Below, one piece after another: positions 1 to 64,000 of a DNA stretch of 64,000 nucleotides. The notes beneath the pieces are model-generated. The model was not told the DNA's origin. It saw nothing but the letters and a program-made list of their open reading frames with translations, and searched no databases. Every line of letters starts with the position of its first letter. Within the stretch, counting starts at the first letter, position 1. This DNA comes from a virus: IMG/VR virus record IMGVR_UViG_3300037486_000467, positions 1-64,000 of that record. One strand, written 5' to 3'. The position numbers and the translations under genes are program-made.

Positions 1-128
1 ATAAAGGCGATCATATAAAAATGACTGTATGTACTCAGTGTGCTTTAGAAGAACAACAAAGAGAATGGGAAATAGAGAGACTACAGAATACAACATATTA
101 TGACGAAGGCTATGATGAAAATCGTTAA
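1..128 (+). CDS. C-terminal end of an unidentified protein (partial)
   Basis: An open frame enters from the left edge (first full codon at base 3) and ends at TAA 126-128, giving 41 visible residues. It has a Cys-x-x-Cys pair (CTQC) followed by a Glu/Arg-rich helical stretch, so the end may be a zinc-binding or redox tail. It overlaps the start of the next gene (ATG 115) by 14 bases, the same tight coupling used through the array downstream. The function cannot be read from this fragment. An internal ATG at 21 exists but the frame is open upstream of it, so this is most likely the tail of a longer gene. Confidence 0.6.
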   Translation, partial: KGDHIKMTVCTQCALEEQQREWEIERLQNTTYYDEGYDENR

Positions 129-1497
129 AGAATATATTAATGAAAAGTTTACTGAAGATTCTGATCCTATACACGATATGGGTATCGGAATCAATAAAAA
201 ATTTATAGCACATCAACTTGTTCTAACAAACCCAGCAAATTCATATTTTGAAAATGCAGAATCATGGCCAGATAATATTTTATTAAAATATAGTGGAAGA
301 TTAGGAAACCCAGAATATATTGAGGGCTTTATGTCAAATGCAAAAAATATTAGAAAAGAAGATATTAATAATTGTTTACATGAAAGTGTAATGGCTTATG
401 AATTTGAAAATGTTAAATTATTAGTTGAAAAATATAAAGCAAATCCCAATGCTCCAAAAGTTATGGAATGCGCGTTAGCATCATTGGGAATCTTTCCTCA
501 TAGACATATAAAAGATCCAAATTTAGAAATTGCAAAATTTTTAATGAAACACGGTGGAAAAATACATTTTCAAAATGAAATAATTTTACGTGAAGCATGC
601 GCATTCGCTGATACTCAAATCATTAAATTTATATTAGATGATGGAGCTGATCCGCATGTGTTAAATGATGCCTGTTATCGAAAAGCTGCATTGTGGATGA
701 GTGCATCGCCTATAGTTATTAAAAAACAACGTCAAGCTGTAATAAATCTTTTGAATCAATACACAGACAAAAAACTAATTAAAGAATATATTAATGAAAA
801 GTTTACTGCAGATTCAGATCCAATAAAAGATTTGGGAATTGGACTCTATGTAATACATAATTTTTCTACTTATGATGACGCGTTTAATTGGCTCCATGCT
901 CATATAGCTATAATACTTGGTTCAGATGAAATTCCAGGCGATATTGTTTATCCAGCCGGACATCACAATATTTATAGATGGAAATATTACGAGATATTAA
1001 AAAAGTTCAGCGACAAATATATACGCATTAATGATAATCCTAATGCACACCTTATATATGATGTAGCAGAAAGATTAAGAAAAGAAGGATATCCCACTGA
1101 AACAGTTCTTGAAACAGTTAAAGAATCTTTATACGAAAAATTTACAGCAGATTCAGATCCAATCAGAGATTTAAAAATAGGTATTATCAGTGAAATAACT
1201 AGTGAAGTTTTGTTTCACACCGTTGAATATGATGAAGAACAAGTAAACGAAATAGAAAAATATGATCCGCATTTTGCTATGCTTATAAAAGCAGCTCAAC
1301 AACTTGTAGAAGAAGGAATAATAGAACAAGGAAGATATTATGATTGGATGGAAGACGAAGAGTTAGATCTTTATATTCGTAAATATCGAAAAGGAAGATA
1401 CGTCTATAATGCAAATCCAGGTAGTGATGGAGTAGGAGTATTCTTTTCAGAAATAAAATTGCCCAAAGTAAATAAAATTGTCTATGAAAATAGTTAA
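115..1497 (+). CDS. Three-module leader polyprotein, first module ankyrin-like
   Basis: A 460-residue protein if started at ATG 115, which places the leader MKIVKEYINE at the N-terminus; an upstream ATG at 100 would add five residues. Leader cores KFTxDSDPIxD(M/L) begin at residues 11, 229 and 342, each directly after an (I/L)-x-E triplet (INE, INE, LYE). Module 1 (about 25-220) has ankyrin-like helical pairs, for example LEIAKFLMKHGGKI and QIIKFILDDGADPH. Module 2 belongs to the 'F....W......ILGSDEIPGDI' family that recurs about a dozen times in the array. Module 3 is an acidic, unrecognised domain. The third leader is slightly degenerate (DLKIG for DLGIG). Cleavage at the E|K bonds would release three small proteins; that is inference from the T4 internal-protein parallel. 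Function of the domains is unknown. Confidence 0.85.
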   Translation: MKIVKEYINEKFTEDSDPIHDMGIGINKKFIAHQLVLTNPANSYFENAESWPDNILLKYSGRLGNPEYIEGFMSNAKNIRKEDINNCLHESVMAYEFENVKLLVEKYKANPNAPKVMECALASLGIFPHRHIKDPNLEIAKFLMKHGGKIHFQNEIILREACAFADTQIIKFILDDGADPHVLNDACYRKAALWMSASPIVIKKQRQAVINLLNQYTDKKLIKEYINEKFTADSDPIKDLGIGLYVIHNFSTYDDAFNWLHAHIAIILGSDEIPGDIVYPAGHHNIYRWKYYEILKKFSDKYIRINDNPNAHLIYDVAERLRKEGYPTETVLETVKESLYEKFTADSDPIRDLKIGIISEITSEVLFHTVEYDEEQVNEIEKYDPHFAMLIKAAQQLVEEGIIEQGRYYDWMEDEELDLYIRKYRKGRYVYNANPGSDGVGVFFSEIKLPKVNKIVYENS

Positions 1498-1939
1498 AGA
1501 ACATATATACGAAAAGTTTACAGCAGATTCAGATCCAATATATGATATGGGAATTGGTATGAAAAAAATATATTCTCCGTTAAAAATACAGCATATATTA
1601 AATGCAATGACGCCTTTATGGAAAAGAATCGTTAGAAACGCCTTTAACGAATCTTTAGAAAATATTTATTATTTGGGAAATAGTTCAAGAGATAGTAAAG
1701 AATATTTAAAAAGACTTGTTTCGTTAACAGCTGCAGGAAGAAGAATATTTCAAAAAACTTTTACAACAGAATATCCTGATACAGGCGTGCCAGAAACAAT
1801 AACAGTTAAAATATATGAAACAGAGTTAGGAAAAATAGGAACATTTCAATATCCTGAATATGAAGAGGAGGCAACGCAATACTTAGGTTCTCTTGATATA
1901 GCTGTAGAATTACGAGCAAAAGAAAATATAAAACGTTGA
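1484..1939 (+). CDS. Leader protein, unknown domain
   Basis: A 151-residue protein. I choose ATG 1484 because it gives MKIVKEHIYE at the N-terminus; a TTG two codons upstream is possible. The leader core KFTADSDPIYDMGIG follows the IYE triplet. The rest is a mixed helical and basic domain with no family I recognise; a stretch 'LENIYYLGNSS' resembles 'LSKIYLLGYFI' in the first module of the gene at 4836, so the two may be distant relatives. Overlaps the previous gene by 14 bases and the next by 4. Mature size after predicted cleavage at residue 10 would be about 16 kDa. Confidence 0.85.
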   Translation: MKIVKEHIYEKFTADSDPIYDMGIGMKKIYSPLKIQHILNAMTPLWKRIVRNAFNESLENIYYLGNSSRDSKEYLKRLVSLTAAGRRIFQKTFTTEYPDTGVPETITVKIYETELGKIGTFQYPEYEEEATQYLGSLDIAVELRAKENIKR

Positions 1940-2298
1940 AATTGGTACGAGAACATATTAACGAAAAGTTTACTTCAGATTCAGATCCTATAAAAGATAT
2001 GGGTATAGGTGGTATATCAATTGAAGAAATGGCACAAAAAACTATACGAAATAAAAAACTTAAAGGAACAGCTGGATTATATAAATGGCGTGAATATTTA
2101 AATTCTTTAGTTGGAAAAAAGATTACTGGAAAATTTGTAAAGTTTTCTTCTTTAGAAACAAGAAAAACAAATATTGATGAATATACATTTATAATACGTG
2201 ACTATTATAGCTTTTACGGCGGAACTGAAGTAGGATTTAAAGATGATAAAGAAAATAATTATGTTGCTATTCAAACTGAAAGATATGTAATTAGATGA
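1936..2298 (+). CDS. Leader protein, 'GKxIxGxF' family
   Basis: A 120-residue protein starting at TTG 1936, inside a TTGA overlap with the previous stop. Leader MKLVREHINE then KFTSDSDPIKDMGIG. The body has a helical start, a 'WREYLNSLVGKKITGKF' segment and a beta-rich C-terminus ending in 'YVAIQTERYVIR'. The same plan is seen in the gene at 6064 (W..YVDQFRGKTICGIF ... YCILDSESYIIK) and in the third module of the gene at 3550, so it is a small family within the array. Function unknown. The TTG start is supported by the leader beginning exactly there. Confidence 0.85.
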   Translation: MKLVREHINEKFTSDSDPIKDMGIGGISIEEMAQKTIRNKKLKGTAGLYKWREYLNSLVGKKITGKFVKFSSLETRKTNIDEYTFIIRDYYSFYGGTEVGFKDDKENNYVAIQTERYVIR

Positions 2299-3017
2299 AA
2301 TTAGTTAAAGAATATATTAACGAAAAGTTTACTGAAGATTCAGATCCAATTTCAGATATGGAAATAGGTTTATTTACTAAATGGAGTAAATTGAAACCAG
2401 GAGATATAATATACAATAAAGATACAATCGGCGTTATTCAACATATAACAATACATAATTCCGGCACCATAGAAATAAGATATGCGCCTTTTTATAATGT
2501 CAAAGTTAATAAAGATATAGCAGAACGCAGCAAAGAATATATAAATTCTCATTATTCGCAAAGTATATATACACGCAAAGCTACTACTTGGGAGAAAAAA
2601 TTTAAAATTCTTAAACCAGGGGAAAAACTTTATGAGTATATAAACGAGAAGTTTACTGAAGATTCAGATCCTATTAAAGATATGGGCATAGGCGTATTTA
2701 ATAAACGCGATTTTGCTTCTTTAAGAAAATCATGGAAATTTATGTATGATATTGCTCCATATTTAGTAGGAATTAAAGATCAAAAAGAACTTCTTGATGT
2801 ATCCGCCGCACATTATATTAATGAAAATCATTATGAAACATTAAGTGATTATTATTTAGAATACATTACAGTAAAAGGATCATCACATGGATTATGGGCA
2901 GATTCTTTTGCAGATTTTATTAAAGAAAAAAAGAGAATAGGCGATCATAGCAAATATGGAAATACAATGGATAGTGATAATTATAGATATAGAAAAGGAC
3001 TAAGGAAAAACCTTTAG
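2295..3017 (+). CDS. Two-module leader polyprotein
   Basis: A 240-residue protein, ATG overlapping the previous TGA by 4 bases. Leaders start at residue 11 (KFTEDSDPISDMEIG, with Glu for the usual Gly) and about 119 (KFTEDSDPIKDMGIG), both after INE. Module 1 is the 'W..LKPGDIIYN' family, beta-rich and ending in 'WEKKFKILKPGE'; close relatives are module 5 of the gene at 9039 and module 2 of the gene at 21557. Module 2 starts VFNKRDF and belongs to the helical family with the EIP(K/E)DI-type core, here with that core changed. Relatedness is read by eye; function unknown. Confidence 0.85.
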   Translation: MKLVKEYINEKFTEDSDPISDMEIGLFTKWSKLKPGDIIYNKDTIGVIQHITIHNSGTIEIRYAPFYNVKVNKDIAERSKEYINSHYSQSIYTRKATTWEKKFKILKPGEKLYEYINEKFTEDSDPIKDMGIGVFNKRDFASLRKSWKFMYDIAPYLVGIKDQKELLDVSAAHYINENHYETLSDYYLEYITVKGSSHGLWADSFADFIKEKKRIGDHSKYGNTMDSDNYRYRKGLRKNL

Positions 3018-3025
3018 AAATATAA

Positions 3026-3547
3026 ATGAAGATAGTACAAGAACATATTAACGAAAAGTTCACTGAGGAATCTGATCCAATAAAAGATCTTAATATTGGT
3101 GTTATTGATAAAATTAATGAATGGATAGAAAAAAATATGCAAGTTAATAGGCACACATTAGATTCTGATATGAAAAAAAAATGTGAAGAAAAACCTCTAT
3201 ATATAATTAATGATAATGGAACTATCAACGTATATGGCACTGCGTGGATAAATTTTGGTTATAGCCCAGGCACTTATAGTAATTTAAATTTAATATTTCC
3301 AAAATATATTAATTTTAATATAATATATGGAAATTTTGATATGGGCCATCGCGACGTAATATCATTAAGAGGATGTCCTCAAAAAGTATATGGTTATTTT
3401 CGTTGTTCTCATAATAATTTAACTTCATTAAAGTATTGTCCTAAATGGGTAGAAGGACAATTTTATTGTGAATATAACGCAGTACAGTTTATAAAAGAAG
3501 ATGTAAAAAAATATTGTAAGCATATTGGAAAAGAAATAACACTATAA
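3026..3547 (+). CDS. Leader protein with LRR-like repeats
   Basis: A 173-residue protein with leader MKIVQEHINE and KFTEESDPIKDLNIG. The C-terminal half has repeats of the form 'F....(D/N)..SL.GCP..V.G.F.C..N.L.SL', for example VISLRGCPQKVYGYFRCSHNNL and the following unit, an LRR-like solenoid often seen in phage and effector proteins. The only other protein in the window with this solenoid is at 43707, which carries a degenerate leader. LRR-like solenoids bind proteins in known families; the partner here is unknown. An 8-base gap separates it from the previous gene. Confidence 0.8.
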   Translation: MKIVQEHINEKFTEESDPIKDLNIGVIDKINEWIEKNMQVNRHTLDSDMKKKCEEKPLYIINDNGTINVYGTAWINFGYSPGTYSNLNLIFPKYINFNIIYGNFDMGHRDVISLRGCPQKVYGYFRCSHNNLTSLKYCPKWVEGQFYCEYNAVQFIKEDVKKYCKHIGKEITL

Positions 3548-3549
3548 TA

Positions 3550-4839
3550 ATGAAATTAGTACGAGAACATATTAACGAAATATTTACTGAAGATTCAGAT
3601 CCCATTATTGACATGAGTATAGGTCTTAAAGCTGTAAAAAACGAAATGTGGAAAACTCCATTCGGTGAATTAAATGATAAATATTTCTCAAAGTATCGCG
3701 TAAAATATACACTCGATAATTGGACCATTATTAATTGCCGCTTAATATTATGTGATAGTTTATGCGATATATTTGGATATATGACAGATGAAGAATATCA
3801 TTTAACTCCACAAGAAGCATTTAATAAAACACTTAATGATCCTAAATTTAATAGGCTCGAATATAATCGAGGCATTATTGGAACTGCTATAGATGATTCA
3901 GATAAACTAAGAGATGCTAATGAAATTAGAAGTCAAATTATAGCTGAAGTTTTATATGACAATTGGAAAATTAAAATTGATCCAGAAATTAAAAATGAAG
4001 CACTCACTGAAAAGTTTACTGTAGATTCAGATCCAATAAAGGATCTGGGCATTGGCGTTTTTGCTAAGCGTAACTTTACTGTAAGAGAAGATTTTATTAA
4101 TTTTTTAATAGACGCAATGCCAACTATTTTAGGAATGTCAGGAATACCTGAAGATATTGTTATAGAAATCGGATATTTAAATAAAAAATATTTTCATATT
4201 ATACGTGAATATCTTTTTAAATATGATATAACATTCGATAGTAAAAGTATATGTGATAACGATAGTTCGCCCGTATATTTTTGGCCAAAATTTGTTCGTA
4301 ATGAATTAATCAATAGAAAGATAGTAAAAGCACGCAGAAAAATAAAGGAATCTTTAAATGAAAAGTTTACTGAAGATTCTGATCCAATACATGATTTAGG
4401 AATAGGCGGAATCAATCTTTCAAAAGAAATATATTTATTAATAGAGAAATTTAAATTAACTAATATACATCAAATGGCATATATGCCTGAAGTAATAAAA
4501 TATTGGAAAGATGTATTAGAAAGAGTATTTTTAGATAGACAAGTAACTGGAATTTTTGCAAGAGGAAATGAAAATAGTTGGGGAGCTTTTCATAAATTGA
4601 CTACACAAGAAATTAAGAAAGTTGTTTTGTTTGCTGAAGATACGTTAACTTCTGATAATATGGCAGTTTTAGATTTTGCTTTAATTGCAGATGATCCTGG
4701 TGCATGGGAAAAAAATCTAGAAGATTCTAAACATTATCTTGAAAATCCCGATGAAACTTGGTATTATTATTCATTCGGCGATATGTTCTACAGGAAAGAT
4801 TATACACCTAAACAAAAATATACTATCTATTTGAAATGA
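3550..4839 (+). CDS. Three-module leader polyprotein
   Basis: A 429-residue protein. Leader cores at residues 11 (IFTEDSDPIIDMSIG, with Ile in place of the usual Lys and Ser for Gly), 155 (KFTVDSDPIKDLGIG after LTE) and 272 (KFTEDSDPIHDLGIG after LNE). Module 1 is a unique helical domain. Module 2 starts VFAKRNF and contains 'ILGMSGIPEDIV', so it is in the EIPxDI family. Module 3 resembles the 'GKxIxGxF' proteins at 1936 and 6064. The internal sites keep the cleavage triplet but not the MKLVREH part, fitting one targeting signal per polypeptide. Overlaps the next gene by 4 bases. Confidence 0.85.
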   Translation: MKLVREHINEIFTEDSDPIIDMSIGLKAVKNEMWKTPFGELNDKYFSKYRVKYTLDNWTIINCRLILCDSLCDIFGYMTDEEYHLTPQEAFNKTLNDPKFNRLEYNRGIIGTAIDDSDKLRDANEIRSQIIAEVLYDNWKIKIDPEIKNEALTEKFTVDSDPIKDLGIGVFAKRNFTVREDFINFLIDAMPTILGMSGIPEDIVIEIGYLNKKYFHIIREYLFKYDITFDSKSICDNDSSPVYFWPKFVRNELINRKIVKARRKIKESLNEKFTEDSDPIHDLGIGGINLSKEIYLLIEKFKLTNIHQMAYMPEVIKYWKDVLERVFLDRQVTGIFARGNENSWGAFHKLTTQEIKKVVLFAEDTLTSDNMAVLDFALIADDPGAWEKNLEDSKHYLENPDETWYYYSFGDMFYRKDYTPKQKYTIYLK

Positions 4840-5558
4840 AATTGGTAAAAGAACATATATATGAGAAGTTTATTGAAGATTCAGATCCAATAAAAGATCT
4901 GGGTATTGGAATTGAAGAAAAATTAAAACCACATTCTTTAGATAAATTAAAAGGAACAACTCCGCATTCTACAAGAATATGTATAGATATTTCAGAGTTA
5001 TTTGACTTACCATTATCTAAAATTTATCTTTTAGGATATTTTATAAATTCTGTTACTATTGATTCAAGAACTTATAATTTATTAGTTGATAAAAAAACAA
5101 AATTAATTAAAGAACTTAAAAAGGAAATTTCGGGTAATGGCAATGATTTAACACTATATCAAACGCCCTATGGAATGATAATGACTGAAAAGAATTTTAG
5201 TATAAATGTATGGGGAGATATAAACGCAGCAGCATATGTTCTTTTTAATGATGTTAACGAAAAGTTTATTGCTGATTCTGATCCTATTTCTGATTTAGGA
5301 ATAGGTGTATTTACTAAAAAAACATTCAGTACTCCAGAAGAAGCCGCTAAGTGGGTATTTAGGATTTTACCCGTTATTCTGAAAACAAACGAAATTCCTA
5401 AAAATATTTTAAATCGAGTAGGCGAATATTTTGGTAGTAGTTATTGGAATGAAATAGAAGAATATTATATGAGTTATATAAATATAATACCACATGATAT
5501 GATGGATTTTAAAAGATTTCATACAGAATTAGTAAAATTATGCAAGAATAATAAATGA
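4836..5558 (+). CDS. Two-module leader polyprotein
   Basis: A 240-residue protein. Leaders at residues 11 (KFIEDSDPIKDLGIG after IYE) and 143 (KFIADSDPISDLGIG after VNE). Module 1 is an unrecognised mixed domain with a possible link to the protein at 1484. Module 2, starting VFTKKTFSTPEEAAKW and containing 'ILKTNEIPKNIL', is a clear member of the EIPxDI helical family. Both leaders have Phe-Ile instead of Phe-Thr, a shared variant within one gene that would be expected if one leader was copied from the other. Joined to both neighbours by 4-base overlaps. Confidence 0.85.
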   Translation: MKLVKEHIYEKFIEDSDPIKDLGIGIEEKLKPHSLDKLKGTTPHSTRICIDISELFDLPLSKIYLLGYFINSVTIDSRTYNLLVDKKTKLIKELKKEISGNGNDLTLYQTPYGMIMTEKNFSINVWGDINAAAYVLFNDVNEKFIADSDPISDLGIGVFTKKTFSTPEEAAKWVFRILPVILKTNEIPKNILNRVGEYFGSSYWNEIEEYYMSYINIIPHDMMDFKRFHTELVKLCKNNK

Positions 5559-6067
5559 AGTTGGTTAAAGAACATATAGACGAGAAGTTTGCTGAAGATA
5601 GCGATCCTATACGCGATATGGGTATTGGCATAATTACTAAAGCAGAACTCTACAAACTTGTTGCAACTCTTAAACAAAAAATACAAGAAATATTTCCTCA
5701 TGAGACTATAGAACTTAGAATTCTTACAGGAGCAAATATATATTTTTATGAAATACAAATAGAGTTCGTAGAAACTGGATCTTATGTATGGGATATATAT
5801 TTCGTTGCAAAAAAAGATCTAAATATAGGCGGTATATTACAAGATATGGGGTGGCATATTACTGTAACAACTAAAGATACATTTATTAATACTTATGATT
5901 TAGATACTTTAATACCTGCAATATTTAAAAAAGCTATTAAAACTAAAAAATTCGCGCAACAACGTATTGAAGAACTAACTATAAGATTAGAGAGATTAAA
6001 AAGACAAGAGAATCAGGTAGAAAAAACTATAGAAACGACAAAAATAATGCAGTCATACTTAAAATGA
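5555..6067 (+). CDS. Leader protein, coiled-coil C-terminus
   Basis: A 170-residue protein with leader MKLVKEHIDE and KFAEDSDPIRDMGIG. After the leader comes a helix (KAELYKLVATLKQKIQEIFP), a beta-rich middle and a C-terminal heptad-like helix rich in Glu, Lys and Arg ending 'TIETTKIMQSYLK'. The protein at 20988 has the same layout (IRKILRNVKQKFKELLP ... ISIDSTKILKQVFSE), so they form one family placed at opposite ends of the array. Function unknown. Confidence 0.85.
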   Translation: MKLVKEHIDEKFAEDSDPIRDMGIGIITKAELYKLVATLKQKIQEIFPHETIELRILTGANIYFYEIQIEFVETGSYVWDIYFVAKKDLNIGGILQDMGWHITVTTKDTFINTYDLDTLIPAIFKKAIKTKKFAQQRIEELTIRLERLKRQENQVEKTIETTKIMQSYLK

Positions 6068-6414
6068 AGTTAGTTAAAGAACATATAAACGAGAAGTTTA
6101 CATTAGATTCAGATCCAATAAAAGATCTGGGTATTGGTAAGATAAATTTCAGAGATGAATTTGATAAGCAATATTTTGAGCCTTCTATTAAGTTATTTAG
6201 AAAATGGGAAAAATATGTTGATCAATTTCGAGGAAAAACAATTTGCGGCATTTTTAATGTATATGATTTTAGAGGAGATTATTCTGGAAAAAAAGGATAT
6301 GCAGAAGTAGAATTTACAAGTATAACATTGGATAGAGAAGGCACCATGAATTTAGAAACACCCGATCATAGTACATATTGTATACTTGATAGTGAAAGCT
6401 ATATTATTAAATAA
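6064..6414 (+). CDS. Leader protein, 'GKxIxGxF' family
   Basis: A 116-residue protein. Leader MKLVKEHINE then KFTLDSDPIKDLGIG. The body has 'WEKYVDQFRGKTICGIF' and ends 'YCILDSESYIIK', matching the plan of the protein at 1936 and of module 3 at 3550. The domain is short and beta-rich. ATG overlaps the previous stop by 4 bases; a 5-base gap follows. Function unknown. Confidence 0.85.
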   Translation: MKLVKEHINEKFTLDSDPIKDLGIGKINFRDEFDKQYFEPSIKLFRKWEKYVDQFRGKTICGIFNVYDFRGDYSGKKGYAEVEFTSITLDREGTMNLETPDHSTYCILDSESYIIK

Positions 6415-6419
6415 AGAGA

Positions 6420-6788
6420 ATGAAATTAGTTAAAGAACATATATATGAAAAGTTTACCCCAGATTCAGATCCTATTGAAGATATGGGTATAGGAGAGTCT
6501 TATTTATTGAGAAAAAAATTTTATGAATTACAGAGAGAAAGCTATGTAGGTTCAATAAAACTTAGTTATGATGAAGATAAAGATTATTATTATGTAGAAA
6601 TGTATTACGCGTATAATGATTTGATTGGAGTAACTGCAAAATTTTTTAAACATATAGATCGAAAATATATTAATGGTAATTTTTTTAAAAGTATAGGTTC
6701 TTTAAGAGTTATAGCAGGTTATATAGTTAAACCAGAATATGTAAATATATTTAAAAAAGCACTTGAATTTTATAATGAAACTAGTTAG
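6420..6788 (+). CDS. Leader protein, unknown
   Basis: A 122-residue protein. Leader MKLVKEHIYE then KFTPDSDPIEDMGIG. The body is rich in Tyr and Lys, with a helix, two likely beta strands and a C-terminal 'VKPEYVNIFKKALEFY'. Similar 'P.Y.NI.K' or 'HPQFQEIFK' segments close module 2 of the gene at 11905 and module 7 of the gene at 9039, suggesting a loose family of proteins with strand-rich cores. Function unknown. It overlaps the next gene by 14 bases. Confidence 0.85.
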   Translation: MKLVKEHIYEKFTPDSDPIEDMGIGESYLLRKKFYELQRESYVGSIKLSYDEDKDYYYVEMYYAYNDLIGVTAKFFKHIDRKYINGNFFKSIGSLRVIAGYIVKPEYVNIFKKALEFYNETS

Positions 6789-7134
6789 AGAACATATAAA
6801 CGAGAAGTTTACATCAGATTCAGATCCAATTACAGATATGGGTATTGGAATTGACGCAATATCTTTTAAATTAAAGGGTATTTTACTTTGGGGCTATATT
6901 CATAAAACAAGGAGAGAATATCGTGAATGGTTAAATGATGATCAAATAATTGAAGTTTTAAATCACCCATATAGTAAAATGTTTAATTTTGGAGAAGGTG
7001 GAATTGCAATATCTGTAAAAGAAGTATTTTTTTTACAAGAAAATCATATGGTTTATGATTCCATTCGTGCAATGCTTTCTGATAATTTAATTTACATCAA
7101 GTATGATGGCAAATATTATAATATACAAAAATGA
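6775..7134 (+). CDS. Leader protein, unknown
   Basis: A 119-residue protein started at ATG 6775, which gives MKLVREHINE at the N-terminus; a TTG four codons upstream is less likely. Leader core KFTSDSDPITDMGIG. The domain ends 'IKYDGKYYNIQK', close to the end of module 1 of the gene at 9039 (FEYQGKIYHIGEE), so these two are probably relatives. Function unknown. It overlaps the previous gene by 14 bases and the next by 4. Confidence 0.85.
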   Translation: MKLVREHINEKFTSDSDPITDMGIGIDAISFKLKGILLWGYIHKTRREYREWLNDDQIIEVLNHPYSKMFNFGEGGIAISVKEVFFLQENHMVYDSIRAMLSDNLIYIKYDGKYYNIQK

Positions 7135-7484
7135 AACTAGTTAGAGAACATATATACGAGAAATTTACTGAGCAATCTGATCCTGTACACGATCTTGGAA
7201 TAGGAATTGATGAAACAGTTGAACAATTTAAGAAGGAATTAAATGATGAATGGCCTACATTAACAGAGCGACATGAACATTTTCATTATTTTAAATCAGA
7301 ACCCAAATTCATTAGAATAGATGCGTATCCGCTTTCGCTATTAGGAGTGCAACATTTAAATCAAGCGCTTAAAAAGATTTATCCTAAATACAGAGATGTT
7401 TTAAAAATTACTCGTTTTGCTGGTTATAAAAATAATATAAGAAGAGGTAACGTTAATCAAGACGTCATTATTAAGATAAGATGA
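7131..7484 (+). CDS. Leader protein, unknown
   Basis: A 117-residue protein with leader MKLVREHIYE and KFTEQSDPVHDLGIG. The rest is a basic, mixed alpha/beta domain; I see no relative in the window and no known family. The end is strongly basic (NNIRRGNVNQDVIIKIR), which could suit nucleic-acid contact, but that is only a composition argument. It is coupled to both neighbours by 4-base overlaps. Confidence 0.85.
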   Translation: MKLVREHIYEKFTEQSDPVHDLGIGIDETVEQFKKELNDEWPTLTERHEHFHYFKSEPKFIRIDAYPLSLLGVQHLNQALKKIYPKYRDVLKITRFAGYKNNIRRGNVNQDVIIKIR

Positions 7485-7837
7485 GAGCAAGACTAATATA
7501 TGAAAAGTTTACTGCAGATTCAGATCCAATACACGATTTGGGTATCGGAGTATTTAGTGTTCATAAATTTGAAAGTACAAAGGATATAGCCAAGTTTTTA
7601 GTAATTATTTTGCCAGCTATTTTAAGGACAAATGAAATTCCAGAAGATATTATACTCCATAAAAGATATCTTATGAATCCTAAATATCACGATAAAATGG
7701 ATGCGTATTTGAATACATATATTAAACTATACGATAAACATCTTGGACCTAAAGATACAAGATGGGACGTATATAATGAGTTATTTAAAATTTTATTAAA
7801 AATGGGATACTTACATAATGGAGAAGAATCTAGATGA
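7481..7837 (+). CDS. Leader protein, EIPxDI helical family
   Basis: A 118-residue protein. The targeting part is shortened to MRARLIYE but keeps the (I/L)xE triplet before KFTADSDPIHDLGIG. The body, VFSVHKFESTKDIAKFL ... ILRTNEIPEDII ... 'YLNTYIKLY', is one of the clearest members of the commonest domain family in the array. The shortened leader is a natural test of how much of MKLVREH is needed. ATG overlaps the previous stop by 4 bases. Function unknown. Confidence 0.85.
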   Translation: MRARLIYEKFTADSDPIHDLGIGVFSVHKFESTKDIAKFLVIILPAILRTNEIPEDIILHKRYLMNPKYHDKMDAYLNTYIKLYDKHLGPKDTRWDVYNELFKILLKMGYLHNGEESR

Positions 7838-9042
7838 AATTAGTTAGAGAACATATAAACGAGAAGTTTGCTGAAGATTCAGATCCAATAAAAGATATGG
7901 GTATTGGAATTACTGGGCCTAAAAAATTTTATAATAAAAAGGAACTTGTCGATCATATTATACATGCTCTCCCTCTTATATGTAATTCGGAAACAATTCC
8001 AGAAGATATTTTATATAGTATCGAACGAAACGATATACTTCCAGTAAACCTTTTTTATGAAATAATTAATTTTTTAGAAGAACATAATCAAGTAATGATT
8101 AGTAAAGATAAAAATTATACGTCAGTTAATTATGAACATGCAAGTGCATTTGATTTTAATTTTTCAAGATGGACAGTTGATCTTAGAGATAGATTACTAG
8201 AAATGGGATATGAGCAAAAACATAAAATTATTAAAGAACATATTAACGAGAAGTTTACCGATGATTCAGATCCTATAAGAGATCTAAGAATTGGCGCGTT
8301 TAAAAGAAAGATGACTTTTACAGATAAAGATGAATATATTTCTACATTATTATCTTTATTACCTCTTATTCTTGGAACTAAAGAAATTCCTAAAGATATT
8401 ATAGCTTCTTCTAACAATTATATATTTTCACCTTACTATCATACAATATCAGCTTACGTAGGTAATTATTTTACTTTTGAAGACAGTAAAAACGTAAAAG
8501 CATTTCATGACATTGAATGGTGTTTTCTTTTAAGAACAGAATTAAGAAGAATGGGATTTGAACATTTTACGTATAACGAAGATTTAAAATTAAATGTAAA
8601 TGAAAAGTTTTCTGGAGATTCTGATCCTATAACAGATATGGGAATTGGTACTATAGGTGCAATTAGGAATTTTTGTAAGCCATATATTAATCATATGGGT
8701 AAATCAGGCAGACAACATAAATTTAATTTAGATGTTATTGACGATTTATTGCTTATGTGTATTAAGGCGAAAAATCATGAATATGCCAAATATCTTTTAG
8801 ATCATGGCGCAGATGTACATTATGATGGTCCAAGTTCTACTCCTGGACTTGAAATTCCATTACGTTACGCATTCTTTTATAATGATATTAAAATGATAGA
8901 TTTGCTTATGAAATATGGCGCAGATATAAAAAAATCTATATATGATAATGAATTAGATATTGGAAGTCATAATACTCAAGGATTTAGAAAAACTACTATA
9001 AAACATGTATTAAATATATTACATGGTAAAATTTATAAATGA
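7834..9042 (+). CDS. Three-module leader polyprotein, two EIPxDI modules plus ankyrin-like
   Basis: A 402-residue protein. Leader cores at residues 11, 140 and 258, after INE, INE and VNE. Modules 1 and 2 are both EIPxDI-type helical domains ('TIPEDIL', 'EIPKDII'), so the gene contains a tandem pair of the same family. The second leader keeps an almost complete targeting stretch (KIIKEHINE), as if a formerly separate gene had been fused by loss of a stop codon. Module 3 is ankyrin-like, with 'HEYAKYLLDHGADVHYDG' and 'IKMIDLLMKYGADIKK'. Function unknown. Confidence 0.85.
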   Translation: MKLVREHINEKFAEDSDPIKDMGIGITGPKKFYNKKELVDHIIHALPLICNSETIPEDILYSIERNDILPVNLFYEIINFLEEHNQVMISKDKNYTSVNYEHASAFDFNFSRWTVDLRDRLLEMGYEQKHKIIKEHINEKFTDDSDPIRDLRIGAFKRKMTFTDKDEYISTLLSLLPLILGTKEIPKDIIASSNNYIFSPYYHTISAYVGNYFTFEDSKNVKAFHDIEWCFLLRTELRRMGFEHFTYNEDLKLNVNEKFSGDSDPITDMGIGTIGAIRNFCKPYINHMGKSGRQHKFNLDVIDDLLLMCIKAKNHEYAKYLLDHGADVHYDGPSSTPGLEIPLRYAFFYNDIKMIDLLMKYGADIKKSIYDNELDIGSHNTQGFRKTTIKHVLNILHGKIYK

Positions 9043-11522
9043 AACTAGTACAAGAACATATAAATGAAAAGTTTACATCAGAATCTGATCCAATAAAAGA
9101 TATGGGTATAGGTGTTAATGTTATTAAACTTGTTTGCGCCGCGGTATTATCAAATGATTCTACTGATTATAGAGATTTAACTCCAAAAACAATTAAAATG
9201 ATATTATCTAATTTTAGTAATTATTATGATTATAAAGAGATAGTATTTGCAGATGACGAAGATAACACCTATGGTACAGAAGATATGAATAACAAATATT
9301 TTGAATATCAAGGAAAAATATATCATATTGGAGAAGAAGAAACTTTAAACGAAAAGTTTACTGAAGATTCAGATTCTATAAAAGATATGGGTATAGGCGT
9401 GTATTCCAAAAGAGATTTTCCAGATTTACTATCTTTTCATGAATGGCTTTGTCTAGCAACACCCGTTATATGTAATATTAAAAAAGTTGAAGACATATTT
9501 AAATATGCAAATAAAAGACGCATAAATCAAACTTGTTATGATAAATTATTAGATTATAGTAATGAATATGTAACAATTAAAGGAGAACGTCTTGATAATA
9601 TAATATATCTTCAAAATTTTGTAGAATTAATTAAAGCAAAGGTTAAAGAACAAAAGAGTGTTAACGAAAAGTTTACTGAGGATTCAGATCCTATAAATGA
9701 TTTAGGCATAGGTATATTACATCGTCGCAAATTTGATACAGTTAAAGAAGCAGCAGAATTTTACGTAGAACATATAAACCTATTATCAAAAGGAATGTTT
9801 AAATCTAAAGAAGATTTAAAAGAATATCTTTCTGGAATTGGAAAAGGTAATTATTCAGAAACTAGAAGTTTGTTGCGTGCAGTTAAAAACTTTGTAGATG
9901 GATATGATGGAGAATTTAAAAACTTAGTTATTAAGGAAATAGATGAGTGGAATAAATTGCAATACGTTATAAGACTCAGAAATGCTATAAGAGAAATATT
10001 TGATTTTATAGATGAAGCGTTTACTGCAGATTCAGATCCAATCAGAGATATGGGTATTGGAATCTTTAAACGAAAAATGAATTTTACAAATCAAGAAGAA
10101 CTTGTTGATGCAATATTAACTTTAGTACCGTCTATTCTTGGAACAGATAAAATACCCGAAGATATTATTAATACTGATCATAATATTTTACTACCACATT
10201 ATTATCATACAATAAATTTATATCTTTATAAATATTTTACTTATAATAATAAGCTCGTATCTGAATCTAACACAGAATGGTGTCTTGCTTTAAGACAAAA
10301 ATTAAGAGACATAGGATTTGAACACCCTAAAAGTAGCATTGATAGATTACCAAGAGTGAATGAAAAGTTTACCGTAGATTCAGATCCTATACATGATATG
10401 GGAATTGGAGATGAGATAGAGTGGGAAAATTTAAAGGAAGGCGATATACTATACAATGATGATACTTTTATGATAGTTAAAGGAACTCCAAAAAAAGATG
10501 GCGATATATTAGAAATAATTACAATTCCATTTCCATTTGGTAATAATAAACAAGGTAGAGATACATTAGTAACTATCTTAAAAGGTAGACAACATTATGT
10601 TGATCTTTATTTAAATTCAGAACGTAGGAAGACACTTTCCAATTGGCAAAAAGAATTTAAAATTCTTCAACCACGAGAAATTAAAAAATATTTAAACGAA
10701 ACATTTACTTCAGATTCTGATCCAATACATGATTTAGGTATAGGTATATTATCAAGACTTAAACTATTTGATGTTCTTAGATGTAAAGAAAGAATAGAGG
10801 CACATCTTGAAACTGGGAAGTATAAATTTTATATTGAGCCAGGTGAATATTCTGTTATAATACAAAATATTGATTTTAAATCAAATGAAGTTGAACTTGT
10901 AGTAGCAACATATAGTCATTATCCACATCATTTTATGGAAGCAGATATACCGTATATAGGTAAAGAACATGTAAGTTTACCTATAGATAAATTCTCTGAT
11001 CACTTTGAAATCGTTAAGAGTGATGTTCTACAAGAGAAATTTACAGATGAAACTGATCCTATTGTAGATATGGGAATTGGAATGACTACTCATTTTAAAG
11101 AACTGATGAAATTATTTGGAAACGCAGATACAAAAAAATATATTTATAGCATAGTTATTGACGATTCAGAATTTATAGATTTTTGGTTTTATAGAAATAA
11201 TATTAAATTCTTACCTAAGAATGAAATTAAAGATTTATTTAAGTATGTTACAAATATTATTGATCAACTAGGATTTAGTTACATATTAGATGCCGTTAAA
11301 TTCATTGAGGGTTATTCAGGAGACGGATCGAAAGAAGAGGCGGATAATGATGAATTACCAAGAATGATAAGATTTAAAGTACATCCACAATTTCAAGAAA
11401 TATTTAAACTTGGACATTATAGAAGAAGCGCCAGCGCGTATGATTATAATTCTAATATAGATGATCAATTTTATTTTTATAGTAGTAATGATGATAACTA
11501 TCCATATAGAATAATTAGATGA
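9039..11522 (+). CDS. Seven-module leader polyprotein
   Basis: An 827-residue protein, the longest in the array. Leader cores start at about residues 11, 106, 211, 327, 443, 555 and 667, preceded by INE, LNE, VNE, IDE, VNE, LNE and LQE. The 4th and 6th cores start with Ala and Thr instead of Lys (AFTADSDPIRDMGIG, TFTSDSDPIHDLGIG) and the 2nd has DSDSI for DSDPI, but the Glu before the core never changes. Modules 2, 3 and 4 look like EIPxDI-type helical domains, module 5 is the 'W..LKEGDILYN' family, module 6 the 'SRLKLFDVLRC' family shared with the gene at 16135, and module 7 a strand-rich domain. Spacing is 95-161 residues, so full cutting would give seven proteins of roughly 11-18 kDa. Confidence 0.85.
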   Translation: MKLVQEHINEKFTSESDPIKDMGIGVNVIKLVCAAVLSNDSTDYRDLTPKTIKMILSNFSNYYDYKEIVFADDEDNTYGTEDMNNKYFEYQGKIYHIGEEETLNEKFTEDSDSIKDMGIGVYSKRDFPDLLSFHEWLCLATPVICNIKKVEDIFKYANKRRINQTCYDKLLDYSNEYVTIKGERLDNIIYLQNFVELIKAKVKEQKSVNEKFTEDSDPINDLGIGILHRRKFDTVKEAAEFYVEHINLLSKGMFKSKEDLKEYLSGIGKGNYSETRSLLRAVKNFVDGYDGEFKNLVIKEIDEWNKLQYVIRLRNAIREIFDFIDEAFTADSDPIRDMGIGIFKRKMNFTNQEELVDAILTLVPSILGTDKIPEDIINTDHNILLPHYYHTINLYLYKYFTYNNKLVSESNTEWCLALRQKLRDIGFEHPKSSIDRLPRVNEKFTVDSDPIHDMGIGDEIEWENLKEGDILYNDDTFMIVKGTPKKDGDILEIITIPFPFGNNKQGRDTLVTILKGRQHYVDLYLNSERRKTLSNWQKEFKILQPREIKKYLNETFTSDSDPIHDLGIGILSRLKLFDVLRCKERIEAHLETGKYKFYIEPGEYSVIIQNIDFKSNEVELVVATYSHYPHHFMEADIPYIGKEHVSLPIDKFSDHFEIVKSDVLQEKFTDETDPIVDMGIGMTTHFKELMKLFGNADTKKYIYSIVIDDSEFIDFWFYRNNIKFLPKNEIKDLFKYVTNIIDQLGFSYILDAVKFIEGYSGDGSKEEADNDELPRMIRFKVHPQFQEIFKLGHYRRSASAYDYNSNIDDQFYFYSSNDDNYPYRIIR

Positions 11523-11908
11523 AGTTAGTAAGAGAACATATTAACGAGAAGTTTACTGAAGATTCAGATCCAATTCATGATTTAGGAATTGGTGGTATGT
11601 GTGCTGCCGGTTCTATTTTAAGAACTAAACGTGAAGTTCCTTGTATTAAAGACGAACCTTATTGTTGTATTAGTAAAGATGACAAAAGTACAGGTTCATA
11701 TATGATAGCGGATTCACTTTGGTTTGTAATAAGTGTTCTTTCGCGTAAAAAAGATTTTATGATCAGATTAAAAGCAATGCAAAATTTGAAACACGCTAAA
11801 TTGTACGCGAAATATGAAAGAAATGATTCTTATCCAGATTGGGTTCCATTTAATATTAAACTTTCATATAATGAATTAAAAAAATATTTTGAAATAGTTT
11901 CAACATGA
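11519..11908 (+). CDS. Leader protein, Cys-containing 'GGMC' family
   Basis: A 129-residue protein with leader MKLVREHINE and KFTEDSDPIHDLGIG, continuing GGMCAAGSILRTK. It has a CIKDEPYCCIS segment, and a C-terminal part 'WVPFNIKLSYNELKKYFEIV'. The protein at 13514 is a close relative along its whole length, including 'MENLKHATLYAK' against 'MQNLKHAKLYAK', so these two are a recent duplication separated by one other gene. Function unknown. It is joined to both neighbours by 4-base overlaps. Confidence 0.87.
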   Translation: MKLVREHINEKFTEDSDPIHDLGIGGMCAAGSILRTKREVPCIKDEPYCCISKDDKSTGSYMIADSLWFVISVLSRKKDFMIRLKAMQNLKHAKLYAKYERNDSYPDWVPFNIKLSYNELKKYFEIVST

Positions 11909-13527
11909 AATTAGTTAGAGAACATATTAACGAGAAGTTTACTATAGATTCAGATCCTGTACATGATTTAGATATAGGCATGAAAGCAGCGTGGGATTCT
12001 ATAAAAAGCGGTTCTATTTTGAGAATTACAAAACCAATAAATCGTTCTCACCCAAAAAATTCTTATGTTGTAGTAGAAGGTATAAATAATAGAGGCGCAG
12101 ATTATATACAATTTAGTTATTATGGATATAAAAATAAAGAAGCTTTATTAAAGCATGGAAATACAAGTTCAAAGTATCATTTTCATTATGGCTGGCACAT
12201 ATCGTTTGATTTTTTCAAAGAATATATGGAACTTGTATATCTACCAGATTTAAATGAAAAGTTTAGTAAAGATTCAGATCCGATACAAGATATGGGCATA
12301 AGCGGTATTTACATTGAAGATATAGTAAGAGAAATAAAAGATGTAGACAAACAATATGAAAACAGAATATACATTACATTTGAGGGAAATAAAGTTGCAA
12401 AAATTCAAATGGGAGTTAAAGGTTATTATGGAAAAGAAGAATTTGATTATGTAAGAAAAATACTTAAAAAAACAAATTATAATCATATTTTCCGCGGATT
12501 TCAAGTAAATCCAACATACGATAATGAATTATTGTTATATACTAAACCTGAATACCGCAATATTATTAAATATACTCATAAACATCCTGAAATTGAAAAA
12601 TATCATTATTGGTTTTATTCTGAAGAATCATTAAATGAAAAGTTTACTTCAGATTCAGATCCTATAAGTGATTTGGGTATAGGTTTAATGTCTGAAGTAC
12701 GGAAATTTTTCGCAGAATATAAAGAAGATCTTACTGTTAGCGAAAAAATAAACAAAGATTATACAGAACTTGACGAAATGCTATTACTTTGTGTTGATAA
12801 AGAGAAATATACTTATGTTGAATACCTTTTAAGTATTGGAGCGAATCCGAATACAAGTATAGGTATTCATGAAAAAGGATATTGCTCTCTTCCATTAAGA
12901 TATGCTATTTGGCATAATAATGTAGATATTGTTGAATTGCTTATAAAGTATGGAGGAGATATTGCAAAATGTGGTATAACTGATGAAAGTCATTTAGGCG
13001 AGTTTATAAATATGGGTCATTATCTAAGTGAAGAATTAAAAACTATTATTAGAAGTTCATTTAAAAATAAATCAAAAAGGATATCTAAAAATAAGGCAAA
13101 AAGTATATTTAAAAAGAAAGCAGATAGGACTGATGAAAGTATTGTTAATGAGAAGTTTACTGGAGATTCAGATCCTATACACGATTTGGGTATAGGTATG
13201 AAAGTTTTAATAGAAAAATTTCTAAGTAAATTTGAAGACGGCTTGAAATGGACTGATAGATATAAGCTACAAAAATGTATTGAGCATAAACATTACGATT
13301 TTGCAGAATATATTATATTACATAGTAAAAACTTAAAGAGTGATTATATATACATATTATCTGATTTAGCGTATCATAGAAATTGGGAAGGCATGAAATA
13401 TCTAATAAGTAAAGGCGCAAGTTTAAATGGTGCTATTAGATATGCAAAAAAATGTCATCTTGATCATACTACTCAGGGTTTATTAGATTTTAAAACATAT
13501 TGGGCAAATATAGATGAAGTTAGTTAG
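11905..13527 (+). CDS. Four-module leader polyprotein with two ankyrin-like modules
   Basis: A 540-residue protein. Leader cores at residues 11, 119, 246 and 417, after INE, LNE, LNE and VNE. The first ends DLDIG and the second DMGIS, so the GIG end tolerates change. Module 1 is a 'W(D/K)(S/T)(I/L)..G.(I/V)LR' small-barrel-like domain also seen at 13894 and 15341. Module 2 is a strand-rich domain. Modules 3 and 4 are ankyrin-like ('YTYVEYLLSIGANPN', 'VDIVELLIKYGGDI'; 'YDFAEYIILHS', 'WEGMKYLISKGASL'). A Lys-rich linker precedes the fourth leader. Ankyrin repeats bind proteins in known families. Overlaps the next gene by 14 bases. Confidence 0.85.
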   Translation: MKLVREHINEKFTIDSDPVHDLDIGMKAAWDSIKSGSILRITKPINRSHPKNSYVVVEGINNRGADYIQFSYYGYKNKEALLKHGNTSSKYHFHYGWHISFDFFKEYMELVYLPDLNEKFSKDSDPIQDMGISGIYIEDIVREIKDVDKQYENRIYITFEGNKVAKIQMGVKGYYGKEEFDYVRKILKKTNYNHIFRGFQVNPTYDNELLLYTKPEYRNIIKYTHKHPEIEKYHYWFYSEESLNEKFTSDSDPISDLGIGLMSEVRKFFAEYKEDLTVSEKINKDYTELDEMLLLCVDKEKYTYVEYLLSIGANPNTSIGIHEKGYCSLPLRYAIWHNNVDIVELLIKYGGDIAKCGITDESHLGEFINMGHYLSEELKTIIRSSFKNKSKRISKNKAKSIFKKKADRTDESIVNEKFTGDSDPIHDLGIGMKVLIEKFLSKFEDGLKWTDRYKLQKCIEHKHYDFAEYIILHSKNLKSDYIYILSDLAYHRNWEGMKYLISKGASLNGAIRYAKKCHLDHTTQGLLDFKTYWANIDEVS

Positions 13528-13897
13528 AGAACATATCAACGAGAAGTTTATAGAAGATAGCGATCCTATATCAGATATGGGCATCGGTGGTATGTGCACT
13601 ACTGGTTCTATTATAAAAACTAAGAATGATGTTGCTTGCACTAATAAAGATGTACCTTATTGTACTATTAGTACACGTGGTGATTCATATATGCAAGCAA
13701 ACACTTTTTGGGTTGTAACAAAATTTCGTTCAAGCGGAAAAGATTATATAATTAGAGTGAAGGGAATGGAAAATTTAAAACATGCTACATTATACGCAAA
13801 ACATAAAAGAAATAATTCTTATACAAATTGGACTCCATTTAATATTAAGCTTTCTTTTAATGAATTTAAAGAATATTTTGAAGTAGTTCCAATATGA
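13514..13897 (+). CDS. Leader protein, Cys-containing 'GGMC' family
   Basis: A 127-residue paralogue of the protein at 11519, sharing the GGMC start, a Cys pair around 'VACTNKDVPYC', and the C-terminal 'WTPFNIKLSFNEFKEYFEVV'. Leader MKLVREHINE then KFIEDSDPISDMGIG. The leaders of the two paralogues differ more in DNA (gaagatagcgat against gaagattcagat) than the C-terminal domains would suggest, which could mean leader exchange between modules, though this is by eye only. Function unknown. Confidence 0.87.
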   Translation: MKLVREHINEKFIEDSDPISDMGIGGMCTTGSIIKTKNDVACTNKDVPYCTISTRGDSYMQANTFWVVTKFRSSGKDYIIRVKGMENLKHATLYAKHKRNNSYTNWTPFNIKLSFNEFKEYFEVVPI

Positions 13898-15366
13898 AAT
13901 TAATACGAGAACATATCAACGAAAAGTTCACTTCAGATTCAGATCCTATATCAGATATGGGAATCGGAATACGTTCTGTAATTGAAAAAGAGCACGAAAA
14001 AATTAATGCTATGTCTCTTTCAGATGCATCATTATATCTTTTTAACAATAAAACTTATATGGCAGCGGTAATAGGTCTTAAACGAATTTTATCTAATATG
14101 TTAAATCAAAGTGTTTATGCAGAAGGAAAAGAGTTAAATGAAATAATTAATAATGCACGGCTAAATTACGGATTATCAGATTTTGGAATGGATCTTATAT
14201 TAAAATTTTTAAAACAAAAAATTAATGCTAGTGTCAAAACAAAAACTAAAAAAACTATAACAGAGAAGTTTACTGCAGATTCTGATCCAGTGAAAGATAT
14301 GGGAATTGGATTTGATCATGTACGAAATTTCGATAATCTTGTAGAAAGAACAGATTGGATTGCTAGAAATCTAGCTCATATATTAGATATGGAAGAAATT
14401 CCTAAAGACATTATTACTGATAAACATCATTATATTAATATGAAATACATAGATGCTATAACAGATTATGCTAGAAAATATCTTAGATATAGAGGAAATG
14501 TATATGAAGAAATTTATTGGATGAATTTAAATAACTCTTTAGAAGATCAAGGATACGTAAACGATTCGTATAATATCGATGAGAAGTTTACTGCTGATTC
14601 TGATCCAATACACGATTTAGGTATAGGTATGCCTGCAATATGGAAAACTTTAAGAAAGGGCGATGTATTAAGATTCAAAAGAACATTACAAATGAAAAAC
14701 TCTAGTAAGGTAGATATACCAAAAAACGTTTATCCTAAAGGAACTTATATTCTTATAAGAAAAGTTGAAAATCGTGATAATGACGAAAAGCTTGTTGGGT
14801 ATACTTATTATAAAACTACTAAAGATAATTTTCTAGAAAGCACACCTTCGCATAGTGCTGATTGGTTTTGGAATTATAAATTTTTTATTACATATTTTGA
14901 TTTTGTTAAAAAGGGAAATATAAAAGAATCTCTTAACGAAAAATTTACTGAAGATTCAGATCCTATAGTTGACTTAGGAATTGGTATAGACAATAGATAT
15001 AAAAAATGGTGCGAATATAAAGACGAAAAACCTTATTCTTATGAGTCATTTGTTACAGCTATCGATGAATTAAAATATGACTTTGTTAAACATTTGTTAA
15101 AGAAGGGATTAGATGTAGATGCAAAGCCAATGAGCAATAAATGGTCATATGGAGCACCTTTAAGATATGCAATATCAACTGGAAATACTAAAATGATAAG
15201 AATATTATTAAATGCTGGCGCTAATCCTAATTATGCTACAATAGCTGGTTGGATGAGGTTTACTAAGATACCTACACGAATTGAGAAGCTTATAAATGAT
15301 AAAATAAAAGAATGGAACGAACAACATCCTAAAGAATTTAATGAGAATAGTACGCGAACATATTAA
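13894..15366 (+). CDS. Four-module leader polyprotein
   Basis: A 490-residue protein. Leader cores at residues 11, 125, 231 and 350, after INE, ITE, IDE and LNE. Module 1 is an unrecognised helical domain. Module 2 belongs to the EIPxDI family ('EEIPKDIITDKH'). Module 3, 'PAIWKTLRKGDVLRFKRTL', is nearly the same as module 1 of the next gene ('PYIWKTLKRGDILRFKKTL'), a recent duplication. Module 4 is ankyrin-like ('YDFVKHLLKKGLDVDAK', 'TKMIRILLNAGANPNYA'). The stop lies 26 bases inside the next gene. Function unknown. Confidence 0.85.
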   Translation: MKLIREHINEKFTSDSDPISDMGIGIRSVIEKEHEKINAMSLSDASLYLFNNKTYMAAVIGLKRILSNMLNQSVYAEGKELNEIINNARLNYGLSDFGMDLILKFLKQKINASVKTKTKKTITEKFTADSDPVKDMGIGFDHVRNFDNLVERTDWIARNLAHILDMEEIPKDIITDKHHYINMKYIDAITDYARKYLRYRGNVYEEIYWMNLNNSLEDQGYVNDSYNIDEKFTADSDPIHDLGIGMPAIWKTLRKGDVLRFKRTLQMKNSSKVDIPKNVYPKGTYILIRKVENRDNDEKLVGYTYYKTTKDNFLESTPSHSADWFWNYKFFITYFDFVKKGNIKESLNEKFTEDSDPIVDLGIGIDNRYKKWCEYKDEKPYSYESFVTAIDELKYDFVKHLLKKGLDVDAKPMSNKWSYGAPLRYAISTGNTKMIRILLNAGANPNYATIAGWMRFTKIPTRIEKLINDKIKEWNEQHPKEFNENSTRTY

Positions 15367-16135
15367 CGAGAAGTTTACTAACGATTCAGATCCTATACAT
15401 GATCTTGGAATAGGAATGCCTTATATATGGAAGACATTAAAAAGAGGTGATATATTAAGATTTAAGAAGACACTACGTATGAATGGTAGTCATGAAGATA
15501 CAACAGGAAACACATATCATAAAGGAACTTATATTGTTGTATTAAGAGTTAAAGCTGAGGAAAAAGGTGAATGGGGTGATAAAGAAATTACGTATGATTA
15601 TTATAATTCTAAAAACAAAAATTTTTTAGATAATCCACCCGTAGAATCTAGTAATGATTGGACATGGGATTATGAATTTTTTAATGAATTCTTTGAATTA
15701 GTCAGACGAGATTTGAAGGAATCCCTTAATGAAAAGTTTACTGAAGATTCAGATCCTGTACATGATCTTGGAATAGGATATATACACCTAATAGAAGATA
15801 GAATAAAGAAAGCTGGTTATAAAAATTGGCCAAAAAATAGTTATCTTATCGTATGTGCAATACTTGGAGAAAACGAATATATTAAACTTTTATTAGATGA
15901 CGGATGGAATGTACATGAAGATAATGAAGCAGCTTTAAAAAATGCGATTCTTATGAATCGATACGAAACAGTAAAAATATTATTAGAAGCAGGCGCAGAT
16001 GTAAATGTTGAACCTCACCATATAGCGAGAGATGTTTATGAAAAAACAGTATTACAATACGCAAAAGAAGAGGGCGACATTAGAATAGTTAAACTTATTT
16101 TGAAGTATATAGCTAAAAGTAAATTAAATAAATAA
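15341..16135 (+). CDS. Two-module leader polyprotein, LKxGDI plus ankyrin-like
   Basis: A 264-residue protein with leader MRIVREHINE. Cores at residues 11 and 132 (after INE and LNE). Module 1 'IWKTLKRGDILRFKKTL' pairs with module 3 of the previous gene. Module 2 is ankyrin-like, with 'NEYIKLLLDDGWNVHED' and 'YETVKILLEAGADVNVE', the second being close to the ankyrin consensus. The order LKxGDI module then ankyrin module repeats the order of the last two modules of the previous gene, so a two-module block was probably duplicated. Confidence 0.85.
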   Translation: MRIVREHINEKFTNDSDPIHDLGIGMPYIWKTLKRGDILRFKKTLRMNGSHEDTTGNTYHKGTYIVVLRVKAEEKGEWGDKEITYDYYNSKNKNFLDNPPVESSNDWTWDYEFFNEFFELVRRDLKESLNEKFTEDSDPVHDLGIGYIHLIEDRIKKAGYKNWPKNSYLIVCAILGENEYIKLLLDDGWNVHEDNEAALKNAILMNRYETVKILLEAGADVNVEPHHIARDVYEKTVLQYAKEEGDIRIVKLILKYIAKSKLNK

Positions 16136-17214
16136 TGATAGCTAAATTTATATACGAAAAGTTTACTGCAGATTCAGATCCAATATCAGATATGGGAATT
16201 GGTATATTGTCAAGACTTAAGCCATTTGATATTCTTAAATGTATCAAAAGAATAAAAGCATATATAGAAGATCAACCACTCGTTTATTTTTTCATAGAAC
16301 CAGGCTATTATTCTGTTATAAATAGTGTTGATTGGAAAAATAGCAATAGTGTTATTTTTAAGTTAGCAACATTTGATAAACCTCCAAGACATTTTGATGC
16401 ACATATTTTTTCATATGGTGGTGTGGAAATTGTAACTATGTCTCCAAATAAGTTTTTTAAGCATTTTGAAATTGTTAAAGACATTAATATTAACGAGAAG
16501 TTTACTGAATATTCAGATCCAATAGCTGACTTAGGAATTGGCGGGATAAAGTCTTTTCTAATTAAAGAACTTCAAAGAGAAGGAGGAACATCTTCAGTTG
16601 ATTCTTCAAGATGTTATTATGGTAATTCTAGATATACAGATGAAGCTTTTGTAGTCTATAAAGTTTTATCTATTATAGTAGAAATAGATAATTATACGCC
16701 TGCTGGTATGCAAGCTGCATTTCAACAAGCTTTAGATGACCCTCATTCATATCGTTCTAAAACTAGAAAAACATTGCGCATAAATAAAGTAATTGAAGCG
16801 TTGTCTAAATTCTTTTACATAGATGTTGTTGATCCTAATAAAACTAAAAAACTTAAAGAATCTTTAAATGAAAAGTTTACTGAAGACACAGATCCAATAG
16901 CTGATCTTGGAATTGGTGGGTTGAAATCTTTTCTAATTAAAGAACTTGATAGAGAAGGACATATAACTTCAATTGATTCTTCGAAAAATTATTATGGTAC
17001 TTCTAAATATCATGATGAAGCTTTTGTAGTCTTTAAAATTTTATCTCGTATTGCAAAAAATGATGATTATACACCTGCGGGTCTGCAAAGCGCATTTAAT
17101 TCCGAATTAAGCTTTCAATATCATTTTGATCCCGAAATTAAGAAGACTTTGCACGTAGATAAAATAATCGAAGCGCTGGCTAAATTCTTTTACGTAAATG
17201 TTGTTCGTCCCTGA
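16135..17214 (+). CDS. Three-module leader polyprotein with a duplicated pair
   Basis: A 359-residue protein. Targeting part shortened to MIAKFIYE. Cores at residues 9, 122 (KFTEYSDPIADLGIG) and 247 (KFTEDTDPIADLGIG). Module 1, 'SRLKPFDILKCIKRIKAYIE', matches module 6 of the gene at 9039. Modules 2 and 3 are near-copies of each other: both start GG(I/L)KSFLIKEL and share 'DEAFVV(Y/F)K(V/I)LS' and 'YTPAG(M/L)Q(A/S)AF' and end 'IEAL(S/A)KFFY', a clear recent tandem duplication. Ends 34 bases before the helicase gene. Function unknown. Confidence 0.87.
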   Translation: MIAKFIYEKFTADSDPISDMGIGILSRLKPFDILKCIKRIKAYIEDQPLVYFFIEPGYYSVINSVDWKNSNSVIFKLATFDKPPRHFDAHIFSYGGVEIVTMSPNKFFKHFEIVKDININEKFTEYSDPIADLGIGGIKSFLIKELQREGGTSSVDSSRCYYGNSRYTDEAFVVYKVLSIIVEIDNYTPAGMQAAFQQALDDPHSYRSKTRKTLRINKVIEALSKFFYIDVVDPNKTKKLKESLNEKFTEDTDPIADLGIGGLKSFLIKELDREGHITSIDSSKNYYGTSKYHDEAFVVFKILSRIAKNDDYTPAGLQSAFNSELSFQYHFDPEIKKTLHVDKIIEALAKFFYVNVVRP

Positions 17215-17248
17215 TAAAACTTAAGTCTCTTTTCTTCATAGAATCTTT

Positions 17249-18964
17249 ATGGACAATCTCTCTCAGAAACTCGAAGACTTCGCACATACTTTTCTAGATC
17301 CCGATTTCGTCTGGCGCCGCGGACAACGTGAAGCAATCCTTGAAATAGTCGAAGCGTACTCAAAGGGTACGAAAACTGTTATTCTTGACGCTCCAGTCGG
17401 GTCGGGAAAATCTTTGATAGGCATGGCCGTCGCGTGGCTACTAAATTCAGATAAAAAGAAAGGATACATACTCGCTTCTGAACTCTCGTTACAAGAACAG
17501 TACGAGAAAGACTTCTTCCGCTTTCATTTTAACTGGGGATCGATCAAAGGTATAGATAACTATCTTTGTAGCGACACTGGAGACAAGAATTCGCTTGGAA
17601 CTTGTCGTATTCGCAATAAGAATCCCCATACGATGCCTTGTTATGGCGAATGTCCTTACTTCTCAGCTCGATATATCGCGTCTAAGTCTCCGACATCTCT
17701 TCTTAACTACGCGTACTGGCTTATTATGCAAAATTACGTAAATAAGGGAGACGACGATGATCTTTTTCCTCCTCGGGACTTCACGATCTGCGACGAAGGA
17801 CACAAGATCCTTGATATCGTCCAGAATCACTACTCTCCGAGATTTGATGCGAAAACTATCGAAAAAATGCAGAAACTTACAGATTTTTTCACAAATTACA
17901 AAGTTTATGATCATTCGAGTGATCTACGTGCACTAAAAACTGCTTTAAGTAAGCTATATAAGGACGAGAATCAAGATTCTCTACATGAAACTCTGTTAAA
18001 CGTAGAGGAATTACTCGAAGCGTATCTCGAGTCTGTAAAAGTGCTTCGAAAAAAGGTGAGCGATGAGTTTCCGCGGAGTGAGCCACCTAAAGAATGGTTG
18101 CATGCTCTTCGATTAGCGGATTGGGTGAAGGATTTGCACTGCAAAGTAGAGGATTACAACGACATCATAGATCAGACCAGCACACGCAATTTGGTCAAAA
18201 ATCCAAGCGGTTCTGAGGAGCTGACTTTCAACTGTCTGCAAGAATCGTACATGATGAGTAAGTACTTTCACCAGTGGACGGGATTCACGCTGCTGATGAG
18301 CGCGACGTTCTCAGATCCTACGAGTTATCTGAGAAGTATTGCGCTAACAGGAGCAAAGTACATTAAAATGGATAGTAACTTCGACTTCAAGAATTCGCCT
18401 ATAATGTTCTACAATCGGAGACGAATGACGTACAATCAAATGGAGCGAAATTTGCCGTGGCTCTATTCGAAGATTGATGAGATACTTGAGACTCATAAGA
18501 ACGAGAATGGAATCATACATACTGCAAGCTATGACCTCGCGCAGAAGATCTATGAGAACATTCCGAAGCGTCATAGGCGTCGTCTCTTAGTCTATAACGG
18601 AACAGAAGAAAAGAGAGCAGAGTTAGATAAGCTGAAGAGACAAAAGAATAGAGTACTTATGGGGCCGAGTCTGTTAGAAGGACTTGACTTGAAAGACGAT
18701 TGGAGTCGATTCGCTATCTTTGCAAAGGTTCCTTACTTATCTCTAAATGATCGATTTGTTGCAGCGAAGTTGAAAATTAATCCTGAATGGTATCGATGGA
18801 AAGCGATCATCAATGTATTACAAGGCACGGGAAGAAGCGTGAGAAGCGAGACCGACTGGGCAATTACGTACATGCTCGATGGCGCGCTGGCAGATTTGAT
18901 ACATAACAATCGCAAGAGTTTCCCTATTGAATTTATTTCAAGACTCCAGATAATTGACGAATAA
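17249..18964 (+). CDS. Rad3/XPD/DinG-like superfamily 2 DNA helicase
   Basis: A 571-residue helicase. Walker A is DAPVGSGKS at about residues 49-57; the DEAH-type box is CDEGH near residue 183; C-terminal motifs include GPSLLEGLDLK and the arginine-finger motif QGTGRSVRS near 530. Four Cys between motifs I and II (NYLC, GTC, MPC, GEC) match the placement of the Fe-S cluster in XPD/DinG helicases, which act 5'-3' on DNA in known members. It has no leader and interrupts the leader array. Its base and codon use is visibly richer in G and C than the neighbours (many CTC, CGA, GCG, AAG codons), so it probably has a different history. Role in replication or repair is inferred from family. Confidence 0.85.
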   Translation: MDNLSQKLEDFAHTFLDPDFVWRRGQREAILEIVEAYSKGTKTVILDAPVGSGKSLIGMAVAWLLNSDKKKGYILASELSLQEQYEKDFFRFHFNWGSIKGIDNYLCSDTGDKNSLGTCRIRNKNPHTMPCYGECPYFSARYIASKSPTSLLNYAYWLIMQNYVNKGDDDDLFPPRDFTICDEGHKILDIVQNHYSPRFDAKTIEKMQKLTDFFTNYKVYDHSSDLRALKTALSKLYKDENQDSLHETLLNVEELLEAYLESVKVLRKKVSDEFPRSEPPKEWLHALRLADWVKDLHCKVEDYNDIIDQTSTRNLVKNPSGSEELTFNCLQESYMMSKYFHQWTGFTLLMSATFSDPTSYLRSIALTGAKYIKMDSNFDFKNSPIMFYNRRRMTYNQMERNLPWLYSKIDEILETHKNENGIIHTASYDLAQKIYENIPKRHRRRLLVYNGTEEKRAELDKLKRQKNRVLMGPSLLEGLDLKDDWSRFAIFAKVPYLSLNDRFVAAKLKINPEWYRWKAIINVLQGTGRSVRSETDWAITYMLDGALADLIHNNRKSFPIEFISRLQIIDE

Positions 18965-18985
18965 ATAAAATAAAGTCAATCGTTC

Positions 18986-19438
18986 GTGAAGTTAGTACGA
19001 GAATACATATACGAAAAGTTTAGTGAAAATGGAGATCCCATTAGAGATATGGGCATCGGATCAAAATGGGCGCGACTCGAACCACGCAAAAGCCTCATAA
19101 AACCCAAAACTCGTATGTTCATGGATACGATAAAAGCGTATGAGTATGATAATCGTAGAGATGGGTGTGAATTGAATTTCATTTTAAGTCCTAAAAAAAG
19201 ATATGTTATTCATGGAGATGATAGTAATTATGGATGTATCGTAATGACAGTTGAAGAAAAAGAGAACGGAAATCTATATATAGAAGCAATACCATTTGGC
19301 GAGAGTGAAAACGCACGTAAATACATTGAAAAATATAAAGGAGATAATTGGAAAGATTCGTTTGATTGGTTTTACAAAGAAGCGCCTATTGAAGTTTGGG
19401 ATGATAAATTTGATGTCGTAAAAGAAAACGAGAAATGA
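18986..19438 (+). CDS. Leader protein, 'SKW.RL.P' family
   Basis: A 150-residue protein starting at GTG 18986, chosen because MKLVREYIYE begins there. Leader core KFSENGDPIRDMGIG differs from the left array (Ser for Thr, NGD for DSD). The body 'SKWARLEPRKSLIKPK' ... 'NGNLYIEAIPFG' ... 'FDWFYKEAPIEVWDDKFDVV' is shared with the protein at 19836, giving a two-member family. The first gene after the helicase, with AATAAATAAAATAAA just upstream at 18959-18973. Function unknown. Confidence 0.85.
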   Translation: MKLVREYIYEKFSENGDPIRDMGIGSKWARLEPRKSLIKPKTRMFMDTIKAYEYDNRRDGCELNFILSPKKRYVIHGDDSNYGCIVMTVEEKENGNLYIEAIPFGESENARKYIEKYKGDNWKDSFDWFYKEAPIEVWDDKFDVVKENEK

Positions 19439-19839
19439 AGTTAGTACGAGAATACATATACGAAAAATTTACTGAAGTTAGTGATCCGATACGAGATATG
19501 GGAATTGGCATGAGATCACTAATTGATCAATGGTATAAAGAAACGTATCATAGAAAAAGAATAATGAATTGGAATAGAGAATCAGACATAAACAGTATGT
19601 TGTCTATAGTAGCTGCTACGGGTAGAACTGATTTCATAGATTATTTGTTAACTATTGGCGCAGATATACATCATAACGGAGAAGTTGCATTACGTAATGC
19701 AGCAGTTATGAATCATATTGACACGGTAACTCATCTAATAAAAAGGGGCGCAAATGTTGATAAAGCAATAAATAACGCAATATCTGAATCTACTAAAATA
19801 ATGTTAACAAAAGCAAAAAAACTATGTAGAACAAAATGA
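19435..19839 (+). CDS. Leader protein, ankyrin-like
   Basis: A 134-residue protein with leader MKLVREYIYE and KFTEVSDPIRDMGIG. The rest holds two to three ankyrin-like units: 'TDFIDYLLTIGADIHHNG', 'IDTVTHLIKRGANVDKA'. This is a compact single-module version of the ankyrin modules found inside the polyproteins. It sits between the two SKW-family genes, overlapping each by 4 bases. Confidence 0.87.
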   Translation: MKLVREYIYEKFTEVSDPIRDMGIGMRSLIDQWYKETYHRKRIMNWNRESDINSMLSIVAATGRTDFIDYLLTIGADIHHNGEVALRNAAVMNHIDTVTHLIKRGANVDKAINNAISESTKIMLTKAKKLCRTK

Positions 19840-20267
19840 GATTAGTTCCAGAACATATATACGAAAAGTTTAGCGAAGAGGGCGATCCTATACGCAATAT
19901 GGGCATCGGGTCAAAATGGGTGCGACTTAAACCCGGAGAAAATATAATAAGACCGAAAAAATTAATGTATATGAATAATGTAGTAGGTCAGAATCATGTT
20001 CGCACTGATGGATGTCAATTAGATCTTGATATAAATGATGATTTTAAATACAGAGTTAATATAGACTATCATAGTATTGTGATGATGGTTAAAAACAAAA
20101 AGAATGGAAATCTATACATAGAAGCTATACCTCTTGGTTCAAAAGATCGATGTGAATCATATGTTAAAACTGGTGTAATTAAATATCATTTATGGAAAAA
20201 AGAATATGATTGGTTTTATAAAGAAGCTCCAATTTCATTTTGGGAAGATTATTTTGATGTTGTATAA
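19836..20267 (+). CDS. Leader protein, 'SKW.RL.P' family
   Basis: A 143-residue paralogue of the protein at 18986. Leader MRLVPEHIYE then KFSEEGDPIRNMGIG, with Pro in the targeting part and Asn for Asp in the core. Shared segments include SKWVRLKPG, 'NGNLYIEAIPLG' and 'YDWFYKEAPISFWEDYFDVV'. The two copies flank one ankyrin gene. Function unknown. Confidence 0.85.
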   Translation: MRLVPEHIYEKFSEEGDPIRNMGIGSKWVRLKPGENIIRPKKLMYMNNVVGQNHVRTDGCQLDLDINDDFKYRVNIDYHSIVMMVKNKKNGNLYIEAIPLGSKDRCESYVKTGVIKYHLWKKEYDWFYKEAPISFWEDYFDVV

Positions 20268-20276
20268 AGAAGCGCG

Positions 20277-20987
20277 ATGAGATTAGTTCCAGAACATATA
20301 TACGAAAAGTTTAGTGAAAATAGCGATCCTATACGCGATATGGGCATCGGAATATTTAGACAAAGAATATTTGATGATGCTAATACTGCAATTGAATTTA
20401 TGTTGAATGTTCTGCCCACTATTCTTAAAACTGACGAAATACCTGACGATATAATTGTTTCAAATGATAGAATAGATTATCCAGCTTGGAGTTTCAATGA
20501 TAAATATGCTCAAACTATAGTAAAATATATTGCAAGGTACGTTAACTCTCACGCTAATAATTTAGAATTCAAAACAAAAGTAGTGTGGGAATTAGTATCA
20601 AATTTACACAAAAAGGGATATCCTGGAAACGTAAAACAGAATGATAATATAGATGAGAAGTTTGTTGAAGATAGCGATCCTATAGTTGATATGGGAATTG
20701 GATTGTACAAAAGTAAAGTAAATTTAAATTCTGAAAAAGAATTCTTTCAATATATCTTATGGATAATACCTAAGATACTCGAAACTGATGTTATTCCTAA
20801 AGATATCTTAAGTAAGACTAATAATGCTAGGCATAGATCATCAATTAGTAGTGGATATTTTAATGAAATTAATCTATACTTGGAAGAGTATGTTTCATAT
20901 AAAGGCATATCAATGGCGCTAACGAAATGCGAAATGTTTTGTTGGAATAGCATAGTTGGCACTTTTTTAAAAAAACAGGGATATTAA
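20277..20987 (+). CDS. Two-module leader polyprotein, both EIPxDI type
   Basis: A 236-residue protein with leader MRLVPEHIYE, the same Pro-containing variant as the gene just upstream, and cores at residues 11 (KFSENSDPIRDMGIG) and 128 (KFVEDSDPIVDMGIG after IDE). Both modules are EIPxDI-type helical domains ('TDEIPDDIIV', 'TDVIPKDILS'). The shared MRLVPEH variant in adjacent genes suggests local copying of the leader. Function unknown. Confidence 0.85.
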   Translation: MRLVPEHIYEKFSENSDPIRDMGIGIFRQRIFDDANTAIEFMLNVLPTILKTDEIPDDIIVSNDRIDYPAWSFNDKYAQTIVKYIARYVNSHANNLEFKTKVVWELVSNLHKKGYPGNVKQNDNIDEKFVEDSDPIVDMGIGLYKSKVNLNSEKEFFQYILWIIPKILETDVIPKDILSKTNNARHRSSISSGYFNEINLYLEEYVSYKGISMALTKCEMFCWNSIVGTFLKKQGY

Positions 20988-21560
20988 ATGAAATTAGTTA
21001 AAGAACATATAAACGAAAAGTTTAGCGAAGATAGTGATCCCATTAGTGATATGGGTATTGGTAAACTTTCTTTAAAAGAAATTAGAAAAATTCTTAGAAA
21101 TGTTAAGCAAAAATTTAAAGAACTTTTGCCTACTGATCAGATAAGAGTTGAAATGTATTCATATTTTGAAGAAGACTTAGACGTTTATGAAGTTACGTTT
21201 AAACTTAAATCTGGTTATCATCTTCAAGCAACACTTTTTGGATCGCAAAGGGGTGTTGATAAATGGCATGAAGTGAATGCTGAAAGATTAAAATCTGCGA
21301 ATATTCATTCAACACTTCCCAAACGTATTGGCTGGGCGGTGTATAGATATTATTCTTCTAATAATAAAGCATACTTTGTTGAATTAGAAAACTATGATGA
21401 ATTAATAAAAGATATGATTAAATGTACGTTTTCTGGAGACTTTTTCGATGGTATGATAAATAAGGAAACTGCGTTACGAGATAGATTAGCAAAAAAATTA
21501 TCTAATGTTCAAATATCTATTGATTCAACAAAAATTTTAAAACAAGTTTTTTCAGAATGA
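20988..21560 (+). CDS. Leader protein, coiled-coil C-terminus
   Basis: A 190-residue relative of the protein at 5555: helix 'IRKILRNVKQKFKELLP', strand-rich middle, and C-terminal helix ending 'ISIDSTKILKQVFSE'. Leader MKLVKEHINE then KFSEDSDPISDMGIG. ATG follows the previous TAA directly, without overlap. Function unknown. Confidence 0.85.
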   Translation: MKLVKEHINEKFSEDSDPISDMGIGKLSLKEIRKILRNVKQKFKELLPTDQIRVEMYSYFEEDLDVYEVTFKLKSGYHLQATLFGSQRGVDKWHEVNAERLKSANIHSTLPKRIGWAVYRYYSSNNKAYFVELENYDELIKDMIKCTFSGDFFDGMINKETALRDRLAKKLSNVQISIDSTKILKQVFSE

Positions 21561-22324
21561 AAAGAGTTAAAGAATATCTTGTTGAAAAGTTTACTGAAGA
21601 TTCTGATCCTATTAGCGATATGGGAATTGGAATAGTATCTAAATTGAATGAAAAATTACCAGAATTAATATTAAAAGCTGACAAACAATATCTTCTTTGG
21701 TCTGTAGCAATAAGCAATAATGAAATAACTTTTCATTTTGATCATGCAAGACTTAGTACACACAAGGAATTTAGATCTGAAAAAATACTTTTACATACTG
21801 TAAAAAAAATTATTAATGATTTACATTTAAATACAGTTTTTTCAGATATTAAATTAAGCCCTCTTAAAATACAAAATGATGCGTATGGTAATTTTTCACG
21901 CGCACCAAAAGTTATTGGAAAAATAAATAAAGAGTTTCAAAGATATTTAAAAACAGAAGAAGATATTTTTTTAAATAGAAGTGCGTTGAATGATTATATT
22001 AATGAAAAATTTATTGAGAATTCTGATCCGATACAAGATATGGAAATAGGAAATAGAATTTCATGGGAAACTCTAAAACGTGGAGATGTAATATACAATC
22101 TTAATAGAAGTAGCACTGCAATCGTTCAAGATACTTTTAAAAAAGATGATATTTTATCAATAACATATGTACCCTTTGCGGGTGGTACTATCGAAGAACG
22201 CATAGAAATAGCAAAAAATTGGGAAAGATATATTGTTTTTATGAATAATACAAAAGAAATGAAAATTTCGGAATGGGAAAAACAATACAAAATTCTTCAA
22301 CCTTATGAATTTAAAAATAAGTAA
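21557..22324 (+). CDS. Two-module leader polyprotein
   Basis: A 255-residue protein. Targeting part is the divergent MKRVKEYLVE, cores at residues 11 (KFTEDSDPISDMGIG) and 151 (KFIENSDPIQDMEIG after INE). Module 1 is a strand-rich domain of the loose family seen at 6420 and in module 7 of the gene at 9039. Module 2, 'WETLKRGDVIYN' ... 'WEKQYKILQPYEF', is the same family as module 1 of the gene at 2295 and even shares its unusual DMEIG leader end. That shared leader variant suggests leader and domain moved together in this case. Confidence 0.85.
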   Translation: MKRVKEYLVEKFTEDSDPISDMGIGIVSKLNEKLPELILKADKQYLLWSVAISNNEITFHFDHARLSTHKEFRSEKILLHTVKKIINDLHLNTVFSDIKLSPLKIQNDAYGNFSRAPKVIGKINKEFQRYLKTEEDIFLNRSALNDYINEKFIENSDPIQDMEIGNRISWETLKRGDVIYNLNRSSTAIVQDTFKKDDILSITYVPFAGGTIEERIEIAKNWERYIVFMNNTKEMKISEWEKQYKILQPYEFKNK

Positions 22325-22328
22325 TTCA

Positions 22329-22862
22329 ATGAAAATTATTAATGAAAAATTTACAGATAATGATACTGATGCATTACAAGATATGGGCATCGGAATAACT
22401 ACTATAATGACTAAATGGTTTGAAGAAGAATTAAAAATAAAACAACCAAAGCCTGATGATGCATTAGTAATTTGTGCTAGAAACGGAAAACTTGAATTTG
22501 TTCAATATTTAGTTCAACATGGAGCAAAGGTAAAAAGAAATGATTCTGAATGTCTTCAACAAGCAGCCGCAAATAATCATATAGAAGTAGTAAAATATTT
22601 ATTAAGTAAAAAATCTAAAGCAGACGGAAATGATAGTTTTGGAATGAGACAAGCCGCAAGGAATGGTAGTTATGAAATGACTAAACTTTTACTTGATGCA
22701 GGAGCAGATCCGAATGCTAAAAAAGGATTTGCGCTAAAAATGGCAAAATTATATGGACTCAAAGAAATAGTTAAATTACTTAAACAGTATGGCGCAGTTG
22801 AAGATGTTCCGCCTATAGTAAAAGATAGTATTGCTAATGATGTACCCAATACAGAATTTTAG
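22329..22862 (+). CDS. Leader protein, ankyrin repeats; last of the array
   Basis: A 177-residue protein if started at ATG 22329, giving MKIINE then KFTDNDTDALQDMGIG; an ATG at 22305 inside the previous gene would add eight residues. Four ankyrin repeats are easy to see: 'LEFVQYLVQHGAKVKRN', 'IEVVKYLLSKKSKADGN', 'YEMTKLLLDAGADPNAK', 'KEIVKLLKQYGAVEDVP'. The targeting part is the shortest and the core has an insertion (DNDTDAL for DSDPI). It is the most convincing ankyrin protein of the array. A 48-base AT-rich gap with AATAAATAAAATAAA follows. Confidence 0.88.
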   Translation: MKIINEKFTDNDTDALQDMGIGITTIMTKWFEEELKIKQPKPDDALVICARNGKLEFVQYLVQHGAKVKRNDSECLQQAAANNHIEVVKYLLSKKSKADGNDSFGMRQAARNGSYEMTKLLLDAGADPNAKKGFALKMAKLYGLKEIVKLLKQYGAVEDVPPIVKDSIANDVPNTEF

Positions 22863-22910
22863 TGTAAATGTTATAAAATTAATATGATGAATAAATAAAA
22901 TAAAAAATAA

Positions 22911-24251
22911 ATGGCATTACATAATCGTTATAATAATGAGGATATTTTATCAAGAGCAGTTGTTGCTGGAATATTAAACATTCTAAACAACAAAATTACT
23001 TATGAACAAGTGTGGAGTAATGAACAAATAGAAACTGTAATAATTCCTTGGTATTATAATATGTCCGGTGATGAAAGATTTATGCAAGATTTTTATACAC
23101 ATTATGCTGATTGTCTTCCGCCAAGACCGGCTGATGGAAATTTTGATATGATACCAAGAGGAATCATTTCATATACAGGATCAGTTATAGATTCAGCCCG
23201 TACAACTTCTCGTTATGTTCAGGGTAATTATCTTAAGGATGTTGGAGGGCAATTGCAAACATATCGATCTTTTCTTTATTATATTCCTTTAAATATAAAT
23301 TTTGATTGTGAAATATGGTTAGATACACAAATAACTGGATTAAAAGTTGAACAAGCAATTCGCGAATTATTTTATAAAACAGTTACTTTTTATGTTTATT
23401 ATAAAGGAATGAGATTGGGGTGTACAGCAGGATTTCCTGAAGATATTGCATTAGAAAAAAATATTCAATATTCTTTTGAAACCAGCAATAGCACAGTTGT
23501 AAAAATTAAATTTTCTATACAAATTGAAGCTTATCAACCTGTGTTTGATCCTACAACAGAAGTAAACGCCAATGAATACATAAGAGCATTAGGATATAGA
23601 ATTTTTAATAATAAAGAAAAAAGCGATGGCATTATTACAATAACTTCGCCACTTGATTCATCAGAAAATTCTCCGTTAGTTGTGCCTAAAGGATATTCTT
23701 TTTTAATAGAATGGGATTATACAAAAGAAAGCGCAATAATAAATAAAGTTGACGTTTATTGGATGTTACACGGAGAAGATATTAAACATGTCATAGAACG
23801 TTTTGTTCTCAATAATGAATATTATGTATGGAATATTCCAGAGACTTTCACTAATTTTAAACATCCTACTGTAATATGGAATGAAGTAAATGGTATTTCA
23901 ATTAATAGAAAGCCTATTATTAAGATAACTCCAAATACTTCTACAAATGAAATAGATGAAAGTTCATTTATGGTAGTTGATAGTGGATATTTTTTCTCTC
24001 CGGAGCCAGACATTTCAGTAGGAGCAATACTAGAAATGAAAAATATACAAGGAAGAATAGTTTATTCTGGAGATGCATCTCTATACTTTAATTTAAAAGA
24101 TAATAGAATAGATGAAGATGATCCAGTTGTATTGCCGTATGGTCCAATTGTATTTCCGGGAGAAGTAGATTATAAAATAATAGATATACAAATTGCTAAT
24201 AGTGTTAATAATGATGTATATGATGTTATCCAGAACATAAAAATTGTCTAA
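22911..24251 (+). CDS. T4 gp15-like tail terminator / sheath stabiliser
   Basis: A 446-residue protein. The N-terminal half follows the T4 gp15 pattern as I know it: 'ETVIIPWYYNMSGDERFM' (gp15 has a VPI..A....F segment), 'IPRGIISYTGSVIDSARTTSRY' (gp15 LPRINLHLVDFSYN), then 'IPLNINFDCEIWLDTQITGLKVEQAI' and 'FYKTVTFYVYYKG', and 'VKIKFSIQIEAYQPVFDP' (gp15 SLTFEVNGWMYPPV). In T4 a gp15 ring caps the tail and joins it to the neck. The extra C-terminal 200 residues look like beta-sandwich domains with no match I know. The call rests on motif order only; a related neck protein is the alternative. Confidence 0.5.
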   Translation: MALHNRYNNEDILSRAVVAGILNILNNKITYEQVWSNEQIETVIIPWYYNMSGDERFMQDFYTHYADCLPPRPADGNFDMIPRGIISYTGSVIDSARTTSRYVQGNYLKDVGGQLQTYRSFLYYIPLNINFDCEIWLDTQITGLKVEQAIRELFYKTVTFYVYYKGMRLGCTAGFPEDIALEKNIQYSFETSNSTVVKIKFSIQIEAYQPVFDPTTEVNANEYIRALGYRIFNNKEKSDGIITITSPLDSSENSPLVVPKGYSFLIEWDYTKESAIINKVDVYWMLHGEDIKHVIERFVLNNEYYVWNIPETFTNFKHPTVIWNEVNGISINRKPIIKITPNTSTNEIDESSFMVVDSGYFFSPEPDISVGAILEMKNIQGRIVYSGDASLYFNLKDNRIDEDDPVVLPYGPIVFPGEVDYKIIDIQIANSVNNDVYDVIQNIKIV

Positions 24252-24271
24252 AAAAAACAAAAACTAATAAA

Positions 24272-24284
24272 TATATAAAATAAA
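24272..24284 (+). promoter_or_regulatory. Putative late-type promoter element
   Basis: Exact TATATAAAATAAA, 33 bases before the ATG at 24318 in the 66-base gap after the gp15-like gene. Confidence 0.5.
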
Positions 24285-24317
24285 ATAAAAGTTATAAAAA
24301 TTAAATAATACGTGACT

Positions 24318-26573
24318 ATGATAACCAAAATTAATCAATTAAAATCACAAACAGCAATAGTTGAAGTTAAAGCATTATGCGAGTCTACAATAAATGCTAT
24401 TAGCTCTGCTATTTATAACGGCGTTTCAACTGATGCACGTTTAGAAATAGAAAGAGTTGCTCTAAGTAATCTTTTTGAAGGATTAGAAAAATATCCTGAA
24501 GATAAGATAATTAGCGAATGGTTAAGCAATCAAAAAAGGCTTTATACAGTTAAAAACTTAGGCATCAGAAAAGCTGTAAACTCTTTAATAGAAAAAGAGG
24601 CTAAGTATAATGATACACTTGCCGTTATTCTTGAAGATTTTCGCGAAAAACTAGATAATGTTCCCGAAGTTCTTTTGTATGAAGCATTTATATCGGCAAT
24701 ATCTAATTTTTCTCATCTTCCTGCATGCCAAACAGAATTGGGAGCAATAGGTGAAAGAGTTGACAAATATAAAAATGATGTAAACATCAGTAAGATAATT
24801 GAAACTATGAAATTGACTCGCAGTAATTATCTTATTCCGTTAATTGAAGATGTTGTTGATGGTTATCTTACTAACAAAAATGAACAAAGCAAACATATTC
24901 TTAAAGAAACTTTAGTTAAATTTAGTTATGATCCATTTATTCGTGACATTATAAACATCGTTACATTAGATGCAACAGAACTACAATTAGAATATGCAAA
25001 CGCAGAATGCGATATTGAAGATAGATTATTTTCTCCTATTATGTATTTAGGAGAAAATGAAGTATTATTTAATGTTAGAGGAACTTATTATGTTAAAAAA
25101 GGAAATAATGTTAATAAATTAAAGAAAGATGAAGTGATTGGTCTTAATGAAGACTTTAAAAATCTATGTGATCTTCTTAATCTTCCTAGTATAGAAATTT
25201 CTAAAAAAGATATTAAAGTATTTGTAGGAGAAGATAGCGCCGTTTTAACTGATTTAGAAACAGTTGTTAATGGTAAATCTTTTAGTTCACAACAAATTAA
25301 CGAAGCAACGACTGCAGCTGCTTGGGCAGGAAATGAAAGTTTCTATAAATTTATGCATGTATTAAGAGAAAATTTTAACGAAATAGCAGAATTAGATTTC
25401 GTTAAAAGAGTTTATCTAAAAGAGAATGAAAATTATGCAGCTGATGTATTTAAATTGAGAGATAATATATTCATTACAACATTTGATCCTATCAATAATA
25501 AATCTACATTTTATCGTAATATTAATCCTATACAGGCTGAAAAGATTATGATGGAACACATGAGATTTGATGTTTCAAAAACTTTTGAAGATATTCTTCC
25601 AAATAAAGAAAAGGTTTTACTTGAAATTGATGCAACTAAAAAAGAATATTCAAATTATATTGCAGAAATACAAGAAAAAATTAATACATTTAAAAATAAT
25701 TATGCTGTAAATGACGTTACATCTTCTGTAATTACTGCTCTTTTAGAAGAACTAGAAGAAGTTAAAACAGATTATAAAAACTATCTTAATGAAGTTGAAC
25801 AATATACTAATGTTGTTGAAAATTTACAAGTTACAGTTGGCGATACTAATACCGGAAAAACTTATACTGTAGTTGTTCCTACCGGAGCAATGGCTGCTAA
25901 AGGTGAACAAGGACAAGGAGAACCTGGAGCAGAAGGTGATCAATTTGGAACTGAAGTAGGTATGGCAAGTATGAAATCGCCAGATGGAGCAGGCGGCGCA
26001 GATGGTGCAGCTTCAGCTGTTACATTTGATGATGATCAATCAGAACTTATTAGTGATCAACCCTCAGATGAAAGAGATCAAGTAGATTTAGGCGCTGATG
26101 AATTAGAAGCTTACGCTGATAAAGTTGATGCTGAAGGTGAATTAGAAAAACCAGAAGAAGCTCCAGGATCTGCTAGCATGAGTTCTCCTGAAGGCGGAGA
26201 AGGCGGTGGATTAGGTGGAGAAATGGGTGGCGGAATGAGCGGAGAAGAAAACGCTCCAGGTGATGAATTAAATTTAGGTGATACTGGAACTGAAGGAACA
26301 TCAGAATTAGATATGGATAATTCTCCGGAAGGAGAAGCTGGCGAACAACCTGTAGCTGGAGAAACTCCTCCAGAAGAAACTCCAACAGAAGCTCCCGGAG
26401 AAGCTCCAGCAGAAGCTCCAGCAGAAGCTCCAGCAGAAAAACCAGAAGAAGCAGTAGGTCCTCCACAAAAGAACTTAGAAAAAACTAATTTTGCAAAAGA
26501 TAAAAATCCAAACGATTTACAAGAACCTAAGAAAACAAGAGTAGTTCTTAAAAGACCAAAAGCAAAAAAATAA
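24318..26573 (+). CDS. Large virion-type protein with acidic, Pro/Gly/Glu-rich tail
   Basis: A 751-residue protein from ATG 24318; GTG 24312 would add two residues. Residues 1 to about 510 are alpha-helical with a coiled-coil stretch near 440-500. The last 230 residues are low-complexity: Gly/Glu/Ala-rich, then a run of EAP repeats, ending in a basic 'KKTRVVLKRPKAKK'. This is the layout of a scaffold or minor head protein, but I recognise no family. It stands between the gp15-like gene and other head genes, with TATATAAAATAAA upstream at 24272-24284. The basic last residues after an acidic region could contact DNA or capsid; that is speculation. Confidence 0.6.
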   Translation: MITKINQLKSQTAIVEVKALCESTINAISSAIYNGVSTDARLEIERVALSNLFEGLEKYPEDKIISEWLSNQKRLYTVKNLGIRKAVNSLIEKEAKYNDTLAVILEDFREKLDNVPEVLLYEAFISAISNFSHLPACQTELGAIGERVDKYKNDVNISKIIETMKLTRSNYLIPLIEDVVDGYLTNKNEQSKHILKETLVKFSYDPFIRDIINIVTLDATELQLEYANAECDIEDRLFSPIMYLGENEVLFNVRGTYYVKKGNNVNKLKKDEVIGLNEDFKNLCDLLNLPSIEISKKDIKVFVGEDSAVLTDLETVVNGKSFSSQQINEATTAAAWAGNESFYKFMHVLRENFNEIAELDFVKRVYLKENENYAADVFKLRDNIFITTFDPINNKSTFYRNINPIQAEKIMMEHMRFDVSKTFEDILPNKEKVLLEIDATKKEYSNYIAEIQEKINTFKNNYAVNDVTSSVITALLEELEEVKTDYKNYLNEVEQYTNVVENLQVTVGDTNTGKTYTVVVPTGAMAAKGEQGQGEPGAEGDQFGTEVGMASMKSPDGAGGADGAASAVTFDDDQSELISDQPSDERDQVDLGADELEAYADKVDAEGELEKPEEAPGSASMSSPEGGEGGGLGGEMGGGMSGEENAPGDELNLGDTGTEGTSELDMDNSPEGEAGEQPVAGETPPEETPTEAPGEAPAEAPAEAPAEKPEEAVGPPQKNLEKTNFAKDKNPNDLQEPKKTRVVLKRPKAKK

Positions 26574-26579
26574 AAATTT

Positions 26580-27218
26580 ATGGAAAACATAAACGAAAAT
26601 AATATTCAAGAAGAATATAAACCTTTAAATGAAAGTGTTCAGATAGGAGACGCAGTTAAACTTGATGGGCAGAAGGGATTTGTTATTGGACAAATTGATG
26701 GAAAAGTAATTATTCAGGTTCAGGGAAATACAAGTCTTGTAACTCCTGACAAAGTTAAAGAATATGGAAAAAAACCAGATCTTCTTACTGTTCCTCATAT
26801 GAAATTTGATGAAGAAACTCAAAAACTTTTATTTGAACAATTTGTTAAGTGCGGAGTTTTTATGGGTAATGTTCCTATTAAAATGAGTGATTGTTATGTT
26901 AAATACAATCAATGGGAAAAAGCAATGCCTGATCAACAAATAAAGGTTCTTATAGAAGGCAATACTGTATTTATGCCAAAATCACAGGTTAGAATATTTG
27001 AAGATTTAAATAATTTTGCAAATCCAGATAACTATATTCCGGGCGTTATTGTTGATGAACCAACTGAAATTGCTCTTGAAAATGTTTTAATTAACGCAAT
27101 AGATTTTTCAAATGCAATTGGAGATGCAGATTCTGTTCAAATTATTCGTAAAGCTCCAGATGGTACGCAAGAAATGCAGACAATGCCAAGAGCAGCGTTA
27201 AGAACATTATCAGTATAA
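26580..27218 (+). CDS. Unknown protein with KOW/SH3-like start
   Basis: A 212-residue protein. It opens MENINENNIQEEYKPLNES, containing three (I/L)xE triplets of the kind used as prohead protease sites, then a small-barrel-like segment 'VQIGDAVKLDGQKGFVIGQIDGKVII'. A second barrel-like unit appears near residues 115-140 ('QQIKVLIEGNTVFMPKSQVRIFE'). No known family seen. It begins six bases after the previous stop and is likely co-transcribed; a virion or assembly role is inferred from position only. Confidence 0.6.
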   Translation: MENINENNIQEEYKPLNESVQIGDAVKLDGQKGFVIGQIDGKVIIQVQGNTSLVTPDKVKEYGKKPDLLTVPHMKFDEETQKLLFEQFVKCGVFMGNVPIKMSDCYVKYNQWEKAMPDQQIKVLIEGNTVFMPKSQVRIFEDLNNFANPDNYIPGVIVDEPTEIALENVLINAIDFSNAIGDADSVQIIRKAPDGTQEMQTMPRAALRTLSV

Positions 27219-27221
27219 CAT

Positions 27222-27656
27222 ATGTCAGAGTCGCCAAAATCAGTTAAAACGTTTTTAGAACTTTTTAAGAGTTACTGGGGCTATTTTATGACTCTATTAG
27301 CTGCTGTTACTTTTATTTGGACATTAGGCGTAAAATCAGAAAAAAAGAATATTGAAAAAGGATCTCTGCAAAAAGATGTAATCCAAATAAAGGAAACACA
27401 AAAAGTACAAGGAAAAAATATAGATTCATTATTAAATATTGTTACTGATGTAAAAGAAAGCCAAGTAGAAGTGTTAGATAATCAAAATGCTTTACGTAAT
27501 TCATATGTTAAATACGTTGTTAATGATAAAAGTTTAACAACAAAACAATTTTTAGAATATATGGAAGGATTAGAGTTTCAATTACAACCACTAAAAAGTG
27601 TAGTTGACACTACAGGTAAAAATTACAAAATATCTGTTAAAAAGAAAGATGAGTAA
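27222..27656 (+). CDS. Membrane-anchored coiled-coil protein
   Basis: A 144-residue protein with one membrane segment near residues 17-34 (YWGYFMTLLAAVTFIWTLG) followed by a long charged helix with heptad character ('VIQIKETQKVQGKNIDSLL'). This plan is common in phage i-spanin or holin-accessory proteins, but there is no specific signature. It overlaps the following small membrane gene by one base (TAATG), suggesting the pair works together. Lysis role is a guess. Confidence 0.6.
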   Translation: MSESPKSVKTFLELFKSYWGYFMTLLAAVTFIWTLGVKSEKKNIEKGSLQKDVIQIKETQKVQGKNIDSLLNIVTDVKESQVEVLDNQNALRNSYVKYVVNDKSLTTKQFLEYMEGLEFQLQPLKSVVDTTGKNYKISVKKKDE

Positions 27657-27802
27657 TGACAGTTAGCGAATTTGAAAAAATATTAGACAAAGATAAGCCT
27701 AAAAAGAAATGTTACAAAAAGCAATATGTTATAATGTTATCTGCTGCAATAGTATTTTTCATCTACTTAGTTTACAATATAATTAATATAGCCGGAATTT
27801 AA
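27656..27802 (+). CDS. 48-residue single-TM protein
   Basis: A short gene, ATG 27656 to TAA 27802, sharing one base with the previous stop. The product has a basic cytoplasmic-type start (DKDKPKKKCYKK) and one strong membrane helix, 'VIMLSAAIVFFIYLVYNII'. Size and plan fit a small phage membrane protein such as a holin or holin regulator. It is the last gene before the strong terminator at 27826-27854. The one-base coupling and clean membrane helix make it a real gene in my view. Confidence 0.65.
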   Translation: MTVSEFEKILDKDKPKKKCYKKQYVIMLSAAIVFFIYLVYNIINIAGI

Positions 27803-27825
27803 AAAATAAATGTTAAAAAATATGA

Positions 27826-27854
27826 ACGCGATAAAAACTTATCGCGTTTTTTTT
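27826..27854 (+). terminator. Intrinsic terminator
   Basis: A perfect 9-base-pair stem ACGCGATAA / TTATCGCGT with a four-base loop, followed by seven further T. It closes the block starting at 22911 and separates it from the sigma factor gene. Confidence 0.9.
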
Positions 27855-27867
27855 CATATAAAATAAA
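27855..27867 (+). promoter_or_regulatory. Putative late-type promoter element
   Basis: CATATAAAATAAA directly after the terminator T-run and 21 bases before the gp55-like gene's ATG; a one-base variant of the TATATAAAATAAA element found before several structural genes. Confidence 0.5.
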
Positions 27868-27888
27868 AATTTAATAAAATTTTAATTT

Positions 27889-28239
27889 ATGGCTACTCAT
27901 CATGTAAGAAACGCTGATTTGCGAAACGAAATAATAAAATCTAAAGAAAGCAACGAATTAACTAAAGAAGCATTAGATATGTTTATTCTAATGGCAAAGA
28001 AATTTTCTACAAAATTAAATTACATTTATCCAGAAGATCGAGAAGATTGTATTTCCTTTGCTATAATGGATTGTTTTCAATATTGGAGAGGATATGATCC
28101 AGAAAAATCTCAAAATGCTTTTGCTTATTTTACTCAAATAATTAAAAATGGATTTGCAAAAGGCTGGCGCAAAATTTATGGTAATATGCCAAAGAGCCGA
28201 AAAATAAGTGTTTCAAATAATAAAATTTACAACATTTAA
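27889..28239 (+). CDS. T4 gp55-like late sigma factor
   Basis: A 116-residue protein. T4 gp55 is the small sigma-family factor that directs RNA polymerase to late promoters (TATAAATA). Shared pattern: 'FILMAKKFSTKLNY' (gp55 'MLIAEGLSKRFNF'), 'DCISFAIMDCFQYWRGYDPEKSQNAFAYFTQIIKNGFAKGWRK' in place of gp55 '[42 protein letters not shown]'. It is shorter than gp55 (185 residues) and lacks its C-terminal part that touches the sliding clamp, so clamp coupling may differ. The next gene is gp4-like, head-completion, which is late in T4. Fits the AT-rich repeated element upstream of structural genes. Confidence 0.75.
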   Translation: MATHHVRNADLRNEIIKSKESNELTKEALDMFILMAKKFSTKLNYIYPEDREDCISFAIMDCFQYWRGYDPEKSQNAFAYFTQIIKNGFAKGWRKIYGNMPKSRKISVSNNKIYNI

Positions 28240-28827
28240 ATGCTAAACGATACTTATAAACGTTGGCACAAACCAAATAAAAATCCAGATTCTAAAATAA
28301 AACAGGGTTACTACAAAGTTCAAAATACTGATAAATATATAGGTGATCCTAATTTAGTTATTTATAGAAGTTCCTGGGAACATGCATTTTGTCGTTGGTG
28401 CGATTTCTCTCCCTCAATAATACATTGGAGTTCTGAACCTATAAAAATTCCCTATTATGATAGAGTATCAAAACTTGATGAATGTAAAAGATATGGACTT
28501 AATCCCAATGATCCCAAAAATTGGGTAATTAAAAATTATAACACTGATTTCTGGGTAGAAATACAAAAGCAAGATAATACAGTAGATCGAATGTTTATCG
28601 AAATAAAGCCTTCGAATAAATTACTAAAGCCAGTTCCGCCATCGCAAGGAGCTTCTTTAAAGGAACAAAGAAGATTTAATATAGATGCAAAAGAATATTT
28701 GATAAATGAGGCTAAATGGGCAGCAATGAATGCGTATGCTAAACAAAACAATGTAAAGTTTTATGTGTTCACAGAGAAGACATTAAGCTCACTTATAGGA
28801 CGTTTTTGGGCTCCAAATAATGAATAA
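28240..28827 (+). CDS. T4 gp4-like head completion nuclease
   Basis: A 195-residue protein matching T4 gp4 (gp50/4 head completion): 'YIGDPNLVIYRSSWEHAFCRWCDFSPSIIHWSSEPIKIPYY' corresponds to gp4 'YRGDPKKITYRSNWEKFFFEWLDKNPEIIAWGSETAVIPYF'. A TnsA-like / PD-(D/E)XK catalytic set is visible: E in SSWEHAF, D in YNTDFWVEI, and EIK in FIEIKPS, followed by 'EAKWAAMNAYAKQNNVKFYVFTE'. In T4 the protein is needed to finish DNA-filled heads before tail joining. It starts immediately after the sigma stop codon. An insertion of about 20 residues before the catalytic Asp is the main difference. Confidence 0.85.
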   Translation: MLNDTYKRWHKPNKNPDSKIKQGYYKVQNTDKYIGDPNLVIYRSSWEHAFCRWCDFSPSIIHWSSEPIKIPYYDRVSKLDECKRYGLNPNDPKNWVIKNYNTDFWVEIQKQDNTVDRMFIEIKPSNKLLKPVPPSQGASLKEQRRFNIDAKEYLINEAKWAAMNAYAKQNNVKFYVFTEKTLSSLIGRFWAPNNE

Positions 28828-28837
28828 TATATAATAC

Positions 28838-29545
28838 ATGGAGTCTCCTATTATCATATATAATAAATTAAAAGATATAGATAACATTAAAGATGTTGCG
28901 TACACACGCTTATTTGAAAATTATCTTGAACTTGAATTAAAGGGTCCTGATAAATTAATAGAGATTGATTCAACAGATCAAGAATCTGTCTTAAATAAGC
29001 TTAAAAGAGGGCGTCCAGTTCATGGAATGTTATATACATTTATTCATTTAAATGATACAAATTTATTAGAATTACAAAATTACAAAACAGGAAAAAATGT
29101 TGAATTTCATGATTTTACTCCTATAGTTTTTTGCATGTCTTATAATAATGATAAACATTTATTGAAGGGCCTGAATCTTATCATGTTACCACATAAAGAG
29201 CGAGTAAAGTTTTTTCAAGCATATTGGGAAATGTACAGAAAATTTCTGAATAGAGTTGAAGAATTAACTGAATATAATAAATCTGCGATTAATATAGAAT
29301 ATCAAATTGCAGCATTATCAGGAAAGAACTCTGAAATAATAAAGATGTTTAATAACAAACAGAAGGCTATGTTTAATTTTGCTTATAGATCTTATGAAAT
29401 GAAAAATCTTCGTAAATTTAGAATGCTTGAGTATGAAGAATGGCAATATGTTCCATTCTTTGATGCGCAAACTTCTTTTAAGAAGATTAATTTAGTTAAT
29501 ATGTATCAAACATATTATGAAAATAGAAATAGTTATTTAAAATAG
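28838..29545 (+). CDS. Uncharacterised T4-type phage protein
   Basis: A 235-residue protein. The middle 'GRPVHGMLYTFIHLNDTNLLELQNY' ... 'FTPIVFCMSYNNDKHLLKGLNLIMLP' resembles a widespread uncharacterised family of large myovirus proteins with a P-x-G-x-(L/F)Y-x-F start and GLNL-x-x-LP end; I know no function. The C-terminal part is helical and basic. It stands directly after the gp4-like gene and overlaps the minus-strand gene at 29537 by nine bases tail to tail. Virion or DNA-end related role is possible from position only. Confidence 0.5.
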   Translation: MESPIIIYNKLKDIDNIKDVAYTRLFENYLELELKGPDKLIEIDSTDQESVLNKLKRGRPVHGMLYTFIHLNDTNLLELQNYKTGKNVEFHDFTPIVFCMSYNNDKHLLKGLNLIMLPHKERVKFFQAYWEMYRKFLNRVEELTEYNKSAINIEYQIAALSGKNSEIIKMFNNKQKAMFNFAYRSYEMKNLRKFRMLEYEEWQYVPFFDAQTSFKKINLVNMYQTYYENRNSYLK

Positions 29546-30256
29546 TTCTATATTATTAATACACTTTTTAGCATCTATAAAATCTATAATTTGTGAATTT
29601 TCGCAGTCTCGTTTGAATTTGCGAGTAGTTATTTCTACATTTATATGTTCTAAATCTTTATAATCGAATTGAGGAAATGGATGTAAATGAGTGTTATATA
29701 CAGGACCACAATATGCTCGTCCTTTATTAATGTTAAAGTTAAACCGTCTGCCATCCTTTATATAAACAATAAAACCTATATTTAACTTCTCTAATTCTTT
29801 ATAGGTTGTATCAGCGGGTATTTTATTATATTCTATTAATAAATTTAACGCTTTTTCTTTATGCATTGTGTGTCCAGACTCTTGTCTATTTTTACATATT
29901 CTAACTGATTTTTCTTTAAATCTTTGTAAAGAATTTGTTGTGGCTTCTCTAAATTGTTCAATAGCTTTTTCTGGATTTTTATCAAATAGAAACCATTCAT
30001 TATATCTTACTGAATTTTTTTGTCTAGGTATTCTCATACTAGCTAAAGAATCAAAAATCTGATGATCTGTCATTTTATCAGAAATTTCAACTGTACAGCT
30101 ATATTCTCCTATTTCCCAAGTTCCTCTAGATAAAGTAGCTAAATTTTTTTTTAAATTTTCAGTGTTTCCTACTTTATACATACCTATTCTTGCATCTGAA
30201 GGCGTGGTATAAAGATAAGCAAATCTCTGTTTTTCTGTTTTGTTATCTGTTTCCAT
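29537..30256 (-). CDS. GIY-YIG-like (T5orf172 type) protein
   Basis: A 239-residue protein read on the minus strand within a plus-strand block. The first 90 residues fit the T5orf172/MUG113 branch of the GIY-YIG nuclease fold: 'FAYLYTTPSDARIGMYKVGNT' with the 'L.RGT' segment and the acidic 'VRYNEWFLFD' end. The second half is an unrecognised domain with Arg/Lys-rich parts. In phages this fold is often found in mobile or recombination-linked genes. Opposite orientation and placement between two head genes suggest an inserted gene. Confidence 0.6.
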   Translation of the reverse strand: METDNKTEKQRFAYLYTTPSDARIGMYKVGNTENLKKNLATLSRGTWEIGEYSCTVEISDKMTDHQIFDSLASMRIPRQKNSVRYNEWFLFDKNPEKAIEQFREATTNSLQRFKEKSVRICKNRQESGHTMHKEKALNLLIEYNKIPADTTYKELEKLNIGFIVYIKDGRRFNFNINKGRAYCGPVYNTHLHPFPQFDYKDLEHINVEITTRKFKRDCENSQIIDFIDAKKCINNIELF

Positions 30257-30295
30257 TGAAATATTTTTTAGTTATATTTTATAATTTCCCAAACA

Positions 30296-30323
30296 AATAT
30301 TGTTTTAACGTAAAAACAATATT
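30296..30323. repeat. 11-bp inverted repeat in a divergent intergenic region
   Basis: AATATTGTTTT and AAAACAATATT, perfect over 11 bases with a six-base loop, in the 160-base gap between the minus-strand GIY-YIG-like gene and the portal gene. No T-run follows on the plus strand, so it looks more like an operator or processing hairpin than a terminator. A direct repeat TTAACAGAAAT/TTAACAGAAAT follows (30322-30343). Confidence 0.55.
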
Positions 30324-30387
30324 AACAGAAATTTAACAGAAATGGTATAAAAGACCGATATATAATAAAACTATTTAGAACTTTAAA

Positions 30388-30400
30388 TATATAAAATAAA
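30388..30400 (+). promoter_or_regulatory. Putative late-type promoter before portal
   Basis: Exact TATATAAAATAAA, 16 bases before the portal ATG at 30417. Confidence 0.55.
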
Positions 30401-30416
30401 TAAAAGTTAATAAAAA

Positions 30417-32210
30417 ATGGCCGGCTTCGGACTAAGAAACCTCGATAAAAGATCAGCATCTTTTTTAGATAATATACAACGTAACATACGTTATCTCAGC
30501 ATCCTTGGGATGAAATGGGATGAAAAAGTAATAAAACAATCTCGTGCCATAGGTATTAGTGAAATGACTGAAGACTCTATGTATAGTCTTTATGGTCAAC
30601 ATCAACTATATTCAGGCGCAGATATTAATCAAAAAGAATTTATTGCATTCTTTGATAAAGAATATCCTACAAGAAGAGATTTCTTGAGAAGATTTGCAAT
30701 GAATGGAGAAATTGAACATGTTATAGAAGTTATAGCAGATGAAACTATCATTCAAGATGATGCTAATTTCTTTGCTTATCCCAATACTAAGAAATTAAAA
30801 TCTGTTCTTAAAGCTGAAAAAGCAAAAGAAATTGTAGATGATCTTAATGAATCATTCAAAAAGGTTTATTATGCCTTTGGCTTTAATAGTGGCCATGATG
30901 GATGGCATTATGCTAAAAAATTCTTAATTGATGGTTTCCTTTCTTTTGAAATTATTTATGACGGTGAAGGTTCAGATCCAGCTAAACATATATTAGGATT
31001 TAAAGAACTTGATCCAGTTACTCTTGAGCCTGAAATGAGAAAAGACGAAGAAGGAAATGAGTATAGAATGTGGATACAATTTAGGGGAGATTCAGAAAAA
31101 CAAAGAGAATTAGTTGACGGAAATATAATTTATATCTCTTGGGCAAGAGGAAATTTTATATCTCGTCTATCATATGTTGAAAGACTTGTTAGAGCATTCA
31201 ACATGCTTAGAACAATGGAGAATTCACGTATTATTTGGAATGTTATGAATTCTCAACAACGTATGAAAATAGTTGTTCCTATTGGAACTCAATCAGAGGT
31301 TAAAGCAAGAACTCGTCTTTCAGAACTTCGAGCTATGTATAAAGAAGATGTTACAATTGATTATCAAAGTGGAGAAGTTACAATAAATGGTACGCCAAAT
31401 TTCTCTTTCGCTAAACAGTATATTTTTCCTGTAAAAGATGGCCAACAAGTTGATGTAAATTCATTTGCTCCAGCAGGTTGGGATTTGTCAGGAACAATGG
31501 CTCTCGATTATTTTTGGAAAAGATTTATTATTGAAACAAAAGTTCCTAAAGATAGATTTACAACAACAGGAGAAGAAGGCGGTCAGGGCAGCAATTGGTC
31601 TAGTGGTGGTGAAGGTATTGCTAGAGAAGAAATTAGGTTTGCTTATTTTATTAATCGTATTCGTTCTATTCTTCAAGAAATATTGTTAAAGCCTACATGG
31701 ATACAATTTTGTTTAAAACATCCTGAATTTGCACAAGATAAAGCATTACGAGGCGCTATAGGTCTTGAATTTGTTGAAGAAAACTTATTTACAGAAGCCA
31801 AAAAACGTGATATAGCAGAAAAGGGTGCTGCAATAGTTACTACACTTATGGGCATAAATCAACCCGAAGTTGATAATGAAGGTGTAGTAAATAATGACGG
31901 AATGTACTTTGATCCTAAATTCTTAGTTGAAAAGTATATGGATTATACTGATGAAGATCTTAAACTTAATGAAAAATATAAGAGAGAAAGAAGAGAACAA
32001 TTAACTCGTATTGCAGATAGCATCAAGCGTATCAATGCAATTAAAGGCACAGGAGAAGAAGGAGAAGCTGGCGCAGGTGGTGACATGACTGGCTTAGGAG
32101 GAATGGAAATGGGCGGTGGCGAAATAGCCGGAGGAGCTCCAACAGAACCTGGCGCAGAAGGCGAAACCGGTGAAGAAGAAGCGGGCGGCACAACTGAATT
32201 AGGAGTTTAA
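30417..32210 (+). CDS. Portal vertex protein (T4 gp20-like)
   Basis: A 597-residue protein. Features of large-phage portals: an N-terminal 'YPTRRDFLRRFAMNGEIEHVIEVIADETI' (T4 gp20 family: small set of residues before a conserved 'ALEDIVNE' segment), a wing part with 'EIIYDGEG...GFKELDPVTLEPE', 'IIYISWARGNFISRLSYVERLVRAFNMLRTMENSRIIW', a 'TTTGEEGGQGSNWSSGGEGIAREEIRFAYFINRIRSIL' stretch typical of the crown/stem part, and an acidic Gly-rich tail from about residue 545. Size compares with T4 gp20 (524 residues). The portal forms a 12-subunit ring through which DNA enters and leaves the head. Preceded by an exact late-type element. Confidence 0.8.
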   Translation: MAGFGLRNLDKRSASFLDNIQRNIRYLSILGMKWDEKVIKQSRAIGISEMTEDSMYSLYGQHQLYSGADINQKEFIAFFDKEYPTRRDFLRRFAMNGEIEHVIEVIADETIIQDDANFFAYPNTKKLKSVLKAEKAKEIVDDLNESFKKVYYAFGFNSGHDGWHYAKKFLIDGFLSFEIIYDGEGSDPAKHILGFKELDPVTLEPEMRKDEEGNEYRMWIQFRGDSEKQRELVDGNIIYISWARGNFISRLSYVERLVRAFNMLRTMENSRIIWNVMNSQQRMKIVVPIGTQSEVKARTRLSELRAMYKEDVTIDYQSGEVTINGTPNFSFAKQYIFPVKDGQQVDVNSFAPAGWDLSGTMALDYFWKRFIIETKVPKDRFTTTGEEGGQGSNWSSGGEGIAREEIRFAYFINRIRSILQEILLKPTWIQFCLKHPEFAQDKALRGAIGLEFVEENLFTEAKKRDIAEKGAAIVTTLMGINQPEVDNEGVVNNDGMYFDPKFLVEKYMDYTDEDLKLNEKYKRERREQLTRIADSIKRINAIKGTGEEGEAGAGGDMTGLGGMEMGGGEIAGGAPTEPGAEGETGEEEAGGTTELGV

Positions 32211-32253
32211 TTTAAATAAATTAATAAATAATATAACTTAAAAAATTAAAATT

Positions 32254-32613
32254 ATGAACACAACTTTGATTTCTATTATTGGCAGCCTCGTTGTAATTTG
32301 CATTGTAGTATGGATAATTGCATACAGAAATAAGAAAAAAAGAAGAGAAGAATCAGAACGCGAAGATGCCGCACGTCTTGAAAATAGACTTAATGAAATA
32401 ATTAAACAGGAACGTGAAGAGCAAGAATTTGCTGAAAGAGAACGTAAAGAACAAAAGCGTATTGAAGAAGAACATCGTGCAAAGCTTGAGCAAGAACTTA
32501 AAGAAAGCGCTGAAGCAGAAAGTAAAAAGGCTACTGAAGTTAAATTAGCTCCAGTAAAAAAAGCAAAGAGTGGGAAAAAGCCAGTAAAGAAAACTGTTAA
32601 AAAAAACAATTAA
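32254..32613 (+). CDS. Membrane-anchored charged coiled-coil protein
   Basis: A 119-residue protein with one N-terminal membrane helix (residues 5-24, 'LISIIGSLVVICIVVWIIAY') then a very charged helix rich in Glu, Arg and Lys and a basic Lys-rich end. Such 'TM plus long charged helix' proteins are common in phage lysis and membrane functions, yet the Lys-rich C-terminus is not typical of spanins. Lies 43 bases after the portal gene. Function unknown. Confidence 0.6.
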   Translation: MNTTLISIIGSLVVICIVVWIIAYRNKKKRREESEREDAARLENRLNEIIKQEREEQEFAERERKEQKRIEEEHRAKLEQELKESAEAESKKATEVKLAPVKKAKSGKKPVKKTVKKNN

Positions 32614-32629
32614 AAATAAATAAATAATT

Positions 32630-32887
32630 ATGAAAGAATTTTTTAAAAAACTTTGGGAAAAAGTAAAAGCATGGGCAACTCTAACTGCTTGGCCTTGGCT
32701 TAAGAAGAGTTGGATGCAAATAGTGAATATTGTTGTAGTTGCAATTGCATGGGATAAATTAAGTGATCTGGGAACAGCTCCAGGTGTAGAAACTATAACA
32801 GGATTATGGTTATTTCTCCTTCTTGCTTATTATATTTTCTGGAAACTTTTAGGAGCAGAAAAATTATTCAAAAAGAAGGAAGTTTAA
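32630..32887 (+). CDS. Small two-segment membrane protein (holin-like)
   Basis: An 85-residue protein. Basic amphipathic start (MKEFFKKLWEKVKAW), one hydrophobic segment at about 28-42 (WMQIVNIVVVAIAW) and a second at about 58-73 (GLWLFLLLAYYIFW), with a Lys-rich end. This is the size and charge pattern of many phage holins. No family signature is seen, so holin is only a candidate role. It is the last gene before the tmRNA. Confidence 0.5.
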   Translation: MKEFFKKLWEKVKAWATLTAWPWLKKSWMQIVNIVVVAIAWDKLSDLGTAPGVETITGLWLFLLLAYYIFWKLLGAEKLFKKKEV

Positions 32888-32960
32888 CATTAGATTAACA
32901 AATATATAATATCAAATTATGTAATTTATATTATATTGTTATATAGTTCTTTAAAATATT

Positions 32961-33206
32961 GAGAAATGCTCTACGGAGCTAGTTATAGAGTAGGTATGCA
33001 ACACCGCGGTTCGACCCCGCGCACCTCCACAAAAGTTTGTAGCGAAATCTCGGTCTCTTTTCAAAAAGCCGAACTTCAATAGGGGGTGACCTGGCTTTGA
33101 CTGCATATTGAGGGTGTTAATGAACGTCTCAACACGTCAAATAAACGACGCAAACATTTATGAAATGCAAATGGCTGCTTAAGAAGCACTCATTTACAGG
33201 AAACTG
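32961..33206 (+). ncRNA. ssrA: Circularly permuted (two-piece) tmRNA
   Basis: The 3' tRNA half comes first. T arm: stem CGCGG (33005-33009) with CCGCG (33017-33021) and loop TTCGACC. Then acceptor strand CACCTCC (33022-33028) and discriminator A (33029); CCA is not encoded. After about 52 bases comes the 5' acceptor strand GGGGGTG (33082-33088), which pairs fully with CACCTCC including a G3-U70-type wobble, the alanine identity mark, and a D-like 'TGGCTTTGAC'. TGCATA (33102-33107) pairs perfectly with TATGCA (32995-33000) as the long P2 helix. The tag frame ends NDANIYEMQMAA and TAA 33180-33182. GTGTT/AACAC (33114-33118/33131-33135) and CTCTA/TAGAG (32969-32973/32986-32990) are further helices. 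The order acceptor-then-tag is the permuted arrangement known from alphaproteobacteria and some cyanobacteria. The exact ends and resume codon are not certain. Confidence 0.85.
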
Positions 33207-33235
33207 GCCGGTCGCCTAAGGTACCGGCTTTTTTT
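33207..33235 (+). terminator. Intrinsic terminator of the tmRNA
   Basis: Stem GCCGGT / ACCGGC with a 10-base loop and seven T. It fixes the 3' end of the tag-coding piece. Confidence 0.85.
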
Positions 33236-33259
33236 ATCTTTCGTTATTAGCAACGGGGA

Positions 33260-33272
33260 TATATAAATAAAA
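33260..33272 (+). promoter_or_regulatory. Putative late-type promoter element
   Basis: TATATAAATAAAA, containing an exact T4-late-type TATAAATA, 12 bases before the ATG of the leader polyprotein at 33285. Confidence 0.55.
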
Positions 33273-33284
33273 TCATACAATTAA

Positions 33285-34751
33285 ATGCAAGCCAAATTAG
33301 TGCATGAAGATTTAAATGAAAAATTTACTGATGAATCTGATCCTATAAAAGATTTAGGAATAGGAGAAGGCACTCTTCATAATTTAAAACGGGGTGATAT
33401 AATAAAAGTAAAATATAATTGTAGTATTGATAAAAATAAAAGATTGGTATTTTCATTTAAGTTGGCTACATATTTTAAACCTACAATGGATTGGATATAT
33501 AAAGGCTTATATTTAATAGTAGATAAAGTAGAATATAAAGATGATAAAGTTTTTATTATAGGTTTTAACGGTAGTAATAATTTAGTTGTAGCTAAAGATC
33601 GAAAACGTGTACTTTTTATTGAATATCCTGATTTTCAACCGCCTATTCCTAAAGGAGATTTTTGGGTTTTTGAAAAAAATATTGACAAAATGTTAGAATT
33701 TGTTAAAGATAATAAAATAAAAGAATCTTTAAATGAAAAATTCCAAGATATCTCGGATCCCATTAAAGATATGGGAATTGGATATCCCCAATGTCTTGTA
33801 GGAACAAAAATATACATACCATTTGGTTATGAATTAAGTGTATATAATAAACTATATAAAAGATCTAACTCTGAAAATGAAAATGGAAAGATTTGGACAA
33901 TTAACTCTGCTATTAGAGAAGGCGAATTTATTAAAGTTACGTTAAATAATTTTACTGTATTTTTAACCGAAAAACAACTTAAGTTATTTTCAAAAAAATA
34001 TCAAAATTTAATAAAGGAAGATTTAAATGAAAAATTTACAGAAGAATCTGATCCAATCCACGATTTAGGCATAGGGTATTTTGAAATTGTTAAAAAACCT
34101 CGTAATGTATTTTATTTCATTGAAAGAGGCCCAAATTATGTTGAAGGTGGAAAGCCAACTACATACGTGTATTCTATGGATAAAGGAAACGTTTACAGAA
34201 CACACCCTAATTTATATGCTCACCAAGAATTAAGATCAAATTCTAACGCCTTTAATAAAGGAAATACTGATAAAATGGCTATTCCAAATGATTTTAATAA
34301 AGCATATGCATTCATAATGGATCATTATATTAAGAAGAGAAAAAGAGCTAGATTAAGAGAATCTTTAAATGAAAAATTTACAGAAACATCTGATGCAATT
34401 GTAGATATGGGTATAGGATTTAATCCTCAAAAAACCAAAACTAAATCATTTAAGATACTATTATTCATTAATTCAAGAGGAGAAGATGGCGCATCTTTAT
34501 TAGAAATACAGCATTTTATTTATGTAGAATTAAACGGAGGTTCTGAACAACAATTTTGGGAAACTAAAGAAGACAGGTATTGGCCCGGTAAGAAACGAAT
34601 AACTCGAGGATATTGGTGTACAAATTTATTAGGATCACATAGATGGCCGGGATTACTTCATAAATATTGCAAAAAGAATGAAAAGGGTAAATGGGTTATT
34701 AAAAGGTGGCCTAAGTTTGAAGAAAATCTTTATGATTTCGACAAAAAATAA
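33285..34751 (+). CDS. Four-module leader polyprotein outside the main array
   Basis: A 488-residue protein. Leader starts MQAKLVHEDLNE, cores at residues 13 (KFTDESDPIKDLGIG), 152 (KFQDISDPIKDMGIG), 250 (KFTEESDPIHDLGIG) and 364 (KFTETSDAIVDMGIG), each after LNE. Module 1 is the LKxGDI family ('HNLKRGDIIKVKY'); modules 2-4 are not recognised. Module 4 is rich in Trp and aromatic residues near its end. In all four copies Lys is AAA, unlike the AAG of most array copies, so this gene split from the array some time ago. It has its own late-type element, in line with a structural-type expression time. Confidence 0.87.
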   Translation: MQAKLVHEDLNEKFTDESDPIKDLGIGEGTLHNLKRGDIIKVKYNCSIDKNKRLVFSFKLATYFKPTMDWIYKGLYLIVDKVEYKDDKVFIIGFNGSNNLVVAKDRKRVLFIEYPDFQPPIPKGDFWVFEKNIDKMLEFVKDNKIKESLNEKFQDISDPIKDMGIGYPQCLVGTKIYIPFGYELSVYNKLYKRSNSENENGKIWTINSAIREGEFIKVTLNNFTVFLTEKQLKLFSKKYQNLIKEDLNEKFTEESDPIHDLGIGYFEIVKKPRNVFYFIERGPNYVEGGKPTTYVYSMDKGNVYRTHPNLYAHQELRSNSNAFNKGNTDKMAIPNDFNKAYAFIMDHYIKKRKRARLRESLNEKFTETSDAIVDMGIGFNPQKTKTKSFKILLFINSRGEDGASLLEIQHFIYVELNGGSEQQFWETKEDRYWPGKKRITRGYWCTNLLGSHRWPGLLHKYCKKNEKGKWVIKRWPKFEENLYDFDKK

Positions 34752-34765
34752 ATAAATATATAGAA

Positions 34766-34778
34766 TATATAAAATAAA
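34766..34778 (+). promoter_or_regulatory. Putative late-type promoter element
   Basis: Exact TATATAAAATAAA, eight bases before the ATG of the gene at 34787. Confidence 0.5.
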
Positions 34779-34786
34779 GTATAATT

Positions 34787-35362
34787 ATGAAAGCAGGACA
34801 ATTTAACATCAATGATTACTTAGAAAAACTCTACGAAGCATCAGGAGATGGACAACTTCCAGATCCAGAAGGTATGATAATTCCTGAAGAAAATCAAAAA
34901 GCATATCAATGGTTGAAGAAAGAATATCAAAAAGCGCAAACTGAGGTTAAAGTTGAAATTAATATGGGTGGTGCTAAATTTGAACCTGGATATGATCTTC
35001 AAACAGATCTTGATTCAGTTAAAGATTTCAAACCAGGCATGTTTGGAGAAGTAAAAACAGCTGATAACGAAGGCGAACCCAAAAAACCTGCAAATCTTGA
35101 TACTAAAAAAGAAGTTCCAAACTTTGCGAAAGGCGAAGGAGAAAAAAAGGAAGAAAAAACTGGTGAAAAACCAAATTTTTCGAAAACCAAAGCAGCTTCA
35201 GGTGATATAAAAGATAAAGAACACGAAGCCGGAGAATCTAAAGAAAAAGAAGAAAAGGAAGAACACGAAGCCGGAGAATCTGAAGAAAAGGAAGAAAAAG
35301 AAGAAAGCAAAAAAGGCGATACTGAAGTTAAAAAAATAGATCTTAAAACCAAAAAGAAATGA
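34787..35362 (+). CDS. Acidic, mostly disordered protein, possible head core protein
   Basis: A 191-residue protein. The first 85 residues are ordered, starting MKAGQFNINDYLEKLYEASGDG, which contains LYE-A, a possible prohead-protease site. The rest is a Lys/Glu-rich low-complexity tail with repeated 'HEAGES(K/E)EKEEKEE' units and a basic end 'KKIDLKTKKK'. Similar charged small proteins serve in T4 as internal head-core components (gp67, gp68), but there is no sequence match that I can see, so this is only a structural parallel. It overlaps the next gene by four bases. Confidence 0.5.
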   Translation: MKAGQFNINDYLEKLYEASGDGQLPDPEGMIIPEENQKAYQWLKKEYQKAQTEVKVEINMGGAKFEPGYDLQTDLDSVKDFKPGMFGEVKTADNEGEPKKPANLDTKKEVPNFAKGEGEKKEEKTGEKPNFSKTKAASGDIKDKEHEAGESKEKEEKEEHEAGESEEKEEKEESKKGDTEVKKIDLKTKKK

Positions 35363-35640
35363 CAATAAAAAATAATTCTTTGGGCGATATATTAAATACA
35401 GCTAAAAATAAACAAACTACTCCCGAAGAAGAAAAAAATGAACCAGAAAAAGGAGATCCAACTTTAGATTTCCTTAATTCTATTATAGTTCTTGCAGTAT
35501 TTTTAATAAAATCTTTTGTATTTGGATATGCTTTAAAAATACTTCTTCATAACGATTGGAAATTTTTTGGCATAATATGCATGGGCCTTGCCATTAATTT
35601 TTTATTCCAATATTTTTACGGCATAATTCATAAAAATTAA
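35359..35640 (+). CDS. Small two-TM membrane protein
   Basis: A 93-residue protein. After about 35 polar residues it has two hydrophobic segments, 'FLNSIIVLAVFLIKSFVFGYAL' and 'FFGIICMGLAINFLFQYFYGII'. ATG overlaps the previous stop (ATGA). No family recognised; membrane location is clear. Could be a holin or an exclusion protein. Confidence 0.65.
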   Translation: MTIKNNSLGDILNTAKNKQTTPEEEKNEPEKGDPTLDFLNSIIVLAVFLIKSFVFGYALKILLHNDWKFFGIICMGLAINFLFQYFYGIIHKN

Positions 35641-35686
35641 AACAAATTTCATACTATATAATAAAAACATATTAAAAACTAAAAAT

Positions 35687-36361
35687 ATGGGAAAATTAAT
35701 ATGCCTCTCGGGCTTAGACGCAAGTGGTAAAAGCACTCAAATAGATCTAATAAAAAAATATTTTGAAGAAAATAATATAAAATATACATATCTACATTTT
35801 CCTATATACGAAGATAATGAAGCTGGCAAAATAATTTCATCTTATCTTCGTGGAGAATACGGAGATATTAACGAAGTAGATCCTATTTTTGTTGCAAATA
35901 TATATGCAATGAATAGATATTTATATCTTCCAGAATTAAATAAACAACTTTTAGATAATGATGTAGTTTTATTAGATCGTTATGTATTTTGTAATATGGC
36001 TTATCAGGGCGCAAAATATGATACAGACGCGCAATCTCAAATAATGAGAGACTGGATAAATGAATTTGAATTTGGATTTCTAGAACTTCCATATCCAGAT
36101 TTAAATATATTTATTGATACACCATTAGATTTAATAGAAAGTAGACTTTCAGATAAAAGAGAAGGAAAAGATAGAAGATATTTAAATGGAAGATCTGATA
36201 TTCACGAAATGAACATAGAATTTCAAAAGAAAGTAAGAGAAAATTATTTGTGGTTAAATACTTATGAAAATTATTTAATTGTTTCTCCTGAAAAATTAAC
36301 GCCAGAAGAAATATTTAAAAAATATGAAAAAGATTTATTTAGAGCATTGTTAATAAAATAA
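35687..36361 (+). CDS. tmk: Thymidylate kinase (dTMP kinase)
   Basis: A 224-residue enzyme that phosphorylates dTMP to dTDP with ATP. P-loop GLDASGKST at residues 9-17, the dTMP-binding 'LLDRYVFCNMAYQGAKY' with the DR(Y/x) motif near 98, and a LID region 'DKREGKDRR' near 155. 'NRYLYLPEL' and 'LNIFIDTPLDLI' also match the family. It supplies dTTP for phage DNA synthesis; the AT-rich genome makes such a need plausible. It sits among structural genes without an obvious metabolic operon. Confidence 0.9.
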   Translation: MGKLICLSGLDASGKSTQIDLIKKYFEENNIKYTYLHFPIYEDNEAGKIISSYLRGEYGDINEVDPIFVANIYAMNRYLYLPELNKQLLDNDVVLLDRYVFCNMAYQGAKYDTDAQSQIMRDWINEFEFGFLELPYPDLNIFIDTPLDLIESRLSDKREGKDRRYLNGRSDIHEMNIEFQKKVRENYLWLNTYENYLIVSPEKLTPEEIFKKYEKDLFRALLIK

Positions 36362-36364
36362 TTT

Positions 36365-36655
36365 ATGATAAATAGCGGCGGTTTTCAATATAATAAAAAA
36401 ACAAAATTAGTTAGAAAAGTATATACTGACAATATTAATACATATCCTAGTCATAAAATATTGTATACACTAACAAAATCTCATTCACCTTCAACCATTG
36501 TATTTTTAGAAGATAGAGAAGATCCGTGGCTTATTCTTGTTAAAACATATAGAACAAAAACGGGAGTAATTACTAATTCGAGCATAATTATTAAACCAGA
36601 TATTGAAACACACTTATCTTATGCACAATCAAACGGGTTTCAATTAAAAAAATAA
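36365..36655 (+). CDS. Unknown small protein
   Basis: A 96-residue protein with strand-rich appearance (KILYTLTKSHSPSTIVFLEDRE, 'WLILVKTYRTKTGVITNSSIIIK'). It follows the kinase gene after three bases and is likely co-transcribed. No family recognised. Confidence 0.6.
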   Translation: MINSGGFQYNKKTKLVRKVYTDNINTYPSHKILYTLTKSHSPSTIVFLEDREDPWLILVKTYRTKTGVITNSSIIIKPDIETHLSYAQSNGFQLKK

Positions 36656-36783
36656 CAGCAATTTAATTTTATTAAAAATAATTAACACCAAACCGTATTA
36701 TATTGGATATATACAAAAACTTTTTTAAAAATTATATATATAAAATTAAATAAAATAAAAACTTAAACTAAAATAAAAAAATT

Positions 36784-37074
36784 ATGGCAGATCAAATTCC
36801 AAACGTAGCAAAAGTAGATGCAACACAGAAAGTTGAAACAAACGCTTATGTGCCAACTTATAAAATTAAACCAGACTTTAAGAAAGCTCTTCTTCAATCA
36901 ATTGGAGATAGACCATTTAATGAAATAGCAGGTCTTATTCAAGCAATTGATGTTGAAGTGATGGATCATCAAACTCTTACACAAATTGTAAATGCTATTG
37001 GGCAATTTCCATTCGTAAGAGTAGAGCAACTTATGAAAAATATTTCAAATCTTGTTGAACAGGTAATTGAATAA
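36784..37074 (+). CDS. Unknown small protein
   Basis: A 96-residue protein, polar start then helical ('FKKALLQSIGDRPFNEIAGLIQAI' and 'LTQIVNAIGQFPFVRVEQLMKNI'). The 128-base AT-rich gap before it has TATATATATAAAATTAAATAAAATAAA-type sequence around 36733-36760, a possible late-type promoter. The start is well marked but the function is unknown. Two similar halves ending in 'I..(R/Q)PF' hint at an internal duplication. Confidence 0.6.
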   Translation: MADQIPNVAKVDATQKVETNAYVPTYKIKPDFKKALLQSIGDRPFNEIAGLIQAIDVEVMDHQTLTQIVNAIGQFPFVRVEQLMKNISNLVEQVIE

Positions 37075-37105
37075 TCATTTCATTTTTCTTAAACTAATTA
37101 ATTTT

Positions 37106-37732
37106 ATGAGAAAAAAAAGACACAGTATTCAAAATATAGCATTAGATTTTATAGAAAATAAAAACAATAAAACGTTTAGCGTTTTAATGAAACGTTTAAA
37201 ACCAGGACTTTTATCATTTGCATATAAATACGTTAAAGATAAAGATTTGGCAAATGAAGTTGCTTCTCAAACATTTATTATCCTTTGGGAAAAAATAGAT
37301 CAATATAACAATAAATTTAATTTTTCAACATGGGTATATGCAATAGCAAAAAATGAAGCATTAGGAATAATTAGAAATGGAAACAAAAATTTATCATTTG
37401 ATAAATTTTCAAATAATCATTCTAAGCTGCTTCAAATATATAATCCGGTATTTAATATGAATATTGAAACTATCGCGCCTATAGGAGAAGAATTAACGCA
37501 ACAATTATATGACGCATCTATTTTAGCAATAAATGAATTAGAAGAGCCTTATAAAACTGTTATGGTTGAAAGAGAAGTTAATCAAAAACATTTAACTGAT
37601 ATTGCAGATTATTTAGGATGGAATTTATCTACAGTTAAAACACGACTTCGTAAAGCAAGAAAAGATATTGCTGAAATATTATATAAAAAATATCCAAGCG
37701 AAGTAGATTCTTATTTTGGAAATGAAGAATAA
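37106..37732 (+). CDS. ECF-type sigma factor
   Basis: A 208-residue protein from ATG 37106 (an upstream TTG at 37067 overlaps the previous gene). Region 2: 'LLSFAYKYVKDKDLANEVASQTFIILWEKI' followed by 'FNFSTWVYAIAKNEALGIIR', the usual -10 binding helix block. Region 4: 'LEEPYKTVMVEREVNQKHLTDIADYLGWNLSTVKTRLRKARKDI', a helix-turn-helix typical of the -35-binding region. Sigma factors of this type direct RNA polymerase to special promoters. Together with the gp55-like protein at 27889 the phage carries two sigma-type factors. It may control an earlier gene class, but no targets can be named. Confidence 0.85.
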   Translation: MRKKRHSIQNIALDFIENKNNKTFSVLMKRLKPGLLSFAYKYVKDKDLANEVASQTFIILWEKIDQYNNKFNFSTWVYAIAKNEALGIIRNGNKNLSFDKFSNNHSKLLQIYNPVFNMNIETIAPIGEELTQQLYDASILAINELEEPYKTVMVEREVNQKHLTDIADYLGWNLSTVKTRLRKARKDIAEILYKKYPSEVDSYFGNEE

Positions 37733-37734
37733 AG

Positions 37735-38217
37735 ATGAAAGCAAATGAATGGTTTAAACCTCGAAATTGGGGATGGATTAAAGTTTATCGAGATTTTGAA
37801 AATTTTAATGATTGGAAAAAAATTATTAAAAGAGAAGAAAAAAATGTAGATTCTAAGTTCAATAAATGGAATTTACAACATACAAAATTATACGATATTT
37901 TCGTTACAATCTCTTTAGATGAAGAAGATGCGCAATTGCCAGAAATCATTAAGCGTACAAAAGTATTAGAATCTTTAAATCCTATTAATCGCTATTTAGA
38001 TGAGGAACTTGGTTTTGCTGAATGCCTTAGTTGTGAGTTCAATCAATTTGAAGATGATAAAGGTATACCCACATTATCTTATTTAATTGTTTATAGATTC
38101 ATTTTTAATAAGTTTTCTATAATATGGTTATTAAAATTTATTACAATAACGGGAGCATTAACCTATCTTGCTATAAGGCTTGATGATATAATCAAATGGA
38201 TTTTCAATTCGATATAA
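37735..38217 (+). CDS. Unknown protein with C-terminal TM
   Basis: A 160-residue protein starting two bases after the sigma stop. The N-terminal part is rich in Trp and Lys ('EWFKPRNWGWIKVYRDFENFNDW'); the end is a membrane helix 'WLLKFITITGALTYLAIRL' with a short tail. A membrane protein right behind an ECF sigma gene is the layout of a cellular anti-sigma factor, but I see no anti-sigma motif, so this is only a suggestion. It overlaps the next gene by 22 bases. Confidence 0.55.
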   Translation: MKANEWFKPRNWGWIKVYRDFENFNDWKKIIKREEKNVDSKFNKWNLQHTKLYDIFVTISLDEEDAQLPEIIKRTKVLESLNPINRYLDEELGFAECLSCEFNQFEDDKGIPTLSYLIVYRFIFNKFSIIWLLKFITITGALTYLAIRLDDIIKWIFNSI

Positions 38218-38972
38218 ATAATATAAAATGGATAAAGGGTTCTCGTGGTTTGCCGGAATGTGTGTATAAGATAAAAATTCCAAGTGTATCTACGATTTTA
38301 AGTGAAATGATTCCCGATCCTGAATATGATGAATTTGTTGCAGCAGTAGGAAAAGAAAGAGCAGATAAAATAATGACTTCTGCTGGTAATAGGGGTTCAT
38401 CTATGCATACTTTTATAGAAACGTTTATAGCTAAATACTCATCTAGTAAAGATGTTTCAGAAGCATTGAAATACACTCAAGAAGAAAGTCCTAAATTATT
38501 AGAAATAGAAAATATACCAAAAGATAAAATTGAAGAAGGCAGAAGTCTTTTTTATAAATTTTATTATTCAGATTATTCTAATAGATATTTAGATACTCTA
38601 GCTATAGAATTAGGAGTATATTCTCCCTCTTTATTTTATCGAGGTAAATTAGATATTTTATATAAAGATAAACTATTTGGACTTTCATTAACTGATTTTA
38701 AATCTTCTAATGGTAAAATTAAAAATGGAAGTACTAAAGAATTAAAATATCGATATCAATTAGGAGGATATGCAAACTGTATTGATGAAATGTATAAAGA
38801 GCAAAATGTTATTATTAATAGAGCTTCAATATTATGCGTAGATAAAAATAATGATATTTTGCAAGAAATAGAGTGTGTTGGAAAAGAATTACAAGAATAC
38901 AAAGAAAAGTTTAAAGTGTTAGTAATTGAGTATCATAAAAAAAATAATACAGAATATTTATTAAGTAATTGA
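38196..38972 (+). CDS. PD-(D/E)XK exonuclease (RecB/Cas4-like)
   Basis: A 258-residue protein with the RecB-type nuclease pattern: 'GNRGSSMHTFIETF' (the conserved G-x-x-x-H segment), 'FYRGKLDILYKD' (G-x-x-D), 'SLTDFKSSNGK' (D-x-K) and 'YRYQLGGYANCID' (Q-x-x-x-Y). These carry the metal-binding and catalytic residues in the family. Likely role: processing of DNA ends in recombination or repair, or host DNA breakdown. It lies among virion-type genes. Confidence 0.8.
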   Translation: MDFQFDINNIKWIKGSRGLPECVYKIKIPSVSTILSEMIPDPEYDEFVAAVGKERADKIMTSAGNRGSSMHTFIETFIAKYSSSKDVSEALKYTQEESPKLLEIENIPKDKIEEGRSLFYKFYYSDYSNRYLDTLAIELGVYSPSLFYRGKLDILYKDKLFGLSLTDFKSSNGKIKNGSTKELKYRYQLGGYANCIDEMYKEQNVIINRASILCVDKNNDILQEIECVGKELQEYKEKFKVLVIEYHKKNNTEYLLSN

Positions 38973-39027
38973 TTTTTTAAAACTATTTTTTGTAAATGCC
39001 ATAAAATATAAAATAATACATAAAAAT

Positions 39028-39651
39028 ATGAAAAAAGAAGATGAAAAATCTGCTAGTGTTCTTACTGTAGTAAAAGATAATACAGAAAATACCAAAGAAG
39101 TAAATAAGCCTACGCCCGAAGAAGCTGCGCAGTTTAAAGAAGAATTTGAAAAATCAGCCGAAGCATTTAAAACAACTAAATGGGAAATTAGCGAAAAAGG
39201 AAAATTTGGAGCTAACGATGTAGGAATGTTTATAATGGATTTTATGAAAAAATTTGCATTTTGGACAAAAACTGGCTGGATGGGAATGCTAAAGATGACC
39301 GAAGAATTAAATAAAGCTATGAATTTAGTTGATGAAAATACGGGTCTTCAATTAGAATATCAAGCACTTGAATTTTTAGCATATATGTTGTCAAATCCTG
39401 GAAATACAGGATTAGATGCAGCTATTGAATTTGAACAAATAGCAGATAAATATTCTAAAATTGGAATAGTTATTGGAACAAAACTTGAAGAGGCGCGAAA
39501 ACAATTAAAAGATCTTCAATATCTTCAAGAAAAATGGGCTGCTGCTGAACAGGGATATTATCTTGCAGAACTTGAGCCTAAAAAAGAAGAAAAATTAGAA
39601 GGAAACGCAGTGGAAATTGATATATCTAAAAAAGAAGAAAAACCCGAATAA
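39028..39651 (+). CDS. Unknown helical protein
   Basis: A 207-residue protein with disordered acidic ends and a helical centre ('ANDVGMFIMDFMKKFAFWTKTGWMGMLKM', 'LQYLQEKWAAAEQGYYLAEL'). No family recognised. It has its own AT-rich upstream region (ATAAAATATAAAATAATA near 39000) and its own terminator downstream, so it is a single-gene unit. Confidence 0.6.
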   Translation: MKKEDEKSASVLTVVKDNTENTKEVNKPTPEEAAQFKEEFEKSAEAFKTTKWEISEKGKFGANDVGMFIMDFMKKFAFWTKTGWMGMLKMTEELNKAMNLVDENTGLQLEYQALEFLAYMLSNPGNTGLDAAIEFEQIADKYSKIGIVIGTKLEEARKQLKDLQYLQEKWAAAEQGYYLAELEPKKEEKLEGNAVEIDISKKEEKPE

Positions 39652-39671
39652 CCTTTTATATATTTCATTTT

Positions 39672-39698
39672 AAGAGGCCCAAAACTTGGGCCTCTTTT
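39672..39698 (+). terminator. Intrinsic terminator
   Basis: Perfect 11-base-pair stem AAGAGGCCCAA / TTGGGCCTCTT with a three-base loop and a short T-run, 20 bases after the stop of the gene at 39028. Much more GC-rich than its surroundings. Confidence 0.85.
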
Positions 39699-39750
39699 GA
39701 TAATATAAATATAAATATCTAGAGATATATAAAAACAAAAGACACTAATT

Positions 39751-40095
39751 ATGGCACTTACACCTCAACAATTCTTTGAACGTTATGCTAAATGGCTATT
39801 ACTTGTATTTATAGCTTTATTTTTATTTAAATCTGTACAAAGTTGTAATAGAAACATGAAATTAACAATAGATTCAAAAAAATATACACATGAAATCGAT
39901 TCTTTAAAGACTTTAAACCAAAATTCTTTAGATAGTATCAAAAAACTTAATTTTGAATTAGAAATTGCATCAGAAAAAGCTAAATCTGCAAATGATAGAG
40001 CGGTTGCCGTTCAAAGTGCAGTTGAAAAGATGCGAACAAATACAACTATTACTGTTAAAGGTGCAGAACAAATTAAAGACACAACAAAAAGATAA
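39751..40095 (+). CDS. Single-TM coiled-coil protein, spanin-like
   Basis: A 114-residue protein. One membrane helix (residues 13-28, 'AKWLLLVFIALFLFKSV') is followed by a long helix with heptad pattern ('IDSLKTLNQNSLDSIKKLNFELEIASEKAKSAN'). Size and plan match inner-membrane spanin subunits, but no partner lipoprotein is seen next to it. One-base overlap with the next gene (TAATG). Role in lysis is inferred. Confidence 0.55.
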   Translation: MALTPQQFFERYAKWLLLVFIALFLFKSVQSCNRNMKLTIDSKKYTHEIDSLKTLNQNSLDSIKKLNFELEIASEKAKSANDRAVAVQSAVEKMRTNTTITVKGAEQIKDTTKR

Positions 40096-40415
40096 TGAAT
40101 TATAATAAAGAAAATATTTGTTCTTTTTGTGATGGAACCAAGGGTTGGACATTTATTCATGATAATGATCCTTCTAGAGGTCCTGTTTTTCATCCGTGTT
40201 ATTGTGAAGATGGAACGCGTGTAGGACAATTAATTAGTGATCTCGCAATTCAAAAATTACAGAATGAACAAATATATGATGATTATAATCAACTTCGACA
40301 ATGGGTGGAAAAAACTTCAACATGCAAAACGTGTAAAGGAGATCAGTATAGTATTCCAGGCGGAACTCTTTGCTCTGAATGCAGATTGCCCGGATTACAA
40401 CCATGGGGAGGATAA
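40095..40415 (+). CDS. Zinc-finger protein with DnaJ-type Cys pairs
   Basis: A 106-residue protein with Cys motifs C-x-x-C (ICSFCDG), C-x-C (HPCYC), C-x-x-C (TCKTCKG) and C-x-x-C (LCSEC), the last two with the C-x-x-C-x-G look of DnaJ zinc domains. Two zinc sites are likely. Such proteins bind nucleic acids or unfolded proteins in known families. No closer assignment possible. Confidence 0.7.
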   Translation: MNYNKENICSFCDGTKGWTFIHDNDPSRGPVFHPCYCEDGTRVGQLISDLAIQKLQNEQIYDDYNQLRQWVEKTSTCKTCKGDQYSIPGGTLCSECRLPGLQPWGG

Positions 40416-40435
40416 ATAAATAAAATAAATAAAGA

Positions 40436-41650
40436 ATGAAATTAGGAAATCTTAAAATTACGAATAAAGGTCTTTATTGGGGATTGATAATCACCTTTTT
40501 CTTGATATACATTTGCGTAGGCTTTGTATCAACATTGCATGCTATTACTTTTTTTCAAATGGCAAATACTATGGGACTGGCAGTTCTATTAGCTCTTGCA
40601 TTTGAAGTTGGTCAAAGCTCAGTATTGTTTTCAATATTAATGACAAAAAACAAAGAAAAATTTCTGCCATGGTTTTTAATGGTTCTATTAACAGGATTGC
40701 AAATAACCGGTAACGTTTTTTCTTCATTTAAACATATAATGACATCAGGAAGTTTAGATTGGCAATATTTTCAAAAATCTATTCTTTTTGGAGTTCAGGC
40801 TTCAAATCCTGAAATGTATCAAGTTATAATATCTTGGTTGCAAGGCGCTCTTTTACCCGTTGTTGCTCTTGGACTTACAGCATTGGTTGCACAAAATATT
40901 AATATATTAATTCCGCATGAAGAGGAGGAAAAAAAGCTTAAAGAAATTATACCCGAAATAGATGAAACGCCTGAAGATTCTCCCGAAACGCCGATGGTTG
41001 AAAAAGTAGTTTTTAAATCTCCAGGAATACCTAGAGTTGAAAAAGGAGGTGAAACAATAAATTTTACACCGGTTGAATCAACTATTGCCTCTGCACTTGG
41101 AATAGATGCTGAAGAAGAAATGAAAAATTACAGAGTTGCTGATTTAGCTGATAAAGAACTAATGAATAATGAACAAGATGATGAATTTGTCGATTCTTAT
41201 TTGGTTTCACTTCAAGAAGAATCTCCGCAAGAAATAAATGTATTACCAGAAGAACCTAAAATAGAAGAAAAAAAAACTGATGTAAGAGGAAAAAGGCCTC
41301 CACTTAGTATGCGTGAAATTATACAGCAAGTTGCAGATAGGGGCGGAGCAGGCGATTTAACAAAATTATTAGCTGGAAATATACAGCCAGAGAAAGAAGA
41401 ACAAGAATTAAATGAAGTAGTTGAATTAAAAAAAGAAAAGGAATCTTTGCTAAAAGAGGACGTAAAGGTTCCGCAAGAAAACACAAAGTCTCTAAAGAAA
41501 TTAACAATAAATGACGAAAAACAAAAAAATACTTCTCAACTTCAAAAAATTTACGCACAGATAGCAAAAGAACATTTAGATGATGATATAGAAGGCGTAG
41601 AAATAATAGATGGCGAAGCTATTCCTAAATCAAACGTAAAAAAAAAGTAA
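40436..41650 (+). CDS. Multi-TM membrane protein with acidic cytoplasmic tail
   Basis: A 404-residue protein. Residues 1-155 hold about four membrane helices ('WGLIITFFLIYICVGFV', 'TMGLAVLLALAFEVG', 'FLPWFLMVLLTGLQITGNVF', 'WLQGALLPVVALGLTALVA'). The rest is a long acidic, Pro-containing, largely disordered tail. No family recognised. In phages such proteins may change the host membrane, for example in superinfection exclusion; that is a guess. Confidence 0.65.
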   Translation: MKLGNLKITNKGLYWGLIITFFLIYICVGFVSTLHAITFFQMANTMGLAVLLALAFEVGQSSVLFSILMTKNKEKFLPWFLMVLLTGLQITGNVFSSFKHIMTSGSLDWQYFQKSILFGVQASNPEMYQVIISWLQGALLPVVALGLTALVAQNINILIPHEEEEKKLKEIIPEIDETPEDSPETPMVEKVVFKSPGIPRVEKGGETINFTPVESTIASALGIDAEEEMKNYRVADLADKELMNNEQDDEFVDSYLVSLQEESPQEINVLPEEPKIEEKKTDVRGKRPPLSMREIIQQVADRGGAGDLTKLLAGNIQPEKEEQELNEVVELKKEKESLLKEDVKVPQENTKSLKKLTINDEKQKNTSQLQKIYAQIAKEHLDDDIEGVEIIDGEAIPKSNVKKK

Positions 41651-41652
41651 AA

Positions 41653-41718
41653 ATGAAATTAGAAAAATCTGGTATCCATATTAACCCCGGAGAACATCAA
41701 AATTTTGATAGAATTTAA
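41653..41718 (+). CDS. 21-residue mini-ORF
   Basis: ATG 41653 to TAA 41718 encodes 21 residues starting MKLEKSGIHI, two bases after the previous stop and right before a terminator. Tight spacing favours translation, but it is too short to judge. It could also be a decayed gene remnant. Confidence 0.3.
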   Translation: MKLEKSGIHINPGEHQNFDRI

Positions 41719-41719
41719 G

Positions 41720-41741
41720 AAGGAGCGTAAGCTCCTTTTTT
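41720..41741 (+). terminator. Intrinsic terminator
   Basis: Stem AAGGAGC / GCTCCTT with a GTAA loop, then T-run. It closes the unit 40436-41718; a late-type element for the next gene begins eight bases later. Confidence 0.85.
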
Positions 41742-41748
41742 ATTGAAA

Positions 41749-41761
41749 TATATAAAATAAA
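41749..41761 (+). promoter_or_regulatory. Putative late-type promoter element
   Basis: Exact TATATAAAATAAA between the terminator and the TTG start of the lysozyme gene at 41769. Confidence 0.6.
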
Positions 41762-41768
41762 ATAATAG

Positions 41769-42665
41769 TTGAAATTAGTCAGAGAACATATTAATGAAGA
41801 ACAAATAGACGAAATGTTAATATTTTTAATAAGTTCGCCTAGTTTAAATGAATCATTAAATGAATCTATAAATTTAGATAAAATAAAAAATATTGTAAAT
41901 AAAATAAAAGATAAAAGCAAAGCTTTTTATACTATAATACAAAAATTCAATGATACAAAAGATGAAAAAATAAAAAACTATTTTGCAATTGTTTTAACAA
42001 TTTTAGTTTTAAGTTTACCTTCAATAAATATACAGAATCCAAATATACAAGAAATATCTAATGAAATTTCAAAAAGAAAAACAATTACGCCTTTAGATGT
42101 AAATAAAATAATAAATCTACCCATATTTAGTTTAGAGCTTTCAAAACAAAAATTAATAAAAATAGACAATCCTATAAATATTGAAAAAGCACATATTTCA
42201 GAAGATACTAAGCAATTAATAAAAGAACACGAAAAATTAAAATTAAAAGCATATTCAATTGGCGATGGAATGATTACAATAGGTTGGGGGCATGCTGAAC
42301 CATTAAATTCTTCTACATATAAAATAGGACATACTATATCTAAAAAAGAAGCTGATATATTATTTCAAAAGGATTTAAATAAAATAGAAAACGGAGTTAA
42401 GCGTATATTTTATCAATGGGAACAAGAAGGAAAGAATATTAAAATGACTCAAGGAATGTTTGATTCTATGGTGTCTTTAGGATATAATATAGGAATAAGT
42501 GGATTAAGAAAAACTGAATTCATACAACATGTTAAAAATAATGATATTCTTGCTGCTGCCGAAAAAATAAAAACAACGAAAATAAATTCTAAATTTCCAG
42601 GATTAAAAGACAGAAGACAAAAAGAACATGAATTATTCATAAAAGATTTAAATTTTAATGAATAA
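41769..42665 (+). CDS. GH24 (T4-type) lysozyme with leader-like N-terminus
   Basis: A 298-residue protein starting at TTG 41769. The C-terminal half is a T4-type lysozyme that cuts peptidoglycan between MurNAc and GlcNAc: 'LIKEHEKLKLKAYSIGDGMITIGWGHA' aligns without gaps to T4 lysozyme around Glu11 and Thr26; T4 Asp20 is replaced by Ile, with an Asp two residues on. 'MFDSMVSLGYNIG' and 'GLKDRRQKEHELF' also fit the family. The N-terminus is MKLVREHINE, the same decapeptide as the array leaders, followed by EQIDE instead of KFT. A hydrophobic stretch lies near 75-92. The N-terminus suggests a virion-packaged enzyme instead of a simple endolysin; both remain possible. Confidence 0.8.
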   Translation: MKLVREHINEEQIDEMLIFLISSPSLNESLNESINLDKIKNIVNKIKDKSKAFYTIIQKFNDTKDEKIKNYFAIVLTILVLSLPSINIQNPNIQEISNEISKRKTITPLDVNKIINLPIFSLELSKQKLIKIDNPINIEKAHISEDTKQLIKEHEKLKLKAYSIGDGMITIGWGHAEPLNSSTYKIGHTISKKEADILFQKDLNKIENGVKRIFYQWEQEGKNIKMTQGMFDSMVSLGYNIGISGLRKTEFIQHVKNNDILAAAEKIKTTKINSKFPGLKDRRQKEHELFIKDLNFNE

Positions 42666-42688
42666 ATAAATAAAATAATTATGTAAAT

Positions 42689-43705
42689 ATGGCAGATTTA
42701 TTTAATAATACATCCAATGATTATATTAACCCTACTTTAAATCCTTGCCCTGGCGCCGGTGATGGTGGTGCATCTGGTACATTTGAATTTTTACCCGGTC
42801 AAGAAGTAGGAGTAATATCTGGAAGTGATATTGTAACATCAATGGGATTAGGAGATATATCTGTACCTGTAGATGGTTGGACTAACCAATCAAAAATATT
42901 ACAATCAGGAGAAGTAATATTCATTCCTGGATTAACAAAAGGCATTTCATATAGATATCAAAGTTTTCCGTTTGATGGTTCTGTATTATATACTAATACA
43001 AATCACTCATTCTATTTAGCAGTAGATATGTCAATTAATTATTATAGAAATTTTAGATACTATGAAGATGCAATACATGCAGAAGCTAATTTAACAAATG
43101 GAATAACTATTGAAAATGCTCTACAAATTGCGTTAGATGCTAAATTAATAAATGTCACTACTACATATGATGCAAGTGGTTTAACATTTATAGGAACTGC
43201 CTTAGGATATTCTTATGATATAACTGCATTAGACGTTAGTCTTTTTCAATATAATTCATTAACAAGAGAAACTTTGGCAGAAGATGCATCAGTTGCAATT
43301 CCGGCATTTAAATATCCTAATGGAGCGATGTTGGGATATGTGTTAAAAGCAACGTATCCTTCAACCGTTGAAGATTATGAATCGTATATCGAAATAAATC
43401 ACGTACCTGATAGTTTAGTTTATTATGAAGTAAGCACTGGAGGATGTTATTCAAGATATGAAAAATTAGTTGACGTTGGATTAAATAGTGGTTTGCTTTG
43501 TGTAGGTAATACAACTGTAATGAGTGCGGCGGATTATCTTACATATGTTGAAGAAAATAGTTTATGGGAAAAAGTAGGAGTTATTAGAATTTGGTTAACT
43601 GCGACTGATCCCGATAATTCATTAATTGAAAATTTAATTACTGGATTTTATATTTATAATCCACATACATTTCCTGTACAAATATCATATATGATAATAT
43701 TATAA
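42689..43705 (+). CDS. Virion-type beta-rich protein, unidentified
   Basis: A 338-residue protein rich in Ser, Thr, Tyr and Gly with few charges, strand-rich throughout ('GQEVGVISGSDIVTSMGLGDISV', 'ISYRYQSFPFDGSVLY', 'GFYIYNPHTFPVQISYMIIL'). This composition is typical of phage surface or fibre proteins. No family recognised. AATAAATAAATAAAATAA precedes it. A head-decoration or tail-fibre role is inferred from composition only. Confidence 0.5.
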   Translation: MADLFNNTSNDYINPTLNPCPGAGDGGASGTFEFLPGQEVGVISGSDIVTSMGLGDISVPVDGWTNQSKILQSGEVIFIPGLTKGISYRYQSFPFDGSVLYTNTNHSFYLAVDMSINYYRNFRYYEDAIHAEANLTNGITIENALQIALDAKLINVTTTYDASGLTFIGTALGYSYDITALDVSLFQYNSLTRETLAEDASVAIPAFKYPNGAMLGYVLKATYPSTVEDYESYIEINHVPDSLVYYEVSTGGCYSRYEKLVDVGLNSGLLCVGNTTVMSAADYLTYVEENSLWEKVGVIRIWLTATDPDNSLIENLITGFYIYNPHTFPVQISYMIIL

Positions 43706-43706
43706 A

Positions 43707-44351
43707 ATGAAATTAGTAAAGGAACACTTAAATCAATATTATTTAAAATTCACAAATACAGGTGATCCTGTACATGATATGGGTATAGGAATTGAATCTC
43801 AAATTAAAGATTGGTTAGCTCAATATAATATTCATCAATATGCTTTAACTAAGAAATTTTCAATAAATGTATATACTTCTATAGATTTTTCGAATAAATC
43901 TATAAAGCAATTTCCTGATTATATAAAATTTAATCATATAATAGGAGGATTTCATTGTGAACACAGTGATCTAATTTCATTAAAAGGCGGTCCTTATAGT
44001 GTTACTGGATCTTTTCTCGTTCGATATAATAATTTAAAAAATTTAATAAATGGGCCAGTTTCGGTTAAAGGTATATATAGTATAAGTTATAATGGAACAG
44101 AATCATTAGAAGGTTTAGCTAAATTTATAGAAGGCGCGGTATATCTTAGTCATAATAATTTAAAATCATTAGAAGGCGTGCCAAAAATAATTAAAGGCGA
44201 ATTTGCAATACACGATAATCCAATAAAAACATTAAAATATTTTCCTGAAGAAGTAGAGGGAGATGTAACTTTTTCGCCTTCCGATATTATAACAAAAGAG
44301 AAAATATTAAATATATGCAAAGTTGGCGGAGAAATAAAAGAATATAATTAA
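43707..44351 (+). CDS. LRR-like solenoid protein with degenerate leader
   Basis: A 214-residue protein. N-terminus MKLVKEHLNQ, then YYLKFTNTGDPVHDMGIG: the leader is clear but the Glu at the predicted cleavage site is Gln and four residues (QYYL) stand where E|K is expected. The body has five to six repeats like 'ISLKGGPYSVTGSFLVRYNNLKNL' and 'LEGVPKIIKGEFAIHDNPIKTL', the same solenoid as the protein at 3026. If the Glu is needed for cutting, this protein should keep its N-terminus. Two bases separate it from the previous gene. Confidence 0.8.
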   Translation: MKLVKEHLNQYYLKFTNTGDPVHDMGIGIESQIKDWLAQYNIHQYALTKKFSINVYTSIDFSNKSIKQFPDYIKFNHIIGGFHCEHSDLISLKGGPYSVTGSFLVRYNNLKNLINGPVSVKGIYSISYNGTESLEGLAKFIEGAVYLSHNNLKSLEGVPKIIKGEFAIHDNPIKTLKYFPEEVEGDVTFSPSDIITKEKILNICKVGGEIKEYN

Positions 44352-44365
44352 AAAAATAGAAATAT

Positions 44366-46264
44366 ATGAATAGTTATTATCCATTACTAGAAGATTTTTT
44401 GACAAAAATTAACGAAGATGCTACTAAAGAACAAGTGGCAAAAGCAGTTGCAATTCCAAGACTTGAAGATCAGAAGGAAGTTACTTCACCTAATACAGGA
44501 AAGGTTATTAATATAAAAAAAGTTATGGCAGATATGGATGCTGCTAAGTATAAAATAGTTACACAATCTCCACTTTATCGTCCATATGTTCATGAATTTG
44601 ATCCAATAATTTATACTTGGTATGTTCCAACTATGGCTACTGATGGAGTTAGATTATTTGTTAATCCAGAATTTGCAGATAGTCTTAGCTGGATGGGAAA
44701 GGTATTTGTTTTAATCCATGAAATTATGCACTGTATTCTAATGCACATGGAAAGGGGTCAAGGATTTGATAATAGATTATTTAATATAGCAGGTGATTTG
44801 GAAATCAACACAATAATAGTTGATACAACTGATGATTTTGATGAAAAATTTGTTAAAGAAGAAATTCAGGGATTATACGATAAAAAATATTTAAATATTC
44901 CAGTTGAACAAATTTATCATGATATTGAAAAAAATATGCCCAAATTGCCGCCTCCACCACCAGGAGCTGGCCAGGGACAAGGCCAGGGTCAAGGACAAGG
45001 CCAGGGCCAAGGGCAAGGACAAGGCCAAGGGCAAGGACAAGGGCAAGGACAAGGCCAGGGTAAAGGAAAAGGAAAGGGAAAGGGACAAGGTCAGGGACAA
45101 AATGAAATTGGAGTAGGAACCAAAGTTAAAATTAACGCAACGGGACAGAAGGGTGTAGTTAAACAGATTAATCCCGATGGAACTTATGAAGTAGATATCA
45201 TTAATGAGAGCTTTTATCCAAAATTAATTAACGAAGGATATCAAAAATCTGAATTAACTCCTCTTAGTGATGCTGGAAAAGGCGAAAGCGGCAGCGGCGG
45301 CGGAGATGGCAGCGAAGCAGAAAAAGATGCAAAATCAGGAGAAGGCGGCGGAAATCAAGTAATAGATAAGCAAAAAGAAAAAGAAATGAAAGGAAAAAAT
45401 AAAGCAGCAGATACATCTGGGCCATCTGCTGCTGAAGAAATGGATGCTACTGGTAGAGCTCTTAAAAAGAAAACTGAATATGCAGATCAAGGAAGAGCTG
45501 GAGGAATTATAGACAAAAGAACGGGAGAAGAAATAGCTAGAGCTTCTGGTTATGATCCAGAAGAAATAAATGCTGGTGAAGATGGTAGATCTAAATGGGA
45601 AGCTAATGCAAGAGAGATTGTTAAAACATTAGAAAAACAAAAACAAGCTGGAAGTGGTAGAGGAGATGCTTTAATTAATAGATTAGGAAAAATACTTAAA
45701 GGAACTTCTAATTGGAGATCATTATTAAAGGCGTATGTAGGTACAGCACTATCTGCTGAAAAAGAATATAGAATAGGCGCCAAAAAGCATTTATATAAAA
45801 GTGATGAATATCTAAAAAGAGGTCTTAAAGTAAAAAAGGACGCTATGAAAAAGGTTGTTATATGTGTGGATGTATCAGGCTCTATGTTTGGAGGAAATAC
45901 CTTTGAAAAAGTAATTGGAGAAGTAAATGATATAATATTTGCAAAAAAAATAAAAGAAATTACTATCATATTCTTTGATGATGGAGTAGATCCAGGTTCT
46001 GTACAAAAAGTTAAACAAGGAATAAAAGTTTGGAAACCTAAAGCAATTAAGGGTGGAGGCGGAACAAATTTTCAAAAACCATTAGATTGGATACATGATA
46101 ATTATAAAGATGCCATTAATCTTTGTATTTTTTTAACTGACGGATATGCATCTAATCCTTCTAGGCCTAAATATGCAAATAAATTTATTTGGGTAATATA
46201 CGATAATTTTAATTGGGAAGCTCCATTTGGAAAAGTTATAAAAACGTCAATAGGCGATATGTAA
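44366..46264 (+). CDS. VWA-domain protein with metallopeptidase-like N-terminus
   Basis: A 632-residue protein. Residues about 60-180 are a zinc-metallopeptidase-like domain with HEIMH near 122, followed by 'NIAGDLEINTII', as in the DUF2201 family of VWA-linked putative metallopeptidases. Then a Pro-rich piece, a Gly-Gln tract (about 200-245), a small barrel ('IGVGTKVKINATGQKGVVKQI'), a charged linker, and a VWA domain from about 493: 'KKVVICVDVSGSMFGG' has the D-x-S-x-S metal site and 'CIFLTDGYAS' the second motif. The N-terminal segment 'FLTKINEDATKEQ' has an I-N-E triplet. The MoxR ATPase gene follows, a pairing known from cellular MoxR-VWA systems that act as chaperones for metal insertion or complex assembly. 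Confidence 0.8.
   Translation: MNSYYPLLEDFLTKINEDATKEQVAKAVAIPRLEDQKEVTSPNTGKVINIKKVMADMDAAKYKIVTQSPLYRPYVHEFDPIIYTWYVPTMATDGVRLFVNPEFADSLSWMGKVFVLIHEIMHCILMHMERGQGFDNRLFNIAGDLEINTIIVDTTDDFDEKFVKEEIQGLYDKKYLNIPVEQIYHDIEKNMPKLPPPPPGAGQGQGQGQGQGQGQGQGQGQGQGQGQGQGQGKGKGKGKGQGQGQNEIGVGTKVKINATGQKGVVKQINPDGTYEVDIINESFYPKLINEGYQKSELTPLSDAGKGESGSGGGDGSEAEKDAKSGEGGGNQVIDKQKEKEMKGKNKAADTSGPSAAEEMDATGRALKKKTEYADQGRAGGIIDKRTGEEIARASGYDPEEINAGEDGRSKWEANAREIVKTLEKQKQAGSGRGDALINRLGKILKGTSNWRSLLKAYVGTALSAEKEYRIGAKKHLYKSDEYLKRGLKVKKDAMKKVVICVDVSGSMFGGNTFEKVIGEVNDIIFAKKIKEITIIFFDDGVDPGSVQKVKQGIKVWKPKAIKGGGGTNFQKPLDWIHDNYKDAINLCIFLTDGYASNPSRPKYANKFIWVIYDNFNWEAPFGKVIKTSIGDM
44961..45100 (+). repeat. Gly-Gln coding minisatellite
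   Basis: About 140 bases made of GGACAA, GGCCAG and GGGCAA hexamers coding for Gly-Gln repeats, ending in Gly-Lys repeats, inside the VWA gene. Strong departure from the local base composition. Length is likely to vary between related phages by slippage. Confidence 0.85.
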
Positions 46265-46270
46265 AAAGAA

Positions 46271-46283
46271 TATATAAAATAAA
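46271..46283 (+). promoter_or_regulatory. Putative late-type promoter element
   Basis: Exact TATATAAAATAAA, 18 bases before the MoxR ATPase ATG at 46302. Confidence 0.55.
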
Positions 46284-46301
46284 AATAATAAATTAAATAT
46301 T

Positions 46302-47960
46302 ATGAAAAAATTAGTTCCAGAATCAATTGAAGAGTCTTTACAGATACTTAAAAGAGAAAATTTAAATGAAAGTACAATTGGCCAATGGTTTAATACAGCA
46401 AAAGACCTCGTTAAAGGCATGTTCAAGAAAGTAGGAAATTTCTTTGTAGCATTTTTTAAAGATAAAGAAATACCTGCTATGGTACCAGTAAATATTGGAA
46501 TAATGTATAAAGATGGCAATTTACCAAAATGTGTTAATTATGTTCCAAGTGCTGAAGATATCCAACTTGAGCCAGCTTTAGCTAAATATAAAAGCGGCGC
46601 TGCTATATTAAATAGAGTTAAAAAAGATTATCAAGAAGCTGCGGCTAGAAATAAGTCAAGAAAAAAAATATCAGAATCACTTATTACAATAAAAAAACTT
46701 GATGAAGAAACTGTACCATTGAAATATTCTGAAGAAGATAAAGTTAAAAATGTTAACTCTGATTTTCTTATTAAAAGATTACAATTACAGGTAAAAAATC
46801 CAAAACTTATGCCGCCTTGTATTTGGGGTGCGCCCGGTATCGGAAAAACGGCTATAACTAAAGGTGTTATTAATGCACTAGGACCTGGCCATAGAATAAT
46901 TGATGTTCAAACTTCTAAAATGATGCCAGATGATTGGGCTCTTCCTTCAATTTATAAAACAGTTACCCCTGAAGGAAAAGAACATATTGAAGCTAGAGAT
47001 CTTCCAAAAAATTGGCTTCCAACCTGGGAACCAACTAAGCCTTCTGATCCAGAAGAAGATGCAAGAAGAGATGACGTTGCAAATGATGGTAACGGGGGCA
47101 TAATTTTTCTTGATGAAATATCAAGAGCTTCTACAGAAGTTCAAAATACTTGTTTAAAACTTGTTGATGAAAGAATTATCGGTGATAGAAAATTAGGAAG
47201 TAAATGGGCTGTAGTAGCTGCATCTAACAGAACTACTGATGATCCAGAAGGCGGCCAAACTGCAATGGGTTCAGCGCTTGCAAACCGTTTTCAACATTGG
47301 AATTTTGTTCCTACAGTAGATGAATGGATTGCATGGGCTAAAGGAGTAAATATTGATGATAGAATAACCACATTTGTTGATTTTAATAGAGACCATTTTT
47401 ATCTATTCGATAATCAATCAAAACTTAATACAACGCCGCGTACATGGGAAGCTCTTTCAAAAATGTTAGCAGAATGTCAAAATTATGGAGATATTATATT
47501 TTCAAAATCAGATATTGAAACTATTGTTGGCGGACAAATTCATCCAAAAACTACAGAACAGTTAATGGCGTTTTTGGTTCTTATTGAAACATTTAAACCA
47601 GAAGAGATAAAAATGATATTTACTAATCCTGCAAAGGCTCCAAAACCAAAGGCAAAAGGATCTGGATTTGATATTCCTCAAGCGAATGCATTAATCGGAG
47701 CAGCTTGTTCACAATCAAAAGACATGAAATTATCAGCAGAACAACTTGAAAATTATGTTCAATATTGGGTAAATTTAGGCGATGCTTCATTGGCCGCTAA
47801 AGCATTATGGCTTATTGTAGAAACGCATCCTTATATACATGAACAAACCGGCGACATAAAAGATGGCAAACATGATAAATACTTGAAAGCAATGAATATA
47901 TTTAGAACAGCATTCGGAAAAATTAAATTTGGAAAAAGAGAGGATGTAATGGGAGCATAA
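46302..47960 (+). CDS. MoxR-family AAA+ ATPase
   Basis: A 552-residue protein. Walker A GAPGIGKT near residue 176, Walker B 'GGIIFLDEISRAS' near 265 with the extra 'TEVQNTCLKLVDERIIGDRKLG' helix region, sensor 1 'VAASNRT' and arginine 'SALANRFQHWNF': a standard MoxR ATPase. Residues 1-130 are a non-ATPase N-terminal part beginning MKKLVPESIEESLQ and then 'KRENLNES', both containing (I/L)xE triplets similar to the array leader. MoxR ATPases work with VWA partners to remodel protein complexes; the VWA gene is directly upstream. A phage version could assist virion assembly or act on host complexes. The stop shares one base with the next ATG. Confidence 0.85.
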   Translation: MKKLVPESIEESLQILKRENLNESTIGQWFNTAKDLVKGMFKKVGNFFVAFFKDKEIPAMVPVNIGIMYKDGNLPKCVNYVPSAEDIQLEPALAKYKSGAAILNRVKKDYQEAAARNKSRKKISESLITIKKLDEETVPLKYSEEDKVKNVNSDFLIKRLQLQVKNPKLMPPCIWGAPGIGKTAITKGVINALGPGHRIIDVQTSKMMPDDWALPSIYKTVTPEGKEHIEARDLPKNWLPTWEPTKPSDPEEDARRDDVANDGNGGIIFLDEISRASTEVQNTCLKLVDERIIGDRKLGSKWAVVAASNRTTDDPEGGQTAMGSALANRFQHWNFVPTVDEWIAWAKGVNIDDRITTFVDFNRDHFYLFDNQSKLNTTPRTWEALSKMLAECQNYGDIIFSKSDIETIVGGQIHPKTTEQLMAFLVLIETFKPEEIKMIFTNPAKAPKPKAKGSGFDIPQANALIGAACSQSKDMKLSAEQLENYVQYWVNLGDASLAAKALWLIVETHPYIHEQTGDIKDGKHDKYLKAMNIFRTAFGKIKFGKREDVMGA

Positions 47961-48484
47961 TGAATATTATAAGAGAAAATATAGTTAAAGAAGGCTACGG
48001 AGCTGGATTTTCATTTAGTAGTGGAAGTGGATTTCGTGGAGGAATGGGAAGTACATCTCGCGGAGGATTTGGTGGCGCCAGTAATTTAGGCGGGCCTAAT
48101 TTAATGTATACTTATGAAATAAAACCCCTTAATCATACATTAGAGCAAGTACCTTCTATATACAATAATGACGAATCTCAAATACAAATAGGATCGGTTG
48201 TTATAGGAGAACCTGTATTATCAAATGCAACACCCGAAAAAAAGAAAATTAAAGGTGTTGTTCATAAAATTGCGATAACTGATGGTGGCGCTATAAAATA
48301 TTATATTGTTCAAGATGAAGCAACACAAAATAGTGTAAAATTAGATCCTTTATCTGTACGCTTAATTATTCATGAGCCTGTTGAATATTATTTTGATTCA
48401 ACAGACGCCAATCTTAGTAAAAGAAAGGAAAAAATTAGAATTGCAGCTAAAGAAAGAAAAATAGTTAGAGAATCTATATGTTAA
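47960..48484 (+). CDS. Gly/Ser-rich protein linked to the MoxR-VWA pair
   Basis: A 174-residue protein. It starts MNIIRENIVKEG, related in tone to the leaders but without the KFT core, then a Gly/Ser/Phe/Arg-rich stretch (residues 12-48), then a beta-rich domain containing 'IQIGSVVIGEPVLSN' and 'KYYIVQDEATQNSVKLDPLSVRLI', which looks like a small barrel. Ends in a basic helix. One-base overlap with MoxR suggests a common function. No family recognised. Confidence 0.55.
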   Translation: MNIIRENIVKEGYGAGFSFSSGSGFRGGMGSTSRGGFGGASNLGGPNLMYTYEIKPLNHTLEQVPSIYNNDESQIQIGSVVIGEPVLSNATPEKKKIKGVVHKIAITDGGAIKYYIVQDEATQNSVKLDPLSVRLIIHEPVEYYFDSTDANLSKRKEKIRIAAKERKIVRESIC

Positions 48485-50388
48485 AAAAAATATTAATTAT
48501 ATTAATTTTTCTTTTATCAGCGTTAAATAGCGCTGATGCTGCTCCTAAGCCTACTATAAAAACTTATTATATTGCTACTAATGGAAGCGATATTACAGGA
48601 GTAGGCACAACTAGAAAACCGTGGAAAACATTATCATATGCATGTACACAAGTAACTGCCCAGGGAAGTATTATTAAGTTTAAAGGAGGAAATTATATTG
48701 AAACTATCCCTTCTATAGTAGCTCCAAGAGTAAATATTGACGCCGGAGGCGCTACTATTACATCTAATGTTCTAAATTCACCCACAATCATCCTGATGTC
48801 TTCAGAAGGAACAAATGGAAGCCAATATATAGCCAATTTAATAATGAATGGAGATGCTCTTAAAGCACACAGTGCTATTCTTGTGTCAGGAAGAAGTAAT
48901 GTTAGCATTCACCATAGTGTATTTAGAGATTTTAGAGTATCGGGCGTAATATTCAATGGAGGCACAGATACAACAGATACAAAGTCAAGAATTATGTTTG
49001 GACGCGATACTATTCCGCTAGCTCCAACAAAATATGCAACAGGTAATCAATTTCTTAGAAACGAAATTGATAATTGCGCAATTTTCTATCCATCTAATAG
49101 GGCAAAGGGCGCATTAATGATAGGTGGTCAAGATGGAATGCAAATATTAGATAATACAATTATTCAAGATTCAAGAGAAGTAGGAACAAATGGCTATCCT
49201 ATAAAATATTATCGAGGAGGACATAATAATAATATTATAGTTGCCAGAAACATATTAATAAGATCTCCTCAAATATTATTGAGAGATGAATTTTTCTTGG
49301 GATGCGCCATAGAACTTTGGCATTCAAATAATATTACAATATCTGAAAATAGATTGGTTGGAGGAATATCCTTAACATATCTTAATGGTGCACAAATACA
49401 TCACAATACAATTTCTTTTGATGCATTAGATGAATATCCTAAAACAGGAATTCATATTTCTGGAGATGCAAACAATATTACTATAAATAATAATTATTTT
49501 AAAAATCTTGCTCTACAAATTGATATTATTGCTTTTTCTAAAACTACTTTAGATAATATCAAAATTCATACTAATATAATGTATAATATTGGTGTATCTA
49601 CTAATGAGTGGTGGGGAGAAGGAATTAGAATAGGTGGCTTAACAGCAGATACAGTTACGAATATTAATATTATAAGTAATACTATAATAGCAAATCCCGA
49701 AGATAGAAATACAAGAATAGGACTTTATTTACCTACAACCGGTTATGCAACAGATATTAATATTCAAAATAACATTATAACAGGATTTAGATATGCATCT
49801 ATATTTGCCGCTGGGCCTCAAGCCATTATTAATAAAATTTCTATAGAAAATAATTTACTATGGGATAATATTCAAACTGGCAAAAGCTATGCAATAAATG
49901 ATAATCCATATTTTACAAACATTAAAGATCCTTTAAATTTAAGTTATAAAAACAATATTATTTTTAGTCCTTTGTTTGTATCGGAAATAGATTTTCATTT
50001 GCAGGATTCTTCTCCAGCAGTATCAGCAGGAATTTACGTTCCATGGATAACACTTGATTATGATGATATAAGCGTAGGCAATCCGCCAAATATTGGAGCT
50101 TATTCAAGTATTAGTCTTAAATCACGACTTTTAGAAGATGAATATCATTTAATAGTATATCCAGTTCCTACAACTAATTATTTAACAGTATCTGTAAATG
50201 ATCCCAGTTTTGAGCCTAATCGTATTACAATATATGATATCAATGGTAAAACTGTATATTCGCAACGCATATACGAAAATTATATACACATATATCCTTT
50301 AAATCTTTTTCCAGGTGTTTATATTGTAAAAGTAGAGGGTTCACTTAATAAGATACTTGCGGAAAAAATAATAGTAGGAGTTAAATAA
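48478..50388 (+). CDS. Secreted right-handed beta-helix protein with T9SS sorting domain
   Basis: A 636-residue protein. N-terminal signal peptide 'MLKKILIILIFLLSALNSADA' with cleavage likely after ADA (residue 21). 'YYIATNGSDITGVGTTRKPWKTL' is the usual start of parallel beta-helix proteins (pectate-lyase-like), and the middle shows many N-rich coil turns ('NNIIVARNILI', 'NNITISENRL', 'NNITINNNYF', 'INIQNNIITGF'). The C-terminal 80 residues form a type IX secretion sorting domain: 'LIVYPVPTTNYLTVSV', 'ITIYDINGKTVYSQRI', 'FPGVYIVKVEGS' and a final Lys. T9SS tags route proteins across the outer membrane only in Bacteroidota. So this phage gene product is probably exported by the host. Enzyme type cannot be told; no catalytic residues are clear. 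Confidence 0.85.
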   Translation: MLKKILIILIFLLSALNSADAAPKPTIKTYYIATNGSDITGVGTTRKPWKTLSYACTQVTAQGSIIKFKGGNYIETIPSIVAPRVNIDAGGATITSNVLNSPTIILMSSEGTNGSQYIANLIMNGDALKAHSAILVSGRSNVSIHHSVFRDFRVSGVIFNGGTDTTDTKSRIMFGRDTIPLAPTKYATGNQFLRNEIDNCAIFYPSNRAKGALMIGGQDGMQILDNTIIQDSREVGTNGYPIKYYRGGHNNNIIVARNILIRSPQILLRDEFFLGCAIELWHSNNITISENRLVGGISLTYLNGAQIHHNTISFDALDEYPKTGIHISGDANNITINNNYFKNLALQIDIIAFSKTTLDNIKIHTNIMYNIGVSTNEWWGEGIRIGGLTADTVTNINIISNTIIANPEDRNTRIGLYLPTTGYATDINIQNNIITGFRYASIFAAGPQAIINKISIENNLLWDNIQTGKSYAINDNPYFTNIKDPLNLSYKNNIIFSPLFVSEIDFHLQDSSPAVSAGIYVPWITLDYDDISVGNPPNIGAYSSISLKSRLLEDEYHLIVYPVPTTNYLTVSVNDPSFEPNRITIYDINGKTVYSQRIYENYIHIYPLNLFPGVYIVKVEGSLNKILAEKIIVGVK

Positions 50389-51235
50389 CAGTATCATTTT
50401 TTACTTTTATTTCTTTTCCATTTTTAAGCCACGGAACTTCAAATTTATGTATTTTTACATCTAATTTTCTAACGTATACATTATTATCAGGAACATTGAA
50501 TAGCATAATTGCGTTTTCACCTTCTTTCCAATTTTCCCAACGTTCTACTGCTACATCAATTAATGATTTCGGAAAATGATCTTTTGCGCTCCAATTTTCC
50601 AACTTTTTACGAATATCTCTTCTAATCCATGCACCGTGTCCCATCCTGATCACTTCATCTGGAAAGAGGTATGTTCCTATATTCATTGGATTAAATATAC
50701 GTCGAGTGGGATCTGTGGGTCCTGGAGCTGGTCCATTAAAGGTATATGTAAAGTAAGTTGAACATATGCCAGGAACAAATGGTCTAAATGGATATACTAA
50801 ATAATGTTCAAAATCTCTGTAATAATTAACATAACTCCAATAAGTAATTGGCCAACCTTTTTCATTGATTTGTTTTTTTGCTTCTCTAAATTGATCTTTA
50901 TCGTAAAATTCATCTGCATCAATATTTAATATATGAGAGTAGCCCTTTTCTCTCATTGAATTTATTCCTAAGTTTCTTTTAACAGTTTCTTGTTCTCTAT
51001 GTGGTTTTGAAAAATCTGGAACAAACTCTATTAATTCATCAACTAAACCCTTAGATTTTAGATTATTTAATTCTTCCATATCTTTAGGATCCATTGAATT
51101 TCCACAATATGATTTTTTCTGATAAACTGCCGCAACATAATCTACCTGATCTTTAATTTCAGTTATTAACGCATCAAGTAATTCTGAAGCATCGAAGCTG
51201 TTTATCGTGAGAGCTAATTTTTTTATTTTTCCCAT
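50381..51235 (-). CDS. Glycosyltransferase family 2-like protein
   Basis: A 284-residue protein on the minus strand, GT-A fold type: 'KLALTINSFDASELLDALITEI' start with a nucleotide-sugar-binding strand-helix, 'QETVKRNLGINSMREKGYSHILNIDADEFYD' with a D-x-D-like metal site (DAD) near residue 102. The rest has many aromatic residues. Likely sugar addition to a surface or phage component; the acceptor is unknown. Its stop overlaps the stop of the T9SS gene by eight bases in convergent arrangement. Confidence 0.75.
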   Translation of the reverse strand: MGKIKKLALTINSFDASELLDALITEIKDQVDYVAAVYQKKSYCGNSMDPKDMEELNNLKSKGLVDELIEFVPDFSKPHREQETVKRNLGINSMREKGYSHILNIDADEFYDKDQFREAKKQINEKGWPITYWSYVNYYRDFEHYLVYPFRPFVPGICSTYFTYTFNGPAPGPTDPTRRIFNPMNIGTYLFPDEVIRMGHGAWIRRDIRKKLENWSAKDHFPKSLIDVAVERWENWKEGENAIMLFNVPDNNVYVRKLDVKIHKFEVPWLKNGKEIKVKNDTVI

Positions 51236-51249
51236 TAGTTATTATTAAT

Positions 51250-51486
51250 TTAATATGATTTATTTTTTTTATTGCTTAAAAATTTTAAAGTTTGTTTATC
51301 TTTTTTTCTTCTTTCTTTCTCTTCGTTTTTTATTGTTTTTCGAAATCTTATTAAAGCGATAATTACTAAAACAAGAAACATAGTCATCCCTAATATAAAA
51401 AAATATAAGAGATGATTCTCTAACCAATTATGTTGCACATGGTTAGTAAAAAATTCTTTTATTATATTCCATATTTTTTCAAACAT
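51250..51486 (-). CDS. Small single-TM protein with basic tail
   Basis: A 78-residue protein. One membrane helix ('HLLYFFILGMTMFLVLVIIALIRF') followed by a very basic tail of Lys, Arg and Glu. It lies 14 bases upstream of the glycosyltransferase in the same direction and just downstream of the zinc-ribbon gene. Function unknown. Confidence 0.65.
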   Translation of the reverse strand: MFEKIWNIIKEFFTNHVQHNWLENHLLYFFILGMTMFLVLVIIALIRFRKTIKNEEKERRKKDKQTLKFLSNKKNKSY

Positions 51487-51488
51487 TT

Positions 51489-51647
51489 TTATCTATAAAG
51501 TTTAGTATAACAATCATAACAAAGTTGTCCAACTCCTTCAATATAATAATTTCTTAAATCAAGATGCAAATCTTTTGAATATCGTGTTTCTTTTCCACAA
51601 GAAACACATTTATCTTTTTCGATTATCTTTTTATTTTCTTTTTTCAC
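51489..51647 (-). CDS. 52-residue zinc-ribbon protein
   Basis: A short gene from GTG 51647 to TAA 51489, ending two bases before the next gene's ATG. The product has two C-x-x-C knuckles, 'DKCVSCGKET' and 'QLCYDCYTK', about 26 residues apart, a minimal zinc ribbon. Start choice: GTG is the first start after an in-frame stop region and is followed by a Lys-rich start. Small zinc ribbons in phages often modify host transcription or other complexes, but nothing specific is seen. Confidence 0.6.
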   Translation of the reverse strand: MKKENKKIIEKDKCVSCGKETRYSKDLHLDLRNYYIEGVGQLCYDCYTKLYR

Positions 51648-51726
51648 CTTGTATAATAAGTATATTTTTTATTTATTATATTAACATAATTATACGAGGT
51701 TTTAAGAAATTGTTAAAAGATTATAA

Positions 51727-54700
51727 TTATTTGCCAAAAGTTATTGTTCCATTATCAGTTCCAAAAAAGCGAAATTGAAATGTTCCCTGAGGTAATCCGG
51801 TTATAGGCGCAAGTTGTTCATCAGGTTTTCCAGCATTTAATTTAGTAAAGGCTTCAGCAGCAGTAGCAAGTTGAGTTGTAGCTGCTGATAATTTAACTAA
51901 ATTAGCATCTAAAGAATTATATCCTCCAGCAGGACCGCCAGAAGAAGGCATATTTTTGAAAGCGCCCGAATTGACTAATTTTTCAAGATTTTTAACATCT
52001 AATGCTCCCATATTACTAACTAATAATCCTAAATTAGTAGCAAGATCCCCTAAACTCTTAGATAATTTATCTACTCCGGATAAATTAGTTGAAAAACTGT
52101 TAAGTTTTGAAATTACATCGTCAAAACTCTTTAAATTTTGATCAATTGTTTTTCTTTTAGCTTTATCTGTTTCGCCGCCGCTTGCTAAATCTACAGAAAA
52201 CGCTTTATTAATTTCTGTCATAAACATAGATATGCCATTAGTCAGGCCTTTTACTATTTTATCAATTGGTTTATGAGTTATTTTTCCATTTTCGTCAGTT
52301 ACTGGAAATCCTGCTGAAGTAATGTCTGCGTATTGCCCTAATACTTCTGCAAATTTTAAAATAGGCTCTATTAATCCAGGCTTATCTTGTTTCCACGGCA
52401 ACTTAAATTTTCCAAATAATCTTGGCGCTTGTTGTCCTAAAAGAAGTTGCGCTATATTTACAGTAGTATCATTAGATAAAGTTTCTAATGTAGATTGTTG
52501 ATTTTTAAATTCAGTAAAAAATAATGACAGCGCTTTAACTATATGTTCTGCAACAGTTTTTGGAGAAATAGAAGTTCCCTTCTTTATCTTTCCTTTTTCA
52601 TCAACATCATAAACAGGAATTTTATCTTTTTCTGCAAATAAAGAAAGCAAATTAGCAAATTTAGTTAATGCGTCTATTATTCCTGGTTTTTCTGCTATAC
52701 GTATTCCTAAAAATTTACGTGCACTAGTTCCTAACAATATTTGAGAAATTTCTCCTATTTTTTTATCAGAAGGTATAACTGCAGTGTTTTTAAACAATGT
52801 TGTTAATGTAGTAAAGAATGAAGAAAGCGCAGTAACTATTTTAGTTGCAGCTCCTATCGGAGAAGCATAGCCTGCTACTTTTGTATTTCCGTTTGCATCT
52901 ACACCTTCAAAAATAGGTATACTTTGAATCTTTGAAAATTTTGTAAGTAAATCTGCAAATTTAGATAATGCATCAATTATTCCTGGCTTATCATTTAATT
53001 TCCCTTTTCTAACTAAACGCTGTGAAATCTTACTTCCTAATAATGATTGCGCAATTCTTTCTACGTTTTCAGTATCAGGCGTATATATTTTAGTAGTTAA
53101 TTCTCGGAAGAAACCAGAAATTGAATTAGCTATAGTAGTCGCTATAGTAGCAGGATCTGTATAACTTATTATCTTTGGCTTTCCTTTATCATCAACTTCA
53201 TAAACTGGCATTTGATTAATTTTTCCATACATTGAAATCATTTTTGCAAATTGAGATAATGCATCGACTAATCCTGGATCATCTGGCACGCCTTTTCTAA
53301 TTAAACGTCTAGATATTTCAGTTCCCAATAATGCATGAGTAATATTTATTATCTCATAATTAGATGGAATCTTTATACCTTTTAATCCTTGAAAGAATTT
53401 AGAAATTGCTGATGTGATATTAAGCGCTATTTTTTCGGGCTCAACATATTGTTTTATTTTTGTTTTTCCTTCAGCATTAATATCATAAACAGGAATTACA
53501 GTAGCTTTAGAAAATGTAGAGAGTAAATCTGCAAATTGAGATAATGCATCGACTAATCCTGGATCATCTGGCACACCTTTTCTAATTAAACGTCTAGATA
53601 TTTTAGTGCCTAATAATGCGTGTGTAATATTTGTTATTTCAGAATTAGAAGGTAACGCTATGCTTGTTAATCCTGTAAAGAACTTAGAAACAGAATTGCT
53701 TATATTTTTTGCAATATCTACGGTGCTAATGTAACTTTTTACTACAGGCTTTCCATCTTCTATATTATAAACCGGAAGGTGATCAGCTTTATTAAATATA
53801 GAAAGTAGATCTGCAAATTTAGTTAATGCATCAATTAAACCAGGATATTCTACTGTTTTTGTTGTACGCATTCCTAAAAATCTTGGACCTTTAACTCCTA
53901 ATAATGCTTGAGTAATTACCCATATATCATCCATCGAAGTTAACTTACTTCTTATACCAGATAAACCAGTAAAGAACGATGAAATTGTTGTAGCTATATT
54001 AGTTGCTACTGTTCCAGGATCTACATATCCAGATACTTTAATATTTCCTTTATCATCAACTGCATAAACAGGAATTTGATTTACTTTTGAAAAGATAGTA
54101 AGCATCTCTGCAAATTTAGTTAATGCGTCTATTATTCCGGGAGTTCCAGTTGAATATACTCTTATTCCCAATAATTTGGGGCCAGCATTACCCATTAATA
54201 ATTGAGATATAACTGCCATTTTTGCTGCTGAAGGCATAACTGTGTTCTTTTCTCCAAATGTTTCTATTAATGATGAAAAGAATGAAGAAACTGTACCAGC
54301 TATTGTGCCAGCTATGTATGCAGGAGTAACATATTCAGTTATTTTAGCTTCACCATCTACAATTTCGTAAATTGGAAGTTGATTTATTTTTGAATATACA
54401 GTAATTAATTCAGTAAATTTAGTTAATGCATCTATTATTCCTGGAGTTCCAGACGAATGTAACTTTATTCCTAATAGTTTGGGGCCAGCATTACCCATCA
54501 ATAATTGAGAAACTGCTGCCATTTTTACTGCTGAAGGAATTATTTCAGGATTTTTGAATGTTTCAATAAGAGTAGTAAAAAATGATCCTATTGATTTAGC
54601 TATATTTGTTCCTGCTGATACAACATCTATTTCTGGGCCAAATATGGGATTTCCTTTTGCATCATGTCCAGTAATAGTTTTTACTACACCTGCTTTTGTA

Positions 54701-57700
54701 AAAGCTTTTAAAGATGTAGCAAACAATATAAGAGCTAAAGAAACTCCTCCTAGTAATCCTATTGATGCTATTAATATGTCTACATTTTTAATAACTTTTC
54801 CAACTTTTCCAAAAAATCCTTCTGGCCTATCTCCCTTTTCTCCTAATACTCCTATGCTTATTCCACTTATAATACCTTGTAATACACCGCTTAGCAATAA
54901 TGATATGTTTTCAGTCATAGTATTTACACCATCTTTTCCACCCATCTTATTAATGATAGCGCCTATTCCCATTGATACTAGTGCAAATGCGCCAAGAGAG
55001 AATGACATTGCAATAAGAACCAATGCGCCTTTTGCTATAGGTATTGCAGCTAAGCCTAAAGCAGCTAATGTTAATCCTAATAATGCTATTCCTTTGGCTG
55101 TTGTTAAAAGCATTTTACCAACGTCAATTTTAAAAACTTTATCCAATAATGCATACGTACTACCTAATGCTAATAATCCTCCAGTTAACCATAGTATTCC
55201 TTTAGCCATTGGTTTAGCTACTAATGCCCCTAAGAATAAAGGTATACTAATGATTCCCAATCCAGCAAACAATAGGCCCATTAGCCCAATTGCGCCCATC
55301 GAAATTAGCAAAGCTTGTCTGGTTTTTTCTGGACTTCCAGTCATTATGTTCATTAGCGTATATGATCCTATCATCGCTAGTAAGCCTATTGCTACAATTC
55401 CTATTCCTACGCCCATCATTGCTATAGCAGCACTACCTAGAGCTATTGGTACAGCTAACATACCTATCATAGCAAATCCTCCTGCTAATATTGCAAGAGA
55501 ACCTACGATAGTTCCCATAACTTGTCTAGGTTCAACTTTAAATATAGCTGATGCTACATATATTGTAGTGACTAATATAGCTATTGATCCAGCAAATGCT
55601 AACATTACTTTAGCAATGCCACTTAATACTTTGCCAATTCCTATAAAAGCTACTCCTACCGCTGCTATTACTGTTGCACCTGCTAAAAGCACGGGAGCTG
55701 CAACGCCTGCTGCCCCAACTACTCCAAGTAAAGCAGTCAATCCTACAGTTGTAGCTGTTAATAATCCAGTTGAAGATACTATTCCAAATCTTAATACGCC
55801 TTTGGCTAATTTGGGCAATGCTTCTCCAAGAGCAACTAATAATCCAGCAGTAATCATTACTTCTGGAGATAATTTAGATAGTTTAGCCAGTCTATCCATA
55901 AAGTCTATTATGGAATTTTTAAATGCAGTTGGAATTACTCCAAAGAATATTAATCCCTTAGATAATTTAGGTAATGCATCTGCAATAATTCCCATAGATT
56001 CTGCAACAATTTTTGCAGTTAGTGTAGCAATTTTTCCCTCATGTTTAGATAAATCATACAACTTTTTAATAAATGACAATAAAGATGTTTTAAATGCTCC
56101 CGGAATTAATCCAAATTTTATGAGTCCACTACTTAATTTAGGCAACGCTGTAGCAATAATTCCCATAGATTCAGCAGCTATTTTTGATGCATCAGAAGAT
56201 TTTTTGCCTTTATATTCAGATAAAGATATTAATTCTCTAATAAATGATATTAAAGATGTTTTAAATACTTTAGGAATTAATCCAAATTTTAAAACTCCTC
56301 CTGCTAAATTTGGTAATACATTTACAATAATGCCCATTGATTCGGCTGCTATTTTTGCAGCCTCATTAGATTTTTTGCCTTTATAAGTAGATAAAGATAG
56401 TAATTCTTTAATAAATGATATTAGCAATGTTTTAAACATTTTGGGAATTAACCCAAATTTTATGAGTCCAGCTCCTAAATTTGGTAATGCTCCAGCTATA
56501 ATACCCATTCCTTCGGCAGCAGTTCTTGCTGCTTTTCCTGCATCTTTTCCTTTGTGTTCAGATAATGATAATAAATCTTTTACAAAAGTTATTAGTGATG
56601 TTTTAAATCCTTTTGGAATTAATCCAAATTTTAAAAGTCCTCCAGAAAGAGGCCCTAATACTGAAGATAGATTTTTAATTGCTTCAGACGTATCAGTTAA
56701 ACTTGTTGTAGTTTTTTTATCTACTGAAATAGATTCTACATTAGCATTTAGAGCTTTTAAAGATTTTCCAATTAAAGATAATTTCTTTAAATCTTTTGTT
56801 ACGTCAAAATCTTTAAGTTCAGTGCTAAATTTATTTAAAGTTTTTATAATAGTAGATAAATTGATAGATAGTTGTTTAGTAGCATCAGTTATATCGACGT
56901 CTTTAATAGTAGATAACTCTGTCAAACTCTTTGCAAAATTAGTAATAGATTTTACAGTTTCTTCGGGAATAGAATCTACACCAGAAATTTGATTTACTAA
57001 TTTAGATACAGAATCTCCAATTATCGCTAAAGTTTTTTCTAATTCTTTGGCTGCATCAGCAGATTTTAATTTTCCGGAAGATAAGTTAAATAATTCTTTA
57101 ATAAATTCAGAAATTTGTTTTGGCTTTTCAGCAGCTATATTAAATTCAGATATCTTTGTAAAGAATTTTGATAAAGAATCACCAACTTCATTTATAGATT
57201 CTACTGTGGTTTTGGTAGTTTCTATAAATTTTGTATCTTTAAATATGGGTAATGAAAATAAATCTTGAATGAAACTATTTAAAGATTTTTTGGTTTTATC
57301 TGAAATTGAGTCAAATGAAGATAATTTTGTAAAAAATTCTGATAAAGAAGAGCCCATTACAGTTATAGATTGTATCATTTCTGTTGGAACTGATTTAATT
57401 CCAGAAATAACATCTATTAATTTTGTAATAGAAGTTCCTATAATTATTAAACTTTTATCTATTTCATTTGCAATTTCAGTTGATTTATTTTTTGTAAATG
57501 AAGATAGAGAAAACAATTCTTTAATAAATTCAGATATCTTTTTTGATTTATCAGCAATTATTTCTACACTATTTATTTTTGTAAAAAAGCCTGATAGAGA
57601 ATCTCCAACAACATTCATAGATTCTAATGTAGTTTTAGCAGTTTCTATAAGTTTCGTATCTTTAAATATAGATAATGAGAAAAACTCGTTAATGAAATCA

Positions 57701-60700
57701 GAAATTTGTTTTTTAGATTTGTCAGAAACACTAAACGTAGATATCTTTCCAAAAAACTCTGATAAATAATTACCAATTATTGCTACAGATTCTCCAGTTG
57801 CTTTAACTACTTCTGCGAATTTTACATCTTTGAATATAGATAATGAAAAGAAATCTTGTATAAAATTCTTTAACGATTCTTTAGATTTATCAGAGATAAG
57901 TTCAAACTTTTTAATAGTTTGCAGTAATGATGGAAATGAATCTCCTATTACTTTTAATGTTTCTGATAAATTTTTTGCATTATCAATAGTTTTAGTATCT
58001 TGGAATACAGATAAAATATTTTGTATAAATTGTTTGATTGACTTTCCTGATTTAGAAATAGCTTCAAATTTAGCAGTTTGGCCAGAAAATGATATTAATG
58101 AGTTTCCAATTATAGATAAAGATTTTTCTAATTGTTTAGCACTATCAACTGACTTAAGATTATTAAATAAAGATGAAAATAAACTTTCAATAAAATTTAT
58201 AGTAGATGTTGCAGAAGTATAAATATTTTCTGGAACAACACCAATCTTTAATAATTTTCCTGTAAATGTAGATAACATATTTACTATAATAGATAAATTT
58301 TTATCTAAATCTTTTACACTACCAAGAGATTTAACATCTTTGAATATAGATAACGAAAATAAATCTTGTACAAAGGCTGCCGTAGATTTAGCAGATTTAT
58401 ATATTGCATCAGGTATTACTTTAAATTTTCCTAATTTTTCTGTAAATGCCGATAACATATTTACTATAATAGATAAATTTTTATCTAAATCTTTTACATC
58501 ATCAAAAGATTTAATATTATCAAATAAAGATAATGAAAATAAATCTTGTATAAAATCTACTGTAGTTTTAGCAGATCTATAAACTGGTTCGGGTATTATT
58601 TTAAATTTTCCTAATTTTTCTGTAAATGCAGATAATGTATATCCTATAATAGATAAAGATTTTTCTAATTGTTTTATGTTATCAAGAGATTTAATATTAT
58701 TGAATATAGATAATGAAAATAAATCTTGTATAAAATCTACTGTAGTTTTAGCAGATCTATAAACATTTTCTGGAATTGCGCCAATTTTTGGTAATTTTTC
58801 TGTAAATGACAATAAAGAATTAACTATGATATATAATGATTTATCTAATTCTTTTAAAAGATTCGGAGATTTAAATTTATCAAACAAAGATAAAGAAAAT
58901 ATATCTTGCATAAAATTAAGAGCAGTTTTTGCAGAAGAGTATATATTTTCAGGAACTGAACCTATTTTGGCTAATTTTCCAGTAAATGTTAATAACGAAT
59001 CTATTATAATCAATAGAGATTTTTCAAATTCTTTTAAAGTATTAATAGATTTAATATTATTAAATAGAGATAATGAAAATAAATCTTGTATAAAATCTAC
59101 TGTAGTTTTAGCAGATGCATATGTGTATTCTGGTATTGCATTTAATTTCATCAATTTTCCTGTAAATGTCAATAGCAAATCACCCACAATTGATAATGAT
59201 TTATCTAATTGTTTTATTATATCTGCTGATTTAAATTTATCGAATAATGATAATGAGAATATATCTTCTATAAAATTCAGTGTGGTTTTTGCAGAAGCGT
59301 AAATATTGTCAGATATGTTACCTATTTTTGGTAATTTTCCTGTAAAAGATATTAACGAATCTACTATAGTTGATAATGATTTATCTAATTGCTTTATTGT
59401 ATTAATAGATGTAGTTTTGTCAAACATAGATAGAGAAAATAAATCTTGAATAAAATCTACTGTAGTTTTTGCAGATTTGTAAACATTTTCGGGTATAATA
59501 TTTAATTTTATTAATTTATTAGTAAATACTGAAATTGAATCTATAATAACAGACAATGATTTATCTAATTGTTTTATTATATCTACTGATTTAAATTTAT
59601 CAAATAAAGATAATGAAAAAATGTCTTGTATAAAATTTAATATAGTTTTTGCTGAAGCATAAATACCTTCTGGAATTGAACCAATTTTAGATATTTTTCC
59701 GGTAAATGATGTCAATATATTTAATATAGCAAACAACGATTTATCTGTCTGCTTTATATTATCAATTGATTTATTAGTATTAAACATAGACATAGAAAAT
59801 AAATCTTCTATGAAATTTGCAGTAGTTTTTACAGCTTTATATGTTATAGCAGGCAATATATCAAATTTTGCTATTCTTTCAGTAAATTGTAATAAAGTAT
59901 CTGTAATTATATTTAATTCTTTAGATAAATTTTTTGGAGTTACGCCTAGCTTTTCATTTTTAAATAGAGATAGAGAGAATAAATCTTGAATAAACCCAAC
60001 AACAGTTTTTGCAGAATTAAAGACTGCTTCTGGTACTAAATCAATTTGAGTTAGATTTTTAGCAAATAATAATAATGAATCACTAATAATGAATAATGAT
60101 TTATTTAGTTGTTTGGCATCATTTAATTTAATATTTTTAAATATTGACAATGTAAATAAAGATTCAATAAAATCTATTGTAGTTTTCGCAGATTTATAAA
60201 TATCTGGAGAAATTGAACTAAATGATGATAATTTTTCAGTCAATTGAAATAATACATTTCCAAGTTCATCAAAAGCGCTTGATATTTTTTTTGCAACTTC
60301 GATAATATTTTTATCTTTAAATAATGATAAAGAAAAAAGTTCTTTTATGAAATCTGTTGTAGTTTTTTTAATATTTTTTGTTGTTAATTCAAATTCAACT
60401 AACTTTTTAGCAAATGTAGGTAATGAATCGCCTACAATAAGTAAAGAACTCTCTAATTGTTTAGCTGCAGTAATAGAACTTGCTTTATCAAAAATTGATA
60501 GAGAAAATAAATTTTGAATAAAATCTATAAAAGAAACTTTGGCCTTATTGGGAATAGAATCTATTATCGTTATTCCATTAGTTAATTTAGATAATGAATT
60601 ACCTATAATTTCTATCGCTTCTGCTGTAGTTTTTGCTGCTAGAGTAGAACTCATATTTTTAAATACAGACAAAGATAATAAATCATTAATAAAATTTAGA

Positions 60701-61344
60701 GTAGTTATTTTTGATTTATCTGGCACCAAAGAAAATTTAATTATTCCACCAGATAAATTGATTAAAGAACTTCCAATAATAGCTAATGCATTAGATATAA
60801 TTTCTGCAGTTTGTGTAGTTTTAAGATTTTTAAACACAGATAAAGAAAATAAGTCTTTAATAAAACCTATTAGCGATGTTTTTGATTTATCTGAAACTTT
60901 TCCAAATTTTATTATACCTAAAGATAATTCAGATAATGAATTAACAATAATAGCTATAGCTTCTGCTGCAGTTTTAGCCGCATCAGTAGATTTTATATCT
61001 TTAAACACAGATTGTGATAACAAATCATGAATAAAATTTACAATTGATTGTTTTAATGTTTTTGGAACTGCAGCAAATGCAGAAATACTTTTTGTTAATT
61101 CTGGCAAAGATGCTGATAAAATTTTAAGAGATTCTGCGGTATCTTTTATTTGACCAGTTGTTTTTTTATCAGTCGCAAATTTATCGAGATCTAATCCTAA
61201 GCCTTTGGTTTTACGCTTTGCATCAGCTGTTTCTACATCAACTGCTCCAGCAGATTTAATACTTTGCTGTACATTTTCTAATTTTGTATCTATTTTCCCA
61301 AGTACGCCTAAAATATCTTTTAATAACTCCGGAGAAGTCTTCAT
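51727..61344 (-). CDS. Giant repeat-built tape measure protein
   Basis: A 3,205-residue protein from ATG 61344. Residues about 100-1820 consist of roughly 29 repeats of about 60 residues (180 bases), each with 'F(I/V)(Q/K)(D/E)LFSLS(I/L)F' and a 'L(S/T)I(I/V)(G/D)(D/N)SL..F..KL' helix. Residues about 1850-2250 are strongly hydrophobic and Gly/Ala-rich with many membrane-type helices, as in other tape measures. Residues about 2260-2990 hold eight repeats of about 98 residues with '(L/A)LLG......R(L/F)' and 'PG(I/L)(I/V)DAL(T/S)(K/Q)FA'. The tape measure sets tail length and goes through the tube to the host membrane. By the usual 0.15 nm per residue the tail would be about 480 nm. It is in the tail operon after the tube and the chaperone-like genes. 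Confidence 0.85.
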   Translation of the reverse strand: MKTSPELLKDILGVLGKIDTKLENVQQSIKSAGAVDVETADAKRKTKGLGLDLDKFATDKKTTGQIKDTAESLKILSASLPELTKSISAFAAVPKTLKQSIVNFIHDLLSQSVFKDIKSTDAAKTAAEAIAIIVNSLSELSLGIIKFGKVSDKSKTSLIGFIKDLFSLSVFKNLKTTQTAEIISNALAIIGSSLINLSGGIIKFSLVPDKSKITTLNFINDLLSLSVFKNMSSTLAAKTTAEAIEIIGNSLSKLTNGITIIDSIPNKAKVSFIDFIQNLFSLSIFDKASSITAAKQLESSLLIVGDSLPTFAKKLVEFELTTKNIKKTTTDFIKELFSLSLFKDKNIIEVAKKISSAFDELGNVLFQLTEKLSSFSSISPDIYKSAKTTIDFIESLFTLSIFKNIKLNDAKQLNKSLFIISDSLLLFAKNLTQIDLVPEAVFNSAKTVVGFIQDLFSLSLFKNEKLGVTPKNLSKELNIITDTLLQFTERIAKFDILPAITYKAVKTTANFIEDLFSMSMFNTNKSIDNIKQTDKSLFAILNILTSFTGKISKIGSIPEGIYASAKTILNFIQDIFSLSLFDKFKSVDIIKQLDKSLSVIIDSISVFTNKLIKLNIIPENVYKSAKTTVDFIQDLFSLSMFDKTTSINTIKQLDKSLSTIVDSLISFTGKLPKIGNISDNIYASAKTTLNFIEDIFSLSLFDKFKSADIIKQLDKSLSIVGDLLLTFTGKLMKLNAIPEYTYASAKTTVDFIQDLFSLSLFNNIKSINTLKEFEKSLLIIIDSLLTFTGKLAKIGSVPENIYSSAKTALNFMQDIFSLSLFDKFKSPNLLKELDKSLYIIVNSLLSFTEKLPKIGAIPENVYRSAKTTVDFIQDLFSLSIFNNIKSLDNIKQLEKSLSIIGYTLSAFTEKLGKFKIIPEPVYRSAKTTVDFIQDLFSLSLFDNIKSFDDVKDLDKNLSIIVNMLSAFTEKLGKFKVIPDAIYKSAKSTAAFVQDLFSLSIFKDVKSLGSVKDLDKNLSIIVNMLSTFTGKLLKIGVVPENIYTSATSTINFIESLFSSLFNNLKSVDSAKQLEKSLSIIGNSLISFSGQTAKFEAISKSGKSIKQFIQNILSVFQDTKTIDNAKNLSETLKVIGDSFPSLLQTIKKFELISDKSKESLKNFIQDFFSLSIFKDVKFAEVVKATGESVAIIGNYLSEFFGKISTFSVSDKSKKQISDFINEFFSLSIFKDTKLIETAKTTLESMNVVGDSLSGFFTKINSVEIIADKSKKISEFIKELFSLSSFTKNKSTEIANEIDKSLIIIGTSITKLIDVISGIKSVPTEMIQSITVMGSSLSEFFTKLSSFDSISDKTKKSLNSFIQDLFSLPIFKDTKFIETTKTTVESINEVGDSLSKFFTKISEFNIAAEKPKQISEFIKELFNLSSGKLKSADAAKELEKTLAIIGDSVSKLVNQISGVDSIPEETVKSITNFAKSLTELSTIKDVDITDATKQLSINLSTIIKTLNKFSTELKDFDVTKDLKKLSLIGKSLKALNANVESISVDKKTTTSLTDTSEAIKNLSSVLGPLSGGLLKFGLIPKGFKTSLITFVKDLLSLSEHKGKDAGKAARTAAEGMGIIAGALPNLGAGLIKFGLIPKMFKTLLISFIKELLSLSTYKGKKSNEAAKIAAESMGIIVNVLPNLAGGVLKFGLIPKVFKTSLISFIRELISLSEYKGKKSSDASKIAAESMGIIATALPKLSSGLIKFGLIPGAFKTSLLSFIKKLYDLSKHEGKIATLTAKIVAESMGIIADALPKLSKGLIFFGVIPTAFKNSIIDFMDRLAKLSKLSPEVMITAGLLVALGEALPKLAKGVLRFGIVSSTGLLTATTVGLTALLGVVGAAGVAAPVLLAGATVIAAVGVAFIGIGKVLSGIAKVMLAFAGSIAILVTTIYVASAIFKVEPRQVMGTIVGSLAILAGGFAMIGMLAVPIALGSAAIAMMGVGIGIVAIGLLAMIGSYTLMNIMTGSPEKTRQALLISMGAIGLMGLLFAGLGIISIPLFLGALVAKPMAKGILWLTGGLLALGSTYALLDKVFKIDVGKMLLTTAKGIALLGLTLAALGLAAIPIAKGALVLIAMSFSLGAFALVSMGIGAIINKMGGKDGVNTMTENISLLLSGVLQGIISGISIGVLGEKGDRPEGFFGKVGKVIKNVDILIASIGLLGGVSLALILFATSLKAFTKAGVVKTITGHDAKGNPIFGPEIDVVSAGTNIAKSIGSFFTTLIETFKNPEIIPSAVKMAAVSQLLMGNAGPKLLGIKLHSSGTPGIIDALTKFTELITVYSKINQLPIYEIVDGEAKITEYVTPAYIAGTIAGTVSSFFSSLIETFGEKNTVMPSAAKMAVISQLLMGNAGPKLLGIRVYSTGTPGIIDALTKFAEMLTIFSKVNQIPVYAVDDKGNIKVSGYVDPGTVATNIATTISSFFTGLSGIRSKLTSMDDIWVITQALLGVKGPRFLGMRTTKTVEYPGLIDALTKFADLLSIFNKADHLPVYNIEDGKPVVKSYISTVDIAKNISNSVSKFFTGLTSIALPSNSEITNITHALLGTKISRRLIRKGVPDDPGLVDALSQFADLLSTFSKATVIPVYDINAEGKTKIKQYVEPEKIALNITSAISKFFQGLKGIKIPSNYEIINITHALLGTEISRRLIRKGVPDDPGLVDALSQFAKMISMYGKINQMPVYEVDDKGKPKIISYTDPATIATTIANSISGFFRELTTKIYTPDTENVERIAQSLLGSKISQRLVRKGKLNDKPGIIDALSKFADLLTKFSKIQSIPIFEGVDANGNTKVAGYASPIGAATKIVTALSSFFTTLTTLFKNTAVIPSDKKIGEISQILLGTSARKFLGIRIAEKPGIIDALTKFANLLSLFAEKDKIPVYDVDEKGKIKKGTSISPKTVAEHIVKALSLFFTEFKNQQSTLETLSNDTTVNIAQLLLGQQAPRLFGKFKLPWKQDKPGLIEPILKFAEVLGQYADITSAGFPVTDENGKITHKPIDKIVKGLTNGISMFMTEINKAFSVDLASGGETDKAKRKTIDQNLKSFDDVISKLNSFSTNLSGVDKLSKSLGDLATNLGLLVSNMGALDVKNLEKLVNSGAFKNMPSSGGPAGGYNSLDANLVKLSAATTQLATAAEAFTKLNAGKPDEQLAPITGLPQGTFQFRFFGTDNGTITFGK
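52420..54590 (-). repeat. Eight ~295-bp repeats in the tape measure gene
   Basis: Eight copies coding for a domain of about 98 residues with a '(L/A)LLG' helix, 'PGIIDALTKFA' helix, and 'IPVYDVD..GK' strand pair. Units 4 and 5 are nearly the same ('ISRRLIRKGVPDDPGLVDALSQFA' in both). Confidence 0.8.
55900..61045 (-). repeat. ~29 tandem 180-bp repeats in the tape measure gene
   Basis: The segment AATAAATCTTGTATAAAATC and relatives recur at 180-base steps (for example near 58361, 58541, 58721 and 59081 in plus coordinates). The central units (57900-59900) are the most alike, the outer ones more diverged, suggesting growth from the centre by unequal crossing-over. Confidence 0.85.
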
Positions 61345-61358
61345 CAATATAATGTAAA

Positions 61359-61371
61359 TTTATTTTATATA
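61359..61371 (-). promoter_or_regulatory. Putative late-type promoter before tape measure
   Basis: Exact TATATAAAATAAA on the minus strand, 14 bases before the tape measure ATG. Shows that the element works on both strands and follows gene direction. Confidence 0.6.
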
Positions 61372-61383
61372 TCTCTACAAAAT

Positions 61384-61407
61384 AAAAAAAGACTCTTTCG
61401 AGTCTTT
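61384..61407 (-). terminator. Intrinsic terminator before tape measure
   Basis: Minus-strand stem AAAGACTC / GAGTCTTT with a four-base loop and a run of T; begins inside the stop codon of the 82-residue gene. It separates the upstream tail genes from the tape measure transcript. Confidence 0.85.
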
Positions 61408-61654
61408 AGTATTTAGGCATTTGAAATTTTGGCATTTCAAATTTTGGTTGTTTAAAGTCTCCCATATTTGGAGGCTTAAATGATTTATCAGTAGCTTTTT
61501 GTTGTTTCTCGTATTCTTTATTTTCTTTTTGCACGTGCTCTTCATATTCTTTTATAAGATATTGAATTCTATAGAATTCTAATCTTTCAAGTTCTGACGG
61601 AGGAATATGTAGTTTAAACGCAAAAATAAATTCAATCTTATTCCAATTGTCCAA
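61406..61654 (-). CDS. Small tail protein overlapping the chaperone-like gene
   Basis: An 82-residue protein read from TTG 61654, which lies 17 bases inside the end of the previous gene in another frame (+1). The product is helical and charged with a Pro/Lys/Met-rich end ('PKFEMPKFQMPKY'). A small ORF overlapping the gene before the tape measure is the classic place for a tail assembly chaperone extension made by ribosomal frameshift. A normal TTG start is equally possible. Function is inferred from position only. Confidence 0.5.
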   Translation of the reverse strand: MDNWNKIEFIFAFKLHIPPSELERLEFYRIQYLIKEYEEHVQKENKEYEKQQKATDKSFKPPNMGDFKQPKFEMPKFQMPKY

Positions 61655-62582
61655 ATGGATCTGAAATAAGGAAAAGAGATTTAATCCCGCCTTGAAAGTT
61701 TAGAGGAGCTGTTTGCTCCACACCCCCGTCATCAACAAATCTAACAATAGGATTTATTGTATCACTGAAGAGTTTTTTAACATGAACTAACAAGGATATC
61801 ATTTTTATATCCCATTTATGAGAATCTTCTACAAAATGATCGTAACTATCATCAGTTAATCCTCTCCAATTACTAATTACAAAAGGCGCAAATGATAAAT
61901 AATCCTCGTCAATATATTCTTGAGCTCTTTGCTTTCTAATAATATGATTTTTAATCCATTGAGTTACGCCAACGCTTGGAATATCTAATTTAAGAACTCT
62001 TCCACTTTTAAATTTTAATACGAAGCAACGCTCAACTTCATCATAATATTTCATTAATTGAGGATCTAAAGAAATATAGCTTACCATATCTTTAGAAACA
62101 TCTACTTTCTTTGTTTCAGAAATTTTAACCTGTAATTTATTTTCTCCTTCTGCAAATGTTAATTCATGAACTGCTAAAAGAAGATAAAATCTATCTACTT
62201 CTTTTATGTCTTTCCATGATAAGTAACTTTCAGCTCCTGCCTTTATTGTAACACATCTTTCAATGATATAATTAAGCATATCATCTAATGCTGAAAGATC
62301 ATCTTCTTGCAATGTAGACCAGTGTCTAATTTCTCCACCAGTAGCCGCACGAATTGCAATTTCAGCATTAGCTGGATAAAATAATCCTCTTGTTGGAAGA
62401 TCGTCTAATGAAAGTTTAATCCAACCAATCATATTTGCTAAAGGTCTCGGAGTTTTTTCCCATGGTTTAGGCCCAGGAACATCAATTATATCAGGCCCTA
62501 TTTGAGAAGTTTTAGGAACAGTAAGTTCTTCTTTTTCAACGTAATCTTTAAGAATTTCTTCATTCTCGGTTTTTGCTGCCAT
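61638..62582 (-). CDS. T4 gp26-family-like baseplate/tail assembly protein
   Basis: A 314-residue protein. The segment 'LSLDDLPTRGLFYPANAEIAIRAATGGEIRHWSTL' resembles the 'LPS.G..Y....(V/I).......(E/G)E...L' signature of T4 baseplate hub assembly proteins (gp26/gp51 type) and related tail chaperones, followed by 'LDDMLNYIIERCV'. Such proteins do not always stay in the virion; they help hub and tape measure assembly. The place, two genes before the tape measure, supports this. The match is to a short motif, so confidence is moderate. Confidence 0.55.
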   Translation of the reverse strand: MAAKTENEEILKDYVEKEELTVPKTSQIGPDIIDVPGPKPWEKTPRPLANMIGWIKLSLDDLPTRGLFYPANAEIAIRAATGGEIRHWSTLQEDDLSALDDMLNYIIERCVTIKAGAESYLSWKDIKEVDRFYLLLAVHELTFAEGENKLQVKISETKKVDVSKDMVSYISLDPQLMKYYDEVERCFVLKFKSGRVLKLDIPSVGVTQWIKNHIIRKQRAQEYIDEDYLSFAPFVISNWRGLTDDSYDHFVEDSHKWDIKMISLLVHVKKLFSDTINPIVRFVDDGGVEQTAPLNFQGGIKSLFLISDPFGQLE

Positions 62583-62652
62583 ATTTTTTAAATTTTAATA
62601 TTATTTATATTCTATATATCATAATATACACAAAAACCGAAAAAGTTTCATA

Positions 62653-62678
62653 AAAAAAGGAGAAATTTCTCCTTTTTT
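62653..62678 (-). terminator. Intrinsic terminator
   Basis: Symmetric AAAAAAGGAGAAATTTCTCCTTTTTT, with A- and T-runs, starting in the stop codon of the gene at 62677. It could act in both directions. Confidence 0.8.
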
Positions 62679-63042
62679 ATCTTTGCGTTAAAAGTTTAAA
62701 TGTTTCAATAAATTTTTGTATGATAGGCTGATATGGATTTTCAGATTTAAATCCTATAGGATTTCTTTTTAAATATGGATGCATATTTAAAGTAGTCTTA
62801 AATATTTGAGCAGCTATTACGGGAGCCTGAGGAATAAACTCTATTAATTGTGAAACATAGTCATCAAATTCTTCAGGAGATAATTTAATTGTAGAAGGAG
62901 GAACCATATTAGAAAAATCGTTATGCGTTTCTTCGCTTTCTTGATCTTCTTGCGGAGATGAATACGCAATATCATAATTTTCTAATCCGGTATCGCTAGA
63001 CTCCCAATATTCATTTAAATTTTCCGAAACAAGCTTTTTCAT
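62677..63042 (-). CDS. Small protein with leader-like N-terminus in tail operon
   Basis: A 121-residue protein. N-terminus MKKLVSENLNE followed by YWESSDTG: the (L)NE triplet and MK-LV pattern match the array leader, but the KFT core is missing. The middle is acidic and disordered, the C-terminal 70 residues are helical ('LSPEEFDDYVSQLIEFIPQAPVIAAQIFKTTLNMHPYL'). It is between the tube gene and the chaperone-like gene, each unit with its own terminator. Function unknown; a cleaved or packaged protein is possible. Confidence 0.65.
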   Translation of the reverse strand: MKKLVSENLNEYWESSDTGLENYDIAYSSPQEDQESEETHNDFSNMVPPSTIKLSPEEFDDYVSQLIEFIPQAPVIAAQIFKTTLNMHPYLKRNPIGFKSENPYQPIIQKFIETFKLLTQR

Positions 63043-63069
63043 ATTTAATAACTTACTTTATATATAAAT

Positions 63070-63093
63070 AAGGGGATAAAGATTTATCCCCTT
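63070..63093 (-). terminator. Intrinsic terminator after tail tube gene
   Basis: Perfect 11-base stem AAGGGGATAAA / TTTATCCCCTT with a two-base spacer, 20 bases after the tube stop codon; the sequence that follows is AT-rich and also forms the upstream region of the next gene. Confidence 0.75.
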
Positions 63094-63112
63094 ATTTGAT
63101 TAAAGATAATAA

Positions 63113-63709
63113 TTAAACAATTGTTTCGTCCCAGTAATCAACAGCTATAGTGAATCCTGTTATCTTATAGTTATCAGTAGACTGATAATCCATAGGAACT
63201 TCAGGCATAGGAGTCATTGGGAATACATCGTAACATTTCCACTGCCAGAATGGTCTTGCTCCTCTGTCATACATTGTTATCAACATCCATGGTGCAACAT
63301 AATCAGCCTTTAGTCCAGTTCTGCCTGTTAAAGGATCATATGCTAAGTCACACCACTTACGAAGTGTTTTAACTATATATACACTCGGAGTATGATCAAT
63401 GTTAACTTCGAAATCTATTGTTAAGTCCATTGTAGTTGTATCAGGTTTAGCACCTACGAAACGTCTTGCTGCCCATTTGTAATATTGAACCATTGGAGTT
63501 CCTGGATATTTATGTGATACTAATCCACCAATCTTTTGAACATTTTCTAGTAATAGATTAGATCCTTCTTCACTTACACCAATTGATGCAGGAAGTTGGA
63601 ACTGTATTGTGAACATGTTCAAATATACGGGTTCGAACATCTCTTGCGATGCACGAGAATTTCTAAAGTGTGATAAACCAAAGGTACCTTGTGATTTAAA
63701 ATCTGCCAT
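63113..63709 (-). CDS. Tail tube protein (T4 gp19-like)
   Basis: A 198-residue protein with the T4-type tube plan: 'EPVYLNMFTIQFQLP' first strand, 'LLLENVQKIGG', 'TTMDLTIDFEVNIDH' and 'YIVKTLRKWCDLAYDPLTGRTGLKADYVAPWMLITMYDRGARPFWQWKCYDVFP' which fits the central 'LR.W....Y.P.TG' and the following strand pair of the family, ending with 'YKITGFTIAVDYWDE'. Subunits stack as hexamers to form the inner tube. It is placed directly after the sheath gene as in T4 (18-19). Late expression expected. Confidence 0.85.
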   Translation of the reverse strand: MADFKSQGTFGLSHFRNSRASQEMFEPVYLNMFTIQFQLPASIGVSEEGSNLLLENVQKIGGLVSHKYPGTPMVQYYKWAARRFVGAKPDTTTMDLTIDFEVNIDHTPSVYIVKTLRKWCDLAYDPLTGRTGLKADYVAPWMLITMYDRGARPFWQWKCYDVFPMTPMPEVPMDYQSTDNYKITGFTIAVDYWDETIV

Positions 63710-63749
63710 ATCGTTTTATTTATTTTATTTTTATTATTTTTATTATTTA

Positions 63750-64000
63750 TTAGAATACAAATCCACCAGTACTGATACCTGAATTGCTATTAACAGTAAT
63801 TCTATTAACAATCTTAGTAAGACCGTACATAATCCAAACGTTAATATCAATTATTCCAAATCCTTCTGCTATTAATTCTGGAGGGTTATTGGTTTCATCC
63901 ATAACTACTTCGTATTTTGTTAATGCTCCAGCATCTTTCATTGTTTCAAGAATAGGAGTTATTGAGTTAAGGATATTTAATCTGGTAACAGGATTGTTGA
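63750..64000 (-). CDS. Tail sheath protein, C-terminal part (partial)
   Basis: The frame is open to the right edge of the window, giving the last 82 residues: 'VTRLNILNSITPILETMKDAGALTKYEVVMDETNN' then 'ELIAEGFGIIDINVWIMYGLTKIVNRITVN'. This is the C-terminal domain of contractile sheath proteins (helix, the 'Y-x-V-x-x-D-x-x-N' strand, and the last 'I-V-x-R-x-x-V' strand). The next gene is the tube protein, as expected. The N-terminal part lies outside. Confidence 0.75.
   Translation of the reverse strand, partial: NNPVTRLNILNSITPILETMKDAGALTKYEVVMDETNNPPELIAEGFGIIDINVWIMYGLTKIVNRITVNSNSGISTGGFVF

Follow-up and report, generated by a model that had tools for sequence, protein, structure and literature searches.

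Does a chain of 827 residues, in which one short core recurs seven times and always directly after a hydrophobic residue, a variable residue and glutamate, act as a single multidomain protein, or is it cut into seven? The question is raised by an open reading frame in the stretch of DNA analysed here (hereafter the window), the first 64,000 nucleotides of IMG/VR record IMGVR_UViG_3300037486_000467, itself an 83.6-kb fragment of an uncultured giant bacterial virus. The first-pass annotation had read the frame as one targeting signal followed by a protease site ahead of every domain, and nearly every sequence prediction that was tested agrees with that reading. At a probability of roughly 0.83, we take the product to be a processed polyprotein of seven internal head proteins from a huge T4-related phage. 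The argument draws on several kinds of evidence: processing residues are kept where targeting residues are lost, the pieces also occur as independent genes, the linkers are predicted to be disordered, and the same tripeptides are found in the capsid and scaffold proteins of relatives.

Seven pieces in one open reading frame

The frame starts with ATG and occupies positions 9039..11522 of the plus strand. Its seven KFT/SDPIxDMGIG cores follow directly on INE, LNE, VNE, IDE, VNE, LNE and LQE, in that order, and delimit pieces of 95, 105, 116, 116, 112, 112 and 161 residues; the translation thus bears out the annotated arrangement of hydrophobic-x-Glu sites and of pieces between 95 and 161 residues. 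The core variants are also present as described – DSDSI at site 2, AFT at site 4 and TFT at site 6 – and at each of them Glu at −1 and the hydrophobic residue at −3 are retained. Equally, the MKLVREH part is gone from the internal sites, the full leader (here MKLVQEHINE) standing only at the N-terminus. The parts of the frame are as follows.

9039..9068, plus strand: leader MKLVQEHINE, ten residues, T4-CTS-like (CTS, capsid targeting sequence), with I and E at processing positions 8 and 10
9069..9353, plus strand: piece 1 (KFTSESDPIKDMGIG...), ending with predicted site 2, TLNE; no homologue found
9354..9668, plus strand: piece 2, helical family A, following LNE and ending SVNE; standalone homologues in relatives
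9669..10016, plus strand: piece 3, following VNE and ending FIDE; its homologue is the N-terminal piece of a polyprotein in relative G007
10017..10364, plus strand: piece 4, helical family A with an AFT core, following IDE and ending RVNE; site and core disordered and body folded in the AlphaFold model
10365..10700, plus strand: piece 5, following VNE and ending YLNE; its homologue is piece 1 of the frame at 2295-3017, which has its own full leader
10701..11036, plus strand: piece 6, with a TFT core, following LNE and ending VLQE; its homologue is piece 1 of the frame at 16135-17214, which has its own leader
11037..11519, plus strand: piece 7, following LQE and running to the stop codon at 11520-11522; standalone homologues in L041, L056, L064 and G001

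As in viral polyproteins, a conserved protease-type site lies ahead of each folded domain. In AlphaFold models, pLDDT is below 50 over residues 1-27 of piece 4 and 1-26 of piece 7, the stretches that comprise site and core, whereas both bodies are folded. Foldseek returned no match for piece 4 in PDB or BFVD, nor for piece 7 in PDB. A Pfam 'Cullin' assignment on the 827-residue protein (E = 2e-4, below the cut-off) was rejected as spurious.

The feature reaches far beyond the single frame first annotated: the 83.6-kb record holds 58 cores in 30 open reading frames, and the window contains 13 frames with two to seven cores each, the 827-residue one among them. The surroundings that matter for the argument are listed here.

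100..17214, plus strand: main array of tandem frames of this kind, mostly ATGA-overlapping, with one to seven pieces each
18986..22862, plus strand: second array, of seven frames, including two-piece ones at 20277-20987 and 21557-22324
30417..32210, plus strand: T4-type portal protein, 82% identical to that of relative G001, which places the phage
33285..34751, plus strand: four-piece frame, 488 residues
41769..42665, plus strand: phage lysozyme, with a leader MKLVREHINE and no core
43707..44351, plus strand: standalone core-bearing frame whose leader ends LNQ rather than xxE, the only such copy in the window

Among the 58 pieces of the record, Pfam recognises an enzymatic domain in none, the only matches in the cargo being ankyrin repeats and one weak WG repeat, and PHROGs matches lead to families without a name.

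Conservation of the hydrophobic-x-Glu site and the leader

Whole-protein searches of IMG/VR and INPHARED yielded no relatives, so that an alignment of the short core was needed to reach them; GTDB genomes gave no match, and neither did a tblastn search of INPHARED with a 25-residue core query, which is weak evidence because sensitivity may be low at that length. The resulting data set comprises 214 frames, of which 157 are single-piece and 57 have two to seven pieces.

Internal cores (n = 100, from about 45 contigs) were collected without Glu as a search requirement. Nevertheless, [LIVM]-x-E stands ahead of all 98 gapless cores and of the two with an inserted residue, Glu making up 7.4% of residues; in further degenerate cores, found with a matrix that ignores the leader, [ILV]-x-E is kept in 18 of 18. 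Shuffled frames scanned with the core matrix gave no match above 15 bits in 395,190 positions. The pattern of core and site is far beyond chance.

What is kept and what is lost can be set against T4, in whose CTS residues 4 and 7 serve targeting and residues 8 and 10 processing, gp21 cutting at L/I-X-E (PMC9026906). The leader of the present frame has the same length, ten residues, as those of T4 ipII and ipIII, and M1, K2, E6, I8 and E10 match. Over the 192 N-terminal copies from which leader frequencies were computed, position 7 is H, Y, F or W in 70%, a figure that falls to 11% at internal sites (p = 3e-21), whereas positions 8 and 10, hydrophobic and Glu in MKLVQEHINE, are at 100% internally too. 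Targeting position 4 is relaxed only in part, from 77% to 59%. Correspondingly, information content at internal sites is down at −10 to −5, slightly reduced at −3 and undiminished at −2, at −1 and in the core.

The 15-residue core shows the same degree of conservation at internal sites and at N-termini and can therefore be expected to serve some purpose on every mature piece, a point that the first-pass annotation had left unexplained. The T4 model does not require such strong internal conservation, which counts against cleavage.

The pieces themselves behave as independent units. Direct homologues in the form of separate genes with their own leader exist for 64 of 98 internal pieces (77 of 98 if N-terminal pieces of other polyproteins are counted), the clustering having been done with tail trimming and coverage limits after single linkage had chained pieces into one big group; median sizes are 124 residues for pieces and 131 for standalone genes. 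The interiors of the cargo contain 18 [ILVM]NE tripeptides against 19.3 expected, which is chance, and the less strict [IL].E is somewhat more frequent there than expected. Depletion thus lends cleavage no support of that kind, and with [IL]-x-E undepleted inside the cargo, a true site would have to be recognised by its accessibility or by N at P2.

A sister lineage carries a different core, of FERG type (FERGxDPKxSMxIG). Glu occupies 32 of its 33 internal sites, four residues before F, so that hydrophobic-x-Glu is kept at another spacing from the core.

Proposed prohead cleavage and its alternatives

Genes for the prohead protease and the major capsid protein (MCP) were not found within the 83.6-kb record, a fragment, and the presumed specificity is therefore borrowed from relatives. 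A close one, G001 (terminase 65% identical, in addition to its portal), encodes gp23 and, like G003, also close, a gp21-type prohead protease (Peptidase_S77). The T4-type MCPs of the close relatives have A-L-N-E at the maturation site, in the form FHALNE or YHALNE followed by A or S in 10 of 10, and five of five distant ones have FHSINE. As MAFFT did not align the cleavage region of T4 gp23 column by column with those of the relatives' MCPs, the equivalence of LNE^A with T4 LTE^A is supported by local similarity and by the conservation of the site in the relatives. The fused gp21-type protease-scaffold of G001 contains 11 [ILVM]NE tripeptides where 1.35 are expected, about eightfold, and those of six further relatives contain 9-12 against 1.0-1.7.

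From sequence comparison, cleavage is strongly supported, and a route can be proposed. One T4-like CTS at the N-terminus would take the whole chain into the prohead core, where a gp21-type protease would cut after the Glu of hydrophobic-x-Glu (x mostly Asn) during head maturation, presumably within the disordered linker ahead of each piece. Seven free domains are predicted as products, six of them roughly 95-116 residues long and the last about 161, each with KFTxDSDPIxDMGIG or a near variant at its N-terminus. If T4 Ip1-3 and Alt are a guide, they would enter the host together with the ejected DNA and most likely serve as anti-defence or host-takeover proteins; the core, staying on each piece, probably acts after the cut in retention or ejection, although this is speculative. 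The conservation pattern of the buried leaders suggests that tandem single-piece genes fused to give the polyproteins, the leaders then losing their targeting half and keeping the processing half.

It might instead be argued that the chain stays uncut, hydrophobic-x-Glu simply opening a longer conserved linker or docking motif (xxE-KFTxDSDPIxDMGIG) with a function in an intact multidomain protein. The core after Glu is indeed conserved as strongly as Glu itself, in internal and N-terminal copies alike. We nonetheless consider this unlikely: the sister lineage keeps the tripeptide at a different distance from its core, insertions can separate Glu from the core, Glu then remaining at the end of the leader, and the tripeptide occurs without any core in the lysozyme leader, in MCPs and many times in the scaffold.

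Another possibility, in our view very unlikely, is that neighbouring genes fused by accident, so that a buried leader or core is left over from the fusion, or marks a junction at which recombination shuffles domains, with no role at the protein level. Fusion comes easily to tandem frames that overlap by ATGA, some of the buried leaders are almost intact (at the sites near 766 and 8218), and codon bias at the junctions of this genome (AAG for K at +1, AAC for N at −2) hints at shared ancestry. Against this, the buried leaders have decayed everywhere but at −3 to −1, purifying selection is already seen to be confined to −3, −1 and the core, and similar fusions recur in many contigs as well as in the sister lineage with its other core. 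At the internal sites of G001, moreover, codon usage for the invariant residues E, K, N and F is at background while the residues themselves are conserved, which points to selection on the protein. A DNA-level signal was rejected as well, the AAG bias at K+1 seen in G000 being absent from those sites.

Cutting at the Glu sites by some other enzyme – a host Glu-specific protease after injection, or a different phage protease – rather than by the prohead protease inside the head is less probable still. No protease gene of the phage's own was found in the record, and P1' is Lys here, where the MCPs of close relatives have Ala or Ser; yet the tripeptide matches the relatives' MCP and scaffold, and the polyproteins begin with the same T4-CTS-like leader as the single-piece genes. 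Lys at P1' also counts against the cleavage reading itself, as do the LNQ leader of the standalone frame at 43707 and the only partial relaxation of position 4. Finally, that separate pieces are made from internal translation starts is hardly credible: 11 of 103 internal sites have an upstream ATG, but none of the six in the 827-residue frame has a usable start codon (the sole candidate being a GTG at −2 of site 5), and the idea was rejected for this frame.

Relation to known systems

Polyproteins for injected cargo are, to our knowledge, not generally known in tailed phages, and we know of no delivery signal in T4 that acts after cleavage. If processing does occur as proposed, the head-maturation protease would do the work of a polyprotein protease, and a single copy of the targeting signal would deliver seven proteins in equal amounts. 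Tag and site together would offer a simple read-out of the injected, probably anti-defence, repertoire of huge uncultured phages, and the linker could inspire ways to deliver several proteins at once with laboratory particles based on T4. More tentatively, this huge-phage lineage may deliver a large, fast-shuffling effector arsenal as polyproteins, with the 15-residue core, or its FERG-type counterpart in the sister lineage, as a retention or ejection signal required on each piece after the cut.

Other phage proteins resemble the system in part. The scaffold proteins gp22 and gp67 of T4 and head proteins of the giant phages phiKZ, 201phi2-1 and SPN3US have several prohead-protease sites per chain (PMC9026906, PMC10052503), likewise with a cut after Glu in a short motif, but their products are discarded peptides or removed propeptides, whereas here they would be folded domains with counterparts encoded as genes in their own right. 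The polyvalent proteins of phages and conjugative elements, with 2-15 domains, are thought to be injected with the DNA, and processing before or after delivery has been proposed for them (Iyer et al. 2017, PMC5512222). The multidomain chain and the proposed injection are shared; polyvalent proteins, however, combine several known activities in enzymatic domains, often with a metallopeptidase of their own, whereas the present frames have no recognisable enzymes but a cleavage-type linker that recurs, and would rely on a separate prohead protease of the kind known from relatives. The 'internal capsid proteins' of Sphingomonas phage PAU (MKTLTQLYE type) are likewise small, with a T4-CTS-like leader, and their genes adjoin those for portal (30% identical), protease and scaffold; they are single-domain, lack the SDPIxDMGIG core and include no polyproteins within the 11.5-kb region read.

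The closest counterparts are IPI, IPII, IPIII and Alt of T4, with which the system shares the leader M-K-x-x-x-E-x-I-x-E, small non-homologous cargo, presumed ejection into the host and, to judge from relatives, probably a gp21-type protease. Pfam and PHROGs reveal no homology to them in the mature parts, and the T4 internal proteins have themselves been described as apparently non-homologous (PMC12373910). They differ in that each is a single domain with one CTS and without the 15-residue core, whereas here one leader is followed by up to seven pieces (all seven in the 827-residue frame), each preceded by a site; a single genome fragment contains 58 pieces, and the core would be present on all of them once mature. 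Judged by its sequence, the head-delivered polyprotein appears to be a new form of the T4 internal-protein system.

Seven cores in one chain and the arrays around it

The chain described in the first-pass annotation and the neighbouring features lie in the window as follows.

9039-11522 (+): open reading frame (ORF) with an 827-aa product
32939-33273: phage-encoded tmRNA gene (tag DANIYEMQMAA), directly upstream of a four-piece polyprotein
43707-44351: core-bearing gene whose leader ends in LNQ, the sole window copy without Glu there
51727-61347 (-): 3206-aa ORF on the opposite strand, close to tail genes

The 827-aa product contains seven 15-residue cores of the type KFTxDSDPIxDMGIG, each directly preceded by a hydrophobic-x-Glu tripeptide (INE, LNE, VNE, IDE, VNE, LNE and LQE) and together delimiting pieces of 95-161 aa, just as the annotation had it; the core variants it listed (AFT, TFT and DSDSI) and the loss of the MKLVREH part of the leader at internal sites were likewise confirmed. 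Across the whole 83,640-base virus record there are 58 core copies in 30 ORFs. Thirteen window ORFs carry 2-7 cores and the remaining core ORFs one each, arranged in the window as tandem arrays whose stop and start codons mostly overlap. The gene ending its leader in LNQ may stay uncut, and the 3206-aa ORF possibly encodes a tape-measure-like tail protein. At the core junction of the window array, Lys +1 is encoded by AAG in ~80% of copies (16% genome background) and the N at -2 frequently by AAC – a bias absent at the internal sites of the related genome G001, and possibly the mark left by copies recombining with each other.

The record, an IMG/VR fragment, encodes a T4-type portal, neck protein, terminase, tube and a sheath-like protein (named by position and length); the phage's own protease gene is not present in it. 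By portal, its nearest INPHARED phages are huge phages, namely LR756500 and Prevotella Lak phages (~40%). An IMG/VR search with the core as query gave 67 loci, among them the 405-kb G001, which is 82%, 65% and 79% identical to the window in portal, terminase and tube, respectively. G001 encodes a gp23 capsid protein and a gp21-type prohead protease (Pfam Peptidase_S77) that forms one 781-aa protein with a scaffold-like tail; two further core genes adjoin it.

Conservation at the sites

A pattern search for the SDPIxDMGIG part plus an F a few residues upstream, with Glu not demanded, recovered 100 internal cores on ~45 contigs. All 98 gapless ones follow [LIVM]-x-E; the other two have one residue inserted further in, and their tripeptides are still LDE and LNE. 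A weight matrix built from the core alone, without the leader (0 above 15 bits in the shuffled control), added 18 degenerate cores, again with [ILV]-x-E in 18/18 (offset by one residue in two). Extra residues in N-terminal copies mostly fall between Glu and core, leaving a hydrophobic-x-Glu leader end (e.g. MKAQFIHE-AIGFTQ). Since AlphaFold predicts folded bodies for pieces 4 and 7 and gives pLDDT <50 to their N-terminal 26-27 residues, which hold site and core, the site is modelled as sitting in a flexible linker.

The T4 capsid targeting sequence (CTS) is 10 residues long; by suppressor genetics, residues 4 and 7 are the main ones for targeting and residues 8 and 10 serve processing; gp21 cleaves after L/I-X-E (PMC9026906). 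The cargo leader is 10 residues long as well, and M1, K2, E6, I8 and E10 are common to it and T4 ipII/ipIII (MKTYQEFIAE, AF158101). If a single entry signal serves the chain and each site is cut, internal sites would be expected to keep residues 8 and 10 and to shed those for targeting. Conservation at positions 8 and 10 is 100% in N-terminal and internal copies alike; H/Y/F/W at position 7 falls from 70% to 11% (p = 3e-21), and position 4 is relaxed only in part (77% to 59%, p = 0.003). Information content drops from 1.5-2.2 to 0.3-1.2 bits at -10 to -5 and from 2.9 to 2.5 at -3, where L and V replace I, and is maintained at -2, -1 and +1 to +15. First polyprotein pieces and single-piece genes have their leader type in common (an aromatic residue or His at position 7 in 70% and 73%, respectively).

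The tripeptide in capsid, scaffold and a sister lineage

Major capsid proteins (MCPs) of close relatives carry (F/Y)HALNE, with A or S as the next residue, shortly upstream of the conserved body (10/10), and those of distant relatives FHSINEN (5/5), some alignments with T4 being too divergent to place the cleavage column exactly. Unlike the Ala/Ser of the MCP site, P1' in the cargo is Lys. The G001 protease-scaffold protein has 11 [ILVM]-N-E tripeptides against 1.35 expected from shuffles, and its counterparts in six more relatives have 9-12 against 1.0-1.7 – the excess that fragmentation of the scaffold, like that of T4 gp22, would predict. The protein of the distant LR756500 has no N-E enrichment (2 against 1.3), [IL]-x-E alone being enriched, and the interiors of cargo pieces are at chance (18 against 19.3). 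Judged from these counts in MCP, scaffold and cargo interiors, the tripeptide is in excess at piece boundaries and in proteins presumed to be prohead-protease substrates; elsewhere it occurs at chance level.

A sister lineage, in which the spacing to the core has changed and the tripeptide has been kept, speaks against the Glu being no more than the border of the core motif. Relatives like G016, a genome whose MCP is 79% identical to that of G001, carry a different core, FERGxDPKxSMxIG, repeated 2-5 times per chain. Their internal sites have the Glu four residues upstream of F (IKE^SINFERG) in 32/33, a hydrophobic residue two positions before it in 29/32 and Ser/Ala after it in 79%. Such (E)SINFERGxDPKxSMxIG polyproteins occur in G016 (loci L155-L161) and in L168-L207, for example as chains of 660 and 711 aa with 5 cores each; the longest chain has 4 cores in 1107 aa.

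Pieces, proposed route and known systems

Direct homologues encoded as separate genes with their own leader exist for 64/98 internal pieces, and the count rises to 77/98 when N-terminal pieces of other polyproteins are included. Pieces 2, 4 and 7 of the 827-aa ORF have standalone homologues, and pieces 3, 5 and 6 have homologues at the N-termini of other polyproteins. Internal versions run about ten residues plus the next site past the end of standalone ones, and median sizes are 124 aa for pieces and 131 aa for standalone genes. By sequence comparison, then, the pieces are genuine units. Neither piece 4 (PDB, BFVD) nor piece 7 (PDB) matched a known fold in Foldseek, and identifiable cargo is confined to ankyrin repeats and a single weak WG-repeat match; a leucine-rich-looking family was seen by eye only. 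At locus L153 (7849-11697; G013:125848-129696) an open-ended ORF, 1282 aa or longer, consists of ankyrin arrays with KVVKESLLEKFSEESDDLTKDLGIG-type linkers between them, the linker itself recurring almost unaltered.

Onto the observed architecture, conservation pattern and agreement with the sites in the relatives' capsid and scaffold proteins we would place a route in which the N-terminal leader brings the chain into the prohead, the prohead protease cuts it at the sites, and the pieces are ejected together with the DNA. They would then function against host defences, as T4 Ip1-3 and Alt act on the host: Ip1-3 are inhibitors of type IV restriction enzymes, a different one for each (PMC12373910), and the target modified by Alt is RNA polymerase (PMC9026906). 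A role for the core on the individual pieces, once these are released, is probable for two reasons: internal copies, which require no entry signal, conserve it just as strongly, and a leader can occur without a core, as in the first of two further window features.

41769-42665: phage lysozyme with an MKLVREHINE leader and no core, possibly head-packaged
44366-47960: VWA/metallopeptidase-like protein and AAA ATPase pair

Leader-like starts are seen in that AAA ATPase (MKKLVPESIEE) and in ORFs 47960 (MNIIRENIVKE) and 62677 (MKKLVSENLNE).

In the open-access literature we found neither a phage polyprotein of internal proteins nor a paper containing the core sequences. The polyprotein would work much like the T4 internal proteins and scaffold processing, yet it departs from a defining trait of T4 internal proteins, which have a single domain and a single CTS in each chain. 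Polyvalent proteins are, like it, multidomain and presumably injected; the phage polyprotein differs from them in having no recognisable enzymes and in its repeated sites for an external protease.
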